Below are positions 1-64,000 of a stretch of 64,000 nt of DNA, piece by piece. The position numbers and the translations under genes were made by a program. Origin of the DNA: Halococcus agarilyticus. Lineage in GTDB: Archaea > Halobacteriota > Halobacteria > Halobacteriales > Halococcaceae. The notes below the pieces were generated by a model. The model made no database searches and had not been told where the DNA came from. It saw only the letters and a list, made by a program, of their open reading frames with translations. The DNA lies in assembly GCF_000334895.1 (NCBI RefSeq), contig NZ_BAFM01000007.1:1-64000 (forward strand), written 5' to 3'. Every line of letters begins with the position of its first letter. Position 1 is the stretch's first letter.

Positions 1-1028
1 TACGCTCTATGCGAACGATATCTCCTACTTCGCTCTGGTTTACGAATACATCCGAATGAGTTGACACAAGAAGCTGAGGACCGTCATCCCTACTCATTTG
101 TTGAATTGTATCGAAGACTCTCTGTTCAGCTTCAGGATGTAAGTGGAGTTCTGGCTCTTCAACCAGTAGCAGATCTGTATTTTCCGATGCCAAGAATACC
201 TGGGTGAGAAGAACCAGTATTTCCTTCGACCCCGACGATATCTCTTTAGAATTGAATTTCTTTTCAAAAGAACCCTCTTCAACCATTATTGTGAATTCGT
301 TGTTGCTGTCCCCTTCTAAGTGATATTCAACGGTCAGATCAGTGACTCCATCCATAATCTCGACGTACTTCTCAGATATTTTGTTGAAGAGTTCTCGATT
401 AGTGTTGTCAATACTATGGAGAACTTGCACCAGATTTCGGCCGTCTCTCTAGGGATACGTTGTATGGCACTTCCATTATATTCTCTGGCCTTCTAAACGG
501 ACCAACAAACTTCCAATTTTCAAATGAATCTTCTATTATGTCGCTGTATGTTCCCTTCAACGTGTTTCCGCTGAAGCTGCTCGAACTATGTTTACTGACT
601 TCACCTAATTCGACACGATCACCGTGATAGTTCACGAAGTATTGTATTGTTGGTCTTTTCCCGTGTTCGATGATCATATCAATTTGCAGTTCAGACAGCC
701 AGTCGTTGGCAGCAAAATTTCTGGAGGTAATACGCGGTTCACTATCGATTTTCTCCATTAGCTGGGAGTGTTCGCTGTCCGAGAGCTCGAATCGCAAACT
801 GATTTGGATTGTATCGTTATCTCTTTTGCCAGTCACAGCACTTCTAAACCAGCTTGATTTTACTTCTTGCCCACGAGACATATAGAGTCGCTGAAAGTCT
901 ATAATTGAATCGACTACACCGGACTTCCCGGAATTGTTTTTTCCTATTAGAATGGTTGAGTCTGAGGCAACAAATTCACCCTGTTCTATGCTTTTATAGC
1001 CATCAACCTCCCAATGAATAAGTTTCAT
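1..1028 (-). pseudogene. AAA/OLD-like ATPase, frameshifted, runs off window edge
   Basis: The reading frame starts at the ATG whose complement ends at 1028. It carries a Walker A motif GKNNSGKS at residues 29-36 and stops after 204 codons at 414. The family continues in the next frame: from about 450 leftwards the text reads DGRNLVQVLHSI, then a Walker B region LLLVEEPELHLHPEAE (about 180-130) and STHSDVF (about 85-65), and it leaves the window still open. A shift of one inserted base (or two missing bases) near 440-450 rejoins the halves. This layout is that of RecF/SMC-like AAA proteins such as OLD-family and defence-associated ATPases; any C-terminal nuclease domain would lie outside the window. 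By eye the gene is about 40-45% GC against well over 60% in its neighbours, which points to transfer. It starts 24 bp from the 3' end of a tRNA gene. The shift could also be a sequencing error. Confidence 0.7.
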
Positions 1029-1051
1029 CTTCGACCCGTGATCAGCAGAAG

Positions 1052-1122
1052 TGCGCTGGCCGAGATTTGAACTCGGGTTGTGACCATGGCAAGGTCACGT
1101 GATACCACTACACTACCAGCGC
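1052..1122 (-). tRNA. tRNA-Gly (anticodon GCC)
   Basis: Read on the minus strand, the 7-bp acceptor arms GCGCTGG (1122-1116) and CCAGCGC (1059-1053) pair. The anticodon arm TGACC-TTGCCAT-GGTCA gives anticodon GCC, and the T arm contains GGTTCAAAT. The length is 71 nt with A as discriminator base and no encoded CCA, usual for haloarchaea. Its 3' end faces the AT-rich ATPase gene, the typical arrangement of an integrase target. Confidence 0.95.
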
Positions 1123-1150
1123 CCTGCACTCCTTCGTACCCCGGTGAGAG

Positions 1151-1157
1151 ATAAAAG
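1151..1157 (-). promoter_or_regulatory. TATA-like box of tRNA-Gly
   Basis: CTTTTAT on the minus strand lies 29-35 nt before the tRNA 5' end, the usual place for an archaeal TATA box. Assigned by position and composition only. Confidence 0.5.
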
Positions 1158-1238
1158 CGTTCCGAACCCGCCCGGCTGTGGCAGTACCCACCGTCGTGGT
1201 CGCTCGAATCGCCTGTGAACGCCACACACGCACCGAGC

Positions 1239-1280
1239 GAAGCGCTACGTTTTTGTAACCCACTACGGTAGAAGCGCTAC
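1239..1280 (+). promoter_or_regulatory. Likely promoter/operator region of the ribosomal operon
   Basis: The 10-mer GAAGCGCTAC occurs twice (1239-1248 and 1271-1280), 32 bp apart, each with the palindromic core AGCGCT. Between the copies lies the AT-rich stretch GTTTTTGTAA (1249-1258), a plausible TATA element 55-64 nt before the first start codon. The duplicated element could bind a regulator of ribosomal protein synthesis; this is inference. Confidence 0.35.
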
Positions 1281-1312
1281 AGTCTAGTGGCACGGCGCGA
1301 AAGCGTCACGGC

Positions 1313-2155
1313 ATGACAGTCAGCCTGCTCGTGCCGTCGTCCCTTTGCCGGGAGGCCGCCGACAAGCGCGAGGCGACCCACAAGGTCGGTCTCGTTGCCC
1401 GTGCGGCCACCGTCTTCCGGGTCGACCGCGTTACGATCTTCCCGGATTCCGACGGCGACCGGCGATGGGGCGGCGGGTTCGTTTCCACGGTACTGCGGTA
1501 CGCCGCGACCGCCCCGTACCTCCGAAAGGAGGCGTGGGGCACGCGGGACGAACTGGAGCAGGTGGGCGTCCTGCCGCCGCTTCGCGCCGTCTCACGGACC
1601 GGCTCCGAATCCCAAGGTTCGGGGTCGTCAAGACAGGGAATCGTGACCGAGGTCGGCCCTGATGGACGCGTTCGGGTCAATTGCGGACTGCAACACCCGA
1701 TCTCGCTGGTCGATCCCACCGACGTGGGACTCGACGAGGGAGAGCGTGTGACCGTCAGGATCTCTTCGCGAGAGCCGGTTCGCGCGCGGATCGTCGACGA
1801 GCCCGCACCCGGGTTCGCCGTCGAGCGTGCGGACCTCTCGGCAGCGCTCGGCCGTGAGGACGCCGGGCTCCGGATCGCCACGTCGCGCCACGGTGAGGCG
1901 CTCACGACGGAGCGACTCGGGGTGCTGGCCGGACGGGTCGAAGACGGCATGACCGTCGCCTTCGGCGCGCCCGAGCGAGGGCTGCCGGCGATGCTCGGCA
2001 TCGACGAGGCGTCGGTGGCGAGTGCGGACGAGACCGGGTCGGACCCTGCGGGGTTCGATCGCTGGCTCGACACGGTTCCGAACCAGGGCAGCGAGGTCGT
2101 GCGCACCGAAGAAGCGGTGTTCGCCACCCTCGCCTGTCTCACCCTACCGCGATAG
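1313..2155 (+). CDS. SPOUT-family putative RNA methyltransferase
   Basis: This 280-residue protein matches the family of putative RNA uridine N3-methyltransferases (related to eukaryotic SPOUT1/C9orf114), which in haloarchaea sits just before rpl3. It begins MTVSLLVPSSL and has REATHKVGLVARAATVFRVD near the N-terminus, where the SPOUT fold starts. An inserted OB-like beta-barrel with GIVTEVGPDGRVRVNCG (about residues 108-124) follows. The C-terminal third, with GLPAMLGI (about 223-230), would form the trefoil-knot S-adenosylmethionine site. It is first in the operon, 16 bp before rpl3, so it is probably co-transcribed and may act on rRNA. The exact substrate is not visible from sequence. Confidence 0.8.
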   Translation: MTVSLLVPSSLCREAADKREATHKVGLVARAATVFRVDRVTIFPDSDGDRRWGGGFVSTVLRYAATAPYLRKEAWGTRDELEQVGVLPPLRAVSRTGSESQGSGSSRQGIVTEVGPDGRVRVNCGLQHPISLVDPTDVGLDEGERVTVRISSREPVRARIVDEPAPGFAVERADLSAALGREDAGLRIATSRHGEALTTERLGVLAGRVEDGMTVAFGAPERGLPAMLGIDEASVASADETGSDPAGFDRWLDTVPNQGSEVVRTEEAVFATLACLTLPR

Positions 2156-2156
2156 C

Positions 2157-2164
2157 AGGAGGAG
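2157..2164 (+). promoter_or_regulatory. Shine-Dalgarno site of rpl3
   Basis: AGGAGGAG ends 7 nt before the ATG at 2172 and selects that start over in-frame codons further upstream. It shows that internal genes of this operon use leadered initiation. Confidence 0.7.
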
Positions 2165-2171
2165 AACACAT

Positions 2172-3185
2172 ATGGTACAACCAAGCAGACCACGCAAGGG
2201 CTCGTTGGGATACGGCCCGCGACAACGCGCGAGTAGCGAAGTCCCGCGCTTCGGCTCGTGGCCCGACGCTGACGGCCAGCCCGGGCTTCAGGGCTTTGCT
2301 GGCTACAAAGCCGGCATGAGCCACGTCGTGATGATCGACGACGCGGCGAACTCGCCGCGCGAAGGCATGGAACAGACAGTACCCGTGACGGTGGTCGAGA
2401 CGCCGCCGATGCGGGCGGTCGCGCTCCGGGCGTACGAGGACACGCCCTACGGGCTCCGACCGTTGACCGAGACGTGGACCGACGAGCCCCACGCCGATCT
2501 GGAGCGGGCGCTCGACGTTCCCGAGAGCGGGGGCGACCCCGACGACTTCCGGGCAGCCATCAGTGAGGCCGAGATCGGCGACGTCCGCGCGATCACCCAC
2601 ACGGTTCCGGGCGAGATGGCGAACGTCCCGAAGAAACGCCCCGACGTGATGGAGACCCGGATCGGCGGCGGGAGCGTCGACGATCGGGTCGAGTTCGGAC
2701 TCGAACTCGTCTCCGGCGGCGGTGAACACAATCTCACCGAGGTGTTCCGCCCCGGCGAGTACATGGACGCCGCCGGCGTCACCAAGGGCAAGGGCACCCA
2801 GGGCCCCGTCAAGCGCTGGGGCGTCCAGAAACGGAAGGGCAAACACTTCCGCCAGGGCTACCGCCGACGGATCGGCAACCTCGGCCCGTGGAACCCTTCG
2901 AGGGTTCGCTCGACTGTCCCCCAGCAGGGCCAGACGGGCTACCACCAGCGCACCGAGCTCAACAAACGCCTCGTCGACGCCGGCGACGGCGACGAGCCCT
3001 CCGTTGACGGCGGGTTCGTCAACTACGGCGAGATCGACGGGCCGTACGCGCTCGTGAAAGGATCGCTCCCCGGTCCGGACCAGCGGCTTCTCCGGTTCCG
3101 GCCGGCAATCAGACCAGGCGACCAGCCGCGCCTCGATCCCGAGGTCCGGTACGTCTCGACGGCATCGAACCAGGGGCAAGGATAA
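2172..3185 (+). CDS. rpl3: 50S ribosomal protein L3
   Basis: A 337-residue archaeal/eukaryotic-type L3 beginning MVQPSRPRKGSLGYGPRQRA. The open frame extends upstream into the methyltransferase gene, but the Shine-Dalgarno site and family start fix the ATG at 2172. Typical features are FAGYKAGMSHVVMID (about residues 42-56) and the basic KGTQGPVKRWG and RKGKHFRQG segments that reach toward the peptidyl-transferase centre of 23S rRNA. It is the first ribosomal gene of the cluster; its stop codon is directly followed by the ATG of rpl4. Confidence 0.97.
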   Translation: MVQPSRPRKGSLGYGPRQRASSEVPRFGSWPDADGQPGLQGFAGYKAGMSHVVMIDDAANSPREGMEQTVPVTVVETPPMRAVALRAYEDTPYGLRPLTETWTDEPHADLERALDVPESGGDPDDFRAAISEAEIGDVRAITHTVPGEMANVPKKRPDVMETRIGGGSVDDRVEFGLELVSGGGEHNLTEVFRPGEYMDAAGVTKGKGTQGPVKRWGVQKRKGKHFRQGYRRRIGNLGPWNPSRVRSTVPQQGQTGYHQRTELNKRLVDAGDGDEPSVDGGFVNYGEIDGPYALVKGSLPGPDQRLLRFRPAIRPGDQPRLDPEVRYVSTASNQGQG

Positions 3186-3926
3186 ATGAACGCAACAGTC
3201 TACGACACCGACGGCGGCGAGGCGGGCGAGGTCGACCTCCCCACGATATTCGAGACGCCGTACCGGCCCGACCTGATCGGCGATGCGGTGCGCGCCGCGC
3301 AGGCGAACCGCACCCAGGCGACCGGTGCCGACGACTACGCCGGGATGCGGACGCCCGCCGAGTCACAGGGCAGCGGTCGCGGCATGGCCCACGTTCCCCG
3401 ATCGAACGGCCAGGGCCGCCGCGTCCCCCAGACCGTGGGCGGCCGGAAGGCTCACCCGCCGAAAGAGGAGAAGGACAGCTCGAAACAGATCAACACGAAG
3501 GAACGAAAGCTCGCCACCCGGAGCGCGATCGCGGCGACCGCCGACGCCGAACAGGTGGCCGACCGTGGCCACGACTTCGACGATCTCGAGCTCCCGCTCG
3601 TGGTGAGCGACGAGTTCGAAGAGCTCGTGAAGACCCAGGAGGTCGTCTCGCTGCTCGAAGCGCTCGGCGTCCACGACGACATCGAGCGCGCCGAGGACAA
3701 GCGGATCCGCGCGGGACGCGGGACGACGCGTGGCCGGAAGTACAAGCGGCCGTCGTCGATCCTGTTCGTCACGAGCGACGAACCCTCGCGCGCGGCGCGA
3801 AACCTCGCGGGAGCGGACGTCGCCACCGCACGAGAGGTCAACACCGAGGACCTCGCGCCGGGCGCACAGGGCGGTCGGCTGACGATCTGGACCGAGAGCG
3901 CCATCGAGGAGGTGGCCGATCGATGA
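3186..3926 (+). CDS. rpl4: 50S ribosomal protein L4
   Basis: The 246-residue L4 (eukaryotic L4e type) has the exposed internal loop rich in Gly and Arg (RTPAESQGSGRGMAHVPR, about residues 58-75) that lines the peptide exit tunnel. A second basic stretch RAGRGTTRGRKYKRP lies near residue 177. No base separates it from rpl3, and its last four bases overlap rpl23 in an ATGA junction, so translation is probably coupled. Confidence 0.97.
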   Translation: MNATVYDTDGGEAGEVDLPTIFETPYRPDLIGDAVRAAQANRTQATGADDYAGMRTPAESQGSGRGMAHVPRSNGQGRRVPQTVGGRKAHPPKEEKDSSKQINTKERKLATRSAIAATADAEQVADRGHDFDDLELPLVVSDEFEELVKTQEVVSLLEALGVHDDIERAEDKRIRAGRGTTRGRKYKRPSSILFVTSDEPSRAARNLAGADVATAREVNTEDLAPGAQGGRLTIWTESAIEEVADR

Positions 3927-4174
3927 GTTCGATCCGCTACCCCCACGTCACCGAGAAGGCGATGAACGAGATGGACTACCGGAACAAGCTCCAGTTCATG
4001 GTCTCGATCGACGCGACGAAACCCGAGATCGCCGAGGAGATCGAGGAGCGCTTCGACGTCTCGATCGTCGACGTCACCACGCAGGTGACGCCGAACGGCG
4101 AGAAGAAAGCCACCGTCAAACTCAGCGAGGACGACGACGCGGACGAAGTCGCCTCGCGCATCGGGGTGTTCTGA
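3923..4174 (+). CDS. rpl23: 50S ribosomal protein L23
   Basis: The 83-residue protein starts MSSIRYPHVTEKAMNEMDY, the family N-terminus, and ends with a ferredoxin-like beta strand (KKATVKL). L23 sits at the exit of the peptide tunnel and is a docking point for SRP and SecY. It overlaps rpl4 by 4 bp and precedes rpl2 by 2 bp. Confidence 0.96.
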   Translation: MSSIRYPHVTEKAMNEMDYRNKLQFMVSIDATKPEIAEEIEERFDVSIVDVTTQVTPNGEKKATVKLSEDDDADEVASRIGVF

Positions 4175-4176
4175 AC

Positions 4177-4890
4177 ATGGGACGACGAATTCAAGGACAG
4201 CGCCGGGGTCGGGGCGGCCCGACGTTCCGCGCGCCATCCCACCGATACAAGGCCGACCTGTCGCACCGATCGACCGAAGAGGGCGACCTGATTGCCGGCA
4301 CGGTCGTCGACATCGAGCACGACCCCGCCCGGAGCGCACCCGTGGCGGCGATCGAGTTCGACGACGGCGACCAGCGCCTCGTGCTCGCGCCGGAAGGCAT
4401 CGGCGTGGGCGAGGAGATCCAGGTCGGCGTCTCGGCCGAGATCAAGCCGGGCAACACGCTCCCGCTCGCCGAGATCCCCGAAGGGGTCCCGGTGTGTAAC
4501 GTCGAGAGCCAGCCTGGCGACGGCGGGAAGTTCGCCCGCGCGTCGGGCGTGAACGCCCAGCTCATCACCCACGACCGCCGCGCGGCGGTCGTCGAACTGC
4601 CGAGCGACGAGGTGAAGCGCCTCGATCCGCAGTGTCGCGCCACGATCGGCGTGGTCGCGGGCGGCGGCCGTACCGAAAAGCCGTTCGTGAAGGCAGGCAA
4701 CAAGCATCACAAGATGCGCGCACGCGGGACGAAGTACCCACGGGTGCGCGGCGTCGCGATGAACGCCATCGACCACCCGTTCGGCGGTGGCGGTCGCCAG
4801 CACCCCGGGAAACCGAAAAGCGTCTCGCGTGACGCGCCGCCCGGCCGGAAGGTCGGCGACATCGCCAGCAAGCGGACCGGGAGGAAGTGA
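4177..4890 (+). CDS. rpl2: 50S ribosomal protein L2
   Basis: The 237-residue archaeal L2 begins MGRRIQGQRRGRGGPTFRAP. The C-terminal half carries the conserved AMNAIDHPFGGG segment (about residues 195-206), whose His lies near the peptidyl-transferase centre, followed by a basic tail ending in SKRTGRK. It is co-transcribed with rpl23 and rps19. Confidence 0.97.
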   Translation: MGRRIQGQRRGRGGPTFRAPSHRYKADLSHRSTEEGDLIAGTVVDIEHDPARSAPVAAIEFDDGDQRLVLAPEGIGVGEEIQVGVSAEIKPGNTLPLAEIPEGVPVCNVESQPGDGGKFARASGVNAQLITHDRRAAVVELPSDEVKRLDPQCRATIGVVAGGGRTEKPFVKAGNKHHKMRARGTKYPRVRGVAMNAIDHPFGGGGRQHPGKPKSVSRDAPPGRKVGDIASKRTGRK

Positions 4891-4893
4891 CTC

Positions 4894-5316
4894 ATGAGTT
4901 CGGACTACAGAACCGGTCGCGAGGGCGAGTTCACCTACCGCGGCCACACGGTCGAGGAGCTACAGGAGATGGACCGAGAGGCGGTCGCGGAGCTGCTACC
5001 CGCACGCCTGCGCCGCACCATCGAGCGCGGCCTCTCGGTCGAACAGGAACAGCTGATCGAGGAGGCCGCCGAAAGCGGCACCGAGGAGACCGCGAACGAT
5101 CCGATCAGGACGCACCTGCGCGACATGCCGGTGCTGCCCGCGTTCGTCAACAAGACGTTCGCGGTTCACAACGGCCAGGAGTTCGAGCGGGTCCGCGTCG
5201 AGCCAGAGATGCTCGGCCATTACCTGGGCGAGTTCCAGCTCACCCGGACCTCGGTCGAGCACGGCCAGGCGGGGATCGGCGCGACACGCTCCTCGAAGTT
5301 CGTGCCGCTCAAATGA
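4894..5316 (+). CDS. rps19: 30S ribosomal protein S19
   Basis: This 140-residue protein has the archaeal N-terminal extension ([18 protein letters not shown]) before the universal S19 core ([13 protein letters not shown]) and the conserved C-terminal stretch [10 protein letters not shown] and [15 protein letters not shown]19 binds the head of 16S rRNA with S13. The start ATG at 4894 is 3 bp after the rpl2 stop. Confidence 0.96.
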
Positions 5317-5339
5317 TGGAGGATTAGAGTACTACCGCA

Positions 5340-5816
5340 ATGGGAATCAGTTACAGCGTGGACGCGGACCCCGAGCGAACGGCGAAAGCCATGCTCCGGG
5401 AGCGCCACATGAGCCACAAGCACAGCAAGGAGATCGCCCGAGAGCTGAAGGGCCAGACCGTCGCCGACGCACGCGAGTACCTCGAGAGCGTGATCGCGGG
5501 CGACCGGTCGGTTCCCTTCCGCTCACACAACTCGGGCGTCGGGCATCGCAGCGACATCGACGGCTGGGACGCCGGTCGCTACCCCGAGAAGGCCTCGAAG
5601 GCCTTCCTCGACCTGCTCGAAAACGTCGGCGCGAACGCCGAACACCAGGGGTTCGAGCCCGATCCGATGACGATCAAACACGTCGCCGCCCACAAGATCG
5701 GCGAAGTGCAGGGCCGCAAGCCCCGGGCGATGGGCCGCGCGAGCGCGTGGAACACGCCCGAGGTCGACGTCGAGCTGATCGTCGAAGAACCCGACGAGGA
5801 GGAGGGTGAGAACTGA
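5340..5816 (+). CDS. rpl22: 50S ribosomal protein L22
   Basis: The 158-residue L22 (L17e type) includes KAMLRERHMSHKHSKEIARE near residue 20 and the loop PRAMGRASAWNTPEVDVELI near the C-terminus, which in the family reaches the narrow point of the exit tunnel. Its final base is shared with the rps3 start (TGATG junction). Confidence 0.96.
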   Translation: MGISYSVDADPERTAKAMLRERHMSHKHSKEIARELKGQTVADAREYLESVIAGDRSVPFRSHNSGVGHRSDIDGWDAGRYPEKASKAFLDLLENVGANAEHQGFEPDPMTIKHVAAHKIGEVQGRKPRAMGRASAWNTPEVDVELIVEEPDEEEGEN

Positions 5817-6940
5817 TGGGCTCCGAACAGACGTTCATCGAGGACGGGATGCAGCGGACCCAGATCGACGAGTTCTTCGGCGACGAGCTGGAGCGCGCCG
5901 GCTACGGTGGGATGGACCTCGCCAAGACCCCGATGGGGACCCAGATCGTGCTCCGCGCCGAGAAACCCGGCATGGTGATCGGGAAGGGTGGGAAGAACAT
6001 CCGGAAGATCACGACCCAGCTCGAAGAGCGCTTCGACCTCGACGATCCCCAGATCGACGTTCAGGAGGTCGACGAACCCGACCTCAACGCCCAGATCGTC
6101 GCGGACCGGCTGGGCAACGCCCTCGAACGTGGCTGGTACTTCCGGAAGGCGGGCCACACCACGATCGACCGGATCATGGACGCGGGCGCGCGCGGTGCGG
6201 AGATCACCCTCAACGGGAAGGTGACGGGTGCACGCTCGCGCAACGAGAAGTTCAACCGGGGCTACATCAAGCACAACGGCGAGCCCGCCCAGAGCATCGT
6301 CGACCGCGGCGACGGCGTCGCGGTGATGAAGCTCGGGACGATCGGCGTCACCGTCAGAATCATCCCGCCGGACGCGGAGCTGCCCGACGACTTCCGCATC
6401 CAGGAGGACGTCGACACCAGCGTGCTCGAACCCGAAGAGGTCGAGGGCGACGACGTCGAGGAACTCCTCAGTGGCGAGGGCGAGGCCGACGAGCCGGTCG
6501 CCGGTCCCGACGAGTCCGAGAGCGACGAGGACTTCGAGGTGACGGAGACACCCCCCGAAGGTGACGCGGACGCCACCGAGGCCGGGGCCGAGGAGATCAT
6601 CGAGGAGGAGATCGAAGGGGAGCAGGGTGCGGCCGAGACTTCGCCGGACGAGCCCGCCGAGGCGGGCGAGGACATCGACGAGGAGCTCTCCGAGGAGACC
6701 GACGCCGCGGCCGAGGCGATCCTCGATGAGATGGACGACGCCGAGGCCGGTGCGGACCTCACCGTCATCGACGGCGTGGGCGACGCGAAGGCCGACGCGC
6801 TGATCGAGTCGGGCTTCGAGTCGGTCGCGGACGTGCGCGCGGCCAGCGAGGACGATCTCGCCGAGGCCGAAGGCGTCGGCCCGGCGTTCGCCGAACGCAT
6901 CAAGGAGGGCGCAGAGGAGTTCGACGGAGGTGACGCCTGA
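5816..6940 (+). CDS. rps3: 30S ribosomal protein S3 with C-terminal helix-hairpin-helix module
   Basis: The 374-residue S3 has the KH domain with the GKGG loop at residues 56-59 and the C-terminal S3 core to about residue 195. A long acidic linker (about 205-313) follows, and then an extra 60-residue module (314-374) with two hairpin motifs [10 protein letters not shown] and [12 protein letters not shown], a classic helix-hairpin-helix pair. Archaeal S3 is usually 200-310 residues, so this is a long form. The same module is found twice in L32e of this operon. The fusion may bind nucleic acid or serve as an assembly contact; its role is unknown. TGATG overlap links it to rpl29. Confidence 0.96.
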
Positions 6941-7164
6941 TGGCGATCCTCCACGCTGCGGAGATGCGCGACATGACGCCTGCCGAGCGCGAGGCCGAAC
7001 TCGAGGAGCTCGAAACCGAGCTGCTCAACACCCGGGCTGTGCAGGCCGCCGGTGGTGCACCCGAAAACCCCGGCCGGATCGGTGAACTCCGACGCACGAT
7101 CGCGCGACTCAAAACGATCAGAAACGAAGAGGGCGACCTCGACGGGGATGAGGGGACCGCCTGA
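6940..7164 (+). CDS. rpl29: 50S ribosomal protein L29
   Basis: The 74-residue protein has two predicted long helices with the family signature [20 protein letters not shown] and [19 protein letters not shown]29 neighbours L23 at the tunnel exit. It overlaps rps3 and rnp1 by one base at TGATG junctions. Confidence 0.95.
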
Positions 7165-7526
7165 TGGCGCTCACTCCCGCAACGCTCGCGCGACATGAAC
7201 TCTGCGGCCTGCACGCGCGGGTCGCGACGGCCGACAACCCGGCTCTCGACGGTATCGAGGGGCGGGTCGTACGGGAAACGGAGAACACGCTGTCGGTCGA
7301 GACGGATTCGACGGACGACAGTGGGACCACACCGGCCGCAAAGCAGGTGCCGAAGGCGGGCGCGACGTTCGAGTTCGCACTCGGCGGCGAGTCGGTCGCC
7401 CCGACGGACATCACCCCGGCCGACCCCGAAGCAGCCGAGACCGTCCACGTGACGGTCGAGGGCGAGCGGCTGGTCGCGACACCGGCCCGCCGCACCGAAC
7501 GGAGCAGTGATTCGACATGGCGCTAG
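7164..7526 (+). CDS. rnp1: RNase P protein component 1 (Rpp29/Pop4 type)
   Basis: This 120-residue protein occupies the position between rpl29 and rps17 where archaea encode RNase P component 1. It shows the Sm-like barrel pattern: ELCGLHARVATADNPAL, then GIEGRVVRETENTLSVET, and FEFAL further on. The protein helps the RNase P RNA remove 5' leaders of pre-tRNAs. The last 10 bp overlap rps17. Confidence 0.9.
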   Translation: MALTPATLARHELCGLHARVATADNPALDGIEGRVVRETENTLSVETDSTDDSGTTPAAKQVPKAGATFEFALGGESVAPTDITPADPEAAETVHVTVEGERLVATPARRTERSSDSTWR

Positions 7527-7945
7527 GATTGAACGTCGACGAACCCGAGACGACCTGCGATGACCCGAACTGTCCGTTCCACGGCACGGTCTCCGTGCGC
7601 GGCGGAACGGTCGACGGGATGGTCGCCTCGACGGAGATGCACAGATCGGTGATCGTCGAACGCGAGTACGACGTCACAGTACCGAAGTACGACCGGAAGA
7701 TGAAACGGCGCTCGCGCACCCCCGCGCACGCGCCCGACTGTCTCGATCTCTCGGTCGGCGACGCGGTCCGGATCGCCGAGACCCGGCCGCTCTCGAAGAC
7801 CAAGGCCCACGTCGTGGTCGGCACGCTCGACACGACCCGGGACCTCGGCGCGAGCAGCCTCTCGGGGCCCTCCGATCCCGAATCGGAAGTCGCCCTCGAC
7901 GAGATCGAGAGCACGTCGGCCGAGGAGTCGGGAGGTGACGCCTGA
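7517..7945 (+). CDS. rps17: 30S ribosomal protein S17
   Basis: The 142-residue archaeal S17 (S11e type) begins [20 protein letters not shown] and has the OB-fold core with [20 protein letters not shown] and [21 protein letters not shown]. The acidic C-terminal tail ([14 protein letters not shown]) is longer than in bacteria. It overlaps rnp1 by 10 bp and rpl14 by 1 bp. Confidence 0.95.
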
Positions 7946-8343
7946 TGGAGGCGCTCGCCGCCGACGTCACGCAGGGTCTCGAAAAGGGATCGCTCGTGAC
8001 GTGTGCCGACAACACGGGCGCGCGCGAGCTGAAGGTCATCAGCGTGTCGGGCTACTCCGGCACGAAGAACCGCCACCCGAAGGCGGGTCTCGGCGACAAG
8101 GTGTCGGTCTCGGTGACCAAGGGCACCCCCGAGATGCGCCGCCAGGTGCTCGAAGCCGTGATCGTCCGCCAGCGCAAGCCGATCCGACGACCCGACGGCA
8201 CCCGCGTGAAGTTCGAGGACAACGCCGCCGTGGTCGTCGACGAGAACGAGGACCCCCGCGGAACCGAACTCCGCGGGCCCGTCGCACGCGAAGTCGCCGA
8301 GCGCTTCGGCTCGATCGCGAGCGCGGCCACGATGATCGTTTAG
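7945..8343 (+). CDS. rpl14: 50S ribosomal protein L14
   Basis: The 132-residue protein contains the L14 signature [19 protein letters not shown] and [21 protein letters not shown]14 forms part of the subunit interface. TGATG overlap with rps17; a 14-bp gap with TAGGAG precedes rpl24. Confidence 0.97.
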
Positions 8344-8357
8344 GAGTACGAACACAG

Positions 8358-8714
8358 ATGAGCAAACAACCACACAAACAACGGACACGAACGGAGCGCG
8401 CACCGCTCCACGAGAAGCATCGCCAGGTCCGTGCGACGCTCGCTGAGGATCTCCGCGAGGACTATGGGAAACGGAACGCCCGGGTCAACGAGGGCGACAC
8501 CGTCGAGGTCCTCCGCGGCGACTTCGCCGGCGAGGAGGAAGACGTCGTGCGCGTCGACCTGAAGGACGCGACCGTCCACGTCGAGGACGTCACGACCGAG
8601 ACCGCCGACGGCGAGGAGGTCGCCCGACCGCTCGACGCGAGCAACCTTCGGATCACCGACCTCGATCTCGAGGACGACCGGCGCGAGGAGCGCCTGGAGG
8701 CCGACGATGAGTAA
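8358..8714 (+). CDS. rpl24: 50S ribosomal protein L24
   Basis: The 118-residue protein starts at the ATG at 8358; the upstream open frame overlaps rpl14 and is not used. It contains the KOW motif [18 protein letters not shown] (about residues 43-60) and ends in an acidic tail. L24 starts 50S assembly and lies near the tunnel exit. The final 8 bp overlap rps4e. Confidence 0.95.
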
Positions 8715-9504
8715 GCACCAGAAGCGCCTCTCGGTGCCGAACTCGTGGCCCGTCGAGCGCAAGACCGAGACGTTCACCGTGAAGGCGGGCGCGGGCCCGC
8801 ACGGCGAGAGCGGCGTCCCGCTGCTCGTCGTGTTGCGCGACGTGCTCGGCTACGTCGACTCCCGGAAGGAGGCGCGCTACGCGCTGAACCAGGGCTCGGT
8901 GCTCGTGAACGGCGACGCGCTCGACGACGAGGAGCGCCCGATCGGGATGTTCGACATCCTGGAGTTCGACGAGCGGAACGAACACTACCGGGTGTTCCCC
9001 GACGAGGGCGGTCGGCTCGCGCTGACGCCGATCGACGCCGCGGACGCGGACTCGAAGCTCGGCAAGATCGAGGGCAAACAGCAGGTCCCCGGTGGTGCAA
9101 CGCAGCTCGCGCTCCACGACGGCCGCACCCTCGAAATCGACGACGCGAGCGAGTACGCCGGCAGTGACTCGATCGTGGTCGACGAGGACGACGAAATCCT
9201 CGCACACTTCCCCTACGAGGAGGGCGCGCTGGTGACCGCAGTCGAGGGTCGCCACGCCGGCGAGGTCGGCGAGATCGACGACATCCAGGTCACGCCGGGC
9301 AGCTCGTCGAACAACGTCACCGTCACCCAAGCGAACGGCGACGGGTTCGAGACGGTCGCAGAGTACGTGGTCGTTATCGACGAGAACTTCGTCGACGACG
9401 AGGCCACGGACGACGCCGGCGAGACCGCGGACGACGCGGACACGGCGGCGGACGACGAGGCCGAAGCGGACGACGACGCTGACGACGGAGGTGACGACGA
9501 ATGA
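8707..9504 (+). CDS. rps4e: 30S ribosomal protein S4e
   Basis: The 265-residue archaeal/eukaryotic S4e begins [19 protein letters not shown]. An S4 RNA-binding domain ([23 protein letters not shown], split about residues 42-66) is followed by the central domain and a KOW segment ([20 protein letters not shown]). It ends with an Asp/Glu/Ala tail of about 40 residues. It overlaps rpl24 by 8 bp and rpl5 by 4 bp. Confidence 0.96.
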
Positions 9505-10019
9505 GCGAAGCCGCGGAGTTCCACGCGATGCGCGAGCCCGTGGTCGAGAAGGTCGTCGTCCACATGGGCGTCGGCGAGGGTGGTCGCGAGCTCGCGAACG
9601 CCGAGGAGATCCTCGAGGCCGTCACCGGCCAGGAGAGCGTGCGGACGCGCGCCCGGGCGACCGAGCCCGAGTTCGACATCCGCGAGGGCGACCCGATCGG
9701 CGCGAAGGTCACCCTTCGCGGCGAGACCGCCGAGTCGTTCCTCGACACCGCGCTCGACCTCGCGGACGTCTCACGCACCCAGTTCGACCAGACCGGCAAC
9801 GTGAGCTTCGGGATCGCCGAACACACCGAGTTCCCCGACCAGGAGTACGACCCGAACGTCGGGATCTACGGCCTCGACGTCACGGTCAACCTCAACCGAC
9901 CCGGCGCACGGGTGAAACGACGGAACAAGGCCACGCGCCAGCTGCCGAGCCGTCACCGGCTCGACGTCGAGGACGCAATCGCGTTCCTCGAGAACGAATT
10001 CGACGTGGAGGTACAATGA
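9501..10019 (+). CDS. rpl5: 50S ribosomal protein L5
   Basis: This 172-residue L5 has [20 protein letters not shown] near residue 13 and FGIAEHTEF followed by [20 protein letters not shown]5 binds 5S rRNA with L18 and touches the P-site tRNA. ATGA junctions join it to rps4e and rps14. Confidence 0.96.
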
Positions 10020-10189
10020 GCGAGAGCGAAACCGACACCGGCGAACACGCGACGAAGCGAACAGGTCAGTTGGAGGACTGCCAGCGCTGCGGGCGCAAGC
10101 AGGGCCTCGTCGGGAAGTACGACATCTGGCTCTGCCGACAGTGCTTCCGCGAGATCGCCCGCGGCATGGGATTCAGGAAGTACAAATGA
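10016..10189 (+). CDS. rps14: 30S ribosomal protein S14 (zinc-binding, short form)
   Basis: The 57-residue S14 starts at ATG 10016, overlapping the rpl5 stop. Two CxxC pairs, CQRC (about residues 26-29) and CRQC (41-44), form the zinc ribbon, and it ends with the family motif [14 protein letters not shown]14 is needed in the 30S head. ATGA overlap with rps8. Confidence 0.95.
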
Positions 10190-10578
10190 CGAACAACGAT
10201 CCGCTTGCAGACGCTTTGTCGGGGCTCGACAACGCCGGCCGCGTCGGCAAGCTCAATCTGACCGTACAGCCCGCCTCGAACACGATCGGCTCGGTGCTGG
10301 AAGTCATCTACGACCGGGGCTACATCGACGGCTTCGAGTTCGTGGAGGACGGCCGGGCCGGCGAGTTCGAGGTCGAACTCAGCGGCGCGATCAACCGCTG
10401 TGGCGTCGTCAAACCCCGCTACTCCGCGGGGGCCGACGAGTTCGAGAAGTGGGAGAAGCGGTTCCTCCCGGCTCGGGACTACGGCACGCTGATCGTGACG
10501 ACGAGCCACGGCGTGATGAGCCACTACGAGGCCAGAGAGCAGGGTCTCGGTGGCGAGGTGCTCGCGTACGTCTACTGA
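10186..10578 (+). CDS. rps8: 30S ribosomal protein S8
   Basis: The 130-residue S8 starts at ATG 10186 ([19 protein letters not shown]); frames further upstream belong to rps14. The C-terminal signature [23 protein letters not shown] is complete apart from archaeal variants. S8 binds the central domain of 16S rRNA. Confidence 0.96.
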
Positions 10579-10580
10579 CA

Positions 10581-11129
10581 ATGACAGAACAACGACTCCA
10601 GATCCCGGACGACGTAACCGTCGAAGTCGATCGCTTCGACGTCACGGTCTCCGGTCCAGAAGGCAACGTCACGCGACGGCTGTGGTTCCCGAACGTCTCC
10701 ATCAGTGTCGAGGATAGCGAGGTCGTGATCGCGAGCGACGCCGACGACGCGAAGACGACCGCGACGACGACCACGTTCCGGAGCCACATCGCGAACGCCA
10801 TCCACGGCGTGCGCGAGGGGTGGACCTACGAGATGGAAGTGTTCTACTCGCACTTCCCGATGCAGGTCCGCGCCGAGGACGGCGACGTCGTGATCCAGAA
10901 CTTCCTCGGCGAGAAAGCGCCGCGCCGGACGCCGGTCCACGGCGACACCGAGGTCGAGATCGACGACGAACGAGTCACGCTCTCCGGGCCGAACAAGGAG
11001 GACGTGGGCCAGACTGCCGCGGACATCGAACAGCTCACCCGCGTCAGCGGCAAGGACACGCGAGTGTTCCAGGACGGTGTGTACATCACCGAGAAACCCC
11101 AGAAGGCGGAGGTGAGTGCCGATGGCTGA
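10581..11129 (+). CDS. rpl6: 50S ribosomal protein L6
   Basis: The 182-residue protein has the two-domain L6 fold. It begins [20 protein letters not shown] and has the archaeal pattern [21 protein letters not shown] and [19 protein letters not shown] near the end. L6 lies at the factor-binding region. Its last 8 bp overlap rpl32e. Confidence 0.96.
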
Positions 11130-12084
11130 CGAGGGGTTCGAGTACCCGGCCGACGACCTCACGGCGATCGACGGGATCGGCGAGGAGAAGGCCGACGACC
11201 TTCAGGAAGCGGGCTACGAGACGGTCGACGACCTGCGCGACGCCGATCAGGACGACCTCGCGGAGGTCGAAGGAGTCGGCAACGCGCTCGCCGCGCGGAT
11301 CAAGGCCGACGTCGACGAACTCGACGTCGACGACGAGGCTGCGGAAGCCGACGACGAAACCGATGGTGAGGACGAAGCCGACGACGGGACCGACGAGGTT
11401 CCGGACGACCTCACCGACGTCAGCGGCGTCGGCGACGCGAAGGCCGACACGCTGCGCGAGGCTGGCTTCGAGTCCGTCGAGGACCTTCGCCGGGCCGAGC
11501 AGTCGGAACTCGCGGAGATCGAGGGGATCGGCAACGCGCTCGCCGCGCGGATCAAGGCCGACGTCGGCGGGCTCGAAGTCGCCGAGGAGACCGAGACCGA
11601 GGTCGAAGACGAGACCGAACCCGAGGAGGACGTCGAGACGGAGCTCCGTCCACGCGGTCTCGCCGACAAGACGCCCGAGCTCGACGAGGAGGAGAACCGA
11701 CTGCTCGCGGGGCGTCGGCGCGACTCGGGACCGGCGTTCGACCGGCAGAACCACCACATGAAGAAGCGAGTCTCGACCTCGTGGCGACGACCCACCGGAA
11801 CGCTCTCGAAGCAGCGCCGGGGCGTCAAGGGCAAGGGCGCGACCGTCGAGGCGGGCTATCGGACCGCGAAGCCGGTTCGAGGCCGCCATCCGAGCGGGTT
11901 CGAGGAGGTCCGTGTGGAGAACACGGACGATCTGGAGGGCGTCGACGGCGACACCGAAGCGGTGCGGATCGGGTCGTCGGTCGGCGGCCGGAAGCGCGAA
12001 CGCATCGAGGAGCAAGCGGAGGACGACGGGATCAGAGTACTGAACCCGACCTACGTCGAAGTCGAGGTGAACGGAGATGACTGA
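11122..12084 (+). CDS. rpl32e: 50S ribosomal protein L32e with two N-terminal helix-hairpin-helix modules
   Basis: The 320-residue protein starts at ATG 11122; a GTG six bases upstream is also possible. Residues about 10-66 and 93-153 are two copies of a helix-hairpin-helix module ([19 protein letters not shown] and [18 protein letters not shown], each with a second hairpin [10 protein letters not shown]), joined by an Asp/Glu linker. The L32e core follows from about residue 180 with [20 protein letters not shown] and [15 protein letters not shown]. One such module in the N-terminal extension is known in haloarchaeal L32e; two plus one in S3 is notable. Confidence 0.96.
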
Positions 12085-12538
12085 TCTGACCGCACAGCGA
12101 CGCCTGGCCGCGGACGTCCTCGACGTCGGGAAGAACCGTGTCTGGTTCGACCCCGACGCCCAGGGCGAGATCGCGGAGGCGATCACCCGCGAGGACATCC
12201 GCGAGCAGATCGCCAACGGAACAATCGAATCGAAGGACGCGAAGTCGAACTCCCGAGGCCGCGCGCGCGAACGCGAGGCGAAACGCGCCGCCGGCCACCG
12301 CAGCGGCCCCGGCACGCGGAAGGGGACCGCCGGAGCCCGCGAGGACCGCAAGGACGCGTGGGTCTCGCGGATCCGCGCCCAGCGCCGCCGGCTGAAGGAG
12401 CTGCGCGCCGACGGGACGCTCGATCGAACCCAGTACCGCGCGCTCTACGACAAGGCGGGCGGCGGCGAGTTCGACAGCGTCGACAGGCTAGAGACGTTCG
12501 CCACGAACGAGTACGACGTCGATATCGAGGAGGAATAA
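12077..12538 (+). CDS. rpl19e: 50S ribosomal protein L19e
   Basis: This 153-residue protein has the family N-terminus [20 protein letters not shown] and a basic central helix region ([20 protein letters not shown]). L19e is archaeal/eukaryotic-specific and bridges the subunits. It overlaps rpl32e by 8 bp. Confidence 0.96.
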
Positions 12539-12540
12539 GT

Positions 12541-13122
12541 ATGGCAACAGGACCACGATACAACGTTCCGATGCGCCGCCGGCGCGAGGTCCGGACGGAT
12601 TACCATCAGCGGTTGCGCCTGTTGAAATCAGGCAAACCCCGACTGGTTGCTCGCAAGAGCAACCGCCACGTCAGGGCGCAGCTGGTGACTCCCGGCCCCG
12701 ACGGCGACGAAACGCACGCGAGCGCGAGCTCCGGCGACCTCGCCGAGTACGGCTGGGAGGCTCCCACCGGGAACCTTCCCAGTGCCTATCTCACGGGGTT
12801 GCTCGCGGGGCTGCGCGCGCGAGACACCGATGTCGACGAGGCAGTGCTCGACATCGGCCTCAACACCGCGACGCCCGGCAACAAGGTGTTCGCGATCCAG
12901 GAGGGCGCGATCGATGCTGGACTCCGCGTTCCGCACAACGAATCGGTGTTCGCGGACTGGTCGCGCACCAGCGGCGAGCACGTCGCGGAGTACGCCGAGA
13001 ACCGGGACGAACAGCTGTACTCCGGCGAGTTCGACGCGACCGAGCTGCCGGCACACTTCGAGGAGGTACGTCAGGACATCATGGACGCATTCGACCACGA
13101 GCTTGGAGGCACCGATGAGTAG
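12541..13122 (+). CDS. rpl18: 50S ribosomal protein L18
   Basis: The 193-residue L18 begins [20 protein letters not shown] and has [15 protein letters not shown] near residue 37, the 5S rRNA-binding start of the family. The middle shows [12 protein letters not shown] and [19 protein letters not shown]. It overlaps rps5 by 8 bp. Confidence 0.96.
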
Positions 13123-13750
13123 ACGCGGCTGGGAGCCGCGCACGCGGCTCGGCAAGCAGGTCGCAGAAGAGGAGATCACCACGATGGAGGAGGCGCTGAA
13201 CTCGGGCCTCCCGCTGAAGGAGCCCGAGATCACCGACCAGCTCCTCCCCGGGCTCGAGGACGACGTCCTCGACATCAACATGGTTCAGCGGATGACCGAC
13301 TCCGGGCGGCGAGTCAAGTTCCGGTGTGTGGTCGCGATCGGCAATCGTGATGGGTACGTCGGCTACGCCGAAGGCCGCGACGACCAGGTGGGCTCGGCGA
13401 TTCAGAAGGCGATCGGGATCGCGAAGCTCAACGTCGTCAACGTCTCGCGGGGCTGTGGCTCGTGGGAGTGTGGCTGCGGCCGCCCCCACACCGTTGCGCT
13501 CCGCACCAGCGGGAAGGCGGGCAGCGTCGAGGTCGAGCTCCGGCCCGCACCGCGCGGGCTCGGGCTCGCGGGCGGGGAGACCGTCCGCTCGGTGCTCGAA
13601 CTCGCCGGGATCGAGGACATCTGGACGCGTTCGTCGGGGACGACCCGGACGACGGTGAACTTCGCGAAGGCGACGTTCAACGCGCTCCGGGCGACCGGCG
13701 AGGCCAGAGTCCCCAAAGAAACCCGCCGCAAGCGGGAGGTGATCGAGTGA
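13115..13750 (+). CDS. rps5: 30S ribosomal protein S5
   Basis: The 211-residue protein starts at ATG 13115 ([20 protein letters not shown]). It has the S5 double-stranded-RNA-binding domain [20 protein letters not shown] and the C-terminal domain with [19 protein letters not shown]. It overlaps rpl18 by 8 bp and rpl30 by one base. Confidence 0.96.
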
Positions 13751-14214
13751 TGCAAGCGCTCGTCCAGCTCCGCGGCGAGGTCAACATGAGCCAGGAAGTT
13801 CGTGATACGCTCTCGATGCTCAACGTCCACAGCACCAACCACTGTGCGCTGGTGCCCGAGACCGACACGTATCGGGGGATGATCACGAAGGTCAACGACT
13901 ACGTGGCCTACGGCGAGCCGAGCCAGGCGGTGCTCGAACGCACTCTCAGCACGCGGGCCGAGCCTGCAGAGGGAACAGGCGAAATCGACGACGAGTGGGT
14001 CGGCGAGAACACCGACTACGACGACCTCGCGGGGCTCGCGGCGGCGCTGCTCGACGAGGAGACCACGCTGCGGGAGGCGGGGCTCGCCCCCGCGCTTCGG
14101 CTCCACCCGCCGCGCGGCGGCCACGACGGCGTCAAACACCCGACGCCGGAGGGCGGCGAGCTCGGCAAGCACGACACCGACGGCATCGATGCGCTGCTGA
14201 CGGCGATGCGGTAA
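13750..14214 (+). CDS. rpl30: 50S ribosomal protein L30
   Basis: The 154-residue archaeal long-form L30 (L7e type) includes QLRGEVNMSQEVRDTLSMLN and NHCALVPETDTYRGMITKVN in the ferredoxin-like domain, then the C-terminal RLHPPRGGHDGVKHPTPEGG loop. TGATG junction with rps5. Confidence 0.95.
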   Translation: MQALVQLRGEVNMSQEVRDTLSMLNVHSTNHCALVPETDTYRGMITKVNDYVAYGEPSQAVLERTLSTRAEPAEGTGEIDDEWVGENTDYDDLAGLAAALLDEETTLREAGLAPALRLHPPRGGHDGVKHPTPEGGELGKHDTDGIDALLTAMR

Positions 14215-14239
14215 TCACGCGGTTCACACGATCACGACA

Positions 14240-14758
14240 ATGACAAGCAAGAAACGACGCCAGCGCGGGTCGCGCACCCACGGCGGCGGCTCCCACAAGA
14301 ACCGACGCGGGGCCGGCCACCGGGGCGGGCGCGGACGTGCGGGGCGTGACGATCACGAGTTCCACAACTACGGACCGCTCGGCAAACACGGGTTCGACCG
14401 CCCGGAGAAGGTCAAGGAGGAGATCCACACGATCGACGTGCGCGAACTCGACGAGGACGCGGCGCTGTACGCCGCCGAGGACCTCGCCGAGGACACCGAC
14501 GACGGCTACCGACTCGACGCGCGTGACGTCGTCGAGGACGGGCACGAGGCCGACGTCGTGAAGGTGCTCGGCGGCGGCCAGGTCCGCCAGGCGCTGTCGG
14601 TGACCGCCGACGCGTTTTCGGATAGCGCCCGCGACCTGCTCGACGAGGCGGGTGGCGAGGCCGTTCTGAGCGATCGCGGGGAGGAACGGCTCGCCGACGC
14701 GGAGGACGACACCGACGACGAGGACTCGGACGAAGAAGCTACAAGCGCGGAGTCCTGA
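14240..14758 (+). CDS. rpl15: 50S ribosomal protein L15
   Basis: The 172-residue protein has the basic Gly-rich N-terminus (RTHGGGSHKNRRGAGHRGGR) typical of L15 and the globular part with VVKVLGGGQVRQALSVTADAF. A strongly acidic tail of about 20 residues ends the protein. It is 10 bp before secY. Confidence 0.95.
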   Translation: MTSKKRRQRGSRTHGGGSHKNRRGAGHRGGRGRAGRDDHEFHNYGPLGKHGFDRPEKVKEEIHTIDVRELDEDAALYAAEDLAEDTDDGYRLDARDVVEDGHEADVVKVLGGGQVRQALSVTADAFSDSARDLLDEAGGEAVLSDRGEERLADAEDDTDDEDSDEEATSAES

Positions 14759-14768
14759 GGTCGCGCAA

Positions 14769-16202
14769 ATGGGTTGGAAGGAGACCGCCGAACCGGTGCT
14801 GACGCGGATGCCCTCCGTCCGGCGACCGGAGGGCCACGTGCCCTTCAGACGCAAGCTCGGGTGGACGGCGGGCGTGCTCGTCCTGTACTTTTTCCTGACG
14901 AACGTCACGCTCTACGGGCTGCCGTCCGCGCAGGCCGGCAGCGATCTGTTCGGTCAGTTCCGAACGATCCTCGCGGGGGCCACGGGATCGATCCTCCAGC
15001 TCGGGATCGGCCCGATCGTGACCGCGAGCATCGTGCTCCAGCTGCTCGGCGGGGCCAACCTCCTCGGACTCGACACCTCCGACCCGCGTGATCAGATCCT
15101 CTATCAGGGGCTCCAGAAGTTCCTCGTGATCGTGATGATCTGCATCACGGGGCTGCCGATGGTGTTCGCGGGCAACTTCCTTCCGGCGAGCGAACAGCTC
15201 GCCGCATCGCTCGGGATCGGCGTCTTCGGGGTGAAGTGGCTCATGTTCGCCCAGATCTTCGTCGGCGGGGTGTTGATCCTGTTCATGGACGAGGTCATCT
15301 CGAAGTGGGGCGTCGGCTCGGGGATCGGGCTGTTCATCGTCGCCGGCGTGAGTCAGAGCCTCGTCGGCGGGTTCATCGGTGCGGAGGGGTTCTTCGCGAG
15401 CTGGTTCGGCATCCTGACCGGCGCGATCGAGGTCTCGCCGCTGACCAGCGCGGGCCTCCAGACGCTGCTGCTCGGCGCGGGCGACCTCATTCCGCTGTTC
15501 ACCACCGTCCTGATCTTCGTGGTGGTGGTGTATGCCGAAAGCGTCCGGGTCGAAATCCCGCTCAGCCACGCGCGGGTCAAGGGCGCACGCGGTCGGTTCC
15601 CGGTGAAGCTGATCTACGCCAGCGTCCTCCCGATGATCCTCGTGCGCGCGGTCCAGGCCAACATCCAGTTTCTCGGACGGATCCTCAACTCCCAGTTCGG
15701 GCTGCCAGCGTGGGCGGGCGTCTACGGCTCCAACGGCCAGCCAGTCTCCGGGTTGTTCTACTACTTCGCGCCGATCTACACGCCGCAGGACTGGATCGGG
15801 GTGAGCCAGGCGACGTGGCAGGTCGCGCTCCGGATCGGGGTCGACCTCACGTTCATGGTGATCGGCGGCGCGATCTTCGCGATCTTCTGGGTCGAGACTG
15901 CCGACATGGGCCCCGAGGCCACCGCGAAACAGATCCAGGACTCCGGGATGCAGATCCCCGGCTTCCGGCAGAACCCCGGCGTGATCGAGAAGGTGCTCGA
16001 ACGGTACATCCCCCAGGTCACGGTGATCGGCGGGGCGCTGGTGGGGCTGCTCGCGGTCGGCGCGAACATGCTCGGGACCATCGGCGCGGTCGGTGGGACG
16101 GGCCTCCTGCTGACGGTCTCGATCACCTACAAGCTCTACGAGGAGATCGCGGAGGAGCAGCTCATGGAGATGCACCCCATGATGCGTCAGATGTTCGGTT
16201 GA
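14769..16202 (+). CDS. secY: Preprotein translocase subunit SecY
   Basis: The 477-residue SecY has about ten hydrophobic segments. It begins MGWKETAEPVLTRMPSVRRP and keeps archaeal SecY landmarks: the plug-region serine/glycine stretch after TM1, SKWGVGSGIGLFIVAGV near residue 178, and a C-terminal segment IGGALVGLLAVGANMLGTIG. With SecE and SEC61beta it forms the protein-conducting channel. It closes the ribosomal operon. Haloarchaea often have adenylate kinase next; here a repeat-rich gap follows instead. Confidence 0.97.
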   Translation: MGWKETAEPVLTRMPSVRRPEGHVPFRRKLGWTAGVLVLYFFLTNVTLYGLPSAQAGSDLFGQFRTILAGATGSILQLGIGPIVTASIVLQLLGGANLLGLDTSDPRDQILYQGLQKFLVIVMICITGLPMVFAGNFLPASEQLAASLGIGVFGVKWLMFAQIFVGGVLILFMDEVISKWGVGSGIGLFIVAGVSQSLVGGFIGAEGFFASWFGILTGAIEVSPLTSAGLQTLLLGAGDLIPLFTTVLIFVVVVYAESVRVEIPLSHARVKGARGRFPVKLIYASVLPMILVRAVQANIQFLGRILNSQFGLPAWAGVYGSNGQPVSGLFYYFAPIYTPQDWIGVSQATWQVALRIGVDLTFMVIGGAIFAIFWVETADMGPEATAKQIQDSGMQIPGFRQNPGVIEKVLERYIPQVTVIGGALVGLLAVGANMLGTIGAVGGTGLLLTVSITYKLYEEIAEEQLMEMHPMMRQMFG

Positions 16203-16500
16203 ACGTTTTGCTGCGGGGGGTCGCGCTCCCTGCGGTCGCGCTCGACCCCTTGCAAAAACGTTCACCGGAGCGGCGTAGCCGCACCGAGCCCTCGTTCGCT
16301 TCGTCTTCGCACGGCTTCGCCGCGCGAACGGCCCGTGGGACCTTCGGTCCCACGCTGCTCACGAGGACATCAAAAACACCCGCTCACTCGCTCCCTACGG
16401 TCGCTCGTTCTCACGGTAGCATTGCTGGCGCTCTCCGCACTACTCCGCACCGCTCCGCACCGAACAGCCACGCTCGACTCGAACTCCCGACTCCGTAGCC
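16203..16500. repeat. Dispersed intergenic repeat island 1 (hairpin-rich)
   Basis: The gap between secY and the phosphatase gene (16203-16551) holds no credible gene. It contains CTCCCTGCGGTCG (16226-16238), 13 bases, then GCAAAAAC (16252-16259). A perfect hairpin GTGGGACC-TTC-GGTCCCAC follows at 16335-16353, then AAAAACACCCGCTCACTC (16372-16389) and CGGTAGCATTGCT. The same blocks in the same order, minus the middle 80-90 bases with the hairpin, occur at 22911-23005, so this is a dispersed element. Confidence 0.7.
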
Positions 16501-16551
16501 TCGGGCGAGCCAACCGCAACGCCGATGCGCCTCGGTTTCGACTGTCGGGCT

Positions 16552-18303
16552 ATGGCGAACGACGCGAGTATCGGCGGGCGCGACGAACTCCGGAGCGGAG
16601 CGGACGACCACTCGGCGCTGCTGTCGACGCTCGACTCACACGACCTCGCGACCGCGGTGGCTCCCTCCGCAGCGAGCGATGCGTCGGTCTTCGATTTCGA
16701 TCCCCGGGCCGACCCGGCCGAGACCTTCCCCCAGTCGGTCGCGAGCGGCGGGCCGACGCCGACGGGCGTCATCCTCTGGACGCGCATCGCGCCCGACGCC
16801 TTCGACGCTACCGAACCCCTCGCAGTCGAGGTCGCCGACGACGCAGGGTTCGAGAACGTCGTGTACAGCGGTGTCACCGACGATGCTCGCTGGATCCGCG
16901 CGCACGACCACACGGTGAACGTCGATCTCGACGACAATCTCGCCCCGAACGAGACGTACCACTACCGGTTCGTCCACGACGGGGTGGCGTCGAAGACCGG
17001 CCAGTGCCGGACGCTTCCCCGGCCGGACGACTCGCCCGACTCGCTCCGCCTCGGCGTGCTCGCGTGCCAGAACTACCAGAACGGCTACTACCCCGCCTTC
17101 CACCACGTCGCCGAGGAGGACGTCGATTTCCTGGTTCACGTCGGCGACGCCATCTACGAATCCGACGCCGGCCACTTCAGCGGCCCCAACGTCGACGAGT
17201 ACGACCGCGAGAAGTCGTTCCCGAGCGGCCACGACCGCGTCCACGGTCTGGAGGACTATCGCTACCTCTATCGAAAGTATCGCTCGGACGAGTTCTATCA
17301 GGAGGCGCTCGAATCCCATACCCTGATCGCCAGCTGGGACGATCACGAGTTCGTCAACGACCTCCACTGGGACGACCGGCGGGACGCGCCATCGGGCGAC
17401 CACCCACGGGCCGACGACCCCGAGTTCATGACCGACCTCGTCGCCGACGCGATGCACGCGTGGTGGGAGTACATGCCCGCGCGCGTGGAGTACGACCCGA
17501 ACGGCGACTCGCTCCAGGAGCGTTTTCGACTGTGGCGCGACTTCGCGTTCGGGGACCTCGTGACGCTCGTGATGACCGACGAGCGCCTGTTTCGCGACCC
17601 CCCACGGGAAGCGATTCCGACGCCCGACAACGTGGGCCCACAGTACGAGCCGCCCGGCCGAACGATGCTCGGCGAGGAACAGCGCGAGTGGCTCATCGAC
17701 ACGGTCACCGGATCGACGTCGACGTGGACGGTCTGGGCCGACGAAGTGCTGACGGTGCCGCTTCGCCTGGGCTCCGGGCCATTGTCGATCTACCCGGTCC
17801 AGGGCGGGTGGGACGGCTACACGCGCGAACGCCAGCGCATCACGGAGTCGATCGGTGCGGCCGACGTCGACAACTACGTCACGCTCACCGGCGACATGCA
17901 CTGTTACGTGGCGGCGTACCAGCAGACCTCCTACCCGGGGCGAGTCTCGGGCGGTGAGGGCGTCGCGCCGGGCGACCGGATCGGCGTGGAGTTCATGACG
18001 CCCGCGGTGACCTCGCTCAACATCGCCGAGGCGCTCCGCCTCACGCGGGGCTGGCGCGGCAAACTCACCGAACCGCTGCTGACGTGGCTGGTCACGACGA
18101 TGAACCCCCACATCGACTTTTTCGACAGCCACAACTGGGGCTACTCGGTGGTCGAGTTCACGCGCGAGGACTGTACGTACGTGGGCTACGCGGTCGACAA
18201 GACGGTGAACTCGCCGGACGCCGACCGCTCCGTCGTCGCCGCCTATCGGGTGCCCGAGGGGGACGTGGAGCTCGAAGACGTGACCGACGAGTACCGCGAG
18301 TAG
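16552..18303 (+). CDS. PhoD-like alkaline phosphatase/phosphodiesterase
   Basis: The protein (583 residues from ATG 16552; an ATG at 16525 is also in frame) has the PhoD family N-terminal beta-sandwich with FPQSVASGGPTPTGVILWTR and the metallophosphatase core. Metal-binding motifs are VHVGDAIYE, SWDDHEFVND and LTGDMHCYVA. Family members hydrolyse phosphate mono- and diesters using Fe/Ca ions. Most PhoD proteins are exported by Tat, but no twin-arginine signal is visible from either start, so this one is probably cytoplasmic or its export signal is lost. The PiT permease at 52355 could share a phosphate-supply role, though they are not linked. Confidence 0.88.
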   Translation: MANDASIGGRDELRSGADDHSALLSTLDSHDLATAVAPSAASDASVFDFDPRADPAETFPQSVASGGPTPTGVILWTRIAPDAFDATEPLAVEVADDAGFENVVYSGVTDDARWIRAHDHTVNVDLDDNLAPNETYHYRFVHDGVASKTGQCRTLPRPDDSPDSLRLGVLACQNYQNGYYPAFHHVAEEDVDFLVHVGDAIYESDAGHFSGPNVDEYDREKSFPSGHDRVHGLEDYRYLYRKYRSDEFYQEALESHTLIASWDDHEFVNDLHWDDRRDAPSGDHPRADDPEFMTDLVADAMHAWWEYMPARVEYDPNGDSLQERFRLWRDFAFGDLVTLVMTDERLFRDPPREAIPTPDNVGPQYEPPGRTMLGEEQREWLIDTVTGSTSTWTVWADEVLTVPLRLGSGPLSIYPVQGGWDGYTRERQRITESIGAADVDNYVTLTGDMHCYVAAYQQTSYPGRVSGGEGVAPGDRIGVEFMTPAVTSLNIAEALRLTRGWRGKLTEPLLTWLVTTMNPHIDFFDSHNWGYSVVEFTREDCTYVGYAVDKTVNSPDADRSVVAAYRVPEGDVELEDVTDEYRE

Positions 18304-18438
18304 GTCCCGAGAGCGACCCTCGCCCCATCACGAACCACGAAAGCGACGCCGGCCGAGACCGCGACCACCGAGCGGCGGGGAATGGAAATTCACTTACCCG
18401 CCCCGGCGAAGGACGGGTATGGTTCGAGGGCGGTACGC

Positions 18439-19773
18439 GTGCGGGTAGTGATCGTGGGGGCGGGCCAGGTGGGCTCCTCGATCGCCGCGAGCCTCGATGC
18501 GGATCACGAGGTCGTGGTGGTCGACAACGACGCCGAGCGGGTCGAGAGCCTCACCTACTCGCTCGACGTGCTCACGATCGAGGGCGACGGCGCGTCGCTC
18601 GCGACGCTCCGGGAGGCCGAGATCGGGGAAGCGGACCTCCTGATCGCGAGCACCGACGACGACGAGACCAACATCGTGGCGTGTGCCACCGCGAAAACCG
18701 CGAGCGATGCGTTCACCGTCGCCCGGGTGAAGCGAACGAACTACCTCGAAACGTGGCAGGAGGCCGGCGGCGCGTTCGGCGTCGACTTCATGGTCTGTAC
18801 CAACCTGCTGGCGGCCGAGACGATGGTCCGGGTCATCGGCCTGCCGGCCGCCCGGGACGTCGACGTGTTCGCCGAGGGCCGCGTGATGATGGCGGAGTTC
18901 TGCGTCCCCGAGGGGAGCCCCGTGGCGGGCCGGACGGTGGCCGAGGCCGACCACTTTCCCGAACTCACCTTCGCGGCGATGCTGCGGGACGGCGACGTCG
19001 TCATTCCGAAGGGCGAGACGACGATCGAGGTCGGCGACGAGCTGATCGTGATCGGGAGCCCCGAGAACACGCGCACGTTCGCGAGCGACCTCGCGCCTGG
19101 CCGGGACGAGGACGGCAAGGACGTCGTGATCGTCGGCGGGAGCGAGATCGCGGTCGAGGCCGCACGGCTGCTCGAAGACCGCGGGCTCCATCCGCGCCTC
19201 GTCGAGCGCGACCCCGACCGCGCCCGCGAGCTCGCGGAGCTGCTCGCCGGGACCACGGTGATGGCGAGCGACGCGACCGACCAGGAGTTCCTGCAGCGCG
19301 AACATATCGGCGACGCCGACGTGGTGATCGCGGCGCTCGGCAGCGACGAGAAGAACCTACTCGCCAGCCTGCTCGCCACCCGGATCGGGGTGCCCCGAAC
19401 GGTCGCGCTGGTGGAGACCGCCGAGTACACCGATCTCTTCGAGGCGGTGGGTGTCGGCGCGGCGATCAACCCGCGCGAGGCGACCGCCGAGGAGATCATT
19501 CGACTCACCCGCGACGGCGAGACCGAGAACGTCGCGATCGTCGATCACGACCGTGCGGAGGTGCTCGAGATCGAGATCGGCGACGACAGCGTGCTCGCCG
19601 GCCGCCCGATCCGCGAGTCCGCCGCCGATCTCCCGGCGAGAGTGACCATCGGGGCGATCACGCGGAACGGCGAGTTCGTCACGCCGCGAGGCGATACCGT
19701 GGTGAAGGTCGGTGATCACGTCGTCGTGTTCGCCGAGATCGACGCCATCGACGCCGTCGCCAGCCAGGTCTGA
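18439..19773 (+). CDS. trkA: Trk potassium uptake regulatory subunit TrkA
   Basis: The chosen GTG start gives 444 residues beginning VRVVIVGAGQVGSSIAASL, the usual TrkA N-terminus; an ATG 57 bases upstream would add a non-conserved tail. The protein is a tandem of two RCK units: NAD-binding fold with GAGQVGSS (7-14), an RCK_C part (about 135-215), a second fold with VVIVGGSEIAVEAARLLE (about 230) and a second RCK_C part. TrkA tetramers bind NAD(H)/ATP and gate TrkH. TGATG coupling to trkH supports one operon. Confidence 0.95.
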   Translation: MRVVIVGAGQVGSSIAASLDADHEVVVVDNDAERVESLTYSLDVLTIEGDGASLATLREAEIGEADLLIASTDDDETNIVACATAKTASDAFTVARVKRTNYLETWQEAGGAFGVDFMVCTNLLAAETMVRVIGLPAARDVDVFAEGRVMMAEFCVPEGSPVAGRTVAEADHFPELTFAAMLRDGDVVIPKGETTIEVGDELIVIGSPENTRTFASDLAPGRDEDGKDVVIVGGSEIAVEAARLLEDRGLHPRLVERDPDRARELAELLAGTTVMASDATDQEFLQREHIGDADVVIAALGSDEKNLLASLLATRIGVPRTVALVETAEYTDLFEAVGVGAAINPREATAEEIIRLTRDGETENVAIVDHDRAEVLEIEIGDDSVLAGRPIRESAADLPARVTIGAITRNGEFVTPRGDTVVKVGDHVVVFAEIDAIDAVASQV

Positions 19774-21260
19774 TGGCCGTCCGGGTCGATCTCCGGACGA
19801 CTGCGAGCCTCCTCGGTACTGTAATCAAGGGACTCGCGTGGCCGCTCTCCGTCCTCGTGTTGGTCGCGCTCGGCTACGGCGAATCGCCGGTTCCGTTCGC
19901 CGTCCCGCTCGTTCCCGCTCTCGTTCTCGGCGAGGGACTGGAGCGGCTCGAACGCGGTGATACGGGCCCGCGGGAGGCGTTCTTGCTGGTGGCGCTCGCG
20001 TGGCTCTCGGTCGCGCTCGTCGGATCCCTTCCGTTCGTTCTCGCCGGTACGGGCGTTTTCGCCCGACCCACGAACGCGCTGTTCGAATCCATGAGCGGGA
20101 TCACCACCACGGGAGCGACCGTCATCCAGTCGTTCGACGTCCACTCGCGTTCGATCCTGCTGTGGCGGAGCGTCCTCCAGTGGCTCGGCGGGCTCGGAAT
20201 CCTCGTGCTCGCGGTCGGGCTGCTCTCGCGGCTCTCGGTCAGCGGCGCGCAGCTGATGGAGACCGAGACCCAAACGAGAAACGTCACGAAGCTCACCCCC
20301 CGCATCGCCGGCACTGCACGCCTGCTCGGCGGGCTGTACGTCGGACTGACGGCGTTGCTGGTTCTCGTGTTGCTCGCGCTCCGAATTGTAGGGATGGCCC
20401 CGAACATGGGCCCCTACAACGCGGTCGCCCACGCGCTCACCACCGTCTCGACCGCCGGCTTCTCGCCCGAGGCCGCGAGTCTCGGGGCGTTCTCCCCGGC
20501 CGTCCAGTGGGTCGTGATCCTCTTCATGATCGTCGGTGCGACCAACTTCGTGCTGCTGTACTACCTCGCGCGCGGCGACCCCTCGCGGCTCCGCGAGAGC
20601 GAGGAGTTCCGCTTCTACCTCACGATCCTCGCCGGCGCGACGACCCTCATCGTGGCGGCGCTGGCGTTCGAGGAGGGGGTGTCGGGGCTCGACACCGTTC
20701 GCCACGCCACCTTTCAGGCCGTCTCGATCTTCACGACGACGGGCTACGCGACCGTCGATTTCGATACCTGGCCGCCGCTCGCGCGCCACGTCCTCCTCGT
20801 CGGGATGTTCGTCGGCGGGATGGCGGGCAGCACCACCTGCTCGATCAAGACCCTCCGGTGGCTCGTCGTCGCCAAGGCGTTCCGCCGCGACCTGTTCACC
20901 GCGATCCACCCGGAGGCCATCCGCCCGATCCGCCTCTCCGGCCGGCCGATCGACGAGGGGACCATTCGGGATGTCTACACCTACACCCTGGTGAGCGTCG
21001 TGATCTTCGGGTTCCTGACGGTGTTCGTGATCGTGGACGCCGCGCGGGTCGGCCTCGCGCTCGGCGAGTTCGAGGCGATGGGGGCGGCGGCCTCGACGTT
21101 TCTCAACATCGGGCCGGCGTTCGGGCTCGCCGGCCCCTACGGGAGCTACGCGGCGTTTCCCGTCTCGACGAAGCTCGTCATGATCGTCCTGATGTGGATC
21201 GGTCGCATCGAGATCGTTCCCGTCCTCGTCCTCTTCACGGCCGCCTTCTGGCGGTCGTAG
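19773..21260 (+). CDS. trkH: Trk potassium channel subunit TrkH, paralogue 1
   Basis: The 495-residue membrane protein has the four pore loops of the superfamily: MSGITTTGATV, LTTVSTAGFSPE, VSIFTTTGYATV and FLNIGPAFGLAG, each with the filter glycine. The segment after loop 3 reads GGMAGSTTCSIKTLRW; many TrkH proteins have GSTGG or GSTAG there, and the second paralogue here does. That region contributes to the intramembrane gate, so paralogue 1 may gate differently. Potassium uptake is central to the salt-in strategy of haloarchaea. Confidence 0.93.
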   Translation: MAVRVDLRTTASLLGTVIKGLAWPLSVLVLVALGYGESPVPFAVPLVPALVLGEGLERLERGDTGPREAFLLVALAWLSVALVGSLPFVLAGTGVFARPTNALFESMSGITTTGATVIQSFDVHSRSILLWRSVLQWLGGLGILVLAVGLLSRLSVSGAQLMETETQTRNVTKLTPRIAGTARLLGGLYVGLTALLVLVLLALRIVGMAPNMGPYNAVAHALTTVSTAGFSPEAASLGAFSPAVQWVVILFMIVGATNFVLLYYLARGDPSRLRESEEFRFYLTILAGATTLIVAALAFEEGVSGLDTVRHATFQAVSIFTTTGYATVDFDTWPPLARHVLLVGMFVGGMAGSTTCSIKTLRWLVVAKAFRRDLFTAIHPEAIRPIRLSGRPIDEGTIRDVYTYTLVSVVIFGFLTVFVIVDAARVGLALGEFEAMGAAASTFLNIGPAFGLAGPYGSYAAFPVSTKLVMIVLMWIGRIEIVPVLVLFTAAFWRS

Positions 21261-21336
21261 GCAGCGTGTGGATCGAGAGCGATAGATTGATCCGATCGAC
21301 AGTCGCCGGATCGAACGTGCTTTCGGGGTGGGATCG

Positions 21337-22884
21337 GTGAGGTGGTCACACGTCGACTGGCGGGCGAGCGTCGGCCTCGTCGGCCGAGTGGTGAAATACC
21401 TCTCCGCCGTGTTGCTGGTTCCGTTCGGGGTGGCGCTGTACTACGGCGAGGACGTTCCGACCTTTGCCGCCGCGTTCGTCGTCACCGTCGCCGTCGGGGT
21501 CGGTCTCGAACGCATCGACCCGGATCCCGACCTCGGCGCGCGTGAGGGGTTCCTGATGGTCGCGCTCACGTGGCTCCTGGTCGCGATCGTCGGCACCTTC
21601 CCCTATCTCATCGCTGGCTTCGTGGGGACCGAGTCGACGCTCGCCCAGCCCACGAACGCGCTGTTCGAGTCGATGAGTGGCTTCACGACCACGGGCGCGA
21701 CGGTGATGGGCGACATCTCGCTCGATCGACACTCCCACGCCATCATGCTCTGGCGACAGCTCACCCAGTGGCTCGGCGGAATGGGGATCGTCGTGCTCGC
21801 GGTCGCGATCCTTCCCGAACTCTCGGTCGGTGGCGCGCAGTTGATGGACGCCGAAGCGCCGGGCCCCGGCATCCAGAAGCTCACGCCACGCATCGCCGAG
21901 ACCGCGCGCGTCCTCTGGCTCGCGTATCTCGGGTTCACCCTGCTGGAGATGGGCCTCCTCTACGGCCTCCACCTCGGTGGGCTCGCCCCGAACATGGACC
22001 TGTTCAACGCCGTCTCGCATCCCCTCACGACGATGCCGACGGGCGGATTCTCGCCGGAAGCCCGCTCGATCGAAGCGTTCTCCGCTGCCGTGCAGTGGGT
22101 CGTCATCCCGTTCATGATCGCCGCCGGGACCAACTTCGCACTGATCTGGCACGTGCTGACTGGCGAGCCCGAGCGCCTGGTTCGGGACACCGAGTTCCGA
22201 TCGTACGCCGGCGTCATCGGCGTGCTGGTGGCCGTGGTCGCGGGGCTGCTGTTCACCGGCATCGGGATCAGCGCGAACCCGTCGGCCGTCCCGCCGATCA
22301 TCGGCGCACTCGAGGATTCGGTGCGTCACGCGGCGTTTCAGGTCGTTTCGATCGTCACGACGACCGGCTACGCCAGCATGGACTTCAACACGTGGGGCGC
22401 GCCCGCCAAGTACCTCCTCCTGTTCGCGATGTTCGTCGGCGGCTCGGCGGGCTCGACCGGCGGCGCGATCAAGATCGTCCGGTGGGTCGTGATCCTCAAA
22501 TCCCTCCGTCGCGAGCTCTTTACCACTGTGCACCCGACGGCGGTCTCGCCCGTACGCCTCGGTGGTCGGGTCGTCGACGAGCACGCGATCCGAGGCATCT
22601 ACGCGTTCACGCTGCTGTACTTCGTCTTCTTTTTCGTCGCCACGGTGCTGGTGGTCACCGACGCCTGGCGAGTCGGCTACGAGGTGACCCCGTTCGAGTC
22701 GATGAGCGCGGTCGCCGCGACCCTCGGCAACGTCGGGCCCGGGTTCGGCGTCGTCGGCCCGATGAACAGCTATCTCGGATTTCCCCGGACCTCGAAACTC
22801 CTCATGGTGTTTCTGATGTGGATCGGCCGGCTCGAGATCCTGCCCGTGCTGGTGCTGCTCACCCCGGCCTACTGGCGCACCTAA
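21337..22884 (+). CDS. trkH: Trk potassium channel subunit TrkH, paralogue 2
   Basis: The protein has 515 residues from a GTG at 21337 (an in-frame GTG at 21328 adds three). Pore loops are MSGFTTTGATV, LTTMPTGGFSPE, VSIVTTTGYASM and LGNVGPGFGVVG, and the gate-region segment is GGSAGSTGGAIKIVRW. It is clearly homologous to the preceding gene and lies 76 bp after it, so the pair arose by tandem duplication. Both may associate with the single TrkA. Two TrkH subunits can give different affinity or energy coupling. Confidence 0.93.
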   Translation: MRWSHVDWRASVGLVGRVVKYLSAVLLVPFGVALYYGEDVPTFAAAFVVTVAVGVGLERIDPDPDLGAREGFLMVALTWLLVAIVGTFPYLIAGFVGTESTLAQPTNALFESMSGFTTTGATVMGDISLDRHSHAIMLWRQLTQWLGGMGIVVLAVAILPELSVGGAQLMDAEAPGPGIQKLTPRIAETARVLWLAYLGFTLLEMGLLYGLHLGGLAPNMDLFNAVSHPLTTMPTGGFSPEARSIEAFSAAVQWVVIPFMIAAGTNFALIWHVLTGEPERLVRDTEFRSYAGVIGVLVAVVAGLLFTGIGISANPSAVPPIIGALEDSVRHAAFQVVSIVTTTGYASMDFNTWGAPAKYLLLFAMFVGGSAGSTGGAIKIVRWVVILKSLRRELFTTVHPTAVSPVRLGGRVVDEHAIRGIYAFTLLYFVFFFVATVLVVTDAWRVGYEVTPFESMSAVAATLGNVGPGFGVVGPMNSYLGFPRTSKLLMVFLMWIGRLEILPVLVLLTPAYWRT

Positions 22885-22885
22885 C

Positions 22886-22899
22886 CCACTTTTTTACTT
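22886..22899 (+). terminator. T-rich terminator after trkH2
   Basis: CCCACTTTTTTACT follows the stop codon within a few bases; runs of T after a gene serve as intrinsic terminators in archaea. Confidence 0.45.
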
Positions 22900-23150
22900 C
22901 GTCGGGTGGCCTCCCTGCGGTCGGCCACCACTCCTCGCAAAAACCTGGACTAAAAACACCCGCTCACTCCCTCACTTCGTTCGGTCGCTCGCGGTAGAGT
23001 TGCTAGCTCTCCCACACCGCACAGCACCGCCCGAGCCCTCACTCCCTCCGGTCGCTCACGGGTCGTTCCTCCCCGTTCACACGTTCGGCGGTGCTCACTC
23101 CGTTCGCACCGCCCGACGCTCGCCCTCGATCCACCAGGACTGCACCGCCA
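22900..23150. repeat. Dispersed intergenic repeat island 2
   Basis: The 22885-23233 gap holds no gene. It shares with island 1 the blocks CTCCCTGCGGTCG (22911-22923), GCAAAAAC (22937-22944, same 13-base spacing) and AAAAACACCCGCTCACTC (22952-22969), then GGTAGAGTTGCT. A hairpin GGTGGCC/GGCCACC spans 22905-22929. Its right part GCTCACGGGTCG (23054-23065) through GTTCGCACC matches island 4 at 39766-39821. Confidence 0.7.
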
Positions 23151-23233
23151 TCCACACCGCCGTCGCAACCGCGGCCGCACCGCCACCGCCTGGCCGTCGA
23201 ACCCTCTTTGTGGCCGGCGTTCGTAGGCGCGAT

Positions 23234-23509
23234 ATGCACTGGAAACTCTTCGCCACGCTCGCCGAGACCGCCGGCGAGCGCGAGGTCGACGTCGAAGTCG
23301 AACCGGATGCGAACCTCGACGACGCGCTCGCGGCGCTGCTCGATCGCCACCCCGCCCTCGAAGACGAGATCATCGAGAACGGCGAGATCCGCGATCACAT
23401 CCGGCTGCTCAGAAACGGCGAGGACCCCTTCGTCGCCGGCGACGGCCTCGACACCGACCTCGACGACGACGACGAACTCGCAGCGTTCCCGCCAGTTAGT
23501 GGTGGTTGA
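23234..23509 (+). CDS. samp1: SAMP1-like ubiquitin-like small archaeal modifier protein
   Basis: The 91-residue protein begins MHWKLFATLAETAGEREVDV and ends ELAAFPPVSGG, closely matching the well-studied SAMP1 of Haloferax volcanii, including the C-terminal diglycine that is adenylated by the E1-like UbaA. It has the MoaD/ThiS beta-grasp fold. SAMP1 is attached to lysines of target proteins and also supplies sulfur for molybdopterin synthesis. The start at 23234 is the family start; the upstream open frame is repeat island. A moaB gene occurs in the window at 49737. Confidence 0.9.
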   Translation: MHWKLFATLAETAGEREVDVEVEPDANLDDALAALLDRHPALEDEIIENGEIRDHIRLLRNGEDPFVAGDGLDTDLDDDDELAAFPPVSGG

Positions 23510-23524
23510 ACCGGAAAGCTCGCC

Positions 23525-24250
23525 TCAGAGATCGGTGGCCGCGTCGAGCGCGATCGCGATCGCGCGTTCGACGTTGTCCTTCGCCTTTGCGGGCAGCTCC
23601 TCGCCCTCGGTCTCGCCCTTCTGGGTGCCAGCGACGAGGTTGCCGTCGACGGTACAGAGCGCGCCCGCCCGCAGCCCCTTCCGGCGCGCGAGCGTGAAGA
23701 TCGCGGCGGCCTCCATCTCGACCGAGAGCACGCCGGCGCGCTCCCACGCCGCGACGTACTCGTCGGTCTCGGCGTAGAAGGCGTCGTCGGAGGCGATCGG
23801 CCCGACGTGGACGGGTTCGGAACGCGTCTCGGCCGCGTCGACCAACCCCGAGAGCACGTCGTAGTCCGGGACTGCCGGCACGGTGTCGCGCTCGTAGCGT
23901 GCGGTCGTTCCCTCGTCCTTCGCCGCGCCCGTCGCGACCACCACGTCGCCCACCTCGATGTCGGCCTGGAGCGCCCCCGTCGTCCCCACTCGGATGAGGC
24001 TCTCGACGCCGACGTTCGCGAGCTCCTCGACCGCGATCGCGGCCGAGGGACACCCGATTCCCGTCGAACAGATCGTGACCGGCGATCCCTCGTAGGTGGC
24101 GTTCACGATCTTGTACTCGCGGTTCTCGGCGACGACCTCGCTCTCCTCGCAGTGACCCGCGATCCGATCGACCCGCCCCGGATCGCCAGGCAGGAGCGCA
24201 ACGTCGTGAAGTTCACCCGACTCGACCAGCAGGTGTGGCTGTTTGGCCAT
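23525..24250 (-). CDS. udp: Uridine phosphorylase (nucleoside phosphorylase family)
   Basis: The 241-residue protein has the PNP/UDP family motifs: LLPGDPGRVDRIA near residue 20, ICSTGIGCPSAAIAVEEL near 60, LIRVGTTGALQ near 85 and the purine/pyrimidine-pocket segment VLSVEMEAAAIFTLAR near 175. It would split uridine with phosphate into uracil and ribose-1-phosphate, which enters the archaeal nucleoside salvage route. It ends convergent with samp1 (15 bp apart). Specificity for uridine over other nucleosides is by resemblance. Confidence 0.88.
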   Translation of the reverse strand: MAKQPHLLVESGELHDVALLPGDPGRVDRIAGHCEESEVVAENREYKIVNATYEGSPVTICSTGIGCPSAAIAVEELANVGVESLIRVGTTGALQADIEVGDVVVATGAAKDEGTTARYERDTVPAVPDYDVLSGLVDAAETRSEPVHVGPIASDDAFYAETDEYVAAWERAGVLSVEMEAAAIFTLARRKGLRAGALCTVDGNLVAGTQKGETEGEELPAKAKDNVERAIAIALDAATDL

Positions 24251-24285
24251 GCCGGGATCTCGGCGGCCGGGGGAGAAAAAACGGT

Positions 24286-24657
24286 CTATCCGTACCGTTC
24301 GAGCAGTTCGCGCTCCTCGGCGATCAACTCGCCGACGCCGTGGGTCATGATCGCCTCGCCGAGCGCCGTCGCGACGTAGTACGAGTACAGCCCGTCAGCA
24401 CCGCGATCCCTGCGCCTCCGGTTCGCCACCAGGCCCACGGATTCGAGCTTGTCGAGATGGTAGTGGAGCCGATTCGAGGGAACATCGAGCGCTTCGGCGA
24501 TCGCTTTCGCACTCGACTCGCCCTCGGCGAGGAGTTCGGCAAGCACTCGGTAGCGCGTCTCCTCGCCGACCGCGCGCTGCATGGCGAGATACTCCGGCAG
24601 CGAGAGCACGCTGTTCTCGGGCAAATCGGGGGCATCGTAGCGTTGTGCTCCGGGCAT
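24286..24657 (-). CDS. ArsR-like winged-helix transcriptional regulator
   Basis: The 123-residue protein has a winged helix: TRYRVLAELLAEGESSAKAI and DVPSNRLHYHLDKLESVGLV (recognition helix about residues 60-77), then a basic wing NRRRRDRG. The rest is a short helical tail. A perfect 11-bp inverted repeat lies 19 bp before its start, so autoregulation and control of the divergent enolase-superfamily gene are likely. The effector is unknown; no metal-binding cysteines are present. Confidence 0.85.
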   Translation of the reverse strand: MPGAQRYDAPDLPENSVLSLPEYLAMQRAVGEETRYRVLAELLAEGESSAKAIAEALDVPSNRLHYHLDKLESVGLVANRRRRDRGADGLYSYYVATALGEAIMTHGVGELIAEERELLERYG

Positions 24658-24675
24658 GGCTTCGACGAGTGCTGT

Positions 24676-24703
24676 GGTTCAAATCCTACCCCGGATTTGA
24701 ACC
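24676..24703. promoter_or_regulatory. Palindromic operator candidate
   Basis: GGTTCAAATCC (24676-24686) and GGATTTGAACC (24693-24703) form a perfect inverted repeat with 11-bp arms and a 6-bp spacer. It covers the place where the TATA box of the minus-strand regulator should be (19-46 nt before its ATG) and lies 113 bp before the plus-strand gene. Confidence 0.7.
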
Positions 24704-24815
24704 CATTCGGATAATCTAATCATACGAAAGCACTTAGCCCCTTGTGAGTCAGGAACGTGGAATCGAACACAAGTAGTGCCGTCCGCTTTTGACCCATCCC
24801 CTCGAACGGGCGGGC

Positions 24816-25985
24816 ATGGCGCTCGAAATCACTCGGATCGAAACCACGGAGTTCGCCTATCCCCTGGAGGACGTCGGCTCGGACGAGGGCTTCAACCTCG
24901 CCTACGAACCGGGCACGACCACCGAGCGGCGGCTGTTCGCGATCGAGATCCACACCGACGGCGACCCAGTCGGAAAATTCGTCGGCGGCAACTCGCCCGC
25001 GTTCGCCCAGATTCACGAGGTCGCCGACTACCTCGTCGGAAAGGACCCACTCCGCCGGGAGCGCCACTGGAGCGAGATGAAACGCGCGCTCCGGAAGTAC
25101 GACCGGATGGGCATTGGACCTGTGGACATCGCGCTCTGGGACCTCGCGGGCAACCACTACGACGCGTCGATCAGCGAACTCCTCGGACGCTATCGCGATC
25201 GTCTCCCCGCCTATGCCTCGACGTACCACGCCGACGACAACGGCGGGCTCGACTCGCCCGAGGCGTACGCCGAGTTCGCGATCGAGTGCGCCGAGATGGG
25301 CTATGGGGGATTCAAGATCCACGGCTGGGGCGGCAACGACGAGAACCGCGATGTCGACCGCGAAGTCGCCACCGTCCGCGCGGTCGGCGAGGGGGCTCCC
25401 GACGAGATGGACCTGATGATCGATCCCGCCTGCGAGTACGAGACCTTCGCCGACGCGCTGGAGGTCGGCCGCGCGTGCGACGAACAGGACTTTTTCTGGT
25501 ACGAGGACCCGTTCCGCGACGGCGGGATCTCCCAGCAGGCCCACAAGCGCCTCCGCCAGCGGATCGACACCCCTCTCCTCCAGACCGAGCACGTCCGGGG
25601 GCTCGAACCCCACGTCGACTTCATCGCCAGCGAGGCCACCGACTCCCTTCGAGCCGACCCCGAGTACGACGCGGGGATCACGGGTGCGATGAAGCTCGCT
25701 CACGCCGCCGAGGGGTTCGGGGCCGACGTCGAGATTCACTCGCCGGGCCCGGCCCAGCGCCACTGCATGGCCGCGATCCGGAACTCGAACTACTACGAGA
25801 TGGCGCTGGTTCACCCCGACTGCGACAACACCGCGCCGCCGATCTATCAGGAGGGGTACGACGACCAGCTCGACACCATCGACGACGACGGGACCGTGCC
25901 CGTTCCCGACGGACCGGGGCTCGGCGTCGACTACGACTGGGAATACATCGAGGCCCAGAAAACCGGCGGCCGGCTCTACGAGTAG
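24816..25985 (+). CDS. Mandelate racemase/muconate-lactonizing enzyme family protein (enolase superfamily)
   Basis: The 389-residue protein starts at ATG 24816 (MALEITRIETTEFAYPLEDV). It has the N-terminal capping domain and a barrel with GGFKIHGWG (about residues 166-174, Lys/His base pair), metal ligands in MIDPACEY, WYEDPF and QTEHV, and HSPGPAQRHC near the end. In haloarchaea such enzymes dehydrate sugar acids (gluconate, xylonate, galactonate types), but the substrate cannot be read from sequence. It is divergent from the winged-helix gene; other possible sugar enzymes in the window are the SDR at 28702 and the Gfo/Idh oxidoreductase at 50488. Confidence 0.85.
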   Translation: MALEITRIETTEFAYPLEDVGSDEGFNLAYEPGTTTERRLFAIEIHTDGDPVGKFVGGNSPAFAQIHEVADYLVGKDPLRRERHWSEMKRALRKYDRMGIGPVDIALWDLAGNHYDASISELLGRYRDRLPAYASTYHADDNGGLDSPEAYAEFAIECAEMGYGGFKIHGWGGNDENRDVDREVATVRAVGEGAPDEMDLMIDPACEYETFADALEVGRACDEQDFFWYEDPFRDGGISQQAHKRLRQRIDTPLLQTEHVRGLEPHVDFIASEATDSLRADPEYDAGITGAMKLAHAAEGFGADVEIHSPGPAQRHCMAAIRNSNYYEMALVHPDCDNTAPPIYQEGYDDQLDTIDDDGTVPVPDGPGLGVDYDWEYIEAQKTGGRLYE

Positions 25986-26043
25986 GCCCGCTCGGGCCGT
26001 CCATCGATAGGTGGTGCGGCGAACGCCAGCCACGCCGCGGACG

Positions 26044-27051
26044 TCACTTCGAGTCGGAGTCGAGCGCCGTCTCGGGCCGCGAGTCGCGGCGGCGGGCCAC
26101 GAGCGCGGCGACGCCGAACACCACCACGAGGAGGAGTCCAAGGGCGAAGACCAGCGCACTCACGCTCAGTCCGTCCAGAATCCCCGAGTCACCCGTGGCG
26201 GCCGTCGTCCCGTTCGCGGCGGGAGTGGTCGTCCCCTCTCCCGCCGTGATCGTGCCCGGCGATCCCGCCGCCCCCGACGTGGCCGTGGTGGTCGCCGCCG
26301 GCGTCGAAGCCTGCGTCGTCGACTGAGCCGTCGTCGATGTAGCTGTCGACGTCTCCGTTGGCGTCGTGGTCGTCGTCGGTGTTGGCGTCGGAGTGGGGGT
26401 CGGTGTCGGAGTAGGGGTCGGTGTCGCGGTCGTCGTGGTCGTCGTCTCCGTTGGCGTCGTGGTCGTCGTCGGAGTGGGAGTCGGTGTCGGAGTAGGGGTC
26501 GATGTTGGCGTCGTGGTCGGCGTCGGAGTGGGTGTCGGTGTCGCAGTCGCCGTAGTCGTTGCCGTCGGTGTGGGCGTTGGCGCCGGCGTCGTCGGGAATT
26601 CGCTGGGGTCGATCTGCTCGCCGTTGACGAACACGTCGGCGGGACCGCCGTCGAGACGGAGCGACGTGATCTCCCCGGCGAACGTGAAGCTGTCCTGGCC
26701 GCCCTCCGCGGCCGAGCCGCTGGCTGTGGTGCCGGAGGCTTCATCGGGGATCTCCGCGTCCTCGGTGTCAGCTTCGCTCCCGGTCTCGATCTGTCCACTC
26801 ACCGTGATGGTGTAGTTCACTCGCTCGCCGCTGGTGCTCTGTATCGTGATCGTGTTCGGGAGTGACTCCTGAACGGCGAGCGCCGCGGAGCGATCGGGCT
26901 GGTCCACGGCGGTGGACTCGTCCACAACGTTCGATTCGGTGACTGGACCCGTGATCGCCTGGTCGCCCGTCGAAACCGCGAGAACCGGTGCGGTCGCCAC
27001 TGTGAGGACGCAGACCGCGATCACGATCGTCGACGCGACGGACGAACCCAT
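26044..27051 (-). CDS. Secreted, membrane-anchored Thr/Pro-rich surface protein
   Basis: The 335-residue protein has an N-terminal signal (about residues 5-26), a beta-rich domain (about 66-150) and a long Thr-Pro stalk (about 155-235). A Thr/Ala/Gly-rich region and a transmembrane helix with an Arg-rich stop (LVARRRDSRP) end the protein. The domain has the pattern NTITIQSTSGERVNYTITV ... DSFTFAGEITSLRLDGG ... VFVNGEQI, which recurs in the proteins at 30891 and 46363. The stalk is probably O-glycosylated, so this looks like an S-layer-associated display protein. Function unknown. Confidence 0.8.
   Translation of the reverse strand: MGSSVASTIVIAVCVLTVATAPVLAVSTGDQAITGPVTESNVVDESTAVDQPDRSAALAVQESLPNTITIQSTSGERVNYTITVSGQIETGSEADTEDAEIPDEASGTTASGSAAEGGQDSFTFAGEITSLRLDGGPADVFVNGEQIDPSEFPTTPAPTPTPTATTTATATPTPTPTPTTTPTSTPTPTPTPTPTTTTTPTETTTTTTATPTPTPTPTPTPTPTPTTTTTPTETSTATSTTAQSTTQASTPAATTTATSGAAGSPGTITAGEGTTTPAANGTTAATGDSGILDGLSVSALVFALGLLLVVVFGVAALVARRRDSRPETALDSDSK
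26345..26590 (-). repeat. Simple repeat encoding the Thr-Pro stalk
   Basis: On the plus strand the unit GTCGGxGTGGGx is repeated with small variants (GTCGGTGTCGGAGTAGGGGTCGG type). It encodes TPTPTP and TTTTTPTE runs. Such tracts change length easily by slippage. Confidence 0.8.
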
Positions 27052-27078
27052 CGTCTGCCTCGACGTAGCGACGAACGG

Positions 27079-27087
27079 CTAAATAAC
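27079..27087 (-). promoter_or_regulatory. TATA-like box of the stalk protein gene
   Basis: GTTATTTAG on the minus strand lies 28-36 nt before the start codon at 27051. Position and composition only. Confidence 0.5.
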
Positions 27088-27156
27088 CCTGCGATCGTGG
27101 CTCGGGACCTGTTGCAAACCGGAACAGTTAGCACTGCACATCCCGTGGTTCCATGC

Positions 27157-27660
27157 ATGGGTCTCCGTGCTCGTGACATCATGACGACCGACGTGAAAAC
27201 GGTCCGACCGGACGAGGACGTGAGCGACGTGCTCACTAGACTCGCCCGCGCGTCGTTCAACGGGTTCCCGGTCGTCGACGACGAGGAGCACGTCGTCGGC
27301 ATCGTCACCCAGGGCGATCTCGTCGACCTCTTCCAGCCGAGCGACCGCACGCTCTGGATCCCGATCGGGTTTCCACCGTTCATCAGCGCGATCGACTACG
27401 CGTTCGACGTCTCGTGGAACGAACTCGATGTCGGGATCGATCTCGCCAGAAACGCCAGCAAGCCCATCAGCAGCGTGATGACCGACGACGTCGTGACCGT
27501 GACTCCCGACGACGACCTCGATCGGCTCCTCGCACTCCTCGCCGACGACGAGCGCGACATCAACCGCCTCCCCGTGATCGAGGACGAACGTCTCGTCGGC
27601 ATCATCGCCCGGGAGGACCTCCTGCGAACGCTCCGGGACGAACGCGAACTCGCGTCCTGA
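27157..27660 (+). CDS. CBS-domain pair protein
   Basis: The 167-residue protein starts at ATG 27157 (MGLRARDIMTTDVKTVRPDE). Two CBS motifs are complete: the first with FNGFPVVDDEEHVVGIVTQGDL (split about residues 31-52), the second with INRLPVIEDERLVGIIAREDLL near 142-163. CBS pairs bind adenine nucleotides or SAM and act as energy sensors. It has no attached catalytic domain. A TATA-like CAGTTAGC lies about 27 nt upstream. Confidence 0.88.
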   Translation: MGLRARDIMTTDVKTVRPDEDVSDVLTRLARASFNGFPVVDDEEHVVGIVTQGDLVDLFQPSDRTLWIPIGFPPFISAIDYAFDVSWNELDVGIDLARNASKPISSVMTDDVVTVTPDDDLDRLLALLADDERDINRLPVIEDERLVGIIAREDLLRTLRDERELAS

Positions 27661-27710
27661 GCCGTTCGATCCGCGCTCGCGTCCGACCGCTCTGTGACTG
27701 ACCTCGACAC

Positions 27711-27720
27711 ATAGTATATC
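27711..27720 (+). promoter_or_regulatory. TATA box of the UlaG-like gene
   Basis: ATAGTATATC is 27-36 nt before the ATG at 27747, a good archaeal TATA box, so the transcript is probably leaderless. Confidence 0.6.
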
Positions 27721-27746
27721 CCCCCGGGGAGCGAACCCGACGGCGT

Positions 27747-28616
27747 ATGGTACACTCGACGTGGGGTGATTGGTTCGTGCGCGACGAGATCGAAGCCGCC
27801 GAGCCGGACGGCCTCTCGGTGTGGTTTCTGGGCTGCAATGGCTACGTCCTCCGCACCGCCGAAACCACCGTCTACCTCGATCCGTACTTCGGCGACGGCT
27901 CGCCACCCCGGACGATCCGCATGATCCCGGTCCCGATCGATCCCGCCGACGCGACGCTGTGTGATGCCGTCCTGGTCACCCACGAGCACATCGATCACAT
28001 CCACCCGCCGTCCTACGGTCCGCTCGTCGAGGACTGTGGGGCCGACATCCACGCTCCGAGCGCGTCCTACGAGAATCCCGACTACGACGGCGATCTGCGC
28101 GCGCCCGACGACCAGCGCCACACCGTCGAACCGGGTGACGCGTTCGACGTCGGCGATCTCACGATCCACGTCCGGGGGGCGAACGACCCCGACGCCATCG
28201 AACCCGTGAGCTACGTCGTCGAACACGACTCCGGTACGTTCTTCGCGGCGGGCGACTCCCGGCCGGCCGACGCCTTCACCGAAATCGCCGACGAGTTCGA
28301 CATCGATCTCGGCGTGCTCGCGTTCGGCTCGATCGGCAACATCGTCCACACCGAGGACGATCCAACAGAGGCCCGTCCGACCGAGTGGTACAACGACGGC
28401 GATCAGGTCGCGACGGCCACCAATCAGCTCGAACTCGACAGGCTTGCACCTGTGCACTGGGACATGTGGCACGGCGTCGGGGCCGATCCGAAGGCGATCA
28501 CCGACCACGTCGCCTCCTATGAGTATCCCAAGGTGGTCGAGACCGTCCGGATCGGCGACCGGCTCGACGTCGGCGAACCAGGCGTCGTCCAGCTCAAGGC
28601 CGCTCGGGATCACTGA
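27747..28616 (+). CDS. MBL-fold metallo-hydrolase, UlaG-like
   Basis: The 289-residue protein has the metallo-beta-lactamase motif VTHEHIDHIHP (about residues 74-84, HxHxDH), GDSRP (about 170) as the next metal ligand region, and PVHWDMWHGVGADP near the C-terminus. The last matches the family of L-ascorbate-6-phosphate lactonases (UlaG), members of which cleave sugar-phosphate lactones. No other ascorbate genes are nearby, so the substrate is open. It has its own TATA box. Confidence 0.82.
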   Translation: MVHSTWGDWFVRDEIEAAEPDGLSVWFLGCNGYVLRTAETTVYLDPYFGDGSPPRTIRMIPVPIDPADATLCDAVLVTHEHIDHIHPPSYGPLVEDCGADIHAPSASYENPDYDGDLRAPDDQRHTVEPGDAFDVGDLTIHVRGANDPDAIEPVSYVVEHDSGTFFAAGDSRPADAFTEIADEFDIDLGVLAFGSIGNIVHTEDDPTEARPTEWYNDGDQVATATNQLELDRLAPVHWDMWHGVGADPKAITDHVASYEYPKVVETVRIGDRLDVGEPGVVQLKAARDH

Positions 28617-28668
28617 CCGCCGACGGCTCGATCAGCGGTCGACGGCCGGCTTTCGATCGACGGCGGAT

Positions 28669-28676
28669 CTATTAAG
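28669..28676 (+). promoter_or_regulatory. TATA box of the SDR gene
   Basis: CTATTAAG lies 26-33 nt before the ATG at 28702. Confidence 0.55.
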
Positions 28677-28701
28677 CCGGTGGCGGCCGACCGCCCCGAG
28701 C

Positions 28702-29496
28702 ATGGGCATCGCGAGCTTCGACTTCAGCGACGAGACCGTGATCGTCACCGGGGGCAGCGCCGGCATCGGCCGTGCGATCGCGCTCGGGTTCGGCGAGGCG
28801 GGCGCGACGGTCGTGAACGCCGACGTGCGCGAAGACCCCAAGATGGAGGGCGAGGACACCCCGACCCACGAGCGGATCGAGGAGATGGGCAGCACAGGCG
28901 AATACGTCGAGACCGACGTCGCCGAGGTCGATGCGTTAGAGACGCTGATCGAGGCCGCCCGCGAGTTCGGCGGCGTCGACGTGATGGTGAACAACGCCGC
29001 CGTCCAGCACTCGGAGCGCTTCCTCGACGTCGGTCAGGAAGACCTCGATACACTCCTTCACACCAACGTCCGGGGGTACTTCTTCGGCACCCAGCTCGCC
29101 GCACGGGACATGATCGATCGCGGCGACTCGGGGTCGATCGTCAACACCGCCTCGATCTCCTCGGAGGTCGCCCAGCACGACCAGGTCCAGTACGACGCCA
29201 CCAAGGGGGCGATCAAGATGGTCACCAAGGGAACGGCGCTCGAACTCGCCACACACGACATCCGGGTGAACGCGATCGCGCCCGGCCAGATCGCCACCGA
29301 GTTCACCGAGGGCTGGTCGGAGGAGGCCCAGGACGCCGCTGGCGACGAGGAGGGGGAGTTCATCAAGCCCATCCCGCTCGGCCGCGCCGGCCACCCCGAG
29401 GACAACGCCGGCGCGGCGCTGTTCCTCGCGAGCGACGCGGCGTCGTACATCACCGGCGACATGGTGTTCGTCGACGGCGGCTGGACCGCGATCTGA
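28702..29496 (+). CDS. Short-chain dehydrogenase/reductase
   Basis: The 264-residue classical SDR has VTGGSAGIGRAIALGFGEAG (cofactor loop, about residues 14-33), NNAAVQ, the catalytic Ser in NTASISS, the YxxxK motif as YDATK, and the C-terminal YITGDMVFVDGGW. Asp in NADVRE after the second strand suggests NAD preference. Sugar- or ketone-dehydrogenase function is likely (related to glucose-1-dehydrogenase-like SDRs); the substrate is not determined. Confidence 0.88.
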   Translation: MGIASFDFSDETVIVTGGSAGIGRAIALGFGEAGATVVNADVREDPKMEGEDTPTHERIEEMGSTGEYVETDVAEVDALETLIEAAREFGGVDVMVNNAAVQHSERFLDVGQEDLDTLLHTNVRGYFFGTQLAARDMIDRGDSGSIVNTASISSEVAQHDQVQYDATKGAIKMVTKGTALELATHDIRVNAIAPGQIATEFTEGWSEEAQDAAGDEEGEFIKPIPLGRAGHPEDNAGAALFLASDAASYITGDMVFVDGGWTAI

Positions 29497-29574
29497 GCCG
29501 CCTGGCGTCACTCGATCGGGGCCGAACGCCACTACAACCGCGGGGATTTTGCCACCGCCACGCGACACGTCGGC

Positions 29575-30672
29575 ATGGACGACCGAGTTCACGACCACGC
29601 CGACGTGCTGGTCGACTGGAGCGCGCGGATCGAGTCCGGCGACGACGTCGTGATGAGCGTCTCGGAGGGAGCGCACGACCTCGCGGTCGCGGTCGCCGCA
29701 AAGCTGGGCGAGCGCGGCGCGAACCTCGTGAGCACCTACGGCTCCGCGGAGCTGAATCGTGCGTACCTCCGGGCTCACGACGGCGAGTTCGACGATGACC
29801 CTGGCCACGAACTCGCGCTGTTCGAGGAGAGCGACGCCGTGCTCTCACTCGGTGGCGGGCGGAACACGGCAGCACAGGCCGACGTGCCGGGCGAGGTGCG
29901 CGGTGCGTACTCGAAGGCCCACGAGGACACGCGCGAGGCGTACATGGATACCGACTGGGTCTCGACCGTGCATCCCACTCGATCGCTCGCCCAGCAGGCC
30001 GGGATGAGCCACGAGGCGTATCAGGAGTTCGTCTACGACGCCGTGCTCCGGGACTGGGAGGCGCTCGCCGAGGAGATGAGCGAGATGAAAGAAATCCTCG
30101 ACGCGGGCAGCGAGGTCCACCTCCGGGGTGGGGACACCGACCTCACGATGTCGATCGAGGAGCGGACTGCGGTGAACTCCACGGCGTCGGTCGCCGACGA
30201 CAGCCACAACCTCCCGAGCGGCGAAGTGTTTACCGCGCCCCACGCCACCGACGGCGAAGTCGTGTTCGACGTCCCGATGACCCTCCGGGGGACGCGTGTC
30301 GAAGACGTGTGGCTCGCGTTCGACGACGGCGAGGCGGTCGACTACGACGCGGCACGCAATCCCGAGGTCGTTGGCGAGCTCCTCGACACCGACGAGGGCG
30401 CGCGCCGGCTCGGCGAACTCGGAATCGGGATGAACCGCGGGATCGACCGCCCCACCGACAGCATCCTGTTCGACGAAAAGATGGCCGAAACCGTGCATCT
30501 CGCGCTCGGCCGCGCCTACGACGCCTGTCTGCCCGACGACGAGGCCGGCAACGATAGCGCGATCCACGCCGACCTGATCACCGACGTGAGTGACGACTCG
30601 TCGCTCGCGGTCGACGGCGAGATCATTCAACGGGACGGAACGTTCCGGTGGGAAGACGGGTTCGAGGGGTGA
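29575..30672 (+). CDS. M29-family aminopeptidase
   Basis: The 365-residue protein shows the M29 (AmpS/aminopeptidase T) pattern: NLPSGEVFTAP with the metal-binding Glu near residue 217, GELGIGMNRGI near 281, EKMAETVHLALG near 304, and IHADLITD near 325. The family uses two metal ions to remove N-terminal residues and acts in the cytoplasm. No signal peptide. It stands alone between the SDR gene and a lower-GC block. Confidence 0.88.
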   Translation: MDDRVHDHADVLVDWSARIESGDDVVMSVSEGAHDLAVAVAAKLGERGANLVSTYGSAELNRAYLRAHDGEFDDDPGHELALFEESDAVLSLGGGRNTAAQADVPGEVRGAYSKAHEDTREAYMDTDWVSTVHPTRSLAQQAGMSHEAYQEFVYDAVLRDWEALAEEMSEMKEILDAGSEVHLRGGDTDLTMSIEERTAVNSTASVADDSHNLPSGEVFTAPHATDGEVVFDVPMTLRGTRVEDVWLAFDDGEAVDYDAARNPEVVGELLDTDEGARRLGELGIGMNRGIDRPTDSILFDEKMAETVHLALGRAYDACLPDDEAGNDSAIHADLITDVSDDSSLAVDGEIIQRDGTFRWEDGFEG

Positions 30673-30823
30673 CCGTCGCCAGGCAACTGTGACTACTGTC
30701 CGAGCTCCCTCGGTTCCACTGGAGAGGTTGTTGAGGCATCCGAGAGTAGAGCCGAGTGTATCTCGGATCGATCACGAATCACGAGCGGATTTCGTCCCCT
30801 ACCGCTGCTGTACTCGGAACTCT

Positions 30824-30864
30824 ACACAAAGCTTATTACTTGACAATCACACAAAACTTATTAC
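30824..30864 (+). promoter_or_regulatory. Duplicated TATA-containing promoter element
   Basis: ACACAAAGCTTATTAC (30824-30839) and ACACAAAACTTATTAC (30849-30864) are a 16-bp direct repeat with one mismatch, 25 bp apart. The downstream CTTATTAC lies 27-34 nt before the ATG at 30891 and fits a TATA box; the upstream copy could be a second start site or a regulator site. Confidence 0.55.
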
Positions 30865-30890
30865 AAAACTCCAGAGTTTTCCCACTGGAG

Positions 30891-31826
30891 ATGAAGTCTA
30901 CCGATTCCCTCCACGACGCGGAGAGTTCACGGACAAACGAGCAGGGGCCATCACGGGCCGTCGATGTCACCCGTCGTCGCTTCCTTGCAGCGGGGGCAGC
31001 TGGGGTGGCAGGCCTCGGCGCGCTCGGAAACGCGGCGGCAGCTCCCAACGAGCACACGCTCGTTATCGAGGGATTCAGCCCCACTACCACGTACTCGTTC
31101 ACTGTCGGGGGCAACCTCCAGAAGAGTACGGCTGGCGGTGCGAGTATCAATCGAAGCGATCACATCATCGGCCGGAGCGCCCATGGGGCCGTCAGCAACG
31201 GAACGGACGCCTACACGTTCACCGGCGATCTCCATTCGTTCGATTTCGACGGCTCCGGTGAGATCAACGTCACTCTGGACGGCGAGCCGGCGCACGTCGG
31301 GCGTCGATCGGATCACACGCTTCTCATCGAGGGGTTCGGCCCGAACACCCCATACTCGTTCGCGGTCAGCGAGGTTGCTATCCAGAGTGACGCCTACGGT
31401 GCCAGTATCAACGATAGTGACCGGACTTCGGCGTACGGTGTCTCCGGTGCGGTTCAAGCCGGAACGGACGCGTACACGTACGTTGGGGACCTGGAGTCGT
31501 TCGACTTCGCTCGCTCGGGCGAGCTTCGGGTCACCATCGACGGGAAGCCTGCCCACGTCGGCCAGCGTCCCGACCAGTTGCTCCGTATCGGGGCCAGCGG
31601 GGAGTACACCCCATACGAGTTCTCGGTGAGTGGCTCGATCCGACGTGGTCGGCAGCTCGACGGTCAGCAGGACGACATCGACGGAAACTCGGCGTCCGGT
31701 GCCGTCAGTGGTACTGGAATCGATGCGTACGCTTACGATGGGCAGCTGACAGCACTCTCCTATCCGGACGATACTTCCCCCGAGGTACGCACCAATTATG
31801 AACTAGTTGATAAAGATAGCGTCTGA
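30891..31826 (+). CDS. Tat-exported protein with three copies of a beta-rich domain
   Basis: The 311-residue protein starts at ATG 30891 and has a twin-arginine signal TRRRFLAAGAAGVAGLG (about residues 27-43) ending near NAAAA. The mature part is three tandem repeats of about 80 residues: HTLVIEGFSPTTTYSFTV ... GTDAYTFTGDLHSFDFDG ..., HTLLIEGFGPNTPYSFAV ... GTDAYTYVGDLESFDFAR ..., and a more diverged third with TPYEFSVSGSI and GIDAYAYDGQLTAL. The domain recurs in the proteins at 26044 and 46363. No membrane anchor follows, so it is probably released or bound to the surface. Its GC content is lower than that of its neighbours. Function unknown. Confidence 0.82.
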   Translation: MKSTDSLHDAESSRTNEQGPSRAVDVTRRRFLAAGAAGVAGLGALGNAAAAPNEHTLVIEGFSPTTTYSFTVGGNLQKSTAGGASINRSDHIIGRSAHGAVSNGTDAYTFTGDLHSFDFDGSGEINVTLDGEPAHVGRRSDHTLLIEGFGPNTPYSFAVSEVAIQSDAYGASINDSDRTSAYGVSGAVQAGTDAYTYVGDLESFDFARSGELRVTIDGKPAHVGQRPDQLLRIGASGEYTPYEFSVSGSIRRGRQLDGQQDDIDGNSASGAVSGTGIDAYAYDGQLTALSYPDDTSPEVRTNYELVDKDSV

Positions 31827-31835
31827 ACAGCACCC

Positions 31836-32314
31836 TCAGCTGTTCGGCAAACCGACGGATCGCCACACCGCACCGTCGTCGTCCGCCAGCTGCCCCCACG
31901 GCTGCGACGGATCGCCGTTCGTACACCGGGCGTCGCGGTCGTCCGTGTCCTCGTTGACGACCTCGACGACGCCCTCGCCCCGTTGGACGATCAAACGCTG
32001 GTTCGCGTTGCGGACCGAAACGAGATACCGATCCGGACCGATCCGGTCGACGTCGTTGATGTGGAGCCAGTCGGTCGTCGTCGGATCCGGCGGCGCGTCG
32101 TAGAGCCCGCTGGCGTTCCACTGCCACGTCACCGTCCCGTTCGGCGCGACCGTGAGAAGCCGCTCGTACTCCATGTCGGTCAGCAGGAACTCCCCGCCCG
32201 GCAGCGGGTTCACGTCGTGGACTTCGCTGTTGAGCGCGTTGCGGATCGGGAAGATCCACCGGCGGACGACGTGCGGCGTGGGGGTCGGATCGACCGGGAC
32301 GAACGTCGACCGGA
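31836..32314 (-). pseudogene. Arylsulfotransferase-like fragment
   Basis: Directly after the uppS stop, one frame reads FPIRNALNSEVHDVNPLPGG, then LLTDMEYERL, WLHINDVDRIG and YLVSVRNANQ, and ends at a stop at 31836. This is the middle of the beta-propeller of haloarchaeal arylsulfotransferase-like (ASST) proteins, which are usually 400 residues or more. The N-terminal part is missing (no start codon before the first conserved block) and the C-terminal half is lost after NEDTDDRDARC. The fragment ends 9 bp from the convergent Tat protein gene, so arrival of that lower-GC block may have cut it. Confidence 0.65.
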
Positions 32315-33235
32315 TCAGTCGGCGGCCGCCGACTCGCCCTCGCGCTCGACGCGTTCGAGTTCGCGGCGCGGGAGGTACTCCCGGAACCGATCGACGATGG
32401 CGCGCGCCTCGTCGAGCTCCGCCCCGCCGACCGCTCGCACCAGGGCGAGCGCGCGCCTGGCGCGCGTGCGCCGCCACGACTCGGTGCGGGACTCGTAGGT
32501 CCGGATCGCGCGCAGGAAGTCCTTCTTCGCGAACGCCGGCCAGTAGGGTGTACAGAAGAACACCGCGGCCTCGTTGCCGTTCGCGTGCCACGGCAGGAAG
32601 TTCGAGGTGCGCTCGTCCCCACCGGTACGGATGATGAGGTCGACGTCGCGCGCGGGTCCCTCGTAGAGCCGGCGGTCGATTTCGCCGGCGTCGATGTCGC
32701 CCGGCGCGAGGTCGCCCCGCTCGACCGCGCGGGCGGTGTCGCGGGCCGCTCCCAACAGCTCGGCACGGCCCCCGTAGGCGAGCGCGATGTTGAGTCGGAG
32801 CCGGTCGTACCCCCTTGTCCTGTTCTCGGCGTACTCGATGGCGTCGCGGAGGTGATCGGGCAGCCGGTCGGTCTCGCCGATCGCGCGGATCGAGACCTCG
32901 CGGTCGTGGACGCGCTCGGCGTCGGCGAACTCCCGGAGTTTCTCGTCGAGCAGGTCGAAGAGGTGGGCGTTCTCCTCGGGCGGGCGGTCGAAGTTCTCGG
33001 TCGAAAAGGCGTAGAGGGTGAGCTCCTCGACGCCGACGTCGGCACACCAGTCGAGCACCCGTTCGGTGGTCTTCGCGCCCGCACGGTGGCCGTCGGCGGC
33101 TTCCTTCCCGTGTTCGTTTGCGTACCGTCGGTTGCCGTCCTGGATCACGGCGACGTGGCTGGGCGCGCCGCCGACCTCGCGTTCGAGCAGACGCTCGTAC
33201 GTCCGATCGAGCAACCGGCGCGCGCTGGAGGGCAT
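32315..33235 (-). CDS. uppS: Polyprenyl (undecaprenyl-type) diphosphate synthase
   Basis: The chosen ATG at 33235 gives 306 residues (a GTG 12 bases further up is possible). Cis-prenyltransferase motifs are HVAVIQDGNRRYA near residue 30 (usually IMDGN, so Met to Gln here), LYAFSTENFDRP, LNIALAYGGRAEL near 150 and DLIIRTGGDERTSNFLPWH near 200. The enzyme makes the long cis-polyprenyl carrier that becomes the dolichol-type lipid used for archaeal N-glycosylation. Confidence 0.93.
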   Translation of the reverse strand: MPSSARRLLDRTYERLLEREVGGAPSHVAVIQDGNRRYANEHGKEAADGHRAGAKTTERVLDWCADVGVEELTLYAFSTENFDRPPEENAHLFDLLDEKLREFADAERVHDREVSIRAIGETDRLPDHLRDAIEYAENRTRGYDRLRLNIALAYGGRAELLGAARDTARAVERGDLAPGDIDAGEIDRRLYEGPARDVDLIIRTGGDERTSNFLPWHANGNEAAVFFCTPYWPAFAKKDFLRAIRTYESRTESWRRTRARRALALVRAVGGAELDEARAIVDRFREYLPRRELERVEREGESAAAD

Positions 33236-33330
33236 TGTCCCCCGCACTCGCGCCGGTGAAATGAATCTTGTGTCACGGCGCGGCCGGCGTCGACGGGGCG
33301 AACGTCGCGCTCGGATCGGGATTCCCGCAG

Positions 33331-33340
33331 GTTTTTATGC
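33331..33340 (+). promoter_or_regulatory. TATA box of the cold-shock gene pair
   Basis: GTTTTTATGC lies 25-34 nt before the ATG at 33365. Confidence 0.55.
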
Positions 33341-33364
33341 CCCCGGTGCGTCGGAACGAGTGCA

Positions 33365-33559
33365 ATGGCGACAGGTACGGTCGATTTCTTCAACGACACG
33401 GGCGGTTACGGCTTCATCGACACCGAGGACTCCGAGGAGGACGTCTTCTTCCACATGGAAGATATCGGCGGCCCCGACCTCGAAGAGGGCCAGGAGGTCG
33501 AGTTCGACATCGTGCAGGCGGACAAGGGTCCGCGAGCGGATAACCTCGAACGGCTGTAA
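33365..33559 (+). CDS. cspA: Cold-shock protein, first of tandem pair
   Basis: The 64-residue protein is a single cold-shock (OB) domain with RNP1-like GGYGFIDTED and RNP2-like DVFFHMEDIGG motifs. It binds single-stranded nucleic acid and is thought to melt RNA structure. The acidic surface suits high salt. It is followed after 2 bp by an almost identical copy. Confidence 0.95.
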   Translation: MATGTVDFFNDTGGYGFIDTEDSEEDVFFHMEDIGGPDLEEGQEVEFDIVQADKGPRADNLERL

Positions 33560-33561
33560 TC

Positions 33562-33756
33562 ATGGCGAACGGCACAGTAGACTTCTTCAACGACACGGGC
33601 GGGTACGGTTTCATCGACAGCGACGACTCCGAGGAAGACGTGTTCTTCCACATGGAGGACGTCGGCGGCCCCGACCTCGAAGAGGGCCAGGAGGTCGAGT
33701 TCGACATCGTGCAGGCGGACAAGGGTCCGCGCGCCGAGAACCTCGAACGGCTGTAA
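33562..33756 (+). CDS. cspA: Cold-shock protein, second of tandem pair
   Basis: Also 64 residues, it differs from the first copy at only a handful of positions (for example SDDSEED for TEDSEED, MEDVGG for MEDIGG, RAEN for RADN). The nucleotide sequences are nearly the same from 33585 on, so duplication or gene conversion was recent. No promoter fits in the 2-bp gap, so both are on one transcript. Confidence 0.95.
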   Translation: MANGTVDFFNDTGGYGFIDSDDSEEDVFFHMEDVGGPDLEEGQEVEFDIVQADKGPRAENLERL

Positions 33757-33830
33757 CGGCGACCTTCGAACACAATATTTGCTCCCGGCGAGCGATAGCT
33801 CCGTGCAGCCGTTCGCCGGCAGTATCGACA

Positions 33831-33840
33831 GTATCTATAC
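33831..33840 (+). promoter_or_regulatory. TATA box of the gene at 33863
   Basis: GTATCTATAC lies 23-32 nt before the ATG at 33863. Confidence 0.5.
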
Positions 33841-33862
33841 GTCCCGCCCGCGAGCCACCCAC

Positions 33863-34267
33863 ATGAGCGAATCCATCGACGAGGATCTCCGTCGGCGGGC
33901 GGCGGCGCTGCTCGAACCGGGCGAGATCGAGCTGAACGGCGTCGTGGTCCACACCGAGTTTTCGAGCGTCGAGGAGAGCCTGCTCCACCAGGCCACGATC
34001 GAGATCGGCGAGACCATCGCGCGCCACGCTGACGCGGCCGATGCTCGCGACACCTACGTTCACTCGGGCACCGACGACCCCGAGTTCGGGCTGAACCAAC
34101 ACCAGGGGCTCACGATCGAGGGCGACGCGTTCGTCTGGGAGTGCCAGCAGCTCCTCCGGGAGGGGACCTACGACGTGGTGTTTTACTACGAGGCAAACTG
34201 CGACCACGCGGCGATCCTCGACGATCTCCGCGACGAGGGGTACACGGTGACTGGTGTCGAAGGGTAA
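33863..34267 (+). CDS. Conserved haloarchaeal protein of unknown function
   Basis: The 134-residue protein begins MSESIDEDLRRRAAALLEPG and contains VVVHTEFSSVEESLLHQATI and YDVVFYYEANCDHAAILDDL. It has no signal, membrane segment or known catalytic motif. I recall similar small haloarchaeal proteins under a domain-of-unknown-function label (possibly DUF5778), but am not sure. It lies just before the heme cluster with its own TATA box. Confidence 0.7.
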   Translation: MSESIDEDLRRRAAALLEPGEIELNGVVVHTEFSSVEESLLHQATIEIGETIARHADAADARDTYVHSGTDDPEFGLNQHQGLTIEGDAFVWECQQLLREGTYDVVFYYEANCDHAAILDDLRDEGYTVTGVEG

Positions 34268-34307
34268 CGCTGGCGAATCCTCGGTATCGAAGACCGGCCG
34301 AGCGGGG

Positions 34308-34316
34308 TGTTTATCC
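34308..34316 (+). promoter_or_regulatory. TATA box of the ahbAB gene
   Basis: TGTTTATCC lies 23-31 nt before the ATG at 34339. Confidence 0.5.
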
Positions 34317-34338
34317 CCGATGCGCACCGATAACGATC

Positions 34339-35424
34339 ATGAACGAGGCGGACGTCGCCGTCGATCTCGACCGCCACGATCGCGCGATCCTCAACGCCTT
34401 CCAGGGCGGGTTCCCGGTCGTCGAACGGCCGTTCGAGCCCGCGGCCGCGGCCCTCCGCGAGCGGGGGGTCGACATTTCGGCCGACGAACTGCTCGACCGG
34501 GTACGGCGACTCGACGAGGAGGGTACCCTCTCACGGTTCGGCGCGCTGATCGACGCCGAGGCGATCGGCGGCACGGCGACCCTCGTGGCGATGCACGCGC
34601 CCGAAGAGCGGTTCGAGGAGGTCGCCGAGCAGGTCAACGCCCACCGCGAGGTCGCGCACAACTACGAGCGCGAGCATCCCCACCTCAACATGTGGTTCGT
34701 GGTCTCGGTGGCCGACTCGGAGCGGGTCGAGGAGGTGCTCGCCGAGATCGAGGCCGAAACCGGCGAGGAGACGTACAACCTCCCGAAACAGCGCGAGTTC
34801 CGGGTCGAGGCGAAGTTCCTGCTCGACGGGCCGATTTCGTCGGGGGATCTCGACCTGTCGGATCTCGGTCCCGACGTCGAGCCCGCGACCGACGACCGAC
34901 TCACGCCCGCCGAGCGCGATCTCGTCGTCGAACTCCAGGGTGGGCTGCCGATCACCGAAACGCCCTATCGCGACGTCGCCGACGCGATCGGCGCGGACGT
35001 CGCGTGGGTGATCGAGACGATCACCCGCTTCGAGCGCGGCGGGAAGATCAGGCGCGTGGGCGTCGTCCCGAACCACTACGCGCTCGGCTACACCGAGAAC
35101 GGGATGACCGTCTGGAACGTGCCCGACGACCTCGTGAGCGAGGTCGGCCCGGCGATCGCCGACCTCGATTTCGTGACGCACTGCTACGAGCGCCCGCGTC
35201 ACGAGGGCGTCTGGCCGTACAACTTCTTCGCGATGACTCACGGTCGCTCCGAGGCCGAGAGCGAACGGCGGGTCGAGCAGGTCAGAGGGCGTATGGGAGA
35301 GTTCTTCGACGTTGCCGACGAGGACTGGGACACGCTGTTCTCGACGCGCATCCTGAAGAAGACGGGCATCCGGCTGGACGAACGTGCCGCAGCGAACACT
35401 GACGGCGATATCGACGAATCATGA
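34339..35424 (+). CDS. Siroheme decarboxylase, AhbA-AhbB fusion (Lrp/AsnC-like fold)
   Basis: The 361-residue protein has two Lrp/AsnC-like halves. The first (about 1-165) starts LDRHDRAILNAFQGGFPVVE and has RFGALID and HNYEREHPHLNMWFVVS. The second (about 185-345) starts LTPAERDLVVELQGGLPITE and has RRVGVVPNHYALGYTENGMT and HCYERPRHEGVWPYNFFAMT. These HTH-like starts and the HxYxR segments match AhbA and AhbB, which form the decarboxylase of siroheme to 12,18-didecarboxysiroheme in archaeal heme synthesis. Most archaea encode two proteins; here they are joined. The next genes make siroheme and its precursor, which supports an enzyme over a regulator role. Confidence 0.85.
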   Translation: MNEADVAVDLDRHDRAILNAFQGGFPVVERPFEPAAAALRERGVDISADELLDRVRRLDEEGTLSRFGALIDAEAIGGTATLVAMHAPEERFEEVAEQVNAHREVAHNYEREHPHLNMWFVVSVADSERVEEVLAEIEAETGEETYNLPKQREFRVEAKFLLDGPISSGDLDLSDLGPDVEPATDDRLTPAERDLVVELQGGLPITETPYRDVADAIGADVAWVIETITRFERGGKIRRVGVVPNHYALGYTENGMTVWNVPDDLVSEVGPAIADLDFVTHCYERPRHEGVWPYNFFAMTHGRSEAESERRVEQVRGRMGEFFDVADEDWDTLFSTRILKKTGIRLDERAAANTDGDIDES

Positions 35425-35439
35425 ACACCCGCCGGGGCG

Positions 35440-35720
35440 ACGGCGGAAGCCCTCACGGGCTACGCTTCCGGGACTCGCTGTCGTTCGAGAGAGCGAAGCT
35501 CTCTCGTGATGACGAAAGACACGGAGCGTCTTTCGAACCACGCTCCTCACCTCGCTCGTTGCACTCGCTCGGTTGCGGTGCTTACTTCGTCATTAGAACT
35601 CTCCGATTTCTAATTGGCTCGAAAATCTCCCCGCGATTTTCGAACGTCCGGGTTCGCGTAGCCCGCTCGCCCTTCCAGTCCACCAGGCACCGCAACCGCG
35701 AACCGCACCGCCGACCGCAC
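35440..35720. repeat. Hairpin-rich intergenic island 3
   Basis: The 316-bp gap (35425-35740) has no gene. It holds two perfect hairpins, CGAGAGAGC-GAA-GCTCTCTCG (35486-35506) and CGAAAGAC-7 nt-GTCTTTCG (35513-35535). CTCGCTC-type tracts and a CACCGCAACCGCGAACCGCACCG-like tail resemble islands 1, 2 and 4. The hairpins could end transcription of ahbAB or separate it from the next operon. Confidence 0.6.
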
Positions 35721-35740
35721 GGCACGCCGGAGGTGGCGGC

Positions 35741-36445
35741 GTGATACCTTTGCTCCACGACCTTTCGGGAGCAACGGTCCTGGTGTTCGGCGGCGGGCGA
35801 GTGGGCGCGCGCAAGGCCAGGCGGTTCGCCCGCGAGGCACGAGTCGTGGTGGTGAGTCCGGCGTTCGGCGACCACGAGTTCGGCGGTGCGGAGCGGGTTC
35901 GAGCCGCCCCCGACCCCGAAGCGGTTCCAGGCTGGTTCGACCGGACCGATCCGGCGCTCGCGGTCGCGGCGACCGACGACGGTGCGGTGAACGATGCCGT
36001 CGCGCGCGCGGCGCGCGAGCGCGGTGTCCTCCTGAACCGCGCCGACCGAAGCACGGACGACGATCCCGCCGAATCGGCCGCCGATTCGGATAGTGATGGA
36101 AACGACGGCGAGGGGTACGCACGAGAGGTCGTGGTGCCGGCGACGGTGCGGGACGACCCGGTGACGCTGGCGGTCGCCACCGGCGGGCGGAGCCCGGCGC
36201 TCAGTCGCCACCTCCGCGAGCGCTTCGAAGAGGAGTTCGCAGGCGCGGGCGCGATGGCGGAGCTCTCCGGGCGGCTCCGCACCGAACTCCGCGAACGCGG
36301 GATCGCCCCGTCGGAGCGCCGGGCGGCGATCCGGGCGGTCGTCCGATCGGAGCGGGTTTGGAAGGTTTTAGGTGAATCAAGCCCCTCCGCACGGACAGAG
36401 GCGGAATCAGTGATCAGTGACGTGCTCTCGGCGGGTGACTCATGA
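35741..36445 (+). CDS. Precorrin-2 dehydrogenase / sirohydrochlorin ferrochelatase (Met8/CysG-N type)
   Basis: The 234-residue protein starts at a GTG (MIPLLHDLSGATVLVFGGGR). It has the NAD-binding loop FGGGRVGARKARRF (about residues 16-29), VAAATDDGAVNDAVA near 77, and ATGGRSPALSRHLRERFEEE near 145, as in the Met8/CysG family. An Asp/Ser-rich insert lies near residues 105-125. It oxidises precorrin-2 and may insert iron to give siroheme, the substrate of AhbAB encoded upstream. ATGA overlap with hemA. Confidence 0.9.
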   Translation: MIPLLHDLSGATVLVFGGGRVGARKARRFAREARVVVVSPAFGDHEFGGAERVRAAPDPEAVPGWFDRTDPALAVAATDDGAVNDAVARAARERGVLLNRADRSTDDDPAESAADSDSDGNDGEGYAREVVVPATVRDDPVTLAVATGGRSPALSRHLRERFEEEFAGAGAMAELSGRLRTELRERGIAPSERRAAIRAVVRSERVWKVLGESSPSARTEAESVISDVLSAGDS

Positions 36446-37782
36446 CGGCGGCCACCGGCGTCATCTCGGGCGTGAGCGTCTCGCACCGCCGCGCGGGCGT
36501 CGAGACCATCGAAGCGGTCGGGATCCGCGACGAGCGCGCGGCCGTCGCAGCGCTGCTCGACCACGACGCGGTGCGCGAGGCGTTCGCCATCGAGACGTGT
36601 CACCGCGTGGAGGCGTACGTCGTGACCGACGATCCCGAGTCCGGGCGAGCGGTCGTCGATTCGGTCGTCGAGGACCTCCCCGAAGAAACCGTCGTCGAAC
36701 TGGGCCACGAGGAGAGCCTCCGCCACCTCATGCGGGTGGCGTGCGGGCTCGAATCGGTCGTGCTCGGCGAGGACCAGATCATCGGCCAGGTCCGCGACGC
36801 CTACGCGAACGCGCGGGCGGCGGGCGGGATCGGCCCGCTGTTCGAGACGGGGATCGAGAAGGCGCTCCACGTCGGCGAGCGCGCCCGGACTGAGACCGGG
36901 ATCGACGAGGGCGTGGTCTCGCTCGGGAGCGCTGCCGTCGAACTCGCCGCGGACGAGGCCGATCTCGGTGACGCGACCGCGCTCGTGGTCGGCACCGGTG
37001 AGATGGGCACGCTCGCCGCCACCGCACTCGCCGAGCCGGTCGACGAGCTGTTCGTGGCGAACCGGAGCCTGGCGAGCGCGGAGCACGTCGCAGGATCGGT
37101 CGACGCCGACGCGACTCCGATCGCGCTCGACGATCTCCCGGAGGCAGTCGCCGAAGCCGACGTCGTGGTTTCGGCGACCGCCAGCCCCGAGCCGGTGTTC
37201 GAGGAGCGGACGTTCGAGGAGGCCGGCGAGACGTTCGTGATCGACCTCGCCCAGCCGCGCGACGTGCCGCCCGCCGCGGTCGACCGTTCGGCCGTCACGG
37301 TGCGGGATCTCGACGCGCTCGAATCGGTCACCGACGAGACGCACGCGCGCCGTCGGGAGGCCGCAGCGCAGGTCGAGGCGATGATCGACGAGGAGTTCGA
37401 CCGGCTGCTCGCCCGGTACAAGCGCCAGCGCGCCGACGAGGCGATCGGCGCGATGTACGCGGGCGCGGAACGGATGAAGGAACGCGAGCTCGCACGCGCG
37501 GTCTCGAAGCTCGAAGCCGACGGGCTGACCGACGACCAGCGCGCGATCGTCGAGTCGTTCGCGGACGCACTCGTGAACCAGCTGCTCGCCGCCCCCACGC
37601 GGAGCCTGCGCGACGCCGCCGAGGCCGACGACTGGTCGACGATCAACACCGCACTCGGGCTGTTCGATCCCTCGTTCGACGGCGACGCGCCGACGCCCCG
37701 CGACGCGTCGACGGACGAGGAAGCGGCGACCGCGATGGCGCACTCGCTCGTTTCGGCCGTCGACGACCAGCTGGACGACTGA
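36442..37782 (+). CDS. hemA: Glutamyl-tRNA reductase
   Basis: The 446-residue HemA has the catalytic cysteine at residue 53 in ETCHRVEAYV, LRHLMRVACGLESVVLGEDQ near 93, the NADP-binding region VVGTGEMGTLAA near 180 and the long spinal helix and dimerisation domain after residue 300. It makes glutamate-1-semialdehyde from glutamyl-tRNA, the first step of heme and cobalamin synthesis. It overlaps the siroheme gene by 4 bp, so entry and branch enzymes are co-expressed. Confidence 0.96.
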   Translation: MTAATGVISGVSVSHRRAGVETIEAVGIRDERAAVAALLDHDAVREAFAIETCHRVEAYVVTDDPESGRAVVDSVVEDLPEETVVELGHEESLRHLMRVACGLESVVLGEDQIIGQVRDAYANARAAGGIGPLFETGIEKALHVGERARTETGIDEGVVSLGSAAVELAADEADLGDATALVVGTGEMGTLAATALAEPVDELFVANRSLASAEHVAGSVDADATPIALDDLPEAVAEADVVVSATASPEPVFEERTFEEAGETFVIDLAQPRDVPPAAVDRSAVTVRDLDALESVTDETHARRREAAAQVEAMIDEEFDRLLARYKRQRADEAIGAMYAGAERMKERELARAVSKLEADGLTDDQRAIVESFADALVNQLLAAPTRSLRDAAEADDWSTINTALGLFDPSFDGDAPTPRDASTDEEAATAMAHSLVSAVDDQLDD

Positions 37783-37911
37783 GAGCCCGTCGTCGCGCCC
37801 TCCTGCTGCTTCTCTCGACTTTCCGGACCGCCTCGGACGCAGTCGAACCGTGACTCGGGTGGCCACACCGCAGGCCGAAACTACAACTATCCCACCAGCC
37901 CAACACGCCGC

Positions 37912-39288
37912 ATGGACCGTGTGAACCCGGCCACCGGCGAAGCGCTCGAACCCGTCGAGGAACACACAGACGAGGACGTCGACGAGGCGCTCGAACGCGC
38001 GAGCACGGCGTTCGCCTCGTGGCGCGACCGCTCGATGATCGAGCGCCGCGAGCTCCTCGCCGACGCCGCGGACGTCCTCCGCGAGAACAAACGCGAGTAC
38101 GCCGAGGTCATGACCCGGGAGATGGGCAAACCCATCTCGGGGGCGGTCTCGGAGGTCGAGAAGTGTGCGTGGGTGTGTGAGTACTACGCCGAGACCGCCG
38201 GCGAGCAGCTCGCCGACGAGGCGCTCCCCAGCGCGTCCGAGGCGTCCGCGTTCGTCTCCTACGAGCCGCTCGGCCCGATCCTCGCGGTGATGCCGTGGAA
38301 CTACCCGTTCTGGCAGGTGTTCCGGTTCGCCGCGCCCCACCTCACCGCGGGCAACGTCGGCCTGCTGAAACACGCCTCGAACGTCCCCGAGTGTGCGATG
38401 GCGATCGCGGACGTCTTCGAGCGCGCGGGCTATCCCGAGGACGTCTTCCAATCCCTGTTGATCGGCTCGGATCAGGTCGAGGCGGTGCTCGAAGACGATC
38501 GACTCAGGGCCGCGACGCTAACTGGGAGCGAACCCGCGGGCCGTGCGGTCGCCGAGACCGCCGGTCGCGAGCTCAAGAAAACAGTGCTGGAACTCGGCGG
38601 GAGCGACCCGTTCGTGGTGCTCGACGACGCCGACCTCGACGCCGCCGCCGCGACCGGCGCGGGCGCGCGCACCCTGAACTCCGGGCAGTCGTGCATCGCC
38701 GCGAAACGGTTCATCGTCCACGAGGACGTCTACGACGAGTTCCTCGACAAGTTCACCGACGAGATGGAGGGTTTGGAGATCGGCGATCCCACCGACGAGG
38801 CCACCGACGTCGGCCCGCAGGCCCGCGAGGACCTGATGAACGACCTCCACGATCAGGTCGAGCGCACGCTCGACGAGGGCGCGAGCCTCGAACTCGGCGG
38901 CGAACCGATGGATCGGGAGGGGTACTACTACCCGCCGACCGTCCTCACGGACGTTCCCCAGGATGCGGCGGCGGCCTGCGAGGAGACGTTCGGCCCCGCC
39001 GCGGCGGTGTTTCGGGTGAGCGACGCCGAGGAGGCGATCGAACTCGCGAACGACGTCGACTTCGGGCTCGGTGCCTCGGTCTGGACCGAGGACTTGGAAC
39101 GCGGCGAACGGGTCGCACGCAACTTCGAGGCGGGCTGTTGTTTCGTCAACGAGCTCGTGAAATCCGACCCCCGGGTGCCGTTCGGTGGGATCAAGAACTC
39201 GGGGTACGGCCGCGAACTCGCCGGCCACGGCATCCGGGAGTTCGTCAACAAGAAGACGATCTGGGTCCAGTCCGCCGAGGGCGAGTAG
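37912..39288 (+). CDS. Aldehyde dehydrogenase (succinate-semialdehyde dehydrogenase-like)
   Basis: The 458-residue protein begins MDRVNPATGEALEPVEEHTD. It has AVMPWNYPFWQVFRFAAPHL near residue 126, LTGSEPAGRAVAETAGRELK near 205, the general base in VLELGGSDPF near 226 and the catalytic Cys in SGQSCIAAKRF near 262. Length and the SGQSCIAAKR motif place it with the short (about 455-residue) NAD(P)-dependent succinate-semialdehyde dehydrogenases. Substrate inferred. It is a single gene with its own promoter region. Confidence 0.9.
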   Translation: MDRVNPATGEALEPVEEHTDEDVDEALERASTAFASWRDRSMIERRELLADAADVLRENKREYAEVMTREMGKPISGAVSEVEKCAWVCEYYAETAGEQLADEALPSASEASAFVSYEPLGPILAVMPWNYPFWQVFRFAAPHLTAGNVGLLKHASNVPECAMAIADVFERAGYPEDVFQSLLIGSDQVEAVLEDDRLRAATLTGSEPAGRAVAETAGRELKKTVLELGGSDPFVVLDDADLDAAAATGAGARTLNSGQSCIAAKRFIVHEDVYDEFLDKFTDEMEGLEIGDPTDEATDVGPQAREDLMNDLHDQVERTLDEGASLELGGEPMDREGYYYPPTVLTDVPQDAAAACEETFGPAAAVFRVSDAEEAIELANDVDFGLGASVWTEDLERGERVARNFEAGCCFVNELVKSDPRVPFGGIKNSGYGRELAGHGIREFVNKKTIWVQSAEGE

Positions 39289-39347
39289 ACCGACGTTACA
39301 ACAACAGCTGCGAGTGGGTTCCGGAAACGTCGAAATTGATGAGTGAC

Positions 39348-39542
39348 TTAGCCTTCTGCTCCGAGGGTGGCAGTGTCCAAGGCGTATTTCACGAGGACTA
39401 CCAGTAGAAGACCGGCACTGAGGAGGACACCGTCGACCGGAGCGTAATCGAACGGATAGACGGTGAGGGCAAGGAAGACGACGAATCCCACGAAGCCAAT
39501 CCAGCCGGAAAGAACGGCCGTCCGCCTCACTGTCCACTCCAT
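39348..39542 (-). CDS. Small membrane protein, two helices
   Basis: The 64-residue protein has two hydrophobic segments, about residues 9-29 and 38-55, separated by VYPFDYAPVDG. It begins MEWTVRRTAVLSGWIGFVGF. Such two-helix proteins are common in haloarchaea without known function. The gene is followed by and faces the aldehyde dehydrogenase gene, and has a GC content slightly below the surroundings. Confidence 0.6.
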   Translation of the reverse strand: MEWTVRRTAVLSGWIGFVGFVVFLALTVYPFDYAPVDGVLLSAGLLLVVLVKYALDTATLGAEG

Positions 39543-39662
39543 ATCCGAGGAATAGCTCTTACGCTGAAAAATCCACTGTCACTGTTCAACGTTCGCTTCC
39601 GGGGTCTCACACGAGAGCGACTGCAGGGCCTACCACGCGAGCGGACGAGACCACTACCCCTG

Positions 39663-39860
39663 GTGCATCTGAGAACCGCAGGCCACACCCTCCCCAGCCG
39701 ATTCCTTCGCTCGGGCTACAGCCCTCGCTCAGTCATCCCTCGCACGAGTCGCGCGCCTACGGCGCGCTCACGGGTCGCTCCGCTCCCCGTTCGCATTCGA
39801 GGTGCTCTCTACGTTCGCACCTCGCACCGCTCCCGCGCGCCAACCGCTCCGCTGTAATCG
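39663..39860. repeat. Dispersed intergenic repeat island 4
   Basis: The 39543-39882 gap holds no gene. A perfect hairpin GCGCGCC-TAC-GGCGCGC lies at 39751-39767, followed by GCTCACGGGTCG (39766-39777), CTCCCCGTTC, GTGCTCTCTACGTTCGCACC. The same order occurs in island 2 (23054-23110), so this is a copy of the same element. Confidence 0.65.
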
Positions 39861-39882
39861 AAACGGCGTCAGTCGGTGCAGT

Positions 39883-40206
39883 TCACTCCCGGCTGTACGT
39901 GGTGGTGCGGCCCCAGCTGGTCGTCTTGCCCCAGAGGCCCGAGCGCATGCATTCGAGTTCGACGATCTGGGAGTTGTCGACGAACAGGTTGACGTTCGGG
40001 CCGAAGTTCTTGATGTACCACTCGAACATCTCGGGACCGGGGGCCTCGAACACGCAGTTTTCCATCCCGAGCTCGTTCGCGATGGTGTAGACCACGTCGG
40101 TCCGCCACTCGTGGACCTCCTCGGCGATCCCCTTCTCGCGCGGCTTGTCCGGGCGGTCGTTGACGTGCAGGAAGTCGAACGCCCGGTCGAACGGTCTCTC
40201 GGACAT
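39883..40206 (-). pseudogene. comA: Phosphosulfolactate synthase (ComA) with internal deletion
   Basis: The 107-residue frame begins MSERPFDRAFDFLHVNDRPD and PREKGI, the N-terminus of haloarchaeal ComA. It then runs at once into EEVHEWRTDVVYTIANELGM and FEWYIKNFGPNVNLFVDNSQ and IVELECMRSGLWGKTTSWGR, which is the C-terminal quarter. ComA is normally around 250-280 residues; the roughly 150-residue middle of the barrel is missing, and the reading frame is kept. The enzyme joins sulfite to phosphoenolpyruvate. Without the barrel centre it cannot be active in the known way, so it is a remnant, unless the short protein has a new role. Confidence 0.75.
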
Positions 40207-40294
40207 ACCCGTTCTGGTAGAATCGACAATCATTTAGCAGTTGGTGGCGAGCGCACCACGGTCGGCCTGCGGCCGGAACCCCCGGTGCGACGGC

Positions 40295-41731
40295 TCAGAG
40301 CCGCGAGAGCAGGATGTCGGGGTCCTCGATCCCCTCGATGACGTGCTCGGTGAACTCGTTGGCCGTCACGCCGTCGACGAGCCGGTGGTCGTACGACAGC
40401 GAGAGCGTAACCCGGTTTCTGACCTCGAGGTTGCCGTCGCGCGCCACCGGTTTCTCGCGGATGTGGCCGATCCCGAGGATCGCCGCCTCGGGGTGGTTGA
40501 TGACCGGCGTTCCGCCGGTCCGGTGCTCGCCGTGGAGCGCGAGGTTCGTGACGGTGAACGTTCCGCCCTGAAGGTCGGCGACGTCGATCTCGCGCTCGCG
40601 GGCCTGCTCGGCCAGGTCGTTCAGCTCCTCGGCCACCTCGACCACCGACTTCGCGTCCACGTCGTCGATGACGGGCACGAGCAGGCCGTCGTCGGTATGG
40701 GTGGCGAAGCCGACGTTGTAGTAGTTCTTCTCCACGATCTCGTCGGTCGTGTCGTCGATGCTCGCATTGACGAGCGGGAACTCCTTGAGCGCCGGCACGA
40801 CTGCCTTGAGGAAGAGCGGCGTGTACGTGATGTGGGTGTCGTGTTTCTCGTCGAGACGTTCTTTGAGTTCGACCAGCGCCTCGGCGTCGGCCTCGAACTC
40901 GGAGGTCAGATGGGGAATGACGGTCTTCGAGCGCGTCATGTTCTCCGCGATCTGCGCACGCAGTCCCGAGAGGTCACGGCGCTCCGACCGCGACTCGTCC
41001 TCGTCGACCGCGGTCGGCTCGATCTCGACGCTCGGATGCAACGCCCCCACCTCGGCCGCCTCCGCCGCCTCACCTTCTTCCGTGTACTCCTCAATGTCCT
41101 CGCGCAGCACCCGTCCGTCGGGACCGGATCCGTCGACGTCGCCCAGATCGACGCCCTGCTCGCGGGCGTACCGTCGAGTGCTCGGTGCGGCGAAAACACG
41201 TCCCTCCTCGGTTTCGGGCTCTTCGGTCTCGGCTTCCGCTGGCTCGGCTTCCGCTGGCTCGGCTTCCGCTTCTTCCGCCCCTTCCTCCCCGACCTCCGTG
41301 ACGGCTTGTTCCGCTTCTTCTTCGCCTTCCGCTTCTCCACCTTCCGCTTCTCCTTCGGCTTCCTCTTCCTCCTCGGCTTCTCCTTCCGAGGCCTCTTCTC
41401 CACCCTCTTCGTCCTCTCCTTCTGTCGTCTCTTCGGTCTGTTCGTCCGCTTTTTCCGCTGCACTCTCTGCTGCCTCTTCCTCGTCTCCCTCTTCGTCCGT
41501 GTCGAAGACCACGATTACTGTACCGACATCTACCACGTCGCCCTCGTCGGCAGTGATCTTCTGGATCGTGCCCGAGACTGGCGAGGGAATCTCCGTGACG
41601 GCCTTGTCGGTCTCGACCTCGCCGAGCACGTCATCCTCTGCGACTTCGTCGCCCTCGGCGACCGACCACTCCACGATCTCGGCCTCAGTGAGTCCCTCGC
41701 CGGGGTCCGGCAGTTCGAACTCGAAGGTCAT
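40295..41731 (-). CDS. 2-oxoacid dehydrogenase E2 component (dihydrolipoyl acyltransferase)
   Basis: The 478-residue E2 has a lipoyl domain with the lipoylated lysine at residue 43 in VETDKAVTEIPSP, a very acidic Glu/Ala linker (about 78-182), a peripheral-subunit-binding domain (VFAAPSTRRYAREQGVDL, near 183) and the catalytic domain with LSYDHRLVDG at the active-site His. It transfers acyl groups from E1 to CoA. Haloarchaea carry several such operons and use ferredoxin oxidoreductases for pyruvate, so the substrate may be a branched-chain or other 2-oxoacid. It is last of the E1alpha-E1beta-E2 cluster. Confidence 0.93.
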   Translation of the reverse strand: MTFEFELPDPGEGLTEAEIVEWSVAEGDEVAEDDVLGEVETDKAVTEIPSPVSGTIQKITADEGDVVDVGTVIVVFDTDEEGDEEEAAESAAEKADEQTEETTEGEDEEGGEEASEGEAEEEEEAEGEAEGGEAEGEEEAEQAVTEVGEEGAEEAEAEPAEAEPAEAETEEPETEEGRVFAAPSTRRYAREQGVDLGDVDGSGPDGRVLREDIEEYTEEGEAAEAAEVGALHPSVEIEPTAVDEDESRSERRDLSGLRAQIAENMTRSKTVIPHLTSEFEADAEALVELKERLDEKHDTHITYTPLFLKAVVPALKEFPLVNASIDDTTDEIVEKNYYNVGFATHTDDGLLVPVIDDVDAKSVVEVAEELNDLAEQAREREIDVADLQGGTFTVTNLALHGEHRTGGTPVINHPEAAILGIGHIREKPVARDGNLEVRNRVTLSLSYDHRLVDGVTANEFTEHVIEGIEDPDILLSRL

Positions 41732-41821
41732 GTCTCATCCCCTCCCTGAGCCACGTCAGCGCAACCAACGCCAGCGCAAACACTCACGGCACGATGCGAC
41801 GCCGCTCGTCGTGTGGGTTGC

Positions 41822-42895
41822 TCAGAACGCATAGTCCATCACCGCCTCGATCGCAAACCGAGCACGCTCCTCGTCGGGCAGGTAGTCGTCCTCGATGTCG
41901 TGGTCCGGGAAGTGAACGTCGAACCCGGTCGCACGTTTCACTGGGGCTTTCAGTCGATCGAGCGCGTACTCGTTCACCAGCGCCGATACCTCCGCACCAA
42001 GTCCGAGAGTGCGTCGCGCCTCGTGGAGCACGACGCAGCGCCCGGTCTTTTTCACCGAATCGAGCACTGCCTCGGCGTCGAGCGGCGAAAGCGACCGGAG
42101 GTCGACGATCTCCACGTCGGCGTCGACATCCTCGGCGGCCGCGACCGCATGGCGCACCATCGCGCCCCACGTCACCACGGTCACGTCCTCGCCCTCGCGG
42201 ACCAGTCGGGCCTCGTCGAGCGGCAGCGTGTACTCCTCGGTTGGGACGGGCTGTTCGACCCCGCGGTAGATCTTCTTCGGTTCCATGAACGCCACCGGGT
42301 CCTGACTCCGGATCGCGCTCGCCAGCAGCCCCTTGGTCTGGTAGGGCGTGCTCGGGCAGACCACCCGGACGCCGGGGGTGTGGATCTGATAGGTCTCGGT
42401 CGACTCCTGATGGTATTCGAGCGCCTTGACCCCGCCGCCGTAGGGCAGCCGAATGGTGATCGGCATCTCGATGTCGCCGCCGCTGCGTTCGTACATCTTC
42501 ACGACGGCGTACATGAACTGGCCGAACGCCGGATAGAAGAATCCCATAAACTCGATCTCGGCCACGGGGCGCTCACCGCGCATCGCCATCCCCGCCGCTG
42601 TTCCCAAAATTCCGTTTTCCGAAAGCGGCGTGTCGATCAGGCGCTCGTCGCCGAACTCCTCTAGGAGTCCCTCGGTCGCGCGATAGACCCCCCCGAGCGG
42701 TCCGATATCGTAGCCCATCACACGGACCGACTCCTCGCGGGCCATCTCCTGGTGGAGGGTGTCGTTCACCGCCGTGACGAGATCGATTTCTTCGGTGTCG
42801 GCTTCTTCGGGGTCGTGGTGGGCCAGCTCCTCGCTCGGGTATGTCCCAGTACTGTTCCCGCTGTCCTCATCGCCTTCGCTACTGTTACTGCTCAT
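41822..42895 (-). CDS. 2-oxoacid dehydrogenase E1 beta subunit
   Basis: The 357-residue protein starts at the ATG ending at 42895. After a Ser/Glu-rich tail come LVTAVNDTLHQEMARE, VMGYDIGPLGGVYRATEGL, DTPLSENGILGTAAGMAM and the PSTPYQTKGLLASAIRSQDP segment of the transketolase-like fold. The C-terminal domain has VTWGAMVRHAVAAA. With E1alpha it binds thiamine diphosphate. It overlaps E1alpha by 11 bp and precedes E2 by 90 bp. Confidence 0.94.
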   Translation of the reverse strand: MSSNSSEGDEDSGNSTGTYPSEELAHHDPEEADTEEIDLVTAVNDTLHQEMAREESVRVMGYDIGPLGGVYRATEGLLEEFGDERLIDTPLSENGILGTAAGMAMRGERPVAEIEFMGFFYPAFGQFMYAVVKMYERSGGDIEMPITIRLPYGGGVKALEYHQESTETYQIHTPGVRVVCPSTPYQTKGLLASAIRSQDPVAFMEPKKIYRGVEQPVPTEEYTLPLDEARLVREGEDVTVVTWGAMVRHAVAAAEDVDADVEIVDLRSLSPLDAEAVLDSVKKTGRCVVLHEARRTLGLGAEVSALVNEYALDRLKAPVKRATGFDVHFPDHDIEDDYLPDEERARFAIEAVMDYAF

Positions 42896-44024
42896 CGAAC
42901 CCCTCCCCGGTGAAGTCGGTGAACGGATTCTTCCCATCGAGTTCGCGGGCGAGTTCAGCGCGCTGGTGCTGACTGGCCCAGCTTTCCCCGTGGAGGTTGT
43001 GATCGAACATCTGCCCGGGTTCGGAATCGGGGATGTCCCGTGCCGCGTCGACGGCCGCCGAAACCTGCTCATCGACCTCGTCTTCGAGGTCTCCTTTCGT
43101 TTCGTCGTCGAGCACGCCCTCGTCGCGGAGGTAGGTCTCGAAGCGCTCGACCGGATCGCGCTCTTCCCACATCTCGCGTTGTTCCTCGTCGTCGCGGTAG
43201 ACGTCGGGATTGTCGGAGGTGTTGTGCTCTGCCATCCGGTAGGTCACGCACTCGATGAACGTCGGTCCGTCGCCCGATCGCGCGCGTTCGACCGCCTCGC
43301 TGGCCGTCTCGTACACGGCGAACACGTCGTTGCCGTCGACGCGCTCGTGGGGTACTCCGTAGGCTTCGGCCTTCTGGGCGAACGTCTCAGCACCGGTCTG
43401 GCGCTGGGACGGCTCGGAGATCGCCCACTGGTTGTTCTGACACACGATGACCGCGGGCGGCTCGAACACGCCGGCAAAATTCATCCCGTCGTGGAACGAG
43501 CCTTCACTGGTCGAGCCGTCGCCCGTGAACACCATCGTGACGGTGTCGCGGTCGGTGAATTTGTCGGCCATCGCCGATCCCACGCCGTTGGTGACGTTCA
43601 CGCCGATCGGGGTGTAATCCGGCGCGAAGTTCACGTCCGGGTCGGCGTCGGCATCGAGGTGTTCGGCGACCGTCTCGGGGGCAAAGCCCATCGTGCCCGC
43701 GATGATCTCCGCCATCGGGTAGTCCCAGTGGAGGAGTGCGGAGTTCTGCCGATAGGTGTAGAACACCCAGTCGTCGGGCGCGAGCGCGGCGGCGGCCCCG
43801 AGCGGTGTGGCCTCCTCACCCCGCGAGCGCGCGACGAGGCTAGCCTCGCCGCTGCGCTGCATGTTCAACATCTTGTCTTCCAACTGTCGGGTGGCGATAA
43901 ACGTCCGATACAGCCCCAACAGCTCCCCGTCGTCGAGGTCCGGCGGGTCGCCGTCGAGCGATCCGTCCGAGTCGAGTACCCCATAGCGGTCCTCCGGTGG
44001 CTGCTGTTCGGTCCATTCTACCAT
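42885..44024 (-). CDS. 2-oxoacid dehydrogenase E1 alpha subunit
   Basis: The 379-residue protein begins MVEWTEQQPPEDRYGVLDSD; an upstream in-frame ATG would add an unrelated tail. It has FIATRQLEDKMLNMQRSGEA near residue 42, the thiamine diphosphate motif GDGSTSEGSFHDGMNFAG (about 170-187) and its end VCQNNQWAISEP. It decarboxylates a 2-oxoacid and passes the acyl unit to lipoyl-E2. No E3 (dihydrolipoamide dehydrogenase) gene is in the window; it must be supplied from elsewhere. Confidence 0.94.
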   Translation of the reverse strand: MVEWTEQQPPEDRYGVLDSDGSLDGDPPDLDDGELLGLYRTFIATRQLEDKMLNMQRSGEASLVARSRGEEATPLGAAAALAPDDWVFYTYRQNSALLHWDYPMAEIIAGTMGFAPETVAEHLDADADPDVNFAPDYTPIGVNVTNGVGSAMADKFTDRDTVTMVFTGDGSTSEGSFHDGMNFAGVFEPPAVIVCQNNQWAISEPSQRQTGAETFAQKAEAYGVPHERVDGNDVFAVYETASEAVERARSGDGPTFIECVTYRMAEHNTSDNPDVYRDDEEQREMWEERDPVERFETYLRDEGVLDDETKGDLEDEVDEQVSAAVDAARDIPDSEPGQMFDHNLHGESWASQHQRAELARELDGKNPFTDFTGEGFDEQ

Positions 44025-44192
44025 GGTCGTCCCCGAACCGCTCCGCGGTCGTCCGTTGCGGGAGACCGTGCCTCCGAGGAACACTGTATCACAGGACACG
44101 AACTCGCGGAACCAACAAAAACGCCATCCCGGCCAATTCAAGCCGCTGATACATCGAGCCGGACGGTGTCCTGCGGTCGACGGCGGTCTCGG

Positions 44193-45545
44193 TCAGTCGA
44201 GCAGCGCGACGAGGTCGGCGACGTCGTGGGTTTCGAGGTTTCTGACGACGTTGACGACCTCCTCTCGGTGGTCCTCGTCGTAGCGTTCTTCGGTCATCGT
44301 GTCGAACTTCGCTTCGACCTGCTCCCACGTCATCGGGTCGGTGGGGTGGCCGCTGAACGCGTCCTTTTCGACGTGGCGGGTCGCATCGTTCGTGAGTTCG
44401 ATGTCGACGACCGCGGGCATCTCGCCGTTCTCGAAGCGCTCGGTGAGCGCCTCGCTCTCCTCGACCTCCACCGTTCGAAGGAGCTCCTGAACGTCCTCGC
44501 GCTGAATGCGCTCGGGGTCGTAGGCGTCGTTCGTGAGCTCGCGGTCGATCAGCGCCGCCGCAAGCATGTACGGCAGCGAGTGGTCGGCTTGAGCTTTCGT
44601 CTCGACTTCGTATCTCGACCCCTCGCCCCCGCCGATGATGAGCTTCGCGCCGTGGAACGTATCGAGGTGGATCGCGTTCACCTGGTCGGGATCGATGTCG
44701 GCCCGTTCGGCGAGTTCGATCACGCCCTCGACTGCGGACTGGGCGTAGGTCTCGGCGACGTAGCGCTTGGTCATCGTATCGAACACGCGCTCGCAGCCGG
44801 GATCGAGATCGACCGAGAAATCGCCCGCAATGATCTGTTTCCATCCCTTCTGGCCCTCGAAGAGGTTCGTCGGCCCGTCCATCCCGTTGTCGGCGAGTAG
44901 CGCGGAATGGACCGCGTTCCGGGCGGCGTTCGCGCTCGCAACACCTTTCCACTCGTTGATTCCCCCTGTGCGAGTGACCCGGAGCGCGTTGTGAGCGGTT
45001 CCCGCAATGCCGACCGCGTTCCGCAGCGCCTCGTGGTCGAGGCCGAGCACCTTTCCCGCGCCGGCGGCCGCCGAGATGACCGTGTGGGTCACGTGGTCGT
45101 AGCCGCGATCCCGGACTGGCGCGTTCCACGCGAGCTCGCCCTGGATCTCGTAGCTCACGCCGATCGCTTCCACGAGCTCCGCGCCGGTGGCGTCGACGTG
45201 CTCGCCGCACGCGACCAGGCTCGCGATGTTGTCGCTCGGATGGGGGGTCTCGCCGGGCGCGAGAAACGAGTCCATGAAATCCAGATACCGCGTCAGCGTG
45301 GTGTTGTACATCGCCGCTCCGGTCGGGCTGGCGCGCGTCCCCGACCCCCACAGCCGCGCGGCGTCGCCCGCGGCGGTCGTCGCGACCGTCTCGCGGACGG
45401 CCTCGACCGGCTCCGCACCCAGCGCGCCCACCGCGATCCCGACCGAGTCGAGCACGCGCTTTTTCAACTCCTCGACCGTGTCGTCGTCGAGGTCCTCGAA
45501 CGCGACCGTTTCGGTGAACGACGCGAGCTCCTCGGTCGTGGTCAT
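44193..45545 (-). CDS. MmgE/PrpD family protein (2-methylcitrate dehydratase-like)
   Basis: The 450-residue protein has the family landmarks: YLDFMDSFLAPGETPHPSDN near residue 87, AGKVLGLDHEALRNAVGIAG near 165, NGMDGPTNLFEGQKGW near 217 and SLPYMLAAALID near 323. PrpD dehydrates 2-methylcitrate in propionate use, but many family members act on other substrates such as aconitate-type acids. No propionate genes are adjacent, so only the family is sure. Confidence 0.85.
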   Translation of the reverse strand: MTTTEELASFTETVAFEDLDDDTVEELKKRVLDSVGIAVGALGAEPVEAVRETVATTAAGDAARLWGSGTRASPTGAAMYNTTLTRYLDFMDSFLAPGETPHPSDNIASLVACGEHVDATGAELVEAIGVSYEIQGELAWNAPVRDRGYDHVTHTVISAAAGAGKVLGLDHEALRNAVGIAGTAHNALRVTRTGGINEWKGVASANAARNAVHSALLADNGMDGPTNLFEGQKGWKQIIAGDFSVDLDPGCERVFDTMTKRYVAETYAQSAVEGVIELAERADIDPDQVNAIHLDTFHGAKLIIGGGEGSRYEVETKAQADHSLPYMLAAALIDRELTNDAYDPERIQREDVQELLRTVEVEESEALTERFENGEMPAVVDIELTNDATRHVEKDAFSGHPTDPMTWEQVEAKFDTMTEERYDEDHREEVVNVVRNLETHDVADLVALLD

Positions 45546-45623
45546 GGATCACATACTCTCGACGTCGGCAAAAGCCTTCCCGCCAGCTATCGATTTCCCG
45601 TCGACGACTGCTGAAGCCGCGCC

Positions 45624-45670
45624 GTCGGGACAGTGCGCTGCACCGCACTACCGCGACGGCTTATCCCGAC
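45624..45670. promoter_or_regulatory. Nested inverted repeats before the gene at 45694
   Basis: GTCGGGA (45624-45630) pairs with TCCCGAC (45664-45670), enclosing AGTGCG (45632-45637) and CGCACT (45644-45649). The TATA-like CTTATCC at 45660-45666 overlaps the outer right arm. Possible operator. Confidence 0.35.
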
Positions 45671-45693
45671 TGGCGGCCAACCACGGCCGAACC

Positions 45694-46053
45694 ATGAGTG
45701 AGAGCGTGGAGCCCGCGGCGAGCGCGACGGGATCGCCGGTGCGGATCACCGAGCGCGACAGCCAGAAGGTCGAGCTGGTGTTCGGCCACGACGACTCGGG
45801 GGAGCTGCTCGCCACCGCCGAGGGGACGAGCCTCCCGATCCCCGCAACCGGCGAGCCGATCCGGTTCGGCGAGATCGCGCCCAACGGGACGGACGGTCAG
45901 CGCGCGAGCTTCGGCGAGGAGACCTACGTCCCGGTGAGTCGGGAGTATCACTACTTCGACGTCGACATCGCGGACGTCCCCGAGCGCGAGGAGTCGGCGT
46001 GTCTCGTGACCGTCGTCGTCCGCGTGCTGCCGGAGGCCGCCGCCGAGGGGTGA
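45694..46053 (+). CDS. Hypothetical protein, 119 residues
   Basis: It begins MSESVEPAASATGSPVRITE and reads as a small beta-rich protein: KVELVFGHDDSGELLATAEG, GEPIRFGEIAP, REYHYFDVDIADV and ESACLVTVVVRVLPEA. No signal peptide or catalytic motif is seen. Base use and the leaderless TATA arrangement support a real gene. I do not recognise the family with certainty. Confidence 0.65.
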   Translation: MSESVEPAASATGSPVRITERDSQKVELVFGHDDSGELLATAEGTSLPIPATGEPIRFGEIAPNGTDGQRASFGEETYVPVSREYHYFDVDIADVPEREESACLVTVVVRVLPEAAAEG

Positions 46054-46162
46054 GCCACCCGCCAGCGAGCGGTCACTGCCGGGAAAGTCTCGCCCGCGCA
46101 GCCTCCCGGGAGGGCGTCACCCCTCGTTTCAGTCGCACACACTCCGGTGACATCACCGGCAG

Positions 46163-46171
46163 CTATTTATC
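46163..46171 (+). promoter_or_regulatory. TATA box of the zinc-finger microprotein gene
   Basis: CTATTTATC lies 23-31 nt before the ATG at 46194; leaderless transcript expected. Confidence 0.55.
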
Positions 46172-46193
46172 TATGCGGTGGTGATACCTTGCA

Positions 46194-46316
46194 ATGGCAA
46201 GTGAAGGGGAAACCATCGGGCAGGACGAGATCGTACGGGACTGTGAGGAATGTGGGAACGGTATGCTGGATGTCTATCTGGAAAACGGGCTGTGTTCGGA
46301 CTGTCGGACGGACTGA
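46194..46316 (+). CDS. Zinc-finger microprotein, 40 residues
   Basis: The short frame begins MASEGETIGQDEIVRDCEEC and ends NGLCSDCRTD. Two CxxC pairs (Cys 17/20 and 34/37) are 13 residues apart, with GNGMLDVYLE between, a zinc-ribbon layout. It has a well-placed TATA box. Haloarchaea encode many such tiny zinc-finger proteins, some tied to stress, biofilm or swarming phenotypes. It lies downstream of the gene at 45694 and convergent with the beta-helix gene. A longer frame in another phase over this stretch is not coding-like. Confidence 0.8.
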   Translation: MASEGETIGQDEIVRDCEECGNGMLDVYLENGLCSDCRTD

Positions 46317-46362
46317 CGTCGATCTTCTCGCGACGATTCTCCCCTGACCGTCCCATCTCCGT

Positions 46363-47985
46363 TCACACGCGGCCGTGTTCGACGTCGTACTTCCTGAGTC
46401 CCTCACTCCGCGGGGCCTCTGGTTTGTTGACCCGACAGCCGAGCATGTCGACGTCCGGCCGCTTCGCCTCGACCGGCGGATGAGCGCCGCTGCCGGTGAA
46501 CGTGACGTTTTCGAGCCGGACCCACTCGTCGCCCGGCGGGCAGTTCCCGCGCACCCCGCTGCCGATGGGGTCGACGACGACGTTCGGTACGCCCTGGGTG
46601 GTGTTGCGGATCCGGCAGTCACGCACCGTGAGCCCGCCAGCGCTGCCGTTGACGCAGATCACCCCTTCCGAGCGCGTCTCGCTGGTGTAGACGAACTCGG
46701 TGTTTTCGACGAGCCCGCCCGACGCGCCGTTCTTCTGGTTTTCCCACCACAGCCCGCGGACGTTCTGGGGCTCGCCGGTGTCCGATTCCCGGAAGAACTC
46801 GGGGTCGCGATCCACGACGATCGTCGCGTCCCTGAGCGACGAACCGGCCCCCGACAGCCGCATGTTGGTGTTCGAGTTGTTCTTGAACAGTCCGCCCTCG
46901 ACCTTCACCGCCGCCGCCTTGCTCGCGTACAGCGTGTGCGAGCCCTTGTTCTCGATGTGGCACTTCTTCACGTGTATCGTCCCGCGTGACGGCTCGCCGA
47001 TGAACACCGGGATCGTGTTCTGTGGGTAGTCCGCGACGGTCGACTCCCCGACGTTGACGTAGTCGACCACGTGCCCCACGCCGTCGGGATCCGTGACGCT
47101 CGGCGCGAGGCAGTACCCGTTCTCTTCGGCCTGGGGGTTCTCGATGCTGTTTGGAGTGTAGCCGAGATGGCGGACGTGGCGGATCTCCAGTTCGTCCTTG
47201 CAGACGGCCGCGACGCAGGTTCCCGTCTCGTGATCGTCGCGCTGGGCGAACGAGCAGTTTTCGAGGAGGAATCCGCGGCCGCCGTTGAACGCGATCGCCT
47301 TCGTCCAGTCGCCCTTCGGCGTGTAGAACCGAACGTCGCGCGGATCGCCGCCGAGACCGCGCAGTCCCCAGCTGTCGGTGTCCACGACGCTCTGTTGGCA
47401 CTCGATCAGGTACTCGCCGGGCGGGAACTCGACGAGCACGCCGCCCTCGCCGGTCGGCAGCGCGTCGTCGATGGGCTCGTTGGCCGCGGGGTCCATCTCG
47501 AGGTCGTCGACCGCGTGGACGACGCGCCCGAACTCGATGCCGTGGCGCTTCGCCGATCCGCCGCTGCTCGGCTGCTTCGTCGACGAACCACTGCTACTGC
47601 TGTCACTGCTGCCGTCGCCACCGTCGCCGTCTCCGCTGTTGCTGTTACCGCTTCCGCCGCCCCCACCGTTGCCGCCCGACCACGGCTGCGTCTCGCCGAA
47701 CGCGGCCGGCGAGCGCCACTGCTGGTCGTTGATCTTGATCCTGACCCGTTCCGGGTACTTGAATGCCATGCCGAGGCGTTTGCCGTGGTAGCGGTACGCG
47801 TCGCGGCCACCGTACACCGTGCCGTCGGCGCGGTAGCCGTTCGCCGTCTGCGTGATCGCGTCGCTCTCGTCCGTAGTCGCGCCGTGACTGGTCGTCTGTT
47901 CCGGCTTCGTGTCGCCGTCGAACGCCACCCAGTAAGGGTTGGCGTCGCCGTTGCCGTCGTCGTGAATCGTGATCGTGTGTGCCAT
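46363..47985 (-). CDS. Right-handed parallel beta-helix protein with N-terminal beta-rich domain
   Basis: The 540-residue protein has three parts. Residues 1-90 match the domain seen at 26044 and 30891 (HTITIHDDGNGDANPYWVAF ... GGRDAYRYHGKRLGMAF ... VRIKINDQQW). Residues about 100-145 are a Gly/Ser/Asp linker. Residues about 150-520 form a beta-helix with ladder-like strands (FLLENCSFAQRD, LEIRHVRHLGY, IHVKKCHIENKG, AVKVEGGLFKNNSNTN, LTVRDCRIRNTT). Pectate-lyase-like or phage-tail-like carbohydrate recognition is the usual role of such folds. No signal peptide is visible. It is the last gene of a minus-strand trio with 48684 and 49071. Confidence 0.8.
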   Translation of the reverse strand: MAHTITIHDDGNGDANPYWVAFDGDTKPEQTTSHGATTDESDAITQTANGYRADGTVYGGRDAYRYHGKRLGMAFKYPERVRIKINDQQWRSPAAFGETQPWSGGNGGGGGSGNSNSGDGDGGDGSSDSSSSGSSTKQPSSGGSAKRHGIEFGRVVHAVDDLEMDPAANEPIDDALPTGEGGVLVEFPPGEYLIECQQSVVDTDSWGLRGLGGDPRDVRFYTPKGDWTKAIAFNGGRGFLLENCSFAQRDDHETGTCVAAVCKDELEIRHVRHLGYTPNSIENPQAEENGYCLAPSVTDPDGVGHVVDYVNVGESTVADYPQNTIPVFIGEPSRGTIHVKKCHIENKGSHTLYASKAAAVKVEGGLFKNNSNTNMRLSGAGSSLRDATIVVDRDPEFFRESDTGEPQNVRGLWWENQKNGASGGLVENTEFVYTSETRSEGVICVNGSAGGLTVRDCRIRNTTQGVPNVVVDPIGSGVRGNCPPGDEWVRLENVTFTGSGAHPPVEAKRPDVDMLGCRVNKPEAPRSEGLRKYDVEHGRV

Positions 47986-48012
47986 CGGTGAATCGAGTTG
48001 CGCTCTCGTCGT

Positions 48013-48684
48013 TCAGTCGTCCTGCGGGACCGTCGCGTTCTCCGCAACGCGAATCCCGCGGGCTTCCGCGATACGGACGCCGTGGCCGACGGTGATCGTG
48101 ACGTCGCGGCCCTCCGCGACCCGGATCTCGGGGGCCGTCGGCGCACTCGATCCGTCGACCGCGACCGAGCGGCCTGGCGCGGCCGGACTCCCATCGCACT
48201 CCTTCTCGTCGCTTCGCCGTTCGGACCCGTCGCTCTCGCGTGCCGTCCCCTTCGTCGCTGTCGTCGAGGACTCCGTCGTTGCCGGTGTGTCCTCCGAGGC
48301 CGGATCGGTCGAGCTCCCGCCGCCGACGGATTCGTCCGTCGCCGGTACGGGCGCGTCGTCGGCCGCTCTGGCTTGCTGTGTGGCCCTGACCTGTCGTGTG
48401 GTTCGTGGCGCAGCGCCGCCGTCGCTCGACTCGGCCGTTGCGGTCGGTGCTCCGTCGTCGGGATCGGTCGTCTCGATCCGTGGAACCGCGACGCCGCCCC
48501 GCGTCGCCCGGTCGCGCTCCGATCGGTCGGCCGTCGCGGCTCCGGTCTCGGCCTCCGTGTTGGGTCGCGGTGAGCCATCGTCACTGCTCCGACCGTCGCC
48601 GTCCGCTTCGTCACTGCCCTCGTCGTCCGTTCCTCGATGCTCCGCCGTGGTCCCCTCGCCGAGGAGTTTTTCGGTGAATTCCAT
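48013..48684 (-). CDS. Acidic low-complexity protein with beta-strand repeat tail
   Basis: The 223-residue protein is Asp/Glu/Ser/Thr/Ala-rich and probably disordered (residues about 10-180). The C-terminus has three similar turns, EIRVAEGRDV, GVRIAEARG and IRVAENATV, which suggest a small beta-solenoid or a docking tag. No signal peptide. It lies 27 bp before the beta-helix gene on the same strand, so they are probably co-transcribed. I do not recognise the family. Confidence 0.55.
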   Translation of the reverse strand: MEFTEKLLGEGTTAEHRGTDDEGSDEADGDGRSSDDGSPRPNTEAETGAATADRSERDRATRGGVAVPRIETTDPDDGAPTATAESSDGGAAPRTTRQVRATQQARAADDAPVPATDESVGGGSSTDPASEDTPATTESSTTATKGTARESDGSERRSDEKECDGSPAAPGRSVAVDGSSAPTAPEIRVAEGRDVTITVGHGVRIAEARGIRVAENATVPQDD

Positions 48685-48744
48685 CGTGTGTGGTTCGTCG
48701 TGTTCGGTCGTCGATCGTCTCGCTGTTCCAGCCGGGGCTGGTCG

Positions 48745-49071
48745 CTATCTCCCGCCGCCACCGCTGCGATTGCTCCCCCAGCTCTCGAACGCCATCTCGC
48801 CGAACGCCCAGACGCCGGCGGCCCCGACGAGACTCACGTAGACCACTCGCATCTCGACCGGGATCGCCCCCAGGTCGATGATACCCCGTCCGGCGATCGC
48901 CAACAACCCGATGAACGAGAGGGTGAGGACGATCGCGAGGACGTCGTTCGTCAGCCAGAACCGCGCCCTCGTGGACGTCGTGTCCTCCGTCGTGCCTTCG
49001 ACATCGACGATCGTTTTCTCGCCCGTCTCGCCGCCAGTGTTCGATGGCTGCCCGCGTTGATTGGATGACAT
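48745..49071 (-). CDS. Small membrane protein, first gene of the beta-helix locus
   Basis: The chosen ATG gives 108 residues beginning MSSNQRGQPSNTGGETGEKT. Two transmembrane helices follow, VLAIVLTLSFIGLLAIAG (about 49-66) and VVYVSLVGAAGVWAFGEMAF (about 78-97), and a Gly-rich end. The open frame continues upstream for 62 codons without conserved features. Holin-like and anchor-like proteins share this layout, but no family can be named. The gap to the next gene is 60 bp. Confidence 0.6.
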   Translation of the reverse strand: MSSNQRGQPSNTGGETGEKTIVDVEGTTEDTTSTRARFWLTNDVLAIVLTLSFIGLLAIAGRGIIDLGAIPVEMRVVYVSLVGAAGVWAFGEMAFESWGSNRSGGGGR

Positions 49072-49332
49072 TGGTTGTGCTCCGGTGTTCGCGTCGAACG
49101 GCGCTGCGATCGCTCCGCGATGCGTCGCTGTTGTGTTCTCCCCGTCGTCAGTTCGCCCGGTGGCTGAAAGCAGCCGTCGAGACGACCGACTGTCGGCTCG
49201 GGAGTCATCCGCGTCCGCGACGCGTCGTCCGGGGCGTACGTCTCGGAGTTGTCGCACACGAACAAAACCTCGTCGTCGGTCTACAGATCAGTACTGTTCG
49301 GACCGATCGTTCCTACGCGTACCGATCGCTCC

Positions 49333-49626
49333 CTACGTCCGTGCAGCCGCCCACACCGCCGTCAGTCCGAGCGCGAGCGCGGGAAGCAGCGGAAGGACGA
49401 GAAAAGTATCGCGCCACGTCAGTCCGAGCGCGCTCAGCGTACCGCCGGCGTACGGTATCGCGAGGATCAGTCCGGGCGCGATCAGGAAGGCGACGACGAT
49501 CACGCCAACGAGGATCCAACCGCGCCAGTCGAACGAGCGATTCTCGCCGCGTGCAGCGGCCTCGTCGTACTCGCTCCGTGGACTCTCCTCGAACGCCTCC
49601 GGGTCGTGGACGTACTCGTCGGTCAT
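49333..49626 (-). CDS. Small membrane protein of unknown function
   Basis: The chosen ATG gives 97 residues, MTDEYVHDPEAFEESPRSEY, then DWRGWILVGVIVVAFLIAPG and a second helix DTFLVLPLLPALALGLTAV. Haloarchaea have conserved short proteins with this acidic head and two helices. It is divergent from moaB. The region from 49072 to 49332 shows no gene. Confidence 0.65.
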   Translation of the reverse strand: MTDEYVHDPEAFEESPRSEYDEAAARGENRSFDWRGWILVGVIVVAFLIAPGLILAIPYAGGTLSALGLTWRDTFLVLPLLPALALGLTAVWAAART

Positions 49627-49736
49627 CCCGACACCCCACGACCCACCGATCGGCGTTCGGAACCGCGCATACCCGAACCACGACCGGTGTGGGCAAAAAC
49701 CCGGCGGGTTTTGGTCGCGCGGGTGTAGTTCCGACC

Positions 49737-50384
49737 ATGCGACACACCGACGGCGGCGACCCCGACGACGCACACGGCGACGATCACGAGCACGGTCACG
49801 CCGATCACGGGGGCGACCACGCTGCCCACGACCACGCAGACCCCGTCCACGCCCACGCTCACGATTTCGGTCCGATCGGGGTCGGGATCGTGACGGTCTC
49901 GACCAGCCGAACCCTGGAGGACGATCCCGCAGGCGACGCGATCGCGGCCGCGATCGAGGACACCGAGCACGAGGTCGCGACCCGCGAACTCGTCGACGAC
50001 GACCACGACGGCATCCAGGGCAGCGTCGACGCCCTCGTCGGGCGCGAGGACGTCGACTGCGTCGTCACCACCGGCGGGACGGGCGTCACACCCGACGACG
50101 TGACCATCGAAGCCATCAGATCGCTGTTCGGGAAGGAGCTTCCCGGGTTCGGCGAACTGTTCCGCGCGCTCTCGCGTGAGGAGATCGGGACGCGAGTCGT
50201 CGCCACCCGCGCGACCGCGGGGATCGTCGACCGGAGTTCGAGCGGCGGCGGGACCGAGGACGCCGGCAACGGCGTGCCGGTGTTCTGCCTGCCCGGCAGC
50301 GAGGACGCCGCCCGCCTCGGCGTCGACGTCGTGATCGAGGAAGCGCCCCATCTCGCCGGGCTCGCGGCGCGCGACGAGGAGTAG
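49737..50384 (+). CDS. moaB: Molybdenum cofactor biosynthesis protein MoaB/MogA with His-rich N-terminus
   Basis: The 215-residue protein starts at ATG 49737. Residues about 10-45 are His/Asp-rich (HGDDHEHGHADHGGDHAAHD), a metal-binding tail. The MoaB/MogA core follows: GIVTVSTSRTLEDDPAGDAI, VVTTGGTGVTPDDVTIEAIR (nucleotide/molybdopterin loop) and VFCLPGSEDAARLGVDVVI. It would adenylylate molybdopterin before metal insertion. Shorter His tails occur in haloarchaeal MoaB; this one holds more than ten histidines. samp1 at 23234 also touches molybdopterin synthesis. Confidence 0.9.
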   Translation: MRHTDGGDPDDAHGDDHEHGHADHGGDHAAHDHADPVHAHAHDFGPIGVGIVTVSTSRTLEDDPAGDAIAAAIEDTEHEVATRELVDDDHDGIQGSVDALVGREDVDCVVTTGGTGVTPDDVTIEAIRSLFGKELPGFGELFRALSREEIGTRVVATRATAGIVDRSSSGGGTEDAGNGVPVFCLPGSEDAARLGVDVVIEEAPHLAGLAARDEE

Positions 50385-50487
50385 TCCGCACCGCCCCGGC
50401 GTTCCCCGTCCGCACGCCAACTCCCGGTGGGTCGGATTCCGACCGCGCGGCGGATGGCTTTTCTCGCTGGCGCGTTCGAGTAGTGCC

Positions 50488-51468
50488 ATGCGATTCGGCA
50501 TTCTCGGCACGGCGAACATCGGACGAACCGCAGTGCTCCCGGCCATCGAGGCGACGGATCACGAAGTGCTCGCGGTCGCCTCCCGCGACGAGGGGCGCGC
50601 CCGAGCCTTCGCCGACGAGTGTGACGTTCCCCGGGCGCACGGCTCCTACGAGGCGTTGCTCACGGACGACGATGTCGAGGCGGTGTACAACCCGCTGCCG
50701 AACGCCCACCACGCCGAGTGGACGAAGCGCGCGGCCGACGCGGGCTGTCACGTCCTCTGTGAGAAACCGCTGACCGTCGACGCGGCCGAGGCGCGCGACC
50801 TCGGCGCGTACTGCGACGAGCGCGGCGTCACCCTGATGGAGGCGTTCATGTATCGCTATCACCCGCGGACCGAGCGCGCAGTCGCGGTGGTGCGCGAGCA
50901 ACTCGACGACGTCCGGTTCGTGAAGTCGTCCTTCCAGTTCCCGCTCGGCCGCGACGCCGAGGACATCCGGCTCGATCCCGACTTCGCCGGTGGAAGCCTG
51001 ATGGACGTCGGGTGTTACGCCGTCACCGCCGCACGGCTGTTCCTCGGTGAACCGGATCGCGCGTACGCGAGCGCGACCGACAGCCGGGACTGTGGCGTCG
51101 ACACCCAGCTCACGGGACTGCTCGAATATTCCGACGGCGCGACCGCCGAGGTGTCGTGTAGCTTCGACACCCAGGATACCCAGTTCTACCGGGTCGAGGC
51201 CGGAAACGGGTGGCTCGAAGCCGACCCGGCGTTCGTCCCGCGCGAGGGCGACCGGGCCACGCTCCGGTATTCGGTCGACGGCCGCGAGGTCACCGAGACG
51301 TTCTCGGACGTCGATCAGTACCGTCGCCAGGTCGAACACTTCGTCGACGCTATCCACGACGACCGCCGACCACGGACCGACGCCCGCGAGGCCGAGCGCA
51401 CGATGGCGGTCATCGACGCGCTCGCCGAGAGTGCGGATCGGGGAACGCCGATCGACGTGGGCGAGTGA
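50488..51468 (+). CDS. Gfo/Idh/MocA-family oxidoreductase (D-xylose dehydrogenase-like)
   Basis: The 326-residue protein has an N-terminal Rossmann fold, MRFGILGTANIGRTAVLPAI, VYNPLPNAHHAEWTKRAADA and the family lysine in VLCEKPLTVDAAEA, then EAFMYRYHPRTE of the substrate domain and GGSLMDVGCYAVTAARLFLG. This pattern fits NAD(P)-dependent sugar dehydrogenases such as haloarchaeal xylose dehydrogenase. The specific sugar is inferred only. Confidence 0.87.
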   Translation: MRFGILGTANIGRTAVLPAIEATDHEVLAVASRDEGRARAFADECDVPRAHGSYEALLTDDDVEAVYNPLPNAHHAEWTKRAADAGCHVLCEKPLTVDAAEARDLGAYCDERGVTLMEAFMYRYHPRTERAVAVVREQLDDVRFVKSSFQFPLGRDAEDIRLDPDFAGGSLMDVGCYAVTAARLFLGEPDRAYASATDSRDCGVDTQLTGLLEYSDGATAEVSCSFDTQDTQFYRVEAGNGWLEADPAFVPREGDRATLRYSVDGREVTETFSDVDQYRRQVEHFVDAIHDDRRPRTDAREAERTMAVIDALAESADRGTPIDVGE

Positions 51469-51560
51469 CGCCGGGGCGGTACGCCGGTCGGTAGCCAGGA
51501 GCACCGTGATCGGTCGCAACACCGTCCGCCGCCAAGTAGGCGGCCGAACGCGAGGCCGAC

Positions 51561-52184
51561 TCAGTTCGTGTCGCTACCCTCGTCCCGGCTCTCCTCCTCC
51601 TCACGCTGGCGCTGGCGCTGCTCCTCGGTCAGTTCGTCGATCTTCCCCTCGACCTCGTCCTCCCGGGGTCGTCGATCGACGCGCTCGTTGACCTCCTCCA
51701 CTCGCTTCGTGACCTCGCCGACCTCCTCGGAGACCGTCTCCTCGACGCGCTCGTCGACCTCTTCGGCGACCGTCTTCTCCACCCGCTCGTCGACTTCCTC
51801 GGAGACCGTCTTCTCGACCCGTTCGTCCACTTCCTCGGAGACCGTCTCCTCGACGCGCTCGTCGACCTCCTCGGTGAGCACTTCCTCGACCTCGTCCTCC
51901 CGGGGTCGCCGATCGACGCGCTCGTTGACCTCCTCGACGCGCTGCATGACCTCGTCGACCTCCTCCGAGACCGTCTCCTCCACCCGTTCGTCGACCTCCT
52001 CGGTCATCCACCGGGGATCGAACCGGGCCATCTTCCAGCCGACGTGGATGGCGTAGGAGACGAGCACGCCCAGGCCGAACGCGACACCGACCGCGGTGCC
52101 GACGGTGAGGATCAGGGCGACCGAGACGAAGATCAGTACGCCGTAGGTGAAGTCGACGATGGAGTCGACGCGATTCGGATTCAT
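51561..52184 (-). CDS. Membrane protein with long repetitive coiled coil
   Basis: The 207-residue protein has two helices at the N-terminus (VDFTYGVLIFVSVALILTVG and TAVGVAFGLGVLVSYAIHVG, about residues 10-49). From about residue 60 to 190 it is built of a 12-residue unit EEVDERVEETVS repeated about six times, interrupted twice by the block RVEEVNERVDRRPREDEVE. The strict repetition suggests a rod-like coiled coil facing the cytoplasm, with recent internal duplication. Function unknown; it may tether something at the membrane. Confidence 0.75.
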   Translation of the reverse strand: MNPNRVDSIVDFTYGVLIFVSVALILTVGTAVGVAFGLGVLVSYAIHVGWKMARFDPRWMTEEVDERVEETVSEEVDEVMQRVEEVNERVDRRPREDEVEEVLTEEVDERVEETVSEEVDERVEKTVSEEVDERVEKTVAEEVDERVEETVSEEVGEVTKRVEEVNERVDRRPREDEVEGKIDELTEEQRQRQREEEESRDEGSDTN

Positions 52185-52324
52185 TGTCTACTGTATGGAT
52201 AGGTGTCGGGGATAGTTATACCGTCGATCGTACATCGTCACACGAAGTTCCAGGACAGCGACGGTGAACCCCCTCGATTGCAACCACGAAGAACTGTCTC
52301 CGAAGGCCGGCGGCCAGACGGGTC

Positions 52325-52331
52325 GTTTAAG
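52325..52331 (+). promoter_or_regulatory. TATA box of the PiT permease gene
   Basis: GTTTAAG lies 24-30 nt before the ATG at 52355. Confidence 0.5.
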
Positions 52332-52354
52332 CCGCCCTGAGCGCTTCTTTCGGT

Positions 52355-53530
52355 ATGGTCGAACCGCTCCTTGTCGTGGGTCTCGTCGTCGCGCTCTTCG
52401 TCGGCTACAACATCGGCGGTGCGAACACCGGGCCGGCCTTTGGCCCGGCGGTCGGCGCGGGGGTGCTCTCGAAGGTCGCCGCGGCGGGGTTGATGTCGGT
52501 CTTCTTCTTCGTCGGCGCGTGGACCGTCGGCCGGCGGGTCGTCGACACGCTCGGCCAGGACCTCCTCACGGATCCGGGCGTGTTCACGATCGAAACGAGC
52601 ATCGTCGTCCTGTTCTTCATCGGCGGCGCGCTGTTCGTCGGCAACTACTCGGGGGCCCCCGCCTCGACGTCGATGACCGCCGTGGGCGCGATCGCGGGTC
52701 TCGGCGTCGCGACGGGCGAGCTCGACTGGGCCGTGATGGGCGAGATCGCGATCTGGTGGATCGTCGCCCCGCTCGTGGGGTTCTGGACCTCGATGGTGGT
52801 CGGTCGGTACTTCTACCCCCGGATCAACCGCTGGATCGCGATCACGAGCACCGAGGGCGCGCTGCTCGAACTCGATCGCACCGGGACGATTCCGACGCCA
52901 CGACTGGGCGCGAACACCACCACGCGGGAACTGGCCGGCGCGGTGGTCGTCGTCGCCATCGCGTGCGTGATGGCGTTCTCGGCGGGAACCTCGAACATGG
53001 CGAACGCGATCGCGCCGCTGTATGGAGCCGGCGTCTCGCTGAACCCGCTGATGATCCTCGGCGGCATCGCGGTCACCGTCGGTGCGTTCACGATCGCCAG
53101 GCGCACGCTCGACACCCTCGGCAGCGACATCACCACCCTGCCGCTGACCGCGGCCATCGTGGTCGCGGTGATCTCCTCGGGCATCGTGATCGGCCTTTCG
53201 GCGATCGGCATCCCCGCCTCCTTCGTCATCATCGCGACGATGTCGATCGTCGGCCTCGGCTGGGGACGGGCGACCCGCACCGTCACCGTCGCCGAGGGCG
53301 TTCGCGGCGAGGAGACGCCACCGCTCTCGATGGACGCGCTGGCCGCCGACGAACCGGGTGAAGAGCCACCCGAGATCGGCGAGGAGGAACCCGAGGCCGT
53401 GGCCGAAGCGGGCGAGCTGTTCGACCCCGGCACGACCGGCCGGGTGATCGTGATGCAGAACGTCGTGCCGGTGCTCTCGACGATCGGCGCGTACGCCGCC
53501 TTCCGGGTGGCGTTCGCGTTCTGGTGGTAG
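52355..53530 (+). CDS. PiT-family inorganic phosphate permease
   Basis: The 391-residue protein has about ten membrane segments and both PiT signatures in variant form: GYNIGGANTGPAFGPAVG near residue 17 and FSAGTSNMANAIAPLYG near 210. The acidic cytoplasmic loop (about 330-372) is typical of haloarchaeal members. It imports phosphate (or sulfate in some relatives) with H+ or Na+. It stands alone, with no PhoU-like gene beside it. Confidence 0.9.
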   Translation: MVEPLLVVGLVVALFVGYNIGGANTGPAFGPAVGAGVLSKVAAAGLMSVFFFVGAWTVGRRVVDTLGQDLLTDPGVFTIETSIVVLFFIGGALFVGNYSGAPASTSMTAVGAIAGLGVATGELDWAVMGEIAIWWIVAPLVGFWTSMVVGRYFYPRINRWIAITSTEGALLELDRTGTIPTPRLGANTTTRELAGAVVVVAIACVMAFSAGTSNMANAIAPLYGAGVSLNPLMILGGIAVTVGAFTIARRTLDTLGSDITTLPLTAAIVVAVISSGIVIGLSAIGIPASFVIIATMSIVGLGWGRATRTVTVAEGVRGEETPPLSMDALAADEPGEEPPEIGEEEPEAVAEAGELFDPGTTGRVIVMQNVVPVLSTIGAYAAFRVAFAFWW

Positions 53531-53672
53531 CGTCGCGGATCGCGTGACGGTGGCCCCATCCATGGTGTGGGAATCTCGGCGAGGACGGCGACGTCCCGTG
53601 CTCCTGTGCGCCCCGTCGAGCCGACTGCCGCGGGGCATAGCCTGATAACCGAGGGCGTTCGTGCATGCGCTC

Positions 53673-55763
53673 ATGGCAAGCGATACCGACCCGCTCCCGA
53701 GCGAGGCGTTCTACGAGTACACTGCGATCCTCGACATCGCGACGTCGCCCGACGGGGAACGGGTGGCGTTCGTCGCCACCGAATCCGATGGAGACGAGGA
53801 CGAGCGCCGACGATCGGTGTTCGTCGCCCCCACCGACGGCAACGAGGAGCCCTACCGACTGACCCGCGCCTCCGACGCGGGCAGCCCCAAATGGAGTCCC
53901 GACGGTGCGAAACTCGCGATCACCGCCGCCCGCGAGCAGGACACCGAACTCGCGGTCGAACCGCCCGAGGACACAGCGGACGAAGACGAGAACGGTGACG
54001 AGGGTGCGGACGGAGAGAGCGGCAACGGCAGCGGGGACGACGGACCGAAGAACCAGGTCTGGGTGTTCGACCTCGTCCGCGGCGGCGACGCGCGCCAGGT
54101 CACCGACCGATCCGAGGGTGTCACCGGGTTCGACTGGGGGCCCGACGGCGACCGGATCGTGGTCGCGGCTCCCGACCCGACCGACGAGGAAGAGGAGTAT
54201 CAGGAGCAGGTCGACGACGACGGCCCGATCGAGATCGAGCGCCTCCAGCACAAGGTGAACGGGGCGGGCTGGACCGACACCGTGACCACCTACCTGTTCG
54301 TCGTCGACGTCGAGAGTCGAGAGGAGACTAGACTCGACCGTGCCAACGACGGCGAGATGGGAAGTCGACGACCGCTCGCACCTGCGTGGAGTCCGGATGG
54401 CGACCGGATCGCCTTTACCGCCTACCTCGGCGACGATCCAGACGACACGATGGCGCTCAATCTCTACACGATCCGGCCCGACGGCACCGGTCGCGAGCGT
54501 CTCACCGACGCCGAGCGCCGGCTTCAGGCCCCGACGTGGAGTCCCGACGGCGAGCGGATCGCCTTCGTCGGCGGCGACCCGACCAACTGGTACATTCCTG
54601 CGGAAGTGTTCGTCATCGATCCCGACACCGGTGAGGACCACAGCGTGTCGAGTTCGCTGGATCGCACTGTCGCCTGGGGCGGTGGTCCGGAGTGGATCGA
54701 CGACGGGACGCTCGTCGCCCTGATCGCCGACGAGGGCAACTCCTCACCGGTGCGACTCGATGCCGACACGGACGATCCCGCATGGCTCGCGCCGTGGCAG
54801 GGCGACGACCGGGCGATCCGTGCGCTTGACCCGAGCGACGACGGCGAGCGCGCCGCCGTGGTGGTCAGCGATCCCTCGGCCGCCGACGTGTACGGGCTCG
54901 ACATCGACGAGTTCGACGCGACGAACGATCCCCTCGACCGCGTCACGACGGCGAACGAGGGGCTGCTCGACGAGGATCAGGTCCCGGGCTTCGAGCGGGT
55001 GACGTGGGAGAACAGCGAGGGAATCGAAATCGAGGGATTGGCGTACCTCCCGCCGGATTTCGATCCCGAGGACCCCGACGCCCGCCCGGTCGTCGCGTCG
55101 GTCCACGGCGGGCCGATGTCCTACGACGCGCCGGCCTTTGGCTTCGATACCCCGTACTGGACCAGCCGAGGATACGTCGTGCTGCGGCCGAACTACCGGG
55201 GATCGACCTCCTACGGTCGGGAGTTCAGCGAGCGATTACGGGGAACGCGGGGCGAGAAGGAGGTCGACGACGTGGTTTCGGGAGTGGACCATCTCGTCGA
55301 GCGCGGGTGGGTCGACGACGATCGCGCGTTCGTCACCGGCTTCTCGTACGGCGGGATCACCACCGCCGCGACCGTGACGTCGACCGATCGGTTCGCGGCG
55401 GCCGCCGCCGAACACGGCATCTACGACTTCTACTCCGTGTTCGGGACCGACGACAACCACAACTGGCACGAGGACGAGTTCGGGCTGCCGTGGGAGAACC
55501 CCGAGACCTACCGCGAGCTCTCCTCGCTCACCGACGTCGGCGACGTCGACACGCCGCTTTTGGTGACTGCGGGCGAGCGCGACTGGCGGTGCCCACCCAC
55601 GCAGGCCGAACAGCTCCACGTCAGCGTCAAGAAACAGGGCGTCGAGTCGAAGCTCGTGATCTACCAGGACGAACACCACAACATCGGCGATCCCGACCGC
55701 GCGATCCACCGCATCGAGGAGCTCACCGCCTGGTTCGACGACCACGATCCCGCGACCGAGTGA
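53673..55763 (+). CDS. S9-family prolyl oligopeptidase / acylaminoacyl peptidase
   Basis: The 696-residue protein starts at ATG 53673. The N-terminal beta-propeller has repeated WSPDG blades (GSPKWSPDGAKLAIT, APAWSPDGDRIAFT, APTWSPDGERIAFV). The alpha/beta-hydrolase domain begins near residue 445. The catalytic triad is Ser558 in GFSYGG, Asp637 in GERDWRCPPTQ and His669 in DEHHNIG; HGGP near residue 480 gives the oxyanion hole. An Asp/Glu-rich insert lies near residues 96-125. No signal peptide, so it degrades short peptides in the cytoplasm. Confidence 0.92.
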   Translation: MASDTDPLPSEAFYEYTAILDIATSPDGERVAFVATESDGDEDERRRSVFVAPTDGNEEPYRLTRASDAGSPKWSPDGAKLAITAAREQDTELAVEPPEDTADEDENGDEGADGESGNGSGDDGPKNQVWVFDLVRGGDARQVTDRSEGVTGFDWGPDGDRIVVAAPDPTDEEEEYQEQVDDDGPIEIERLQHKVNGAGWTDTVTTYLFVVDVESREETRLDRANDGEMGSRRPLAPAWSPDGDRIAFTAYLGDDPDDTMALNLYTIRPDGTGRERLTDAERRLQAPTWSPDGERIAFVGGDPTNWYIPAEVFVIDPDTGEDHSVSSSLDRTVAWGGGPEWIDDGTLVALIADEGNSSPVRLDADTDDPAWLAPWQGDDRAIRALDPSDDGERAAVVVSDPSAADVYGLDIDEFDATNDPLDRVTTANEGLLDEDQVPGFERVTWENSEGIEIEGLAYLPPDFDPEDPDARPVVASVHGGPMSYDAPAFGFDTPYWTSRGYVVLRPNYRGSTSYGREFSERLRGTRGEKEVDDVVSGVDHLVERGWVDDDRAFVTGFSYGGITTAATVTSTDRFAAAAAEHGIYDFYSVFGTDDNHNWHEDEFGLPWENPETYRELSSLTDVGDVDTPLLVTAGERDWRCPPTQAEQLHVSVKKQGVESKLVIYQDEHHNIGDPDRAIHRIEELTAWFDDHDPATE

Positions 55764-55933
55764 TCGCCAGCCACCGCCCTCGTCACTGATCGACACCGAC
55801 GGAAGCGTCGTTTCGGCACGCTCCGGAGCGGATCGTGCGCCGGCAGTCGAGGGTCACGACCGTTCTCGTGAGCGGATCGCTCCACCAGCATACCGCTACA
55901 TCGGCGGATCAGTGGCTTTTCGAGCGGGTTCTG

Positions 55934-56278
55934 CTACGCTTTCTGATAGCGCTCGATGTGGAAGGCCACCTTTTCGCCCTGAACCGTCAGCTCGAAGATC
56001 GGCCCGTCCGATGCGTCCTCGGGGACGACCAGCTCGACGAGCTCACGCTTGCGCAGTTCGTTCAGGGTGCGGTGGGCCTGGCCGGTGCTGACCGACGTGC
56101 CCTCACCGACTTCCTGTGGAGCCATCGGCCCCTCCACCAATCGGAACAGCACCGCCGAACGCGCCGATCGCGTCGACGATGCGGTGCTCACCGACGATTC
56201 CGCACTCGACGATCCCTGAACGAAAGCGGCGTCCTCCGCTATCCGCTCCTCTTCGGCCTCAATGGGCTCCTCGGGCAT
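55934..56278 (-). CDS. Small winged-helix regulator
   Basis: The chosen ATG gives 114 residues. After an acidic/Ser-rich head comes RSAVLFRLVEGPMAPQEVGE, then VSTGQAHRTLNELRKRELVE (recognition helix and start of the wing), then FELTVQGEKVAFHIERYQ. This fits a MarR/ArsR-type winged helix. It lies 192 bp downstream of the subtilase gene on the same strand; a role in protease control is possible but unproven. Confidence 0.7.
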   Translation of the reverse strand: MPEEPIEAEEERIAEDAAFVQGSSSAESSVSTASSTRSARSAVLFRLVEGPMAPQEVGEGTSVSTGQAHRTLNELRKRELVELVVPEDASDGPIFELTVQGEKVAFHIERYQKA

Positions 56279-56470
56279 ACCCCCGATTGCGAACCACAGG
56301 ACACTAAGTCTATCGCCCGATCGTAGTGGGTCGAACCGGTGATCCACTCGAACCCGGCTCTCCGCCGCTGCTCACATCGAACTCACTCGTGGAACTCGTA
56401 CGACTTCGGACGTGAACTACCCGCCGTTCGCAAACGAACGTTGAGTCGAACGGCCATCGCGGCGACTGGC

Positions 56471-58390
56471 CTACGACGTATCGACGCCACCGACGGTGTT
56501 CGTCTCGGTGTCCGTGACGTCGACGAACACGGTGCTGCCGTCCGCCGCCTGAACCTGGCCGGGACCGAACTCGTCGTTCCCCGTGGAGCCCGGTGCCTCG
56601 GCGAAGTACGTCCGGGTCTCGCCCGCGCTCGCCGGTGCGTCGAACTCGACGAACCGCTCGCCGTCCTCGGTGTAGGTGGTCGCGCTGTCCCCGGCGACGA
56701 TCTCCCAGCCGAACGGGATGGTGTCGCGGACGACGACGTCGGTGGCCGTCTCGGTCACGGTGATGTCGACCTGATTGGTCTGGCCTGCGGTGAACACCGA
56801 ACCGTCGTCGGCGCGCGTCCCGTTCGGTGTGAACACGAACTCGGGAGCCGTTCCTTCGGTCGCGATTGCCACCTCGTCGAAGCCCGCGAGATCCCCCGCC
56901 TCGGCGCGCTCGACTGCGGCCGCGGCGTCGATGAACCCTGCCCCGATGTTGTACGGGTTGTGGTCCGTCCGGGCGTCGCGGGCGGTGGCTTCGAGGGTGT
57001 TGAGCACGTCGATCGGGTCCGGGAACTCGCCGTGGTTCTGCTTGTAGGCGTCGTTGATCAGCGCCGTGACGCCCGCCGTCACGGGACACGACATCGAGGT
57101 GCCCGAGATGGCCGCGTAGTAGGGCCGCGCGAGGCTCTCGTTGTCACCGTTGTCGGTACCTTGGAGGGGATCGTTCGGGGCCATCGTGCTCACCACGCTC
57201 GCGCCGTTCGCGCCGACGCCGTTCCGGTAGATTCCGAAGGGTCTGGACCCGCCGTCGTTCTCGTAGTGATCGCGGGCGTTCGCGAGCGCTTCCTGCCGGT
57301 CGTAGTTCGTGACACCGTCGTAGCTGGGTTTGCGCCCGCGCGAGGAGAAGCCCGTGACCTTGACCTCGTCGTCGGTCGCCGCGACGCCGACCACCCACGG
57401 GGCCTTCGCGTACTTCGAGAGGGTGTTCGTTCCCGGCCCCGAGTTGCCGGCCGAAAACAGCGACAGGATGCCCGCCTCGAAGGCGGTGTACGTGGCGACG
57501 TTCATCGCGCTGTCTGGGTTGAAGTCCTGGCCGTTCCCGCTGGTGGGGCCGTAGGAGTTCGAGACGAGCTGTACGTCGGTTTTCCCCGCGCGCTGCTGAT
57601 CGATCAGGTGATCGAACGCGCCGATCGAGTTCACGACCGCGAGGGTGAGTCCGGTCGAGTACACCGTCAGATCGGCGTCGGGAGCCATCCCCTTGTACTC
57701 GCCGTTGCTCGCGGAGCCATCGCCCGCTACCGAACCTGAGGTGTGGGTCCCATGCCCGTTGTCGTCGGTATCGGCGGGACCGACGTCGACCCACATCGTC
57801 TCGCGGTCGAGCGGGTTGGTGTACTTGTAGTTGTGCCGGAGCGTGCCGTGGTCGGGGTGGTCGCCGTCGATCCCGGAGTCGATCACGACTGCGTGGGTGC
57901 TCTCGCCCGTGTAGAACTGCTCCTGTTGCACCTCTTTCGCCCCCGTCCGCTCGCGGGCGTCGTCGTTGTGGAACTCGAGTTCGGCGTTCGGCTGGACGTG
58001 CCGAACCGACGACCAGCCCGCGACCGTCTCGATCTGACTCCCGGTCAGCATCGTGTAGCCGATCGGAAGCACCGAGAACGCGTGGTAGTCCCTCGTGCGA
58101 TCGTGCTCGAAGGTCAGATCGGCGAGCCGGTCGACGTCGTCGTTCGAGTCGAACACGACGAGCGCTTCCTGAAGACCGCCCGCCGTGTCGAGCGCGTCGT
58201 CGATGGTGGGTATCTCGGCTGCGACGGTGCCGGTGGCCCCGAACCCGACCAGCGCGGTTGCGCCAGCGGCACCGGCGGCCTTCATCACCGAGCGCCGCGA
58301 GAGACCGTGCTGTCCGCCAGCGTCCGCGTCGGCGTCCTCGGTCGCCCGATCGTCCGTCGTTCGCTCGTCGGCCGCTCGTGGCTGGTTCAT
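56471..58390 (-). CDS. Tat-exported subtilisin-like serine protease (halolysin type), 639 residues
   Basis: A twin-arginine signal SRRSVMKAAGAAGATALVGF (residues 31-50) is followed by an I9-like propeptide (about 60-135). The S8 domain has Asp171 in VVIDSGIDGDHPDHG, His213 in NGHGTHTSGS, the oxyanion Asn316 in SAGNSGPG and Ser432 in GTSMSCPVTAG. The C-terminal module (about 520-639), with DDGSVFTAGQTNQVDITV and VRDTIPFGWEI, is shared with the next subtilase. Halolysins are secreted folded. A 14-bp motif 41-54 nt before the start is shared with that gene. Confidence 0.93.
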   Translation of the reverse strand: MNQPRAADERTTDDRATEDADADAGGQHGLSRRSVMKAAGAAGATALVGFGATGTVAAEIPTIDDALDTAGGLQEALVVFDSNDDVDRLADLTFEHDRTRDYHAFSVLPIGYTMLTGSQIETVAGWSSVRHVQPNAELEFHNDDARERTGAKEVQQEQFYTGESTHAVVIDSGIDGDHPDHGTLRHNYKYTNPLDRETMWVDVGPADTDDNGHGTHTSGSVAGDGSASNGEYKGMAPDADLTVYSTGLTLAVVNSIGAFDHLIDQQRAGKTDVQLVSNSYGPTSGNGQDFNPDSAMNVATYTAFEAGILSLFSAGNSGPGTNTLSKYAKAPWVVGVAATDDEVKVTGFSSRGRKPSYDGVTNYDRQEALANARDHYENDGGSRPFGIYRNGVGANGASVVSTMAPNDPLQGTDNGDNESLARPYYAAISGTSMSCPVTAGVTALINDAYKQNHGEFPDPIDVLNTLEATARDARTDHNPYNIGAGFIDAAAAVERAEAGDLAGFDEVAIATEGTAPEFVFTPNGTRADDGSVFTAGQTNQVDITVTETATDVVVRDTIPFGWEIVAGDSATTYTEDGERFVEFDAPASAGETRTYFAEAPGSTGNDEFGPGQVQAADGSTVFVDVTDTETNTVGGVDTS

Positions 58391-58417
58391 TACATTCCAT
58401 TTTGACTGGCGTTGGCA

Positions 58418-58423
58418 TCATAA
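58418..58423 (-). promoter_or_regulatory. TATA-like box of the 639-residue subtilase gene
   Basis: CTTATG on the minus strand lies 28-33 nt before the start at 58390 and 7 bp from the shared 14-bp motif. Confidence 0.45.
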
Positions 58424-58430
58424 GCGGGGA

Positions 58431-58444
58431 GCCTACTCGGTTAG
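58431..58444 (-). promoter_or_regulatory. Shared subtilase upstream motif, copy 1
   Basis: CCTAACCGAGTAGG (minus strand) matches CCTAACCGAATAGG at 61225-61238 in 13 of 14 bases. The ends CCTA/TAGG are inverted repeats. It lies 41-54 nt before the start codon. Confidence 0.6.
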
Positions 58445-58658
58445 GCGACGAACGGTGTTCAGGAAGAAATGCCGTTGCTGTGTCGTTTCGAGGCTATTTT
58501 CGGGAACGCGCGAGGATAGTCTTCCCCTGAACGAGCTGGGGTGAAGCGATCGAGAACGGGACCACCGAGGCCATCGCAGATCGACCATCTGAATGGCGTC
58601 GACTACCGCTCGACGATCGAACCGCTTGAACCGGCGAAACTGAGCCGAGTCGACCGGC

Positions 58659-61187
58659 TCAGAGGTTCGTGTTCAGGCCGGCGACGGTGTTCGTCTCCGC
58701 GGTGCCGTTCGCGGCGATCCAGCGCCCGAAGATCTCGACCTCGGCGGGGCCGAACTGGTACCGCCCGGAGTCCTCGATGACGTTCCCGCTGTTTGGTGCT
58801 TCGACGAGGTAGGTGTACTCGTTGTCCGTATCGGCCTCCGCGTCCTCGGCGAAGTACACGTACTGGACGCCTTCGGCCTGCTCGACGCGCTCGACGTCGT
58901 CGGAGAACTCGGTCTTGACCGTCCACTCGCTTGGCACCGCATCCCGAACGGATCCGGGCCGCGAGGGGTCGATCGTGAGGTCGATCTCGTTCGTCTGGTC
59001 CGCGGTGAACACCGAGCCGTCGTCCGATCGGGTACCGGAGACGAACAGATCGTCGGCCCCGTCGATGGTGAGGTCGAAGTGCGCCTGGACATCGTCGCCG
59101 TTCACCGCCCCCGGAACGTTCACGAGCTTCGCGACGACGTAGTAGATCTTCTGGTCCGCATCGCGGGGGATCGAAACGGAGGCGGTGGCGTCGCCCTGCA
59201 GCCCCATGTCACGCGCGACGATGTTGGGTTCGCCGTGCTGGGCGGGTTCCTCGGCGTCGTAGACGAACAGGTCGAGGTGGGGCGGCTGGCCGTTGGCCTG
59301 GCCCTTGTTGCCGCCGGAGTAGTGATCGAAGCTCACCTCGGCGGTCAGCGTACCGGGACCGGCCGGCACGCAGCCCGCGACGGCCCGCGAGTCCTCGGGG
59401 AGGTTCAGGCCGACGACCTCCTCCGAGGTTCCCCGGAGGTGGGTCGTGACGGCGTCGATGGCCGCGTCGAGGTTCACTCTCCCGTAGCCCTCGTAGGGGT
59501 CGCGGCCGCCGAAGTCGTAGCTCGGTGTCTTCACGCGGTGGTACGGTGCGGCGGTGAACACCGTCTCGCTCGCGGTGGCCAGCAGCGCCGTCTTCAGCCG
59601 GAGCACGTCGTCGATGTCGGTGTCGGCGGGTTCGGGCAGGGTGAGTGCGTCCGGTGCGTCGAACTCCATCGCGTTGGCGACGAGGCCGGCGATACCGGTC
59701 GTGAAGGGTGCCGCCATCGAGGTACCCGCCTTCCCGGTGTACTCCCGAATCGGTGGCTGTTCGTCCTCGGGTTCGTTCGGCAACCCACGGAGCACCGAGT
59801 TGACCACGTCGGAGAGATACCCGCCAGGCGCGGTCACGTCCGGCTTCATGTAGGTGTCGTCCGGTTCCGGCGAGAGGAGGTTCGCGTCCTCGTCGATGCC
59901 GCCGATCCCGCCCGACGAGTACGCCGAGATCCCGTCGAGCGGGCCGGTGGCGACCACCGATACGGCCTCGTCGGCGACCGCTGGCGCGCCGTTGCCGTTC
60001 GCGGGCGTCGCGGAGTTGCCCGCCGCCGCGACGGTCAGGATGCCGCCCTGGGCGATGTCCTTGATGCTCGCGGGGATGTTCCCGAGCGTTCCCCCGAACG
60101 CGCCGAGCGGCAGACCGCCGACGTACCCCCACGACATGTTGACCGCCCGCATGTTGAAGATGCGGGCGAACTCCTCCGCGTTCTCGCCGAGGTCCTCGGT
60201 CGGCCCGGAGAGTCCCTGGAGGCCGACGAGCCCCTGATCGGGTGCGACGCCCGTGTGGAGTCCGGCGTCCCCACCGTCGGTGCGGTCGCCGACCGTCTCG
60301 TCCGGATCGCGGAACGCGCCGACTGCGATCCGGTCGACTACGCCCGAGGAGGTCGCCTGTCCGCCGGCCGGTTTGGCGCGTACGAGGTACGTCCCGTCCC
60401 GCTCGGCGGGAGCCTCGACGACGACGTTGTCCTGTGTGCTCGCATCCGAGTCGATCGCGGTCGAATCGAGCGTCTCGCCGTCGGGACCTTCGACTTCGAG
60501 TTCGAGGCCGGTCCCGTAGGCGCTCCCGAACACGCCCGTGCCCGCGGCCGCGTTGACCTCGTACTCGGCGAACTCGCCCGCCGCGAGTACCTGCTGTGAG
60601 TCGTCCTCCCGGAAGGTGTCGGGATCGAAGGCGCTCGCACGACTCGATCCGCCCATGATGCCCGCGACGTGCGAGCCGTGGCCGTCGTTGTCGCGCGGCA
60701 CGTCGTACTGTGAGTCGGGATCGTACCAGCCGACGGTCTTCGGCGTCGCGGCAGTGACGTTCGACGGATCGACGTCCGCGAACACCTCGCTCTCGTCGAC
60801 GGTGACGTCGTTTTCTTCGGGGCGTGTGAGTTTCACCTCGTCACCGTCGACGACCGCCGTGATGCCGTTCCACGGCCCCTCGTCGGGATGACGCGAGTCG
60901 AGCCCCGAGTCCGTGAGCGAGATGGTCCGGTCGGGTCGACCACGAAATCCTCGGTCCCACGCCTTGCTCGCCTCGCGGGCGCGCCAGTTCCGGAAGTCGC
61001 CGTTCACGCCGGTTGCGGCGGCTGCGCTCCCGGACGCCCCGACGCCGAGCAGTCCCGCACCCGCGACCGTGCCGGTCGTCTTCAGCAGCGTCCGCCGTGT
61101 GAGGTCGAGGTTGCCCGCTTCCGACTCGTCGGACGATTCGTCGGTGGTCTCCCGCGCGTCGTTCGCGTCGCGAGGGTCGTGTGCCAT
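58659..61187 (-). CDS. Tat-exported subtilisin-like serine protease, 842 residues, with inserted domain
   Basis: The signal is LTRRTLLKTTGTVAGAGLLG (about residues 29-48). The S8 domain starts early, without an obvious I9 propeptide: Asp93 in TDSGLDSRHP, His170 in DNDGHGSHVAGIM, Asn391 in VAAAGNSATP and Ser490 in GTSMAAPFTTG. About 100 residues (190-290) between His and Asn form a beta-sandwich like PPC domains (LAAGEFAEYEVNAAAGTGVF). A beta-rich region with SFDHYSGGNKGQ follows the protease domain, and the last 120 residues (DDGSVFTADQTNEIDLTI, VRDAVPSEWTV, TNTVAGLNTNL) match the end of the neighbouring subtilase. Both are probably exported and controlled together. Confidence 0.92.
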   Translation of the reverse strand: MAHDPRDANDARETTDESSDESEAGNLDLTRRTLLKTTGTVAGAGLLGVGASGSAAAATGVNGDFRNWRAREASKAWDRGFRGRPDRTISLTDSGLDSRHPDEGPWNGITAVVDGDEVKLTRPEENDVTVDESEVFADVDPSNVTAATPKTVGWYDPDSQYDVPRDNDGHGSHVAGIMGGSSRASAFDPDTFREDDSQQVLAAGEFAEYEVNAAAGTGVFGSAYGTGLELEVEGPDGETLDSTAIDSDASTQDNVVVEAPAERDGTYLVRAKPAGGQATSSGVVDRIAVGAFRDPDETVGDRTDGGDAGLHTGVAPDQGLVGLQGLSGPTEDLGENAEEFARIFNMRAVNMSWGYVGGLPLGAFGGTLGNIPASIKDIAQGGILTVAAAGNSATPANGNGAPAVADEAVSVVATGPLDGISAYSSGGIGGIDEDANLLSPEPDDTYMKPDVTAPGGYLSDVVNSVLRGLPNEPEDEQPPIREYTGKAGTSMAAPFTTGIAGLVANAMEFDAPDALTLPEPADTDIDDVLRLKTALLATASETVFTAAPYHRVKTPSYDFGGRDPYEGYGRVNLDAAIDAVTTHLRGTSEEVVGLNLPEDSRAVAGCVPAGPGTLTAEVSFDHYSGGNKGQANGQPPHLDLFVYDAEEPAQHGEPNIVARDMGLQGDATASVSIPRDADQKIYYVVAKLVNVPGAVNGDDVQAHFDLTIDGADDLFVSGTRSDDGSVFTADQTNEIDLTIDPSRPGSVRDAVPSEWTVKTEFSDDVERVEQAEGVQYVYFAEDAEADTDNEYTYLVEAPNSGNVIEDSGRYQFGPAEVEIFGRWIAANGTAETNTVAGLNTNL

Positions 61188-61210
61188 ACCCCCACCGACG
61201 GATGTCTCGA

Positions 61211-61217
61211 GGAAAAG
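61211..61217 (-). promoter_or_regulatory. TATA-like box of the 842-residue subtilase gene
   Basis: CTTTTCC on the minus strand lies 24-30 nt before the start at 61187 and 7 bp from the 14-bp motif, the same gap as in the other subtilase gene. Confidence 0.4.
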
Positions 61218-61224
61218 CGACGGA

Positions 61225-61238
61225 CCTAACCGAATAGG
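61225..61238 (+). promoter_or_regulatory. Shared subtilase upstream motif, copy 2
   Basis: CCTAACCGAATAGG reads on the plus strand, 38-51 nt before the minus-strand start at 61187. It is the near-identical partner of 58431-58444 in opposite orientation, as expected for a site bound by a dimer. Confidence 0.6.
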
Positions 61239-61481
61239 GATCGGGACGAACCGCTCGTCGGCGGCTTCCTGTTCGTCGGTTACTCCATGGGACCACGCAC
61301 AGAATAGCTTGATTTATTATCAGGAATGGAAACGCTCATACTGACGGCCGATCGGTAGCAAACCAGTGACAGCCGGTACGAAGTCCACCCTGTCGAACGG
61401 GCGGCCGACCGGCGTCGAGTCCCTCGACGGACGAGACGGAACTGCACTCGACAGCCCTTCCGTTCGCGGCGGTGAACCGTC

Positions 61482-63923
61482 ATGAGGGTAGAGCCGACGG
61501 ACGAACCGAGCCTCGCACCGTCCGAACCGCCGCAGGCACTCGTGGTTGCCGACGCGACGGCCCCGCTCGACGAGTTCACGGCCGCACTCGAACGCGAGCA
61601 CGAGGTGCGGACGACCGTGACCGAGGCGCAGGAGACGTCCGATCACCTCGACGGGATCGACTGCGTTGTCGTCGGCCCCCACCCCGCCGAGGACGCACTC
61701 GACGCAGTCGAACGGATCCGAGCGGCCAGGCCGGACGTCCCGATCGTTCTCCTCTACCCGGCCGCAACCACTGCCGCGAACGCGATCCGCGCGGGAGCCG
61801 ACCACTGCATCCGGTACGACGAGCAGGCGGTGGGCGAAGAGGCCGCCCACGTCGGTGTCATCCTCGACGAGGAACGTCGGCGTCGGCAGGCCGACGCCAC
61901 TGCAACAGGGACGACGGACGGGACCGCGTTCGTCCGGAGCGCGGTCGACGCGCTCGACGACGTCTTCTTCGTGTTCGATCCCGACGGCGAGTTCGTCGAG
62001 TGGAACGCGACGCTCGCCGACGTGACGGGCTACACCGACGCGGAGATCGCGACGATGGCACCGACCGATTTCGTGGCTGACGCCGACACCGAAGCGGTCG
62101 CCGGAGCGATCGATCGAACCGTCGCGGAGGGGCGCGCGACGGTGGAGGCCGAGCTCGTCACGAAGTCGGGCGAGCACGTCCCCTACGAGTTCACGGGCGC
62201 GCTGGTCGAGGACGACGCCGGCGACGTTCTCGGGATCTGTGGCATCGGCCGGAACGTCACCGAACGACGCCAGCGGGAACAGGAACTCGAACGGTACGAA
62301 ACCATCGTTGAGACCGCGCCTGTCGGGGTGTTCGTGCTCGACGAGACGGCAACGATCCTCGGGGCCAACGCCACCGCGTGGTCGATGGTGGGCCACACCG
62401 GCGAGGAGCTGGTGGGCGAACCGTTTCTCACACTGGTCGAGGCGGGCGTGGTCGACGAGGCGGTCGTCGAGGAGTACCTCGACGCGATCCGCGAGCTGCT
62501 GTCCTCGGAAACCGAAAAGGAAACTGCCACCATGGAGGCCGAGATCACGCCACCCGACGGCGAGCAACGCACCTATCTGGTGCACGTCTCGTTGCTTCCC
62601 TTCGAGGCGGAGTTCCGGGGCACCGTCGGCGTGTTTCAGGACATCACCGACAGGAAGAACCACGAGCACGCGCTCGAATACCAGGCCGAGCGCCTCGAGA
62701 CGACCAACCGGATCAACGAGATCATCCGCGACGTGAACCAGGCGCTGGTGCGCGCCTCGACGCGCGAGGAGATCGAGCAGGCGGTCTGTTCGAACCTCGC
62801 CGGTGAGGACGCCTACCGCTTCGCGTGGATCGGCGAGCGCCGCGTCGCCGAGGCGGGCGTCGAACCGCGAGAGTGGGCCGGTGTCGAGGATGGCTATCTC
62901 GACGACCGTCCCGACCCCGACGAGGGGCGCGAGGACCACGTGACCGCCGCCACCGCGATCGGGGCGGGCGAGATGCAGGTCGCCCAGTCGATCGCCGACG
63001 ATCCGGCGTTCGCGCCGTGGCGCGAGGCCGCGCTCGAACGCGGCTACGAGTCGGCGGCCGCGATCCCACTGGTCTATGGGGGGACGGCCTACGGCGTACT
63101 GTGTGTCTACTCGCCCCGTCCGAACGCGTTCGACGAGACCGAACGCGAGGTACTGGCCGAACTCGGTGAGACCATCGCGTACGCCTTCAGCGCGGTCGAG
63201 CGCCGGCGCGCGCTCGTTTCGGACACCGTGGTCGAACTCGAGTTCGCCCTGCAGGACCGCTCGATCTTCACGATCGACCTCACCGCCCGGACGAACTGTG
63301 AGGTCACGCTCGACGGCATCGTCGAGCGTTCCGACGGGTCGCTCGTGGAGTTCGTCACCGTCACCGGGACCGATCCCGACACCGTGCTCGATCTCGCGGA
63401 CGAGCGCGAGGACATCGAGGCCACCCTGGTGAGCGAACACGACGGCGAGGACGGCACCGAGGCGGTCTTCCGGCTCGTCTCCGACGGCTCGTCGAGCACG
63501 GTGTCGCTCGCCGAACAGGGCGGCGTCATCCGGGAGGGTGTCGCCGCCGAGGGCGAGGGTCGACTCGTGTTCGAACTCCCCCAGGACGCCGACGTCCGTG
63601 CGATCGTCGCGGCGATCACCGAGCAGTATCCCGACACCGAGCTGGTGGCCCAGCGCGAGCGCGAGCGCACGGGAACGCGCGGTGCGGAGTTCCGGGCGGC
63701 GCTCGACGACGCGCTCACCGATCGCCAGACGGAGGTGCTCGAAACCGCCTATCTCTCGGGGTTCTTCGAGTGGCCACGCCCCATCGACGGCGAGGAGATC
63801 GCCGACTCGCTCGGCATCGCCGGACCGACCTTCCACGAGCACGTCCGCACCGGTGAGGCGAAGCTGCTCGAATCGTACTTCGAGAGCGAGGTCGCCGGCG
63901 AGGGCGAGCGACGCGTCGAGTGA
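61482..63923 (+). CDS. Bat-type regulator: receiver-like, PAS, PAS, GAF, BAT, HTH-10
   Basis: The 813-residue protein has a degenerate receiver-like domain (about 15-130, DGIDCVVVGPHPAEDALDAV), a PAS domain (about 145-260, VDALDDVFFVFDPDGEFVEW), a second PAS domain (about 268-390, VFVLDETATILGANATAWSM), a GAF domain (about 400-555, FAWIGERRVAEAGVEPREWA and AIPLVYGGTAYGVLCVY), a BAT-type middle domain (about 560-730) and a C-terminal HTH-10 (about 735-795, LTDRQTEVLETAYLSGFFEW). The bacterioopsin activator has this order. Such proteins sense light, redox or oxygen. It is divergent from the subtilase gene across a 294-bp gap, which holds no gene but includes an AT-rich GATTTATTATCAGG near 61310-61324. 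It may regulate its neighbours. Confidence 0.92.
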   Translation: MRVEPTDEPSLAPSEPPQALVVADATAPLDEFTAALEREHEVRTTVTEAQETSDHLDGIDCVVVGPHPAEDALDAVERIRAARPDVPIVLLYPAATTAANAIRAGADHCIRYDEQAVGEEAAHVGVILDEERRRRQADATATGTTDGTAFVRSAVDALDDVFFVFDPDGEFVEWNATLADVTGYTDAEIATMAPTDFVADADTEAVAGAIDRTVAEGRATVEAELVTKSGEHVPYEFTGALVEDDAGDVLGICGIGRNVTERRQREQELERYETIVETAPVGVFVLDETATILGANATAWSMVGHTGEELVGEPFLTLVEAGVVDEAVVEEYLDAIRELLSSETEKETATMEAEITPPDGEQRTYLVHVSLLPFEAEFRGTVGVFQDITDRKNHEHALEYQAERLETTNRINEIIRDVNQALVRASTREEIEQAVCSNLAGEDAYRFAWIGERRVAEAGVEPREWAGVEDGYLDDRPDPDEGREDHVTAATAIGAGEMQVAQSIADDPAFAPWREAALERGYESAAAIPLVYGGTAYGVLCVYSPRPNAFDETEREVLAELGETIAYAFSAVERRRALVSDTVVELEFALQDRSIFTIDLTARTNCEVTLDGIVERSDGSLVEFVTVTGTDPDTVLDLADEREDIEATLVSEHDGEDGTEAVFRLVSDGSSSTVSLAEQGGVIREGVAAEGEGRLVFELPQDADVRAIVAAITEQYPDTELVAQRERERTGTRGAEFRAALDDALTDRQTEVLETAYLSGFFEWPRPIDGEEIADSLGIAGPTFHEHVRTGEAKLLESYFESEVAGEGERRVE

Positions 63924-64000
63924 GCCCGACGGGCACGCCAGGCGGAGCCGGAACAGTGATACTCGACGGGACGGAACGAACCGAGACAACGAACAGTGTC

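Follow-up and report, generated by a model that had tools for sequence, protein, structure and literature searches.

The window, i.e., the whole 64,000-nucleotide stretch of Halococcus agarilyticus DNA analysed here, carries three neighbouring minus-strand genes encoding proteins of 108, 223 and 540 residues (p108, p223 and p540). The gaps between them are short (60 bp for p108-p223 and 27 bp for p223-p540) and the same order is kept in three species, which bears out the operon-like unit proposed in a preliminary description of this DNA, as well as the positions, strand and sizes given there. The following features were distinguished:

48745..49071, minus strand: p108, 108 aa, with an acidic N-terminus, two transmembrane helices and RFWLTND...WAFG motifs; the constant gene of the cassette
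48013..48684, minus strand: p223, 223 aa, acidic, of low hydrophobicity, probably disordered; N-terminal MEFTEKLLG conserved, IRVAE/VRIAE stretch at the C-terminus (about 48031-48129)
46363..47985, minus strand: p540, 540 aa, signal-less and spike-like (N-domain, Gly/Ser linker, beta-helix)
47671..47985, minus strand: N-domain of p540 (residues 1-105), all-beta, in a version common to a Halococcus provirus protein
47551..47670, minus strand: Gly/Ser-rich linker of p540 (residues 106-145), recognized from the sequence
46441..47547, minus strand: beta-helix head of p540, of a subfamily differing from the syntenic copies in two other Halococcus genomes (G004 and G005)
46050..48650, no strand assigned: exchanged (variable) segment, about 55% DNA identity vs. 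about 93% on the p108 side
49072..49332, minus strand: non-coding region of 261 bp upstream of p108, probably a promoter plus leader, 90-97% identical in three species
49333..49626, minus strand: gene of a 97-aa membrane protein, the constant flank on one side
44193..45545, minus strand: MmgE/PrpD-like gene, the constant flank on the opposite side

The surroundings of the trio are those of an ordinary haloarchaeal chromosome, with host genes as neighbours. A contractile injection or virus cluster, considered for positions 2000-14000, was excluded, as the long plus-strand block there is a ribosomal protein operon. Two further minus-strand genes of the window were recorded: a phosphosulfolactate-synthase-like gene of 116 aa (39883-40233), which has lost about 172 codons internally and in frame (the G004 copy has 288 codons), and a membrane-protein gene (51561-52184) in which EEVDERVEETVSEEVDE is repeated in a long, coiled-coil-like tandem array.

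Besides the window genome (G000), the trio occurs in two of nine other Halococcus genomes (G004 and G005), in the same order and between the same flanking genes. It was found nowhere else among 394 genomes of the taxonomic order, and no close copies were detected in viral contigs, named genomes or plasmids. The co-occurrence that the preliminary description had expected in haloarchaea and their viruses was thus seen within Halococcus and was not found in other haloarchaeal genera or in the viral contigs searched. Since the block is kept in two other species, the reading frames are not grouped by chance; the trio is a conserved syntenic unit with operon-like spacing. In six sister species, an acetolactate-synthase-like gene of about 526-561 codons lies at the same site, between the MmgE/PrpD gene and the gene of the 97-aa membrane protein. 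The simplest reading is a single acquisition in the ancestor of the three species, followed by vertical retention. No capsid, portal, terminase, tail or integrase genes were found near the trio in the three syntenic loci or at the site in the six species. A resident tailed virus or tailocin carrying the trio as cargo was unsupported, as the window genome gave no Baseplate_J or portal match.

The two helices ascribed to p108 were recovered as hydrophobic segments (19-residue mean up to 2.28), and with 108 aa the protein fits the holin size class (1-3 transmembrane helices); neither a Pfam nor a holin family match was obtained. Its profile matched phrog_32830 (2.1e-11) and phrog_26168 (3e-5), and the PHROG family is listed as of "unknown function". 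Relatives are encoded by several haloviruses, i.e., phiH1_200, located directly after the invertible tail-fibre region, HVTV-1 gene 23 and HCTV-5 gene 28, by virus contigs (L103, L104, L107 and L108) and by provirus-like loci (L056-L060 and L063). In L103 and L108 the p108-like gene adjoins terminase and portal genes, and in L107 it follows a tail-fibre region. In the family alignment R, TND and W.FG are invariant. For HCIV-1 ORF10 the similarity to p108 is suggestive at most (E 0.9). As a match of phiH1_200 the phiH1 paper lists EMA49173.1, a cellular protein, and C450_17958, a locus tag of Halococcus salifodinae, is named in the record. The nearest relatives of p108 are chromosomal copies in another family (L052-L054). 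Chromosomal relatives lie near antiporter, glutamate dehydrogenase and cytochrome oxidase genes, and p108 relatives elsewhere stand in other contexts, with no beta-helix genes. The p108 tree does not resolve the branching and, as the nearest copies are chromosomal, we do not claim a viral origin for p108; the family is common to viruses and hosts, with no direction of transfer claimed.

Two observations concern the neighbours of p108-like genes in other loci. A second small membrane protein (PDGA..APHHLY) is encoded directly after the p108-like gene in L060 (L060:7346-8016) and L107 (L107:8007-8582), and also in the same chromosomal cluster as this gene in L052-L055; the two genes possibly form a two-protein membrane cassette common to viruses and hosts. 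In L103 the stretch between the p108-like and terminase genes (L103:4265-7403) encodes a protein that lacks a signal and has a metalloprotease-like HExxHxxGxxH motif; this protein and the p108-like one are a candidate viral egress pair.

Protein p223 has the acidic, disordered-type composition attributed to it (D/E 21%, large hydrophobics 10%, no hydrophobic segment). The repeated IRVAE turns of the preliminary description were reduced to two exact copies and one RIAE near the C-terminus, and the motif is not kept in the orthologues.

None of the three proteins has a signal peptide, as had been noticed before. The N-terminus of p540 contains no hydrophobic stretch, RR/Tat motif or lipobox; the frame upstream of its ATG closes after 9 codons, and the start is identical in G004 and G005, so that the protein is signal-less in all three species. 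Its composition of a recurring domain and a probable beta-helix agrees with the first description. Residues 1-100 match a domain in the window gene at 30756-31826 (phmmer 2e-6). This plus-strand gene encodes a Tat-signal protein made up of three copies of the N-terminal beta domain of p540. Beyond the trio, the p540 version of the N-domain gave three weaker matches among the 394 genomes, all within Halococcus. One homologue is a signal-less protein of 331 aa (L071/L110; 30% identity, 5e-7 and 7e-7), encoded upstream of the terminase gene in a provirus of H. saccharolyticus (G004). This provirus is of the tailed type (terminase 4.6e-20, portal 9e-57), and from its context the 331-aa protein would be located in the virion. 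A match in genome G006 (L080/L084) was excluded as a viral protein, being a Tat-exported repeat protein. The predicted structure of the N-domain has nine beta strands at fair confidence (pLDDT 78), and a Foldseek search with this model against the PDB and viral models gave no match below E 0.001.

The beta-helix assignment rests on family comparisons. For residues 337-464 the similarity to Pfam Beta_helix is weak (E 0.0023) and the head as a whole reaches 5.6e-4, both short of the curated cut-off; members of its family reach 5.6e-8. Similarity of the head to haloarchaeal beta-helix family members is much stronger (E 1e-28 to 1e-46). The cellular homologues inspected are Tat-exported, and those with the closest heads are encoded in polysaccharide loci, beside glycosyltransferase, sulfatase and polysaccharide-biosynthesis genes. 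The head is also related to viral proteins: the 50-kb IMG/VR contig 3300021446_000210 (L109) contains three signal-less beta-helix ORFs between baseplate-hub and Baseplate_J (E 4.6e-26) genes, and two of the three are matched by the p540 head (2e-12 and 9e-6). The resemblance to phage tail spikes noted earlier is in keeping with these baseplate-cluster ORFs; p540 itself is encoded outside a virion gene cluster. In L109 the three ORFs are consecutive (L109:3594-8135), and the N-terminal part of the first resembles a baseplate spike. A tblastn search of phage records with p540 returned nothing, PDB sequence searches with the head, N-domain and p108 profiles gave nothing significant, no catalytic site was identified in p540, and the model of the full protein was unusable (pLDDT 35).

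Comparison of the three syntenic loci revealed a sharply bounded exchange. Between G000 and G004/G005, DNA identity is about 93% across the 97-aa gene, the leader and p108, drops to about 55% from the first p223 codons (about 48650) to past p540 (about 46050), and returns to about 85-90% in the gene beyond; within the exchanged segment, the p540 N-domain forms an island of 75% DNA identity. At the protein level p108 is 90-94% identical across species, the first 13 residues of p223 are 85% identical and the N-domain 75%, whereas the head of G000 shares 33% with those of G004 and G005, which are 92% identical to each other. The window p540 ends after the helix, whereas the G004 and G005 proteins have an extra C-terminal domain. 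As a control, two Tat-exported beta-helix orthologues were compared between the same species and proved to be 75-78% identical, so fast drift alone cannot explain the divergence of the head. Maximum-likelihood analysis of the heads placed that of G000 with its counterparts from Halobaculum and Haloferax (97/83 and 96/89) and separated it from those of G004 and G005; it lies among Tat-exported cellular proteins, apart from the viral sequences, whose branches are long. From the drop in identity, the control orthologues and the tree it follows that the head and most of p223 were exchanged, the head for a beta-helix of another subfamily, and that p108 stayed constant.

The intact frames and low dN/dS values indicate purifying selection on the trio: for G004 vs. 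G005, dN/dS is 0.13 in the N-domain and 0.12 in the head, and across pairs it is 0.2 in the N-domain and 0.2-0.5 in p108. Synonymous divergence of p108 is low (dS 0.09-0.15 vs. 0.25-0.4 in flanking genes), alongside a leader that is 90-97% identical.

Sequence similarity links p108, the N-domain of p540 and its beta-helix, each separately, to proteins of haloarchaeal viruses or proviruses. The spike architecture is probably of virus type. Our preferred reading, to which we give a little short of an even chance, is that the trio may be a glycan-directed spike cassette of virus type that one Halococcus clade has kept in its chromosome. Protein p540 would then fold in the cytoplasm, as virion spikes do, which would account for the missing signal peptide. 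Its N-domain would be the attachment end, and the beta-helix head would bind or trim polysaccharide, plausibly that of the Halococcus wall or of competitors; a glycan target differing between strains could explain why the head was swapped. In this arrangement p223 would serve as a flexible, bridging adaptor, and p108 would dock the complex at the membrane or else, acting like a holin, let the folded protein out. The latter option is suggested by its small size, its two helices and its occurrence in unrelated haloviruses; as p108 matches no holin family, the release step is a hypothesis that we regard as unlikely. Against a spike cassette speak the position of the trio outside a virion cluster, the lack of Baseplate_J and portal matches in the window genome, the chromosomal copies nearest to p108, the grouping of the head with Tat-exported cellular proteins and the lack of an identified catalytic site; the N-domain, too, also occurs in host proteins. 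The co-occurrence in three sister species may reflect one acquisition event, which also weighs against it.

The tether, spacer and head of the preliminary description suit the pattern of conservation, in which p108 is constant, the start of p223 and the N-domain are conserved, and the beta-helix is swapped. What this proposal lacks is an evident route outward, since the trio is signal-less where the cellular homologues inspected bear Tat signals and p108, with two helices, has its N- and C-terminus on one side of the membrane. It amounts to a host surface system, in which p540, a beta-helix surface/EPS protein deprived of its Tat signal, would reach the outside by some other means, the tether being provided by p108 and the spacer by p223. 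The polysaccharide loci of the closest heads, the N-domain in Tat-exported host proteins and the chromosomal position of the nearest p108 relatives all point this way; a start that is signal-less in all three species would nevertheless call for a dedicated route, and this version of the N-domain has a signal-less relative inside a provirus, so that we consider such a system unlikely. Viral ancestry accounts for the missing signal better than ordinary surface display does. The absence of a signal would also suit a role on the cytoplasmic side at the time of infection (superinfection exclusion or interference with assembly), in which p108, with both termini inside, would hold p223 and p540 at the inner membrane face and the viral modules would act as decoys. 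In its favour are the lack of signals in proteins that have viral relatives, their two-helix partner in the membrane, a swapped head reminiscent of an arms race, and the presence of tailed proviruses in Halococcus; it is not obvious, however, what a glycan-type head would bind in the cytoplasm, and no defence-gene neighbourhood was seen among the genes listed around the trio, which makes this role decidedly unlikely.

The viral relatives of p108, the N-domain and the head, together with the different gene held at the site by six sister species, would also be expected if the trio were left over from an ancient provirus or satellite and now served the host in no way. The three frames are nevertheless intact in three species with low dN/dS, and no further viral gene or integrase adjoins the trio; a remnant is accordingly improbable. 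Finally, the genes might be unrelated neighbours that travel together by chance and share no function, as the p108 relatives in contexts without beta-helix genes could suggest. This we judge very improbable in view of the 27-60 bp spacing, the order kept in three species and the fact that this is the sole such combination at the site.

The spike-cassette reading bears on poorly known biology. The Halococcus wall is a rigid, highly sulfated heteropolysaccharide, and no free Halococcus virus is known or has been isolated (PMC13321033); entry and exit of haloarchaeal viruses through the cell envelope are poorly known (PMC13321033, PMC4456609). A provirus of 37,096 bp has been described in Halococcus saccharolyticus DSM 5350 (contig AOMD01000033; PMC13321033). 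The tailed provirus of G004 corresponds to IMG/VR contig UViG_2554235495_000005 (37,096 bp, identical at the positions checked), and from the matching size and sequence we infer that G004 is H. saccharolyticus. Outside this 37-kb provirus, the same genome contains a Baseplate_J gene (G004:C2:131727-132164; 7e-13), which is a second tailed element.

No description of the trio was found in the open-access literature searched. The preliminary label of an undescribed surface locus missed the viral link, as the domain and beta-helix are general haloarchaeal modules and the p108 family is common to haloviruses. The components are of known kinds; what appears undescribed in the searchable literature is their combination, together with the lack of signals and the exchange of the head. 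The cassette pairs a protein family found in unrelated haloviruses with an exchangeable beta-helix head, offering a small testable system for p108-type proteins, and it bears on a possible reuse of viral spikes by archaea against walls of polysaccharide. It might even be a host-domesticated archaeal release system, in which a holin-like p108 would export a signal-less, strain-variable, glycan-active spike in Halococcus. This is a long shot; if true, it would be an archaeal counterpart of holin/endolysin-type secretion, serving wall remodelling or attack on related strains.

Precedents for such a release come from two systems. In Serratia, export of a folded enzyme without a signal depends on a holin, for which a Tat signal can substitute (PMC9527704), an interchange that echoes the Tat-bearing homologues of signal-less p540; for the halovirus HRTV-DL1, a glycosyl hydrolase and a holin-like protein were proposed to act in egress (PMC10384203). 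Serratia ChiW/ChiX and the HRTV-DL1 lysis model resemble the trio in combining a small membrane protein with a signal-less or glycan-directed partner; the likeness is one of layout only, p108 having no sequence match to a holin family. The products of phiH1_200, HVTV-1 gene 23 and HCTV-5 gene 28 share with p108 its size, two helices and the R-x-W-x-TND and W-x-FG motifs; the viral copies of the phiH1_200 family are 35-38% identical to p108, and the trio copy is nearer the chromosomal ones. Haloarchaeal right-handed parallel beta-helix proteins (WP_284063768.1 of Halobaculum, WP_275880709.1 of Haloferax, and L007 and L008 of the window genome) are 29-36% identical to p540 (about 350 aa) and have the type of accessory domain in common with it, but they carry a Tat signal and domain repeats behind the helix, whereas p540 has no signal and its domain in front. 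The beta-helix ORFs of L109 are signal-less like p540 and adjoin baseplate genes, whereas p540 is encoded away from any cluster of virion genes and differs from them in its N-terminal domain. The 331-aa protein of the H. saccharolyticus provirus differs in its C-terminal part, which matches no family and is not alignable to the p540 head, but, like p540, it is signal-less and begins with the homologous N-domain, followed by a Gly/Ser linker.
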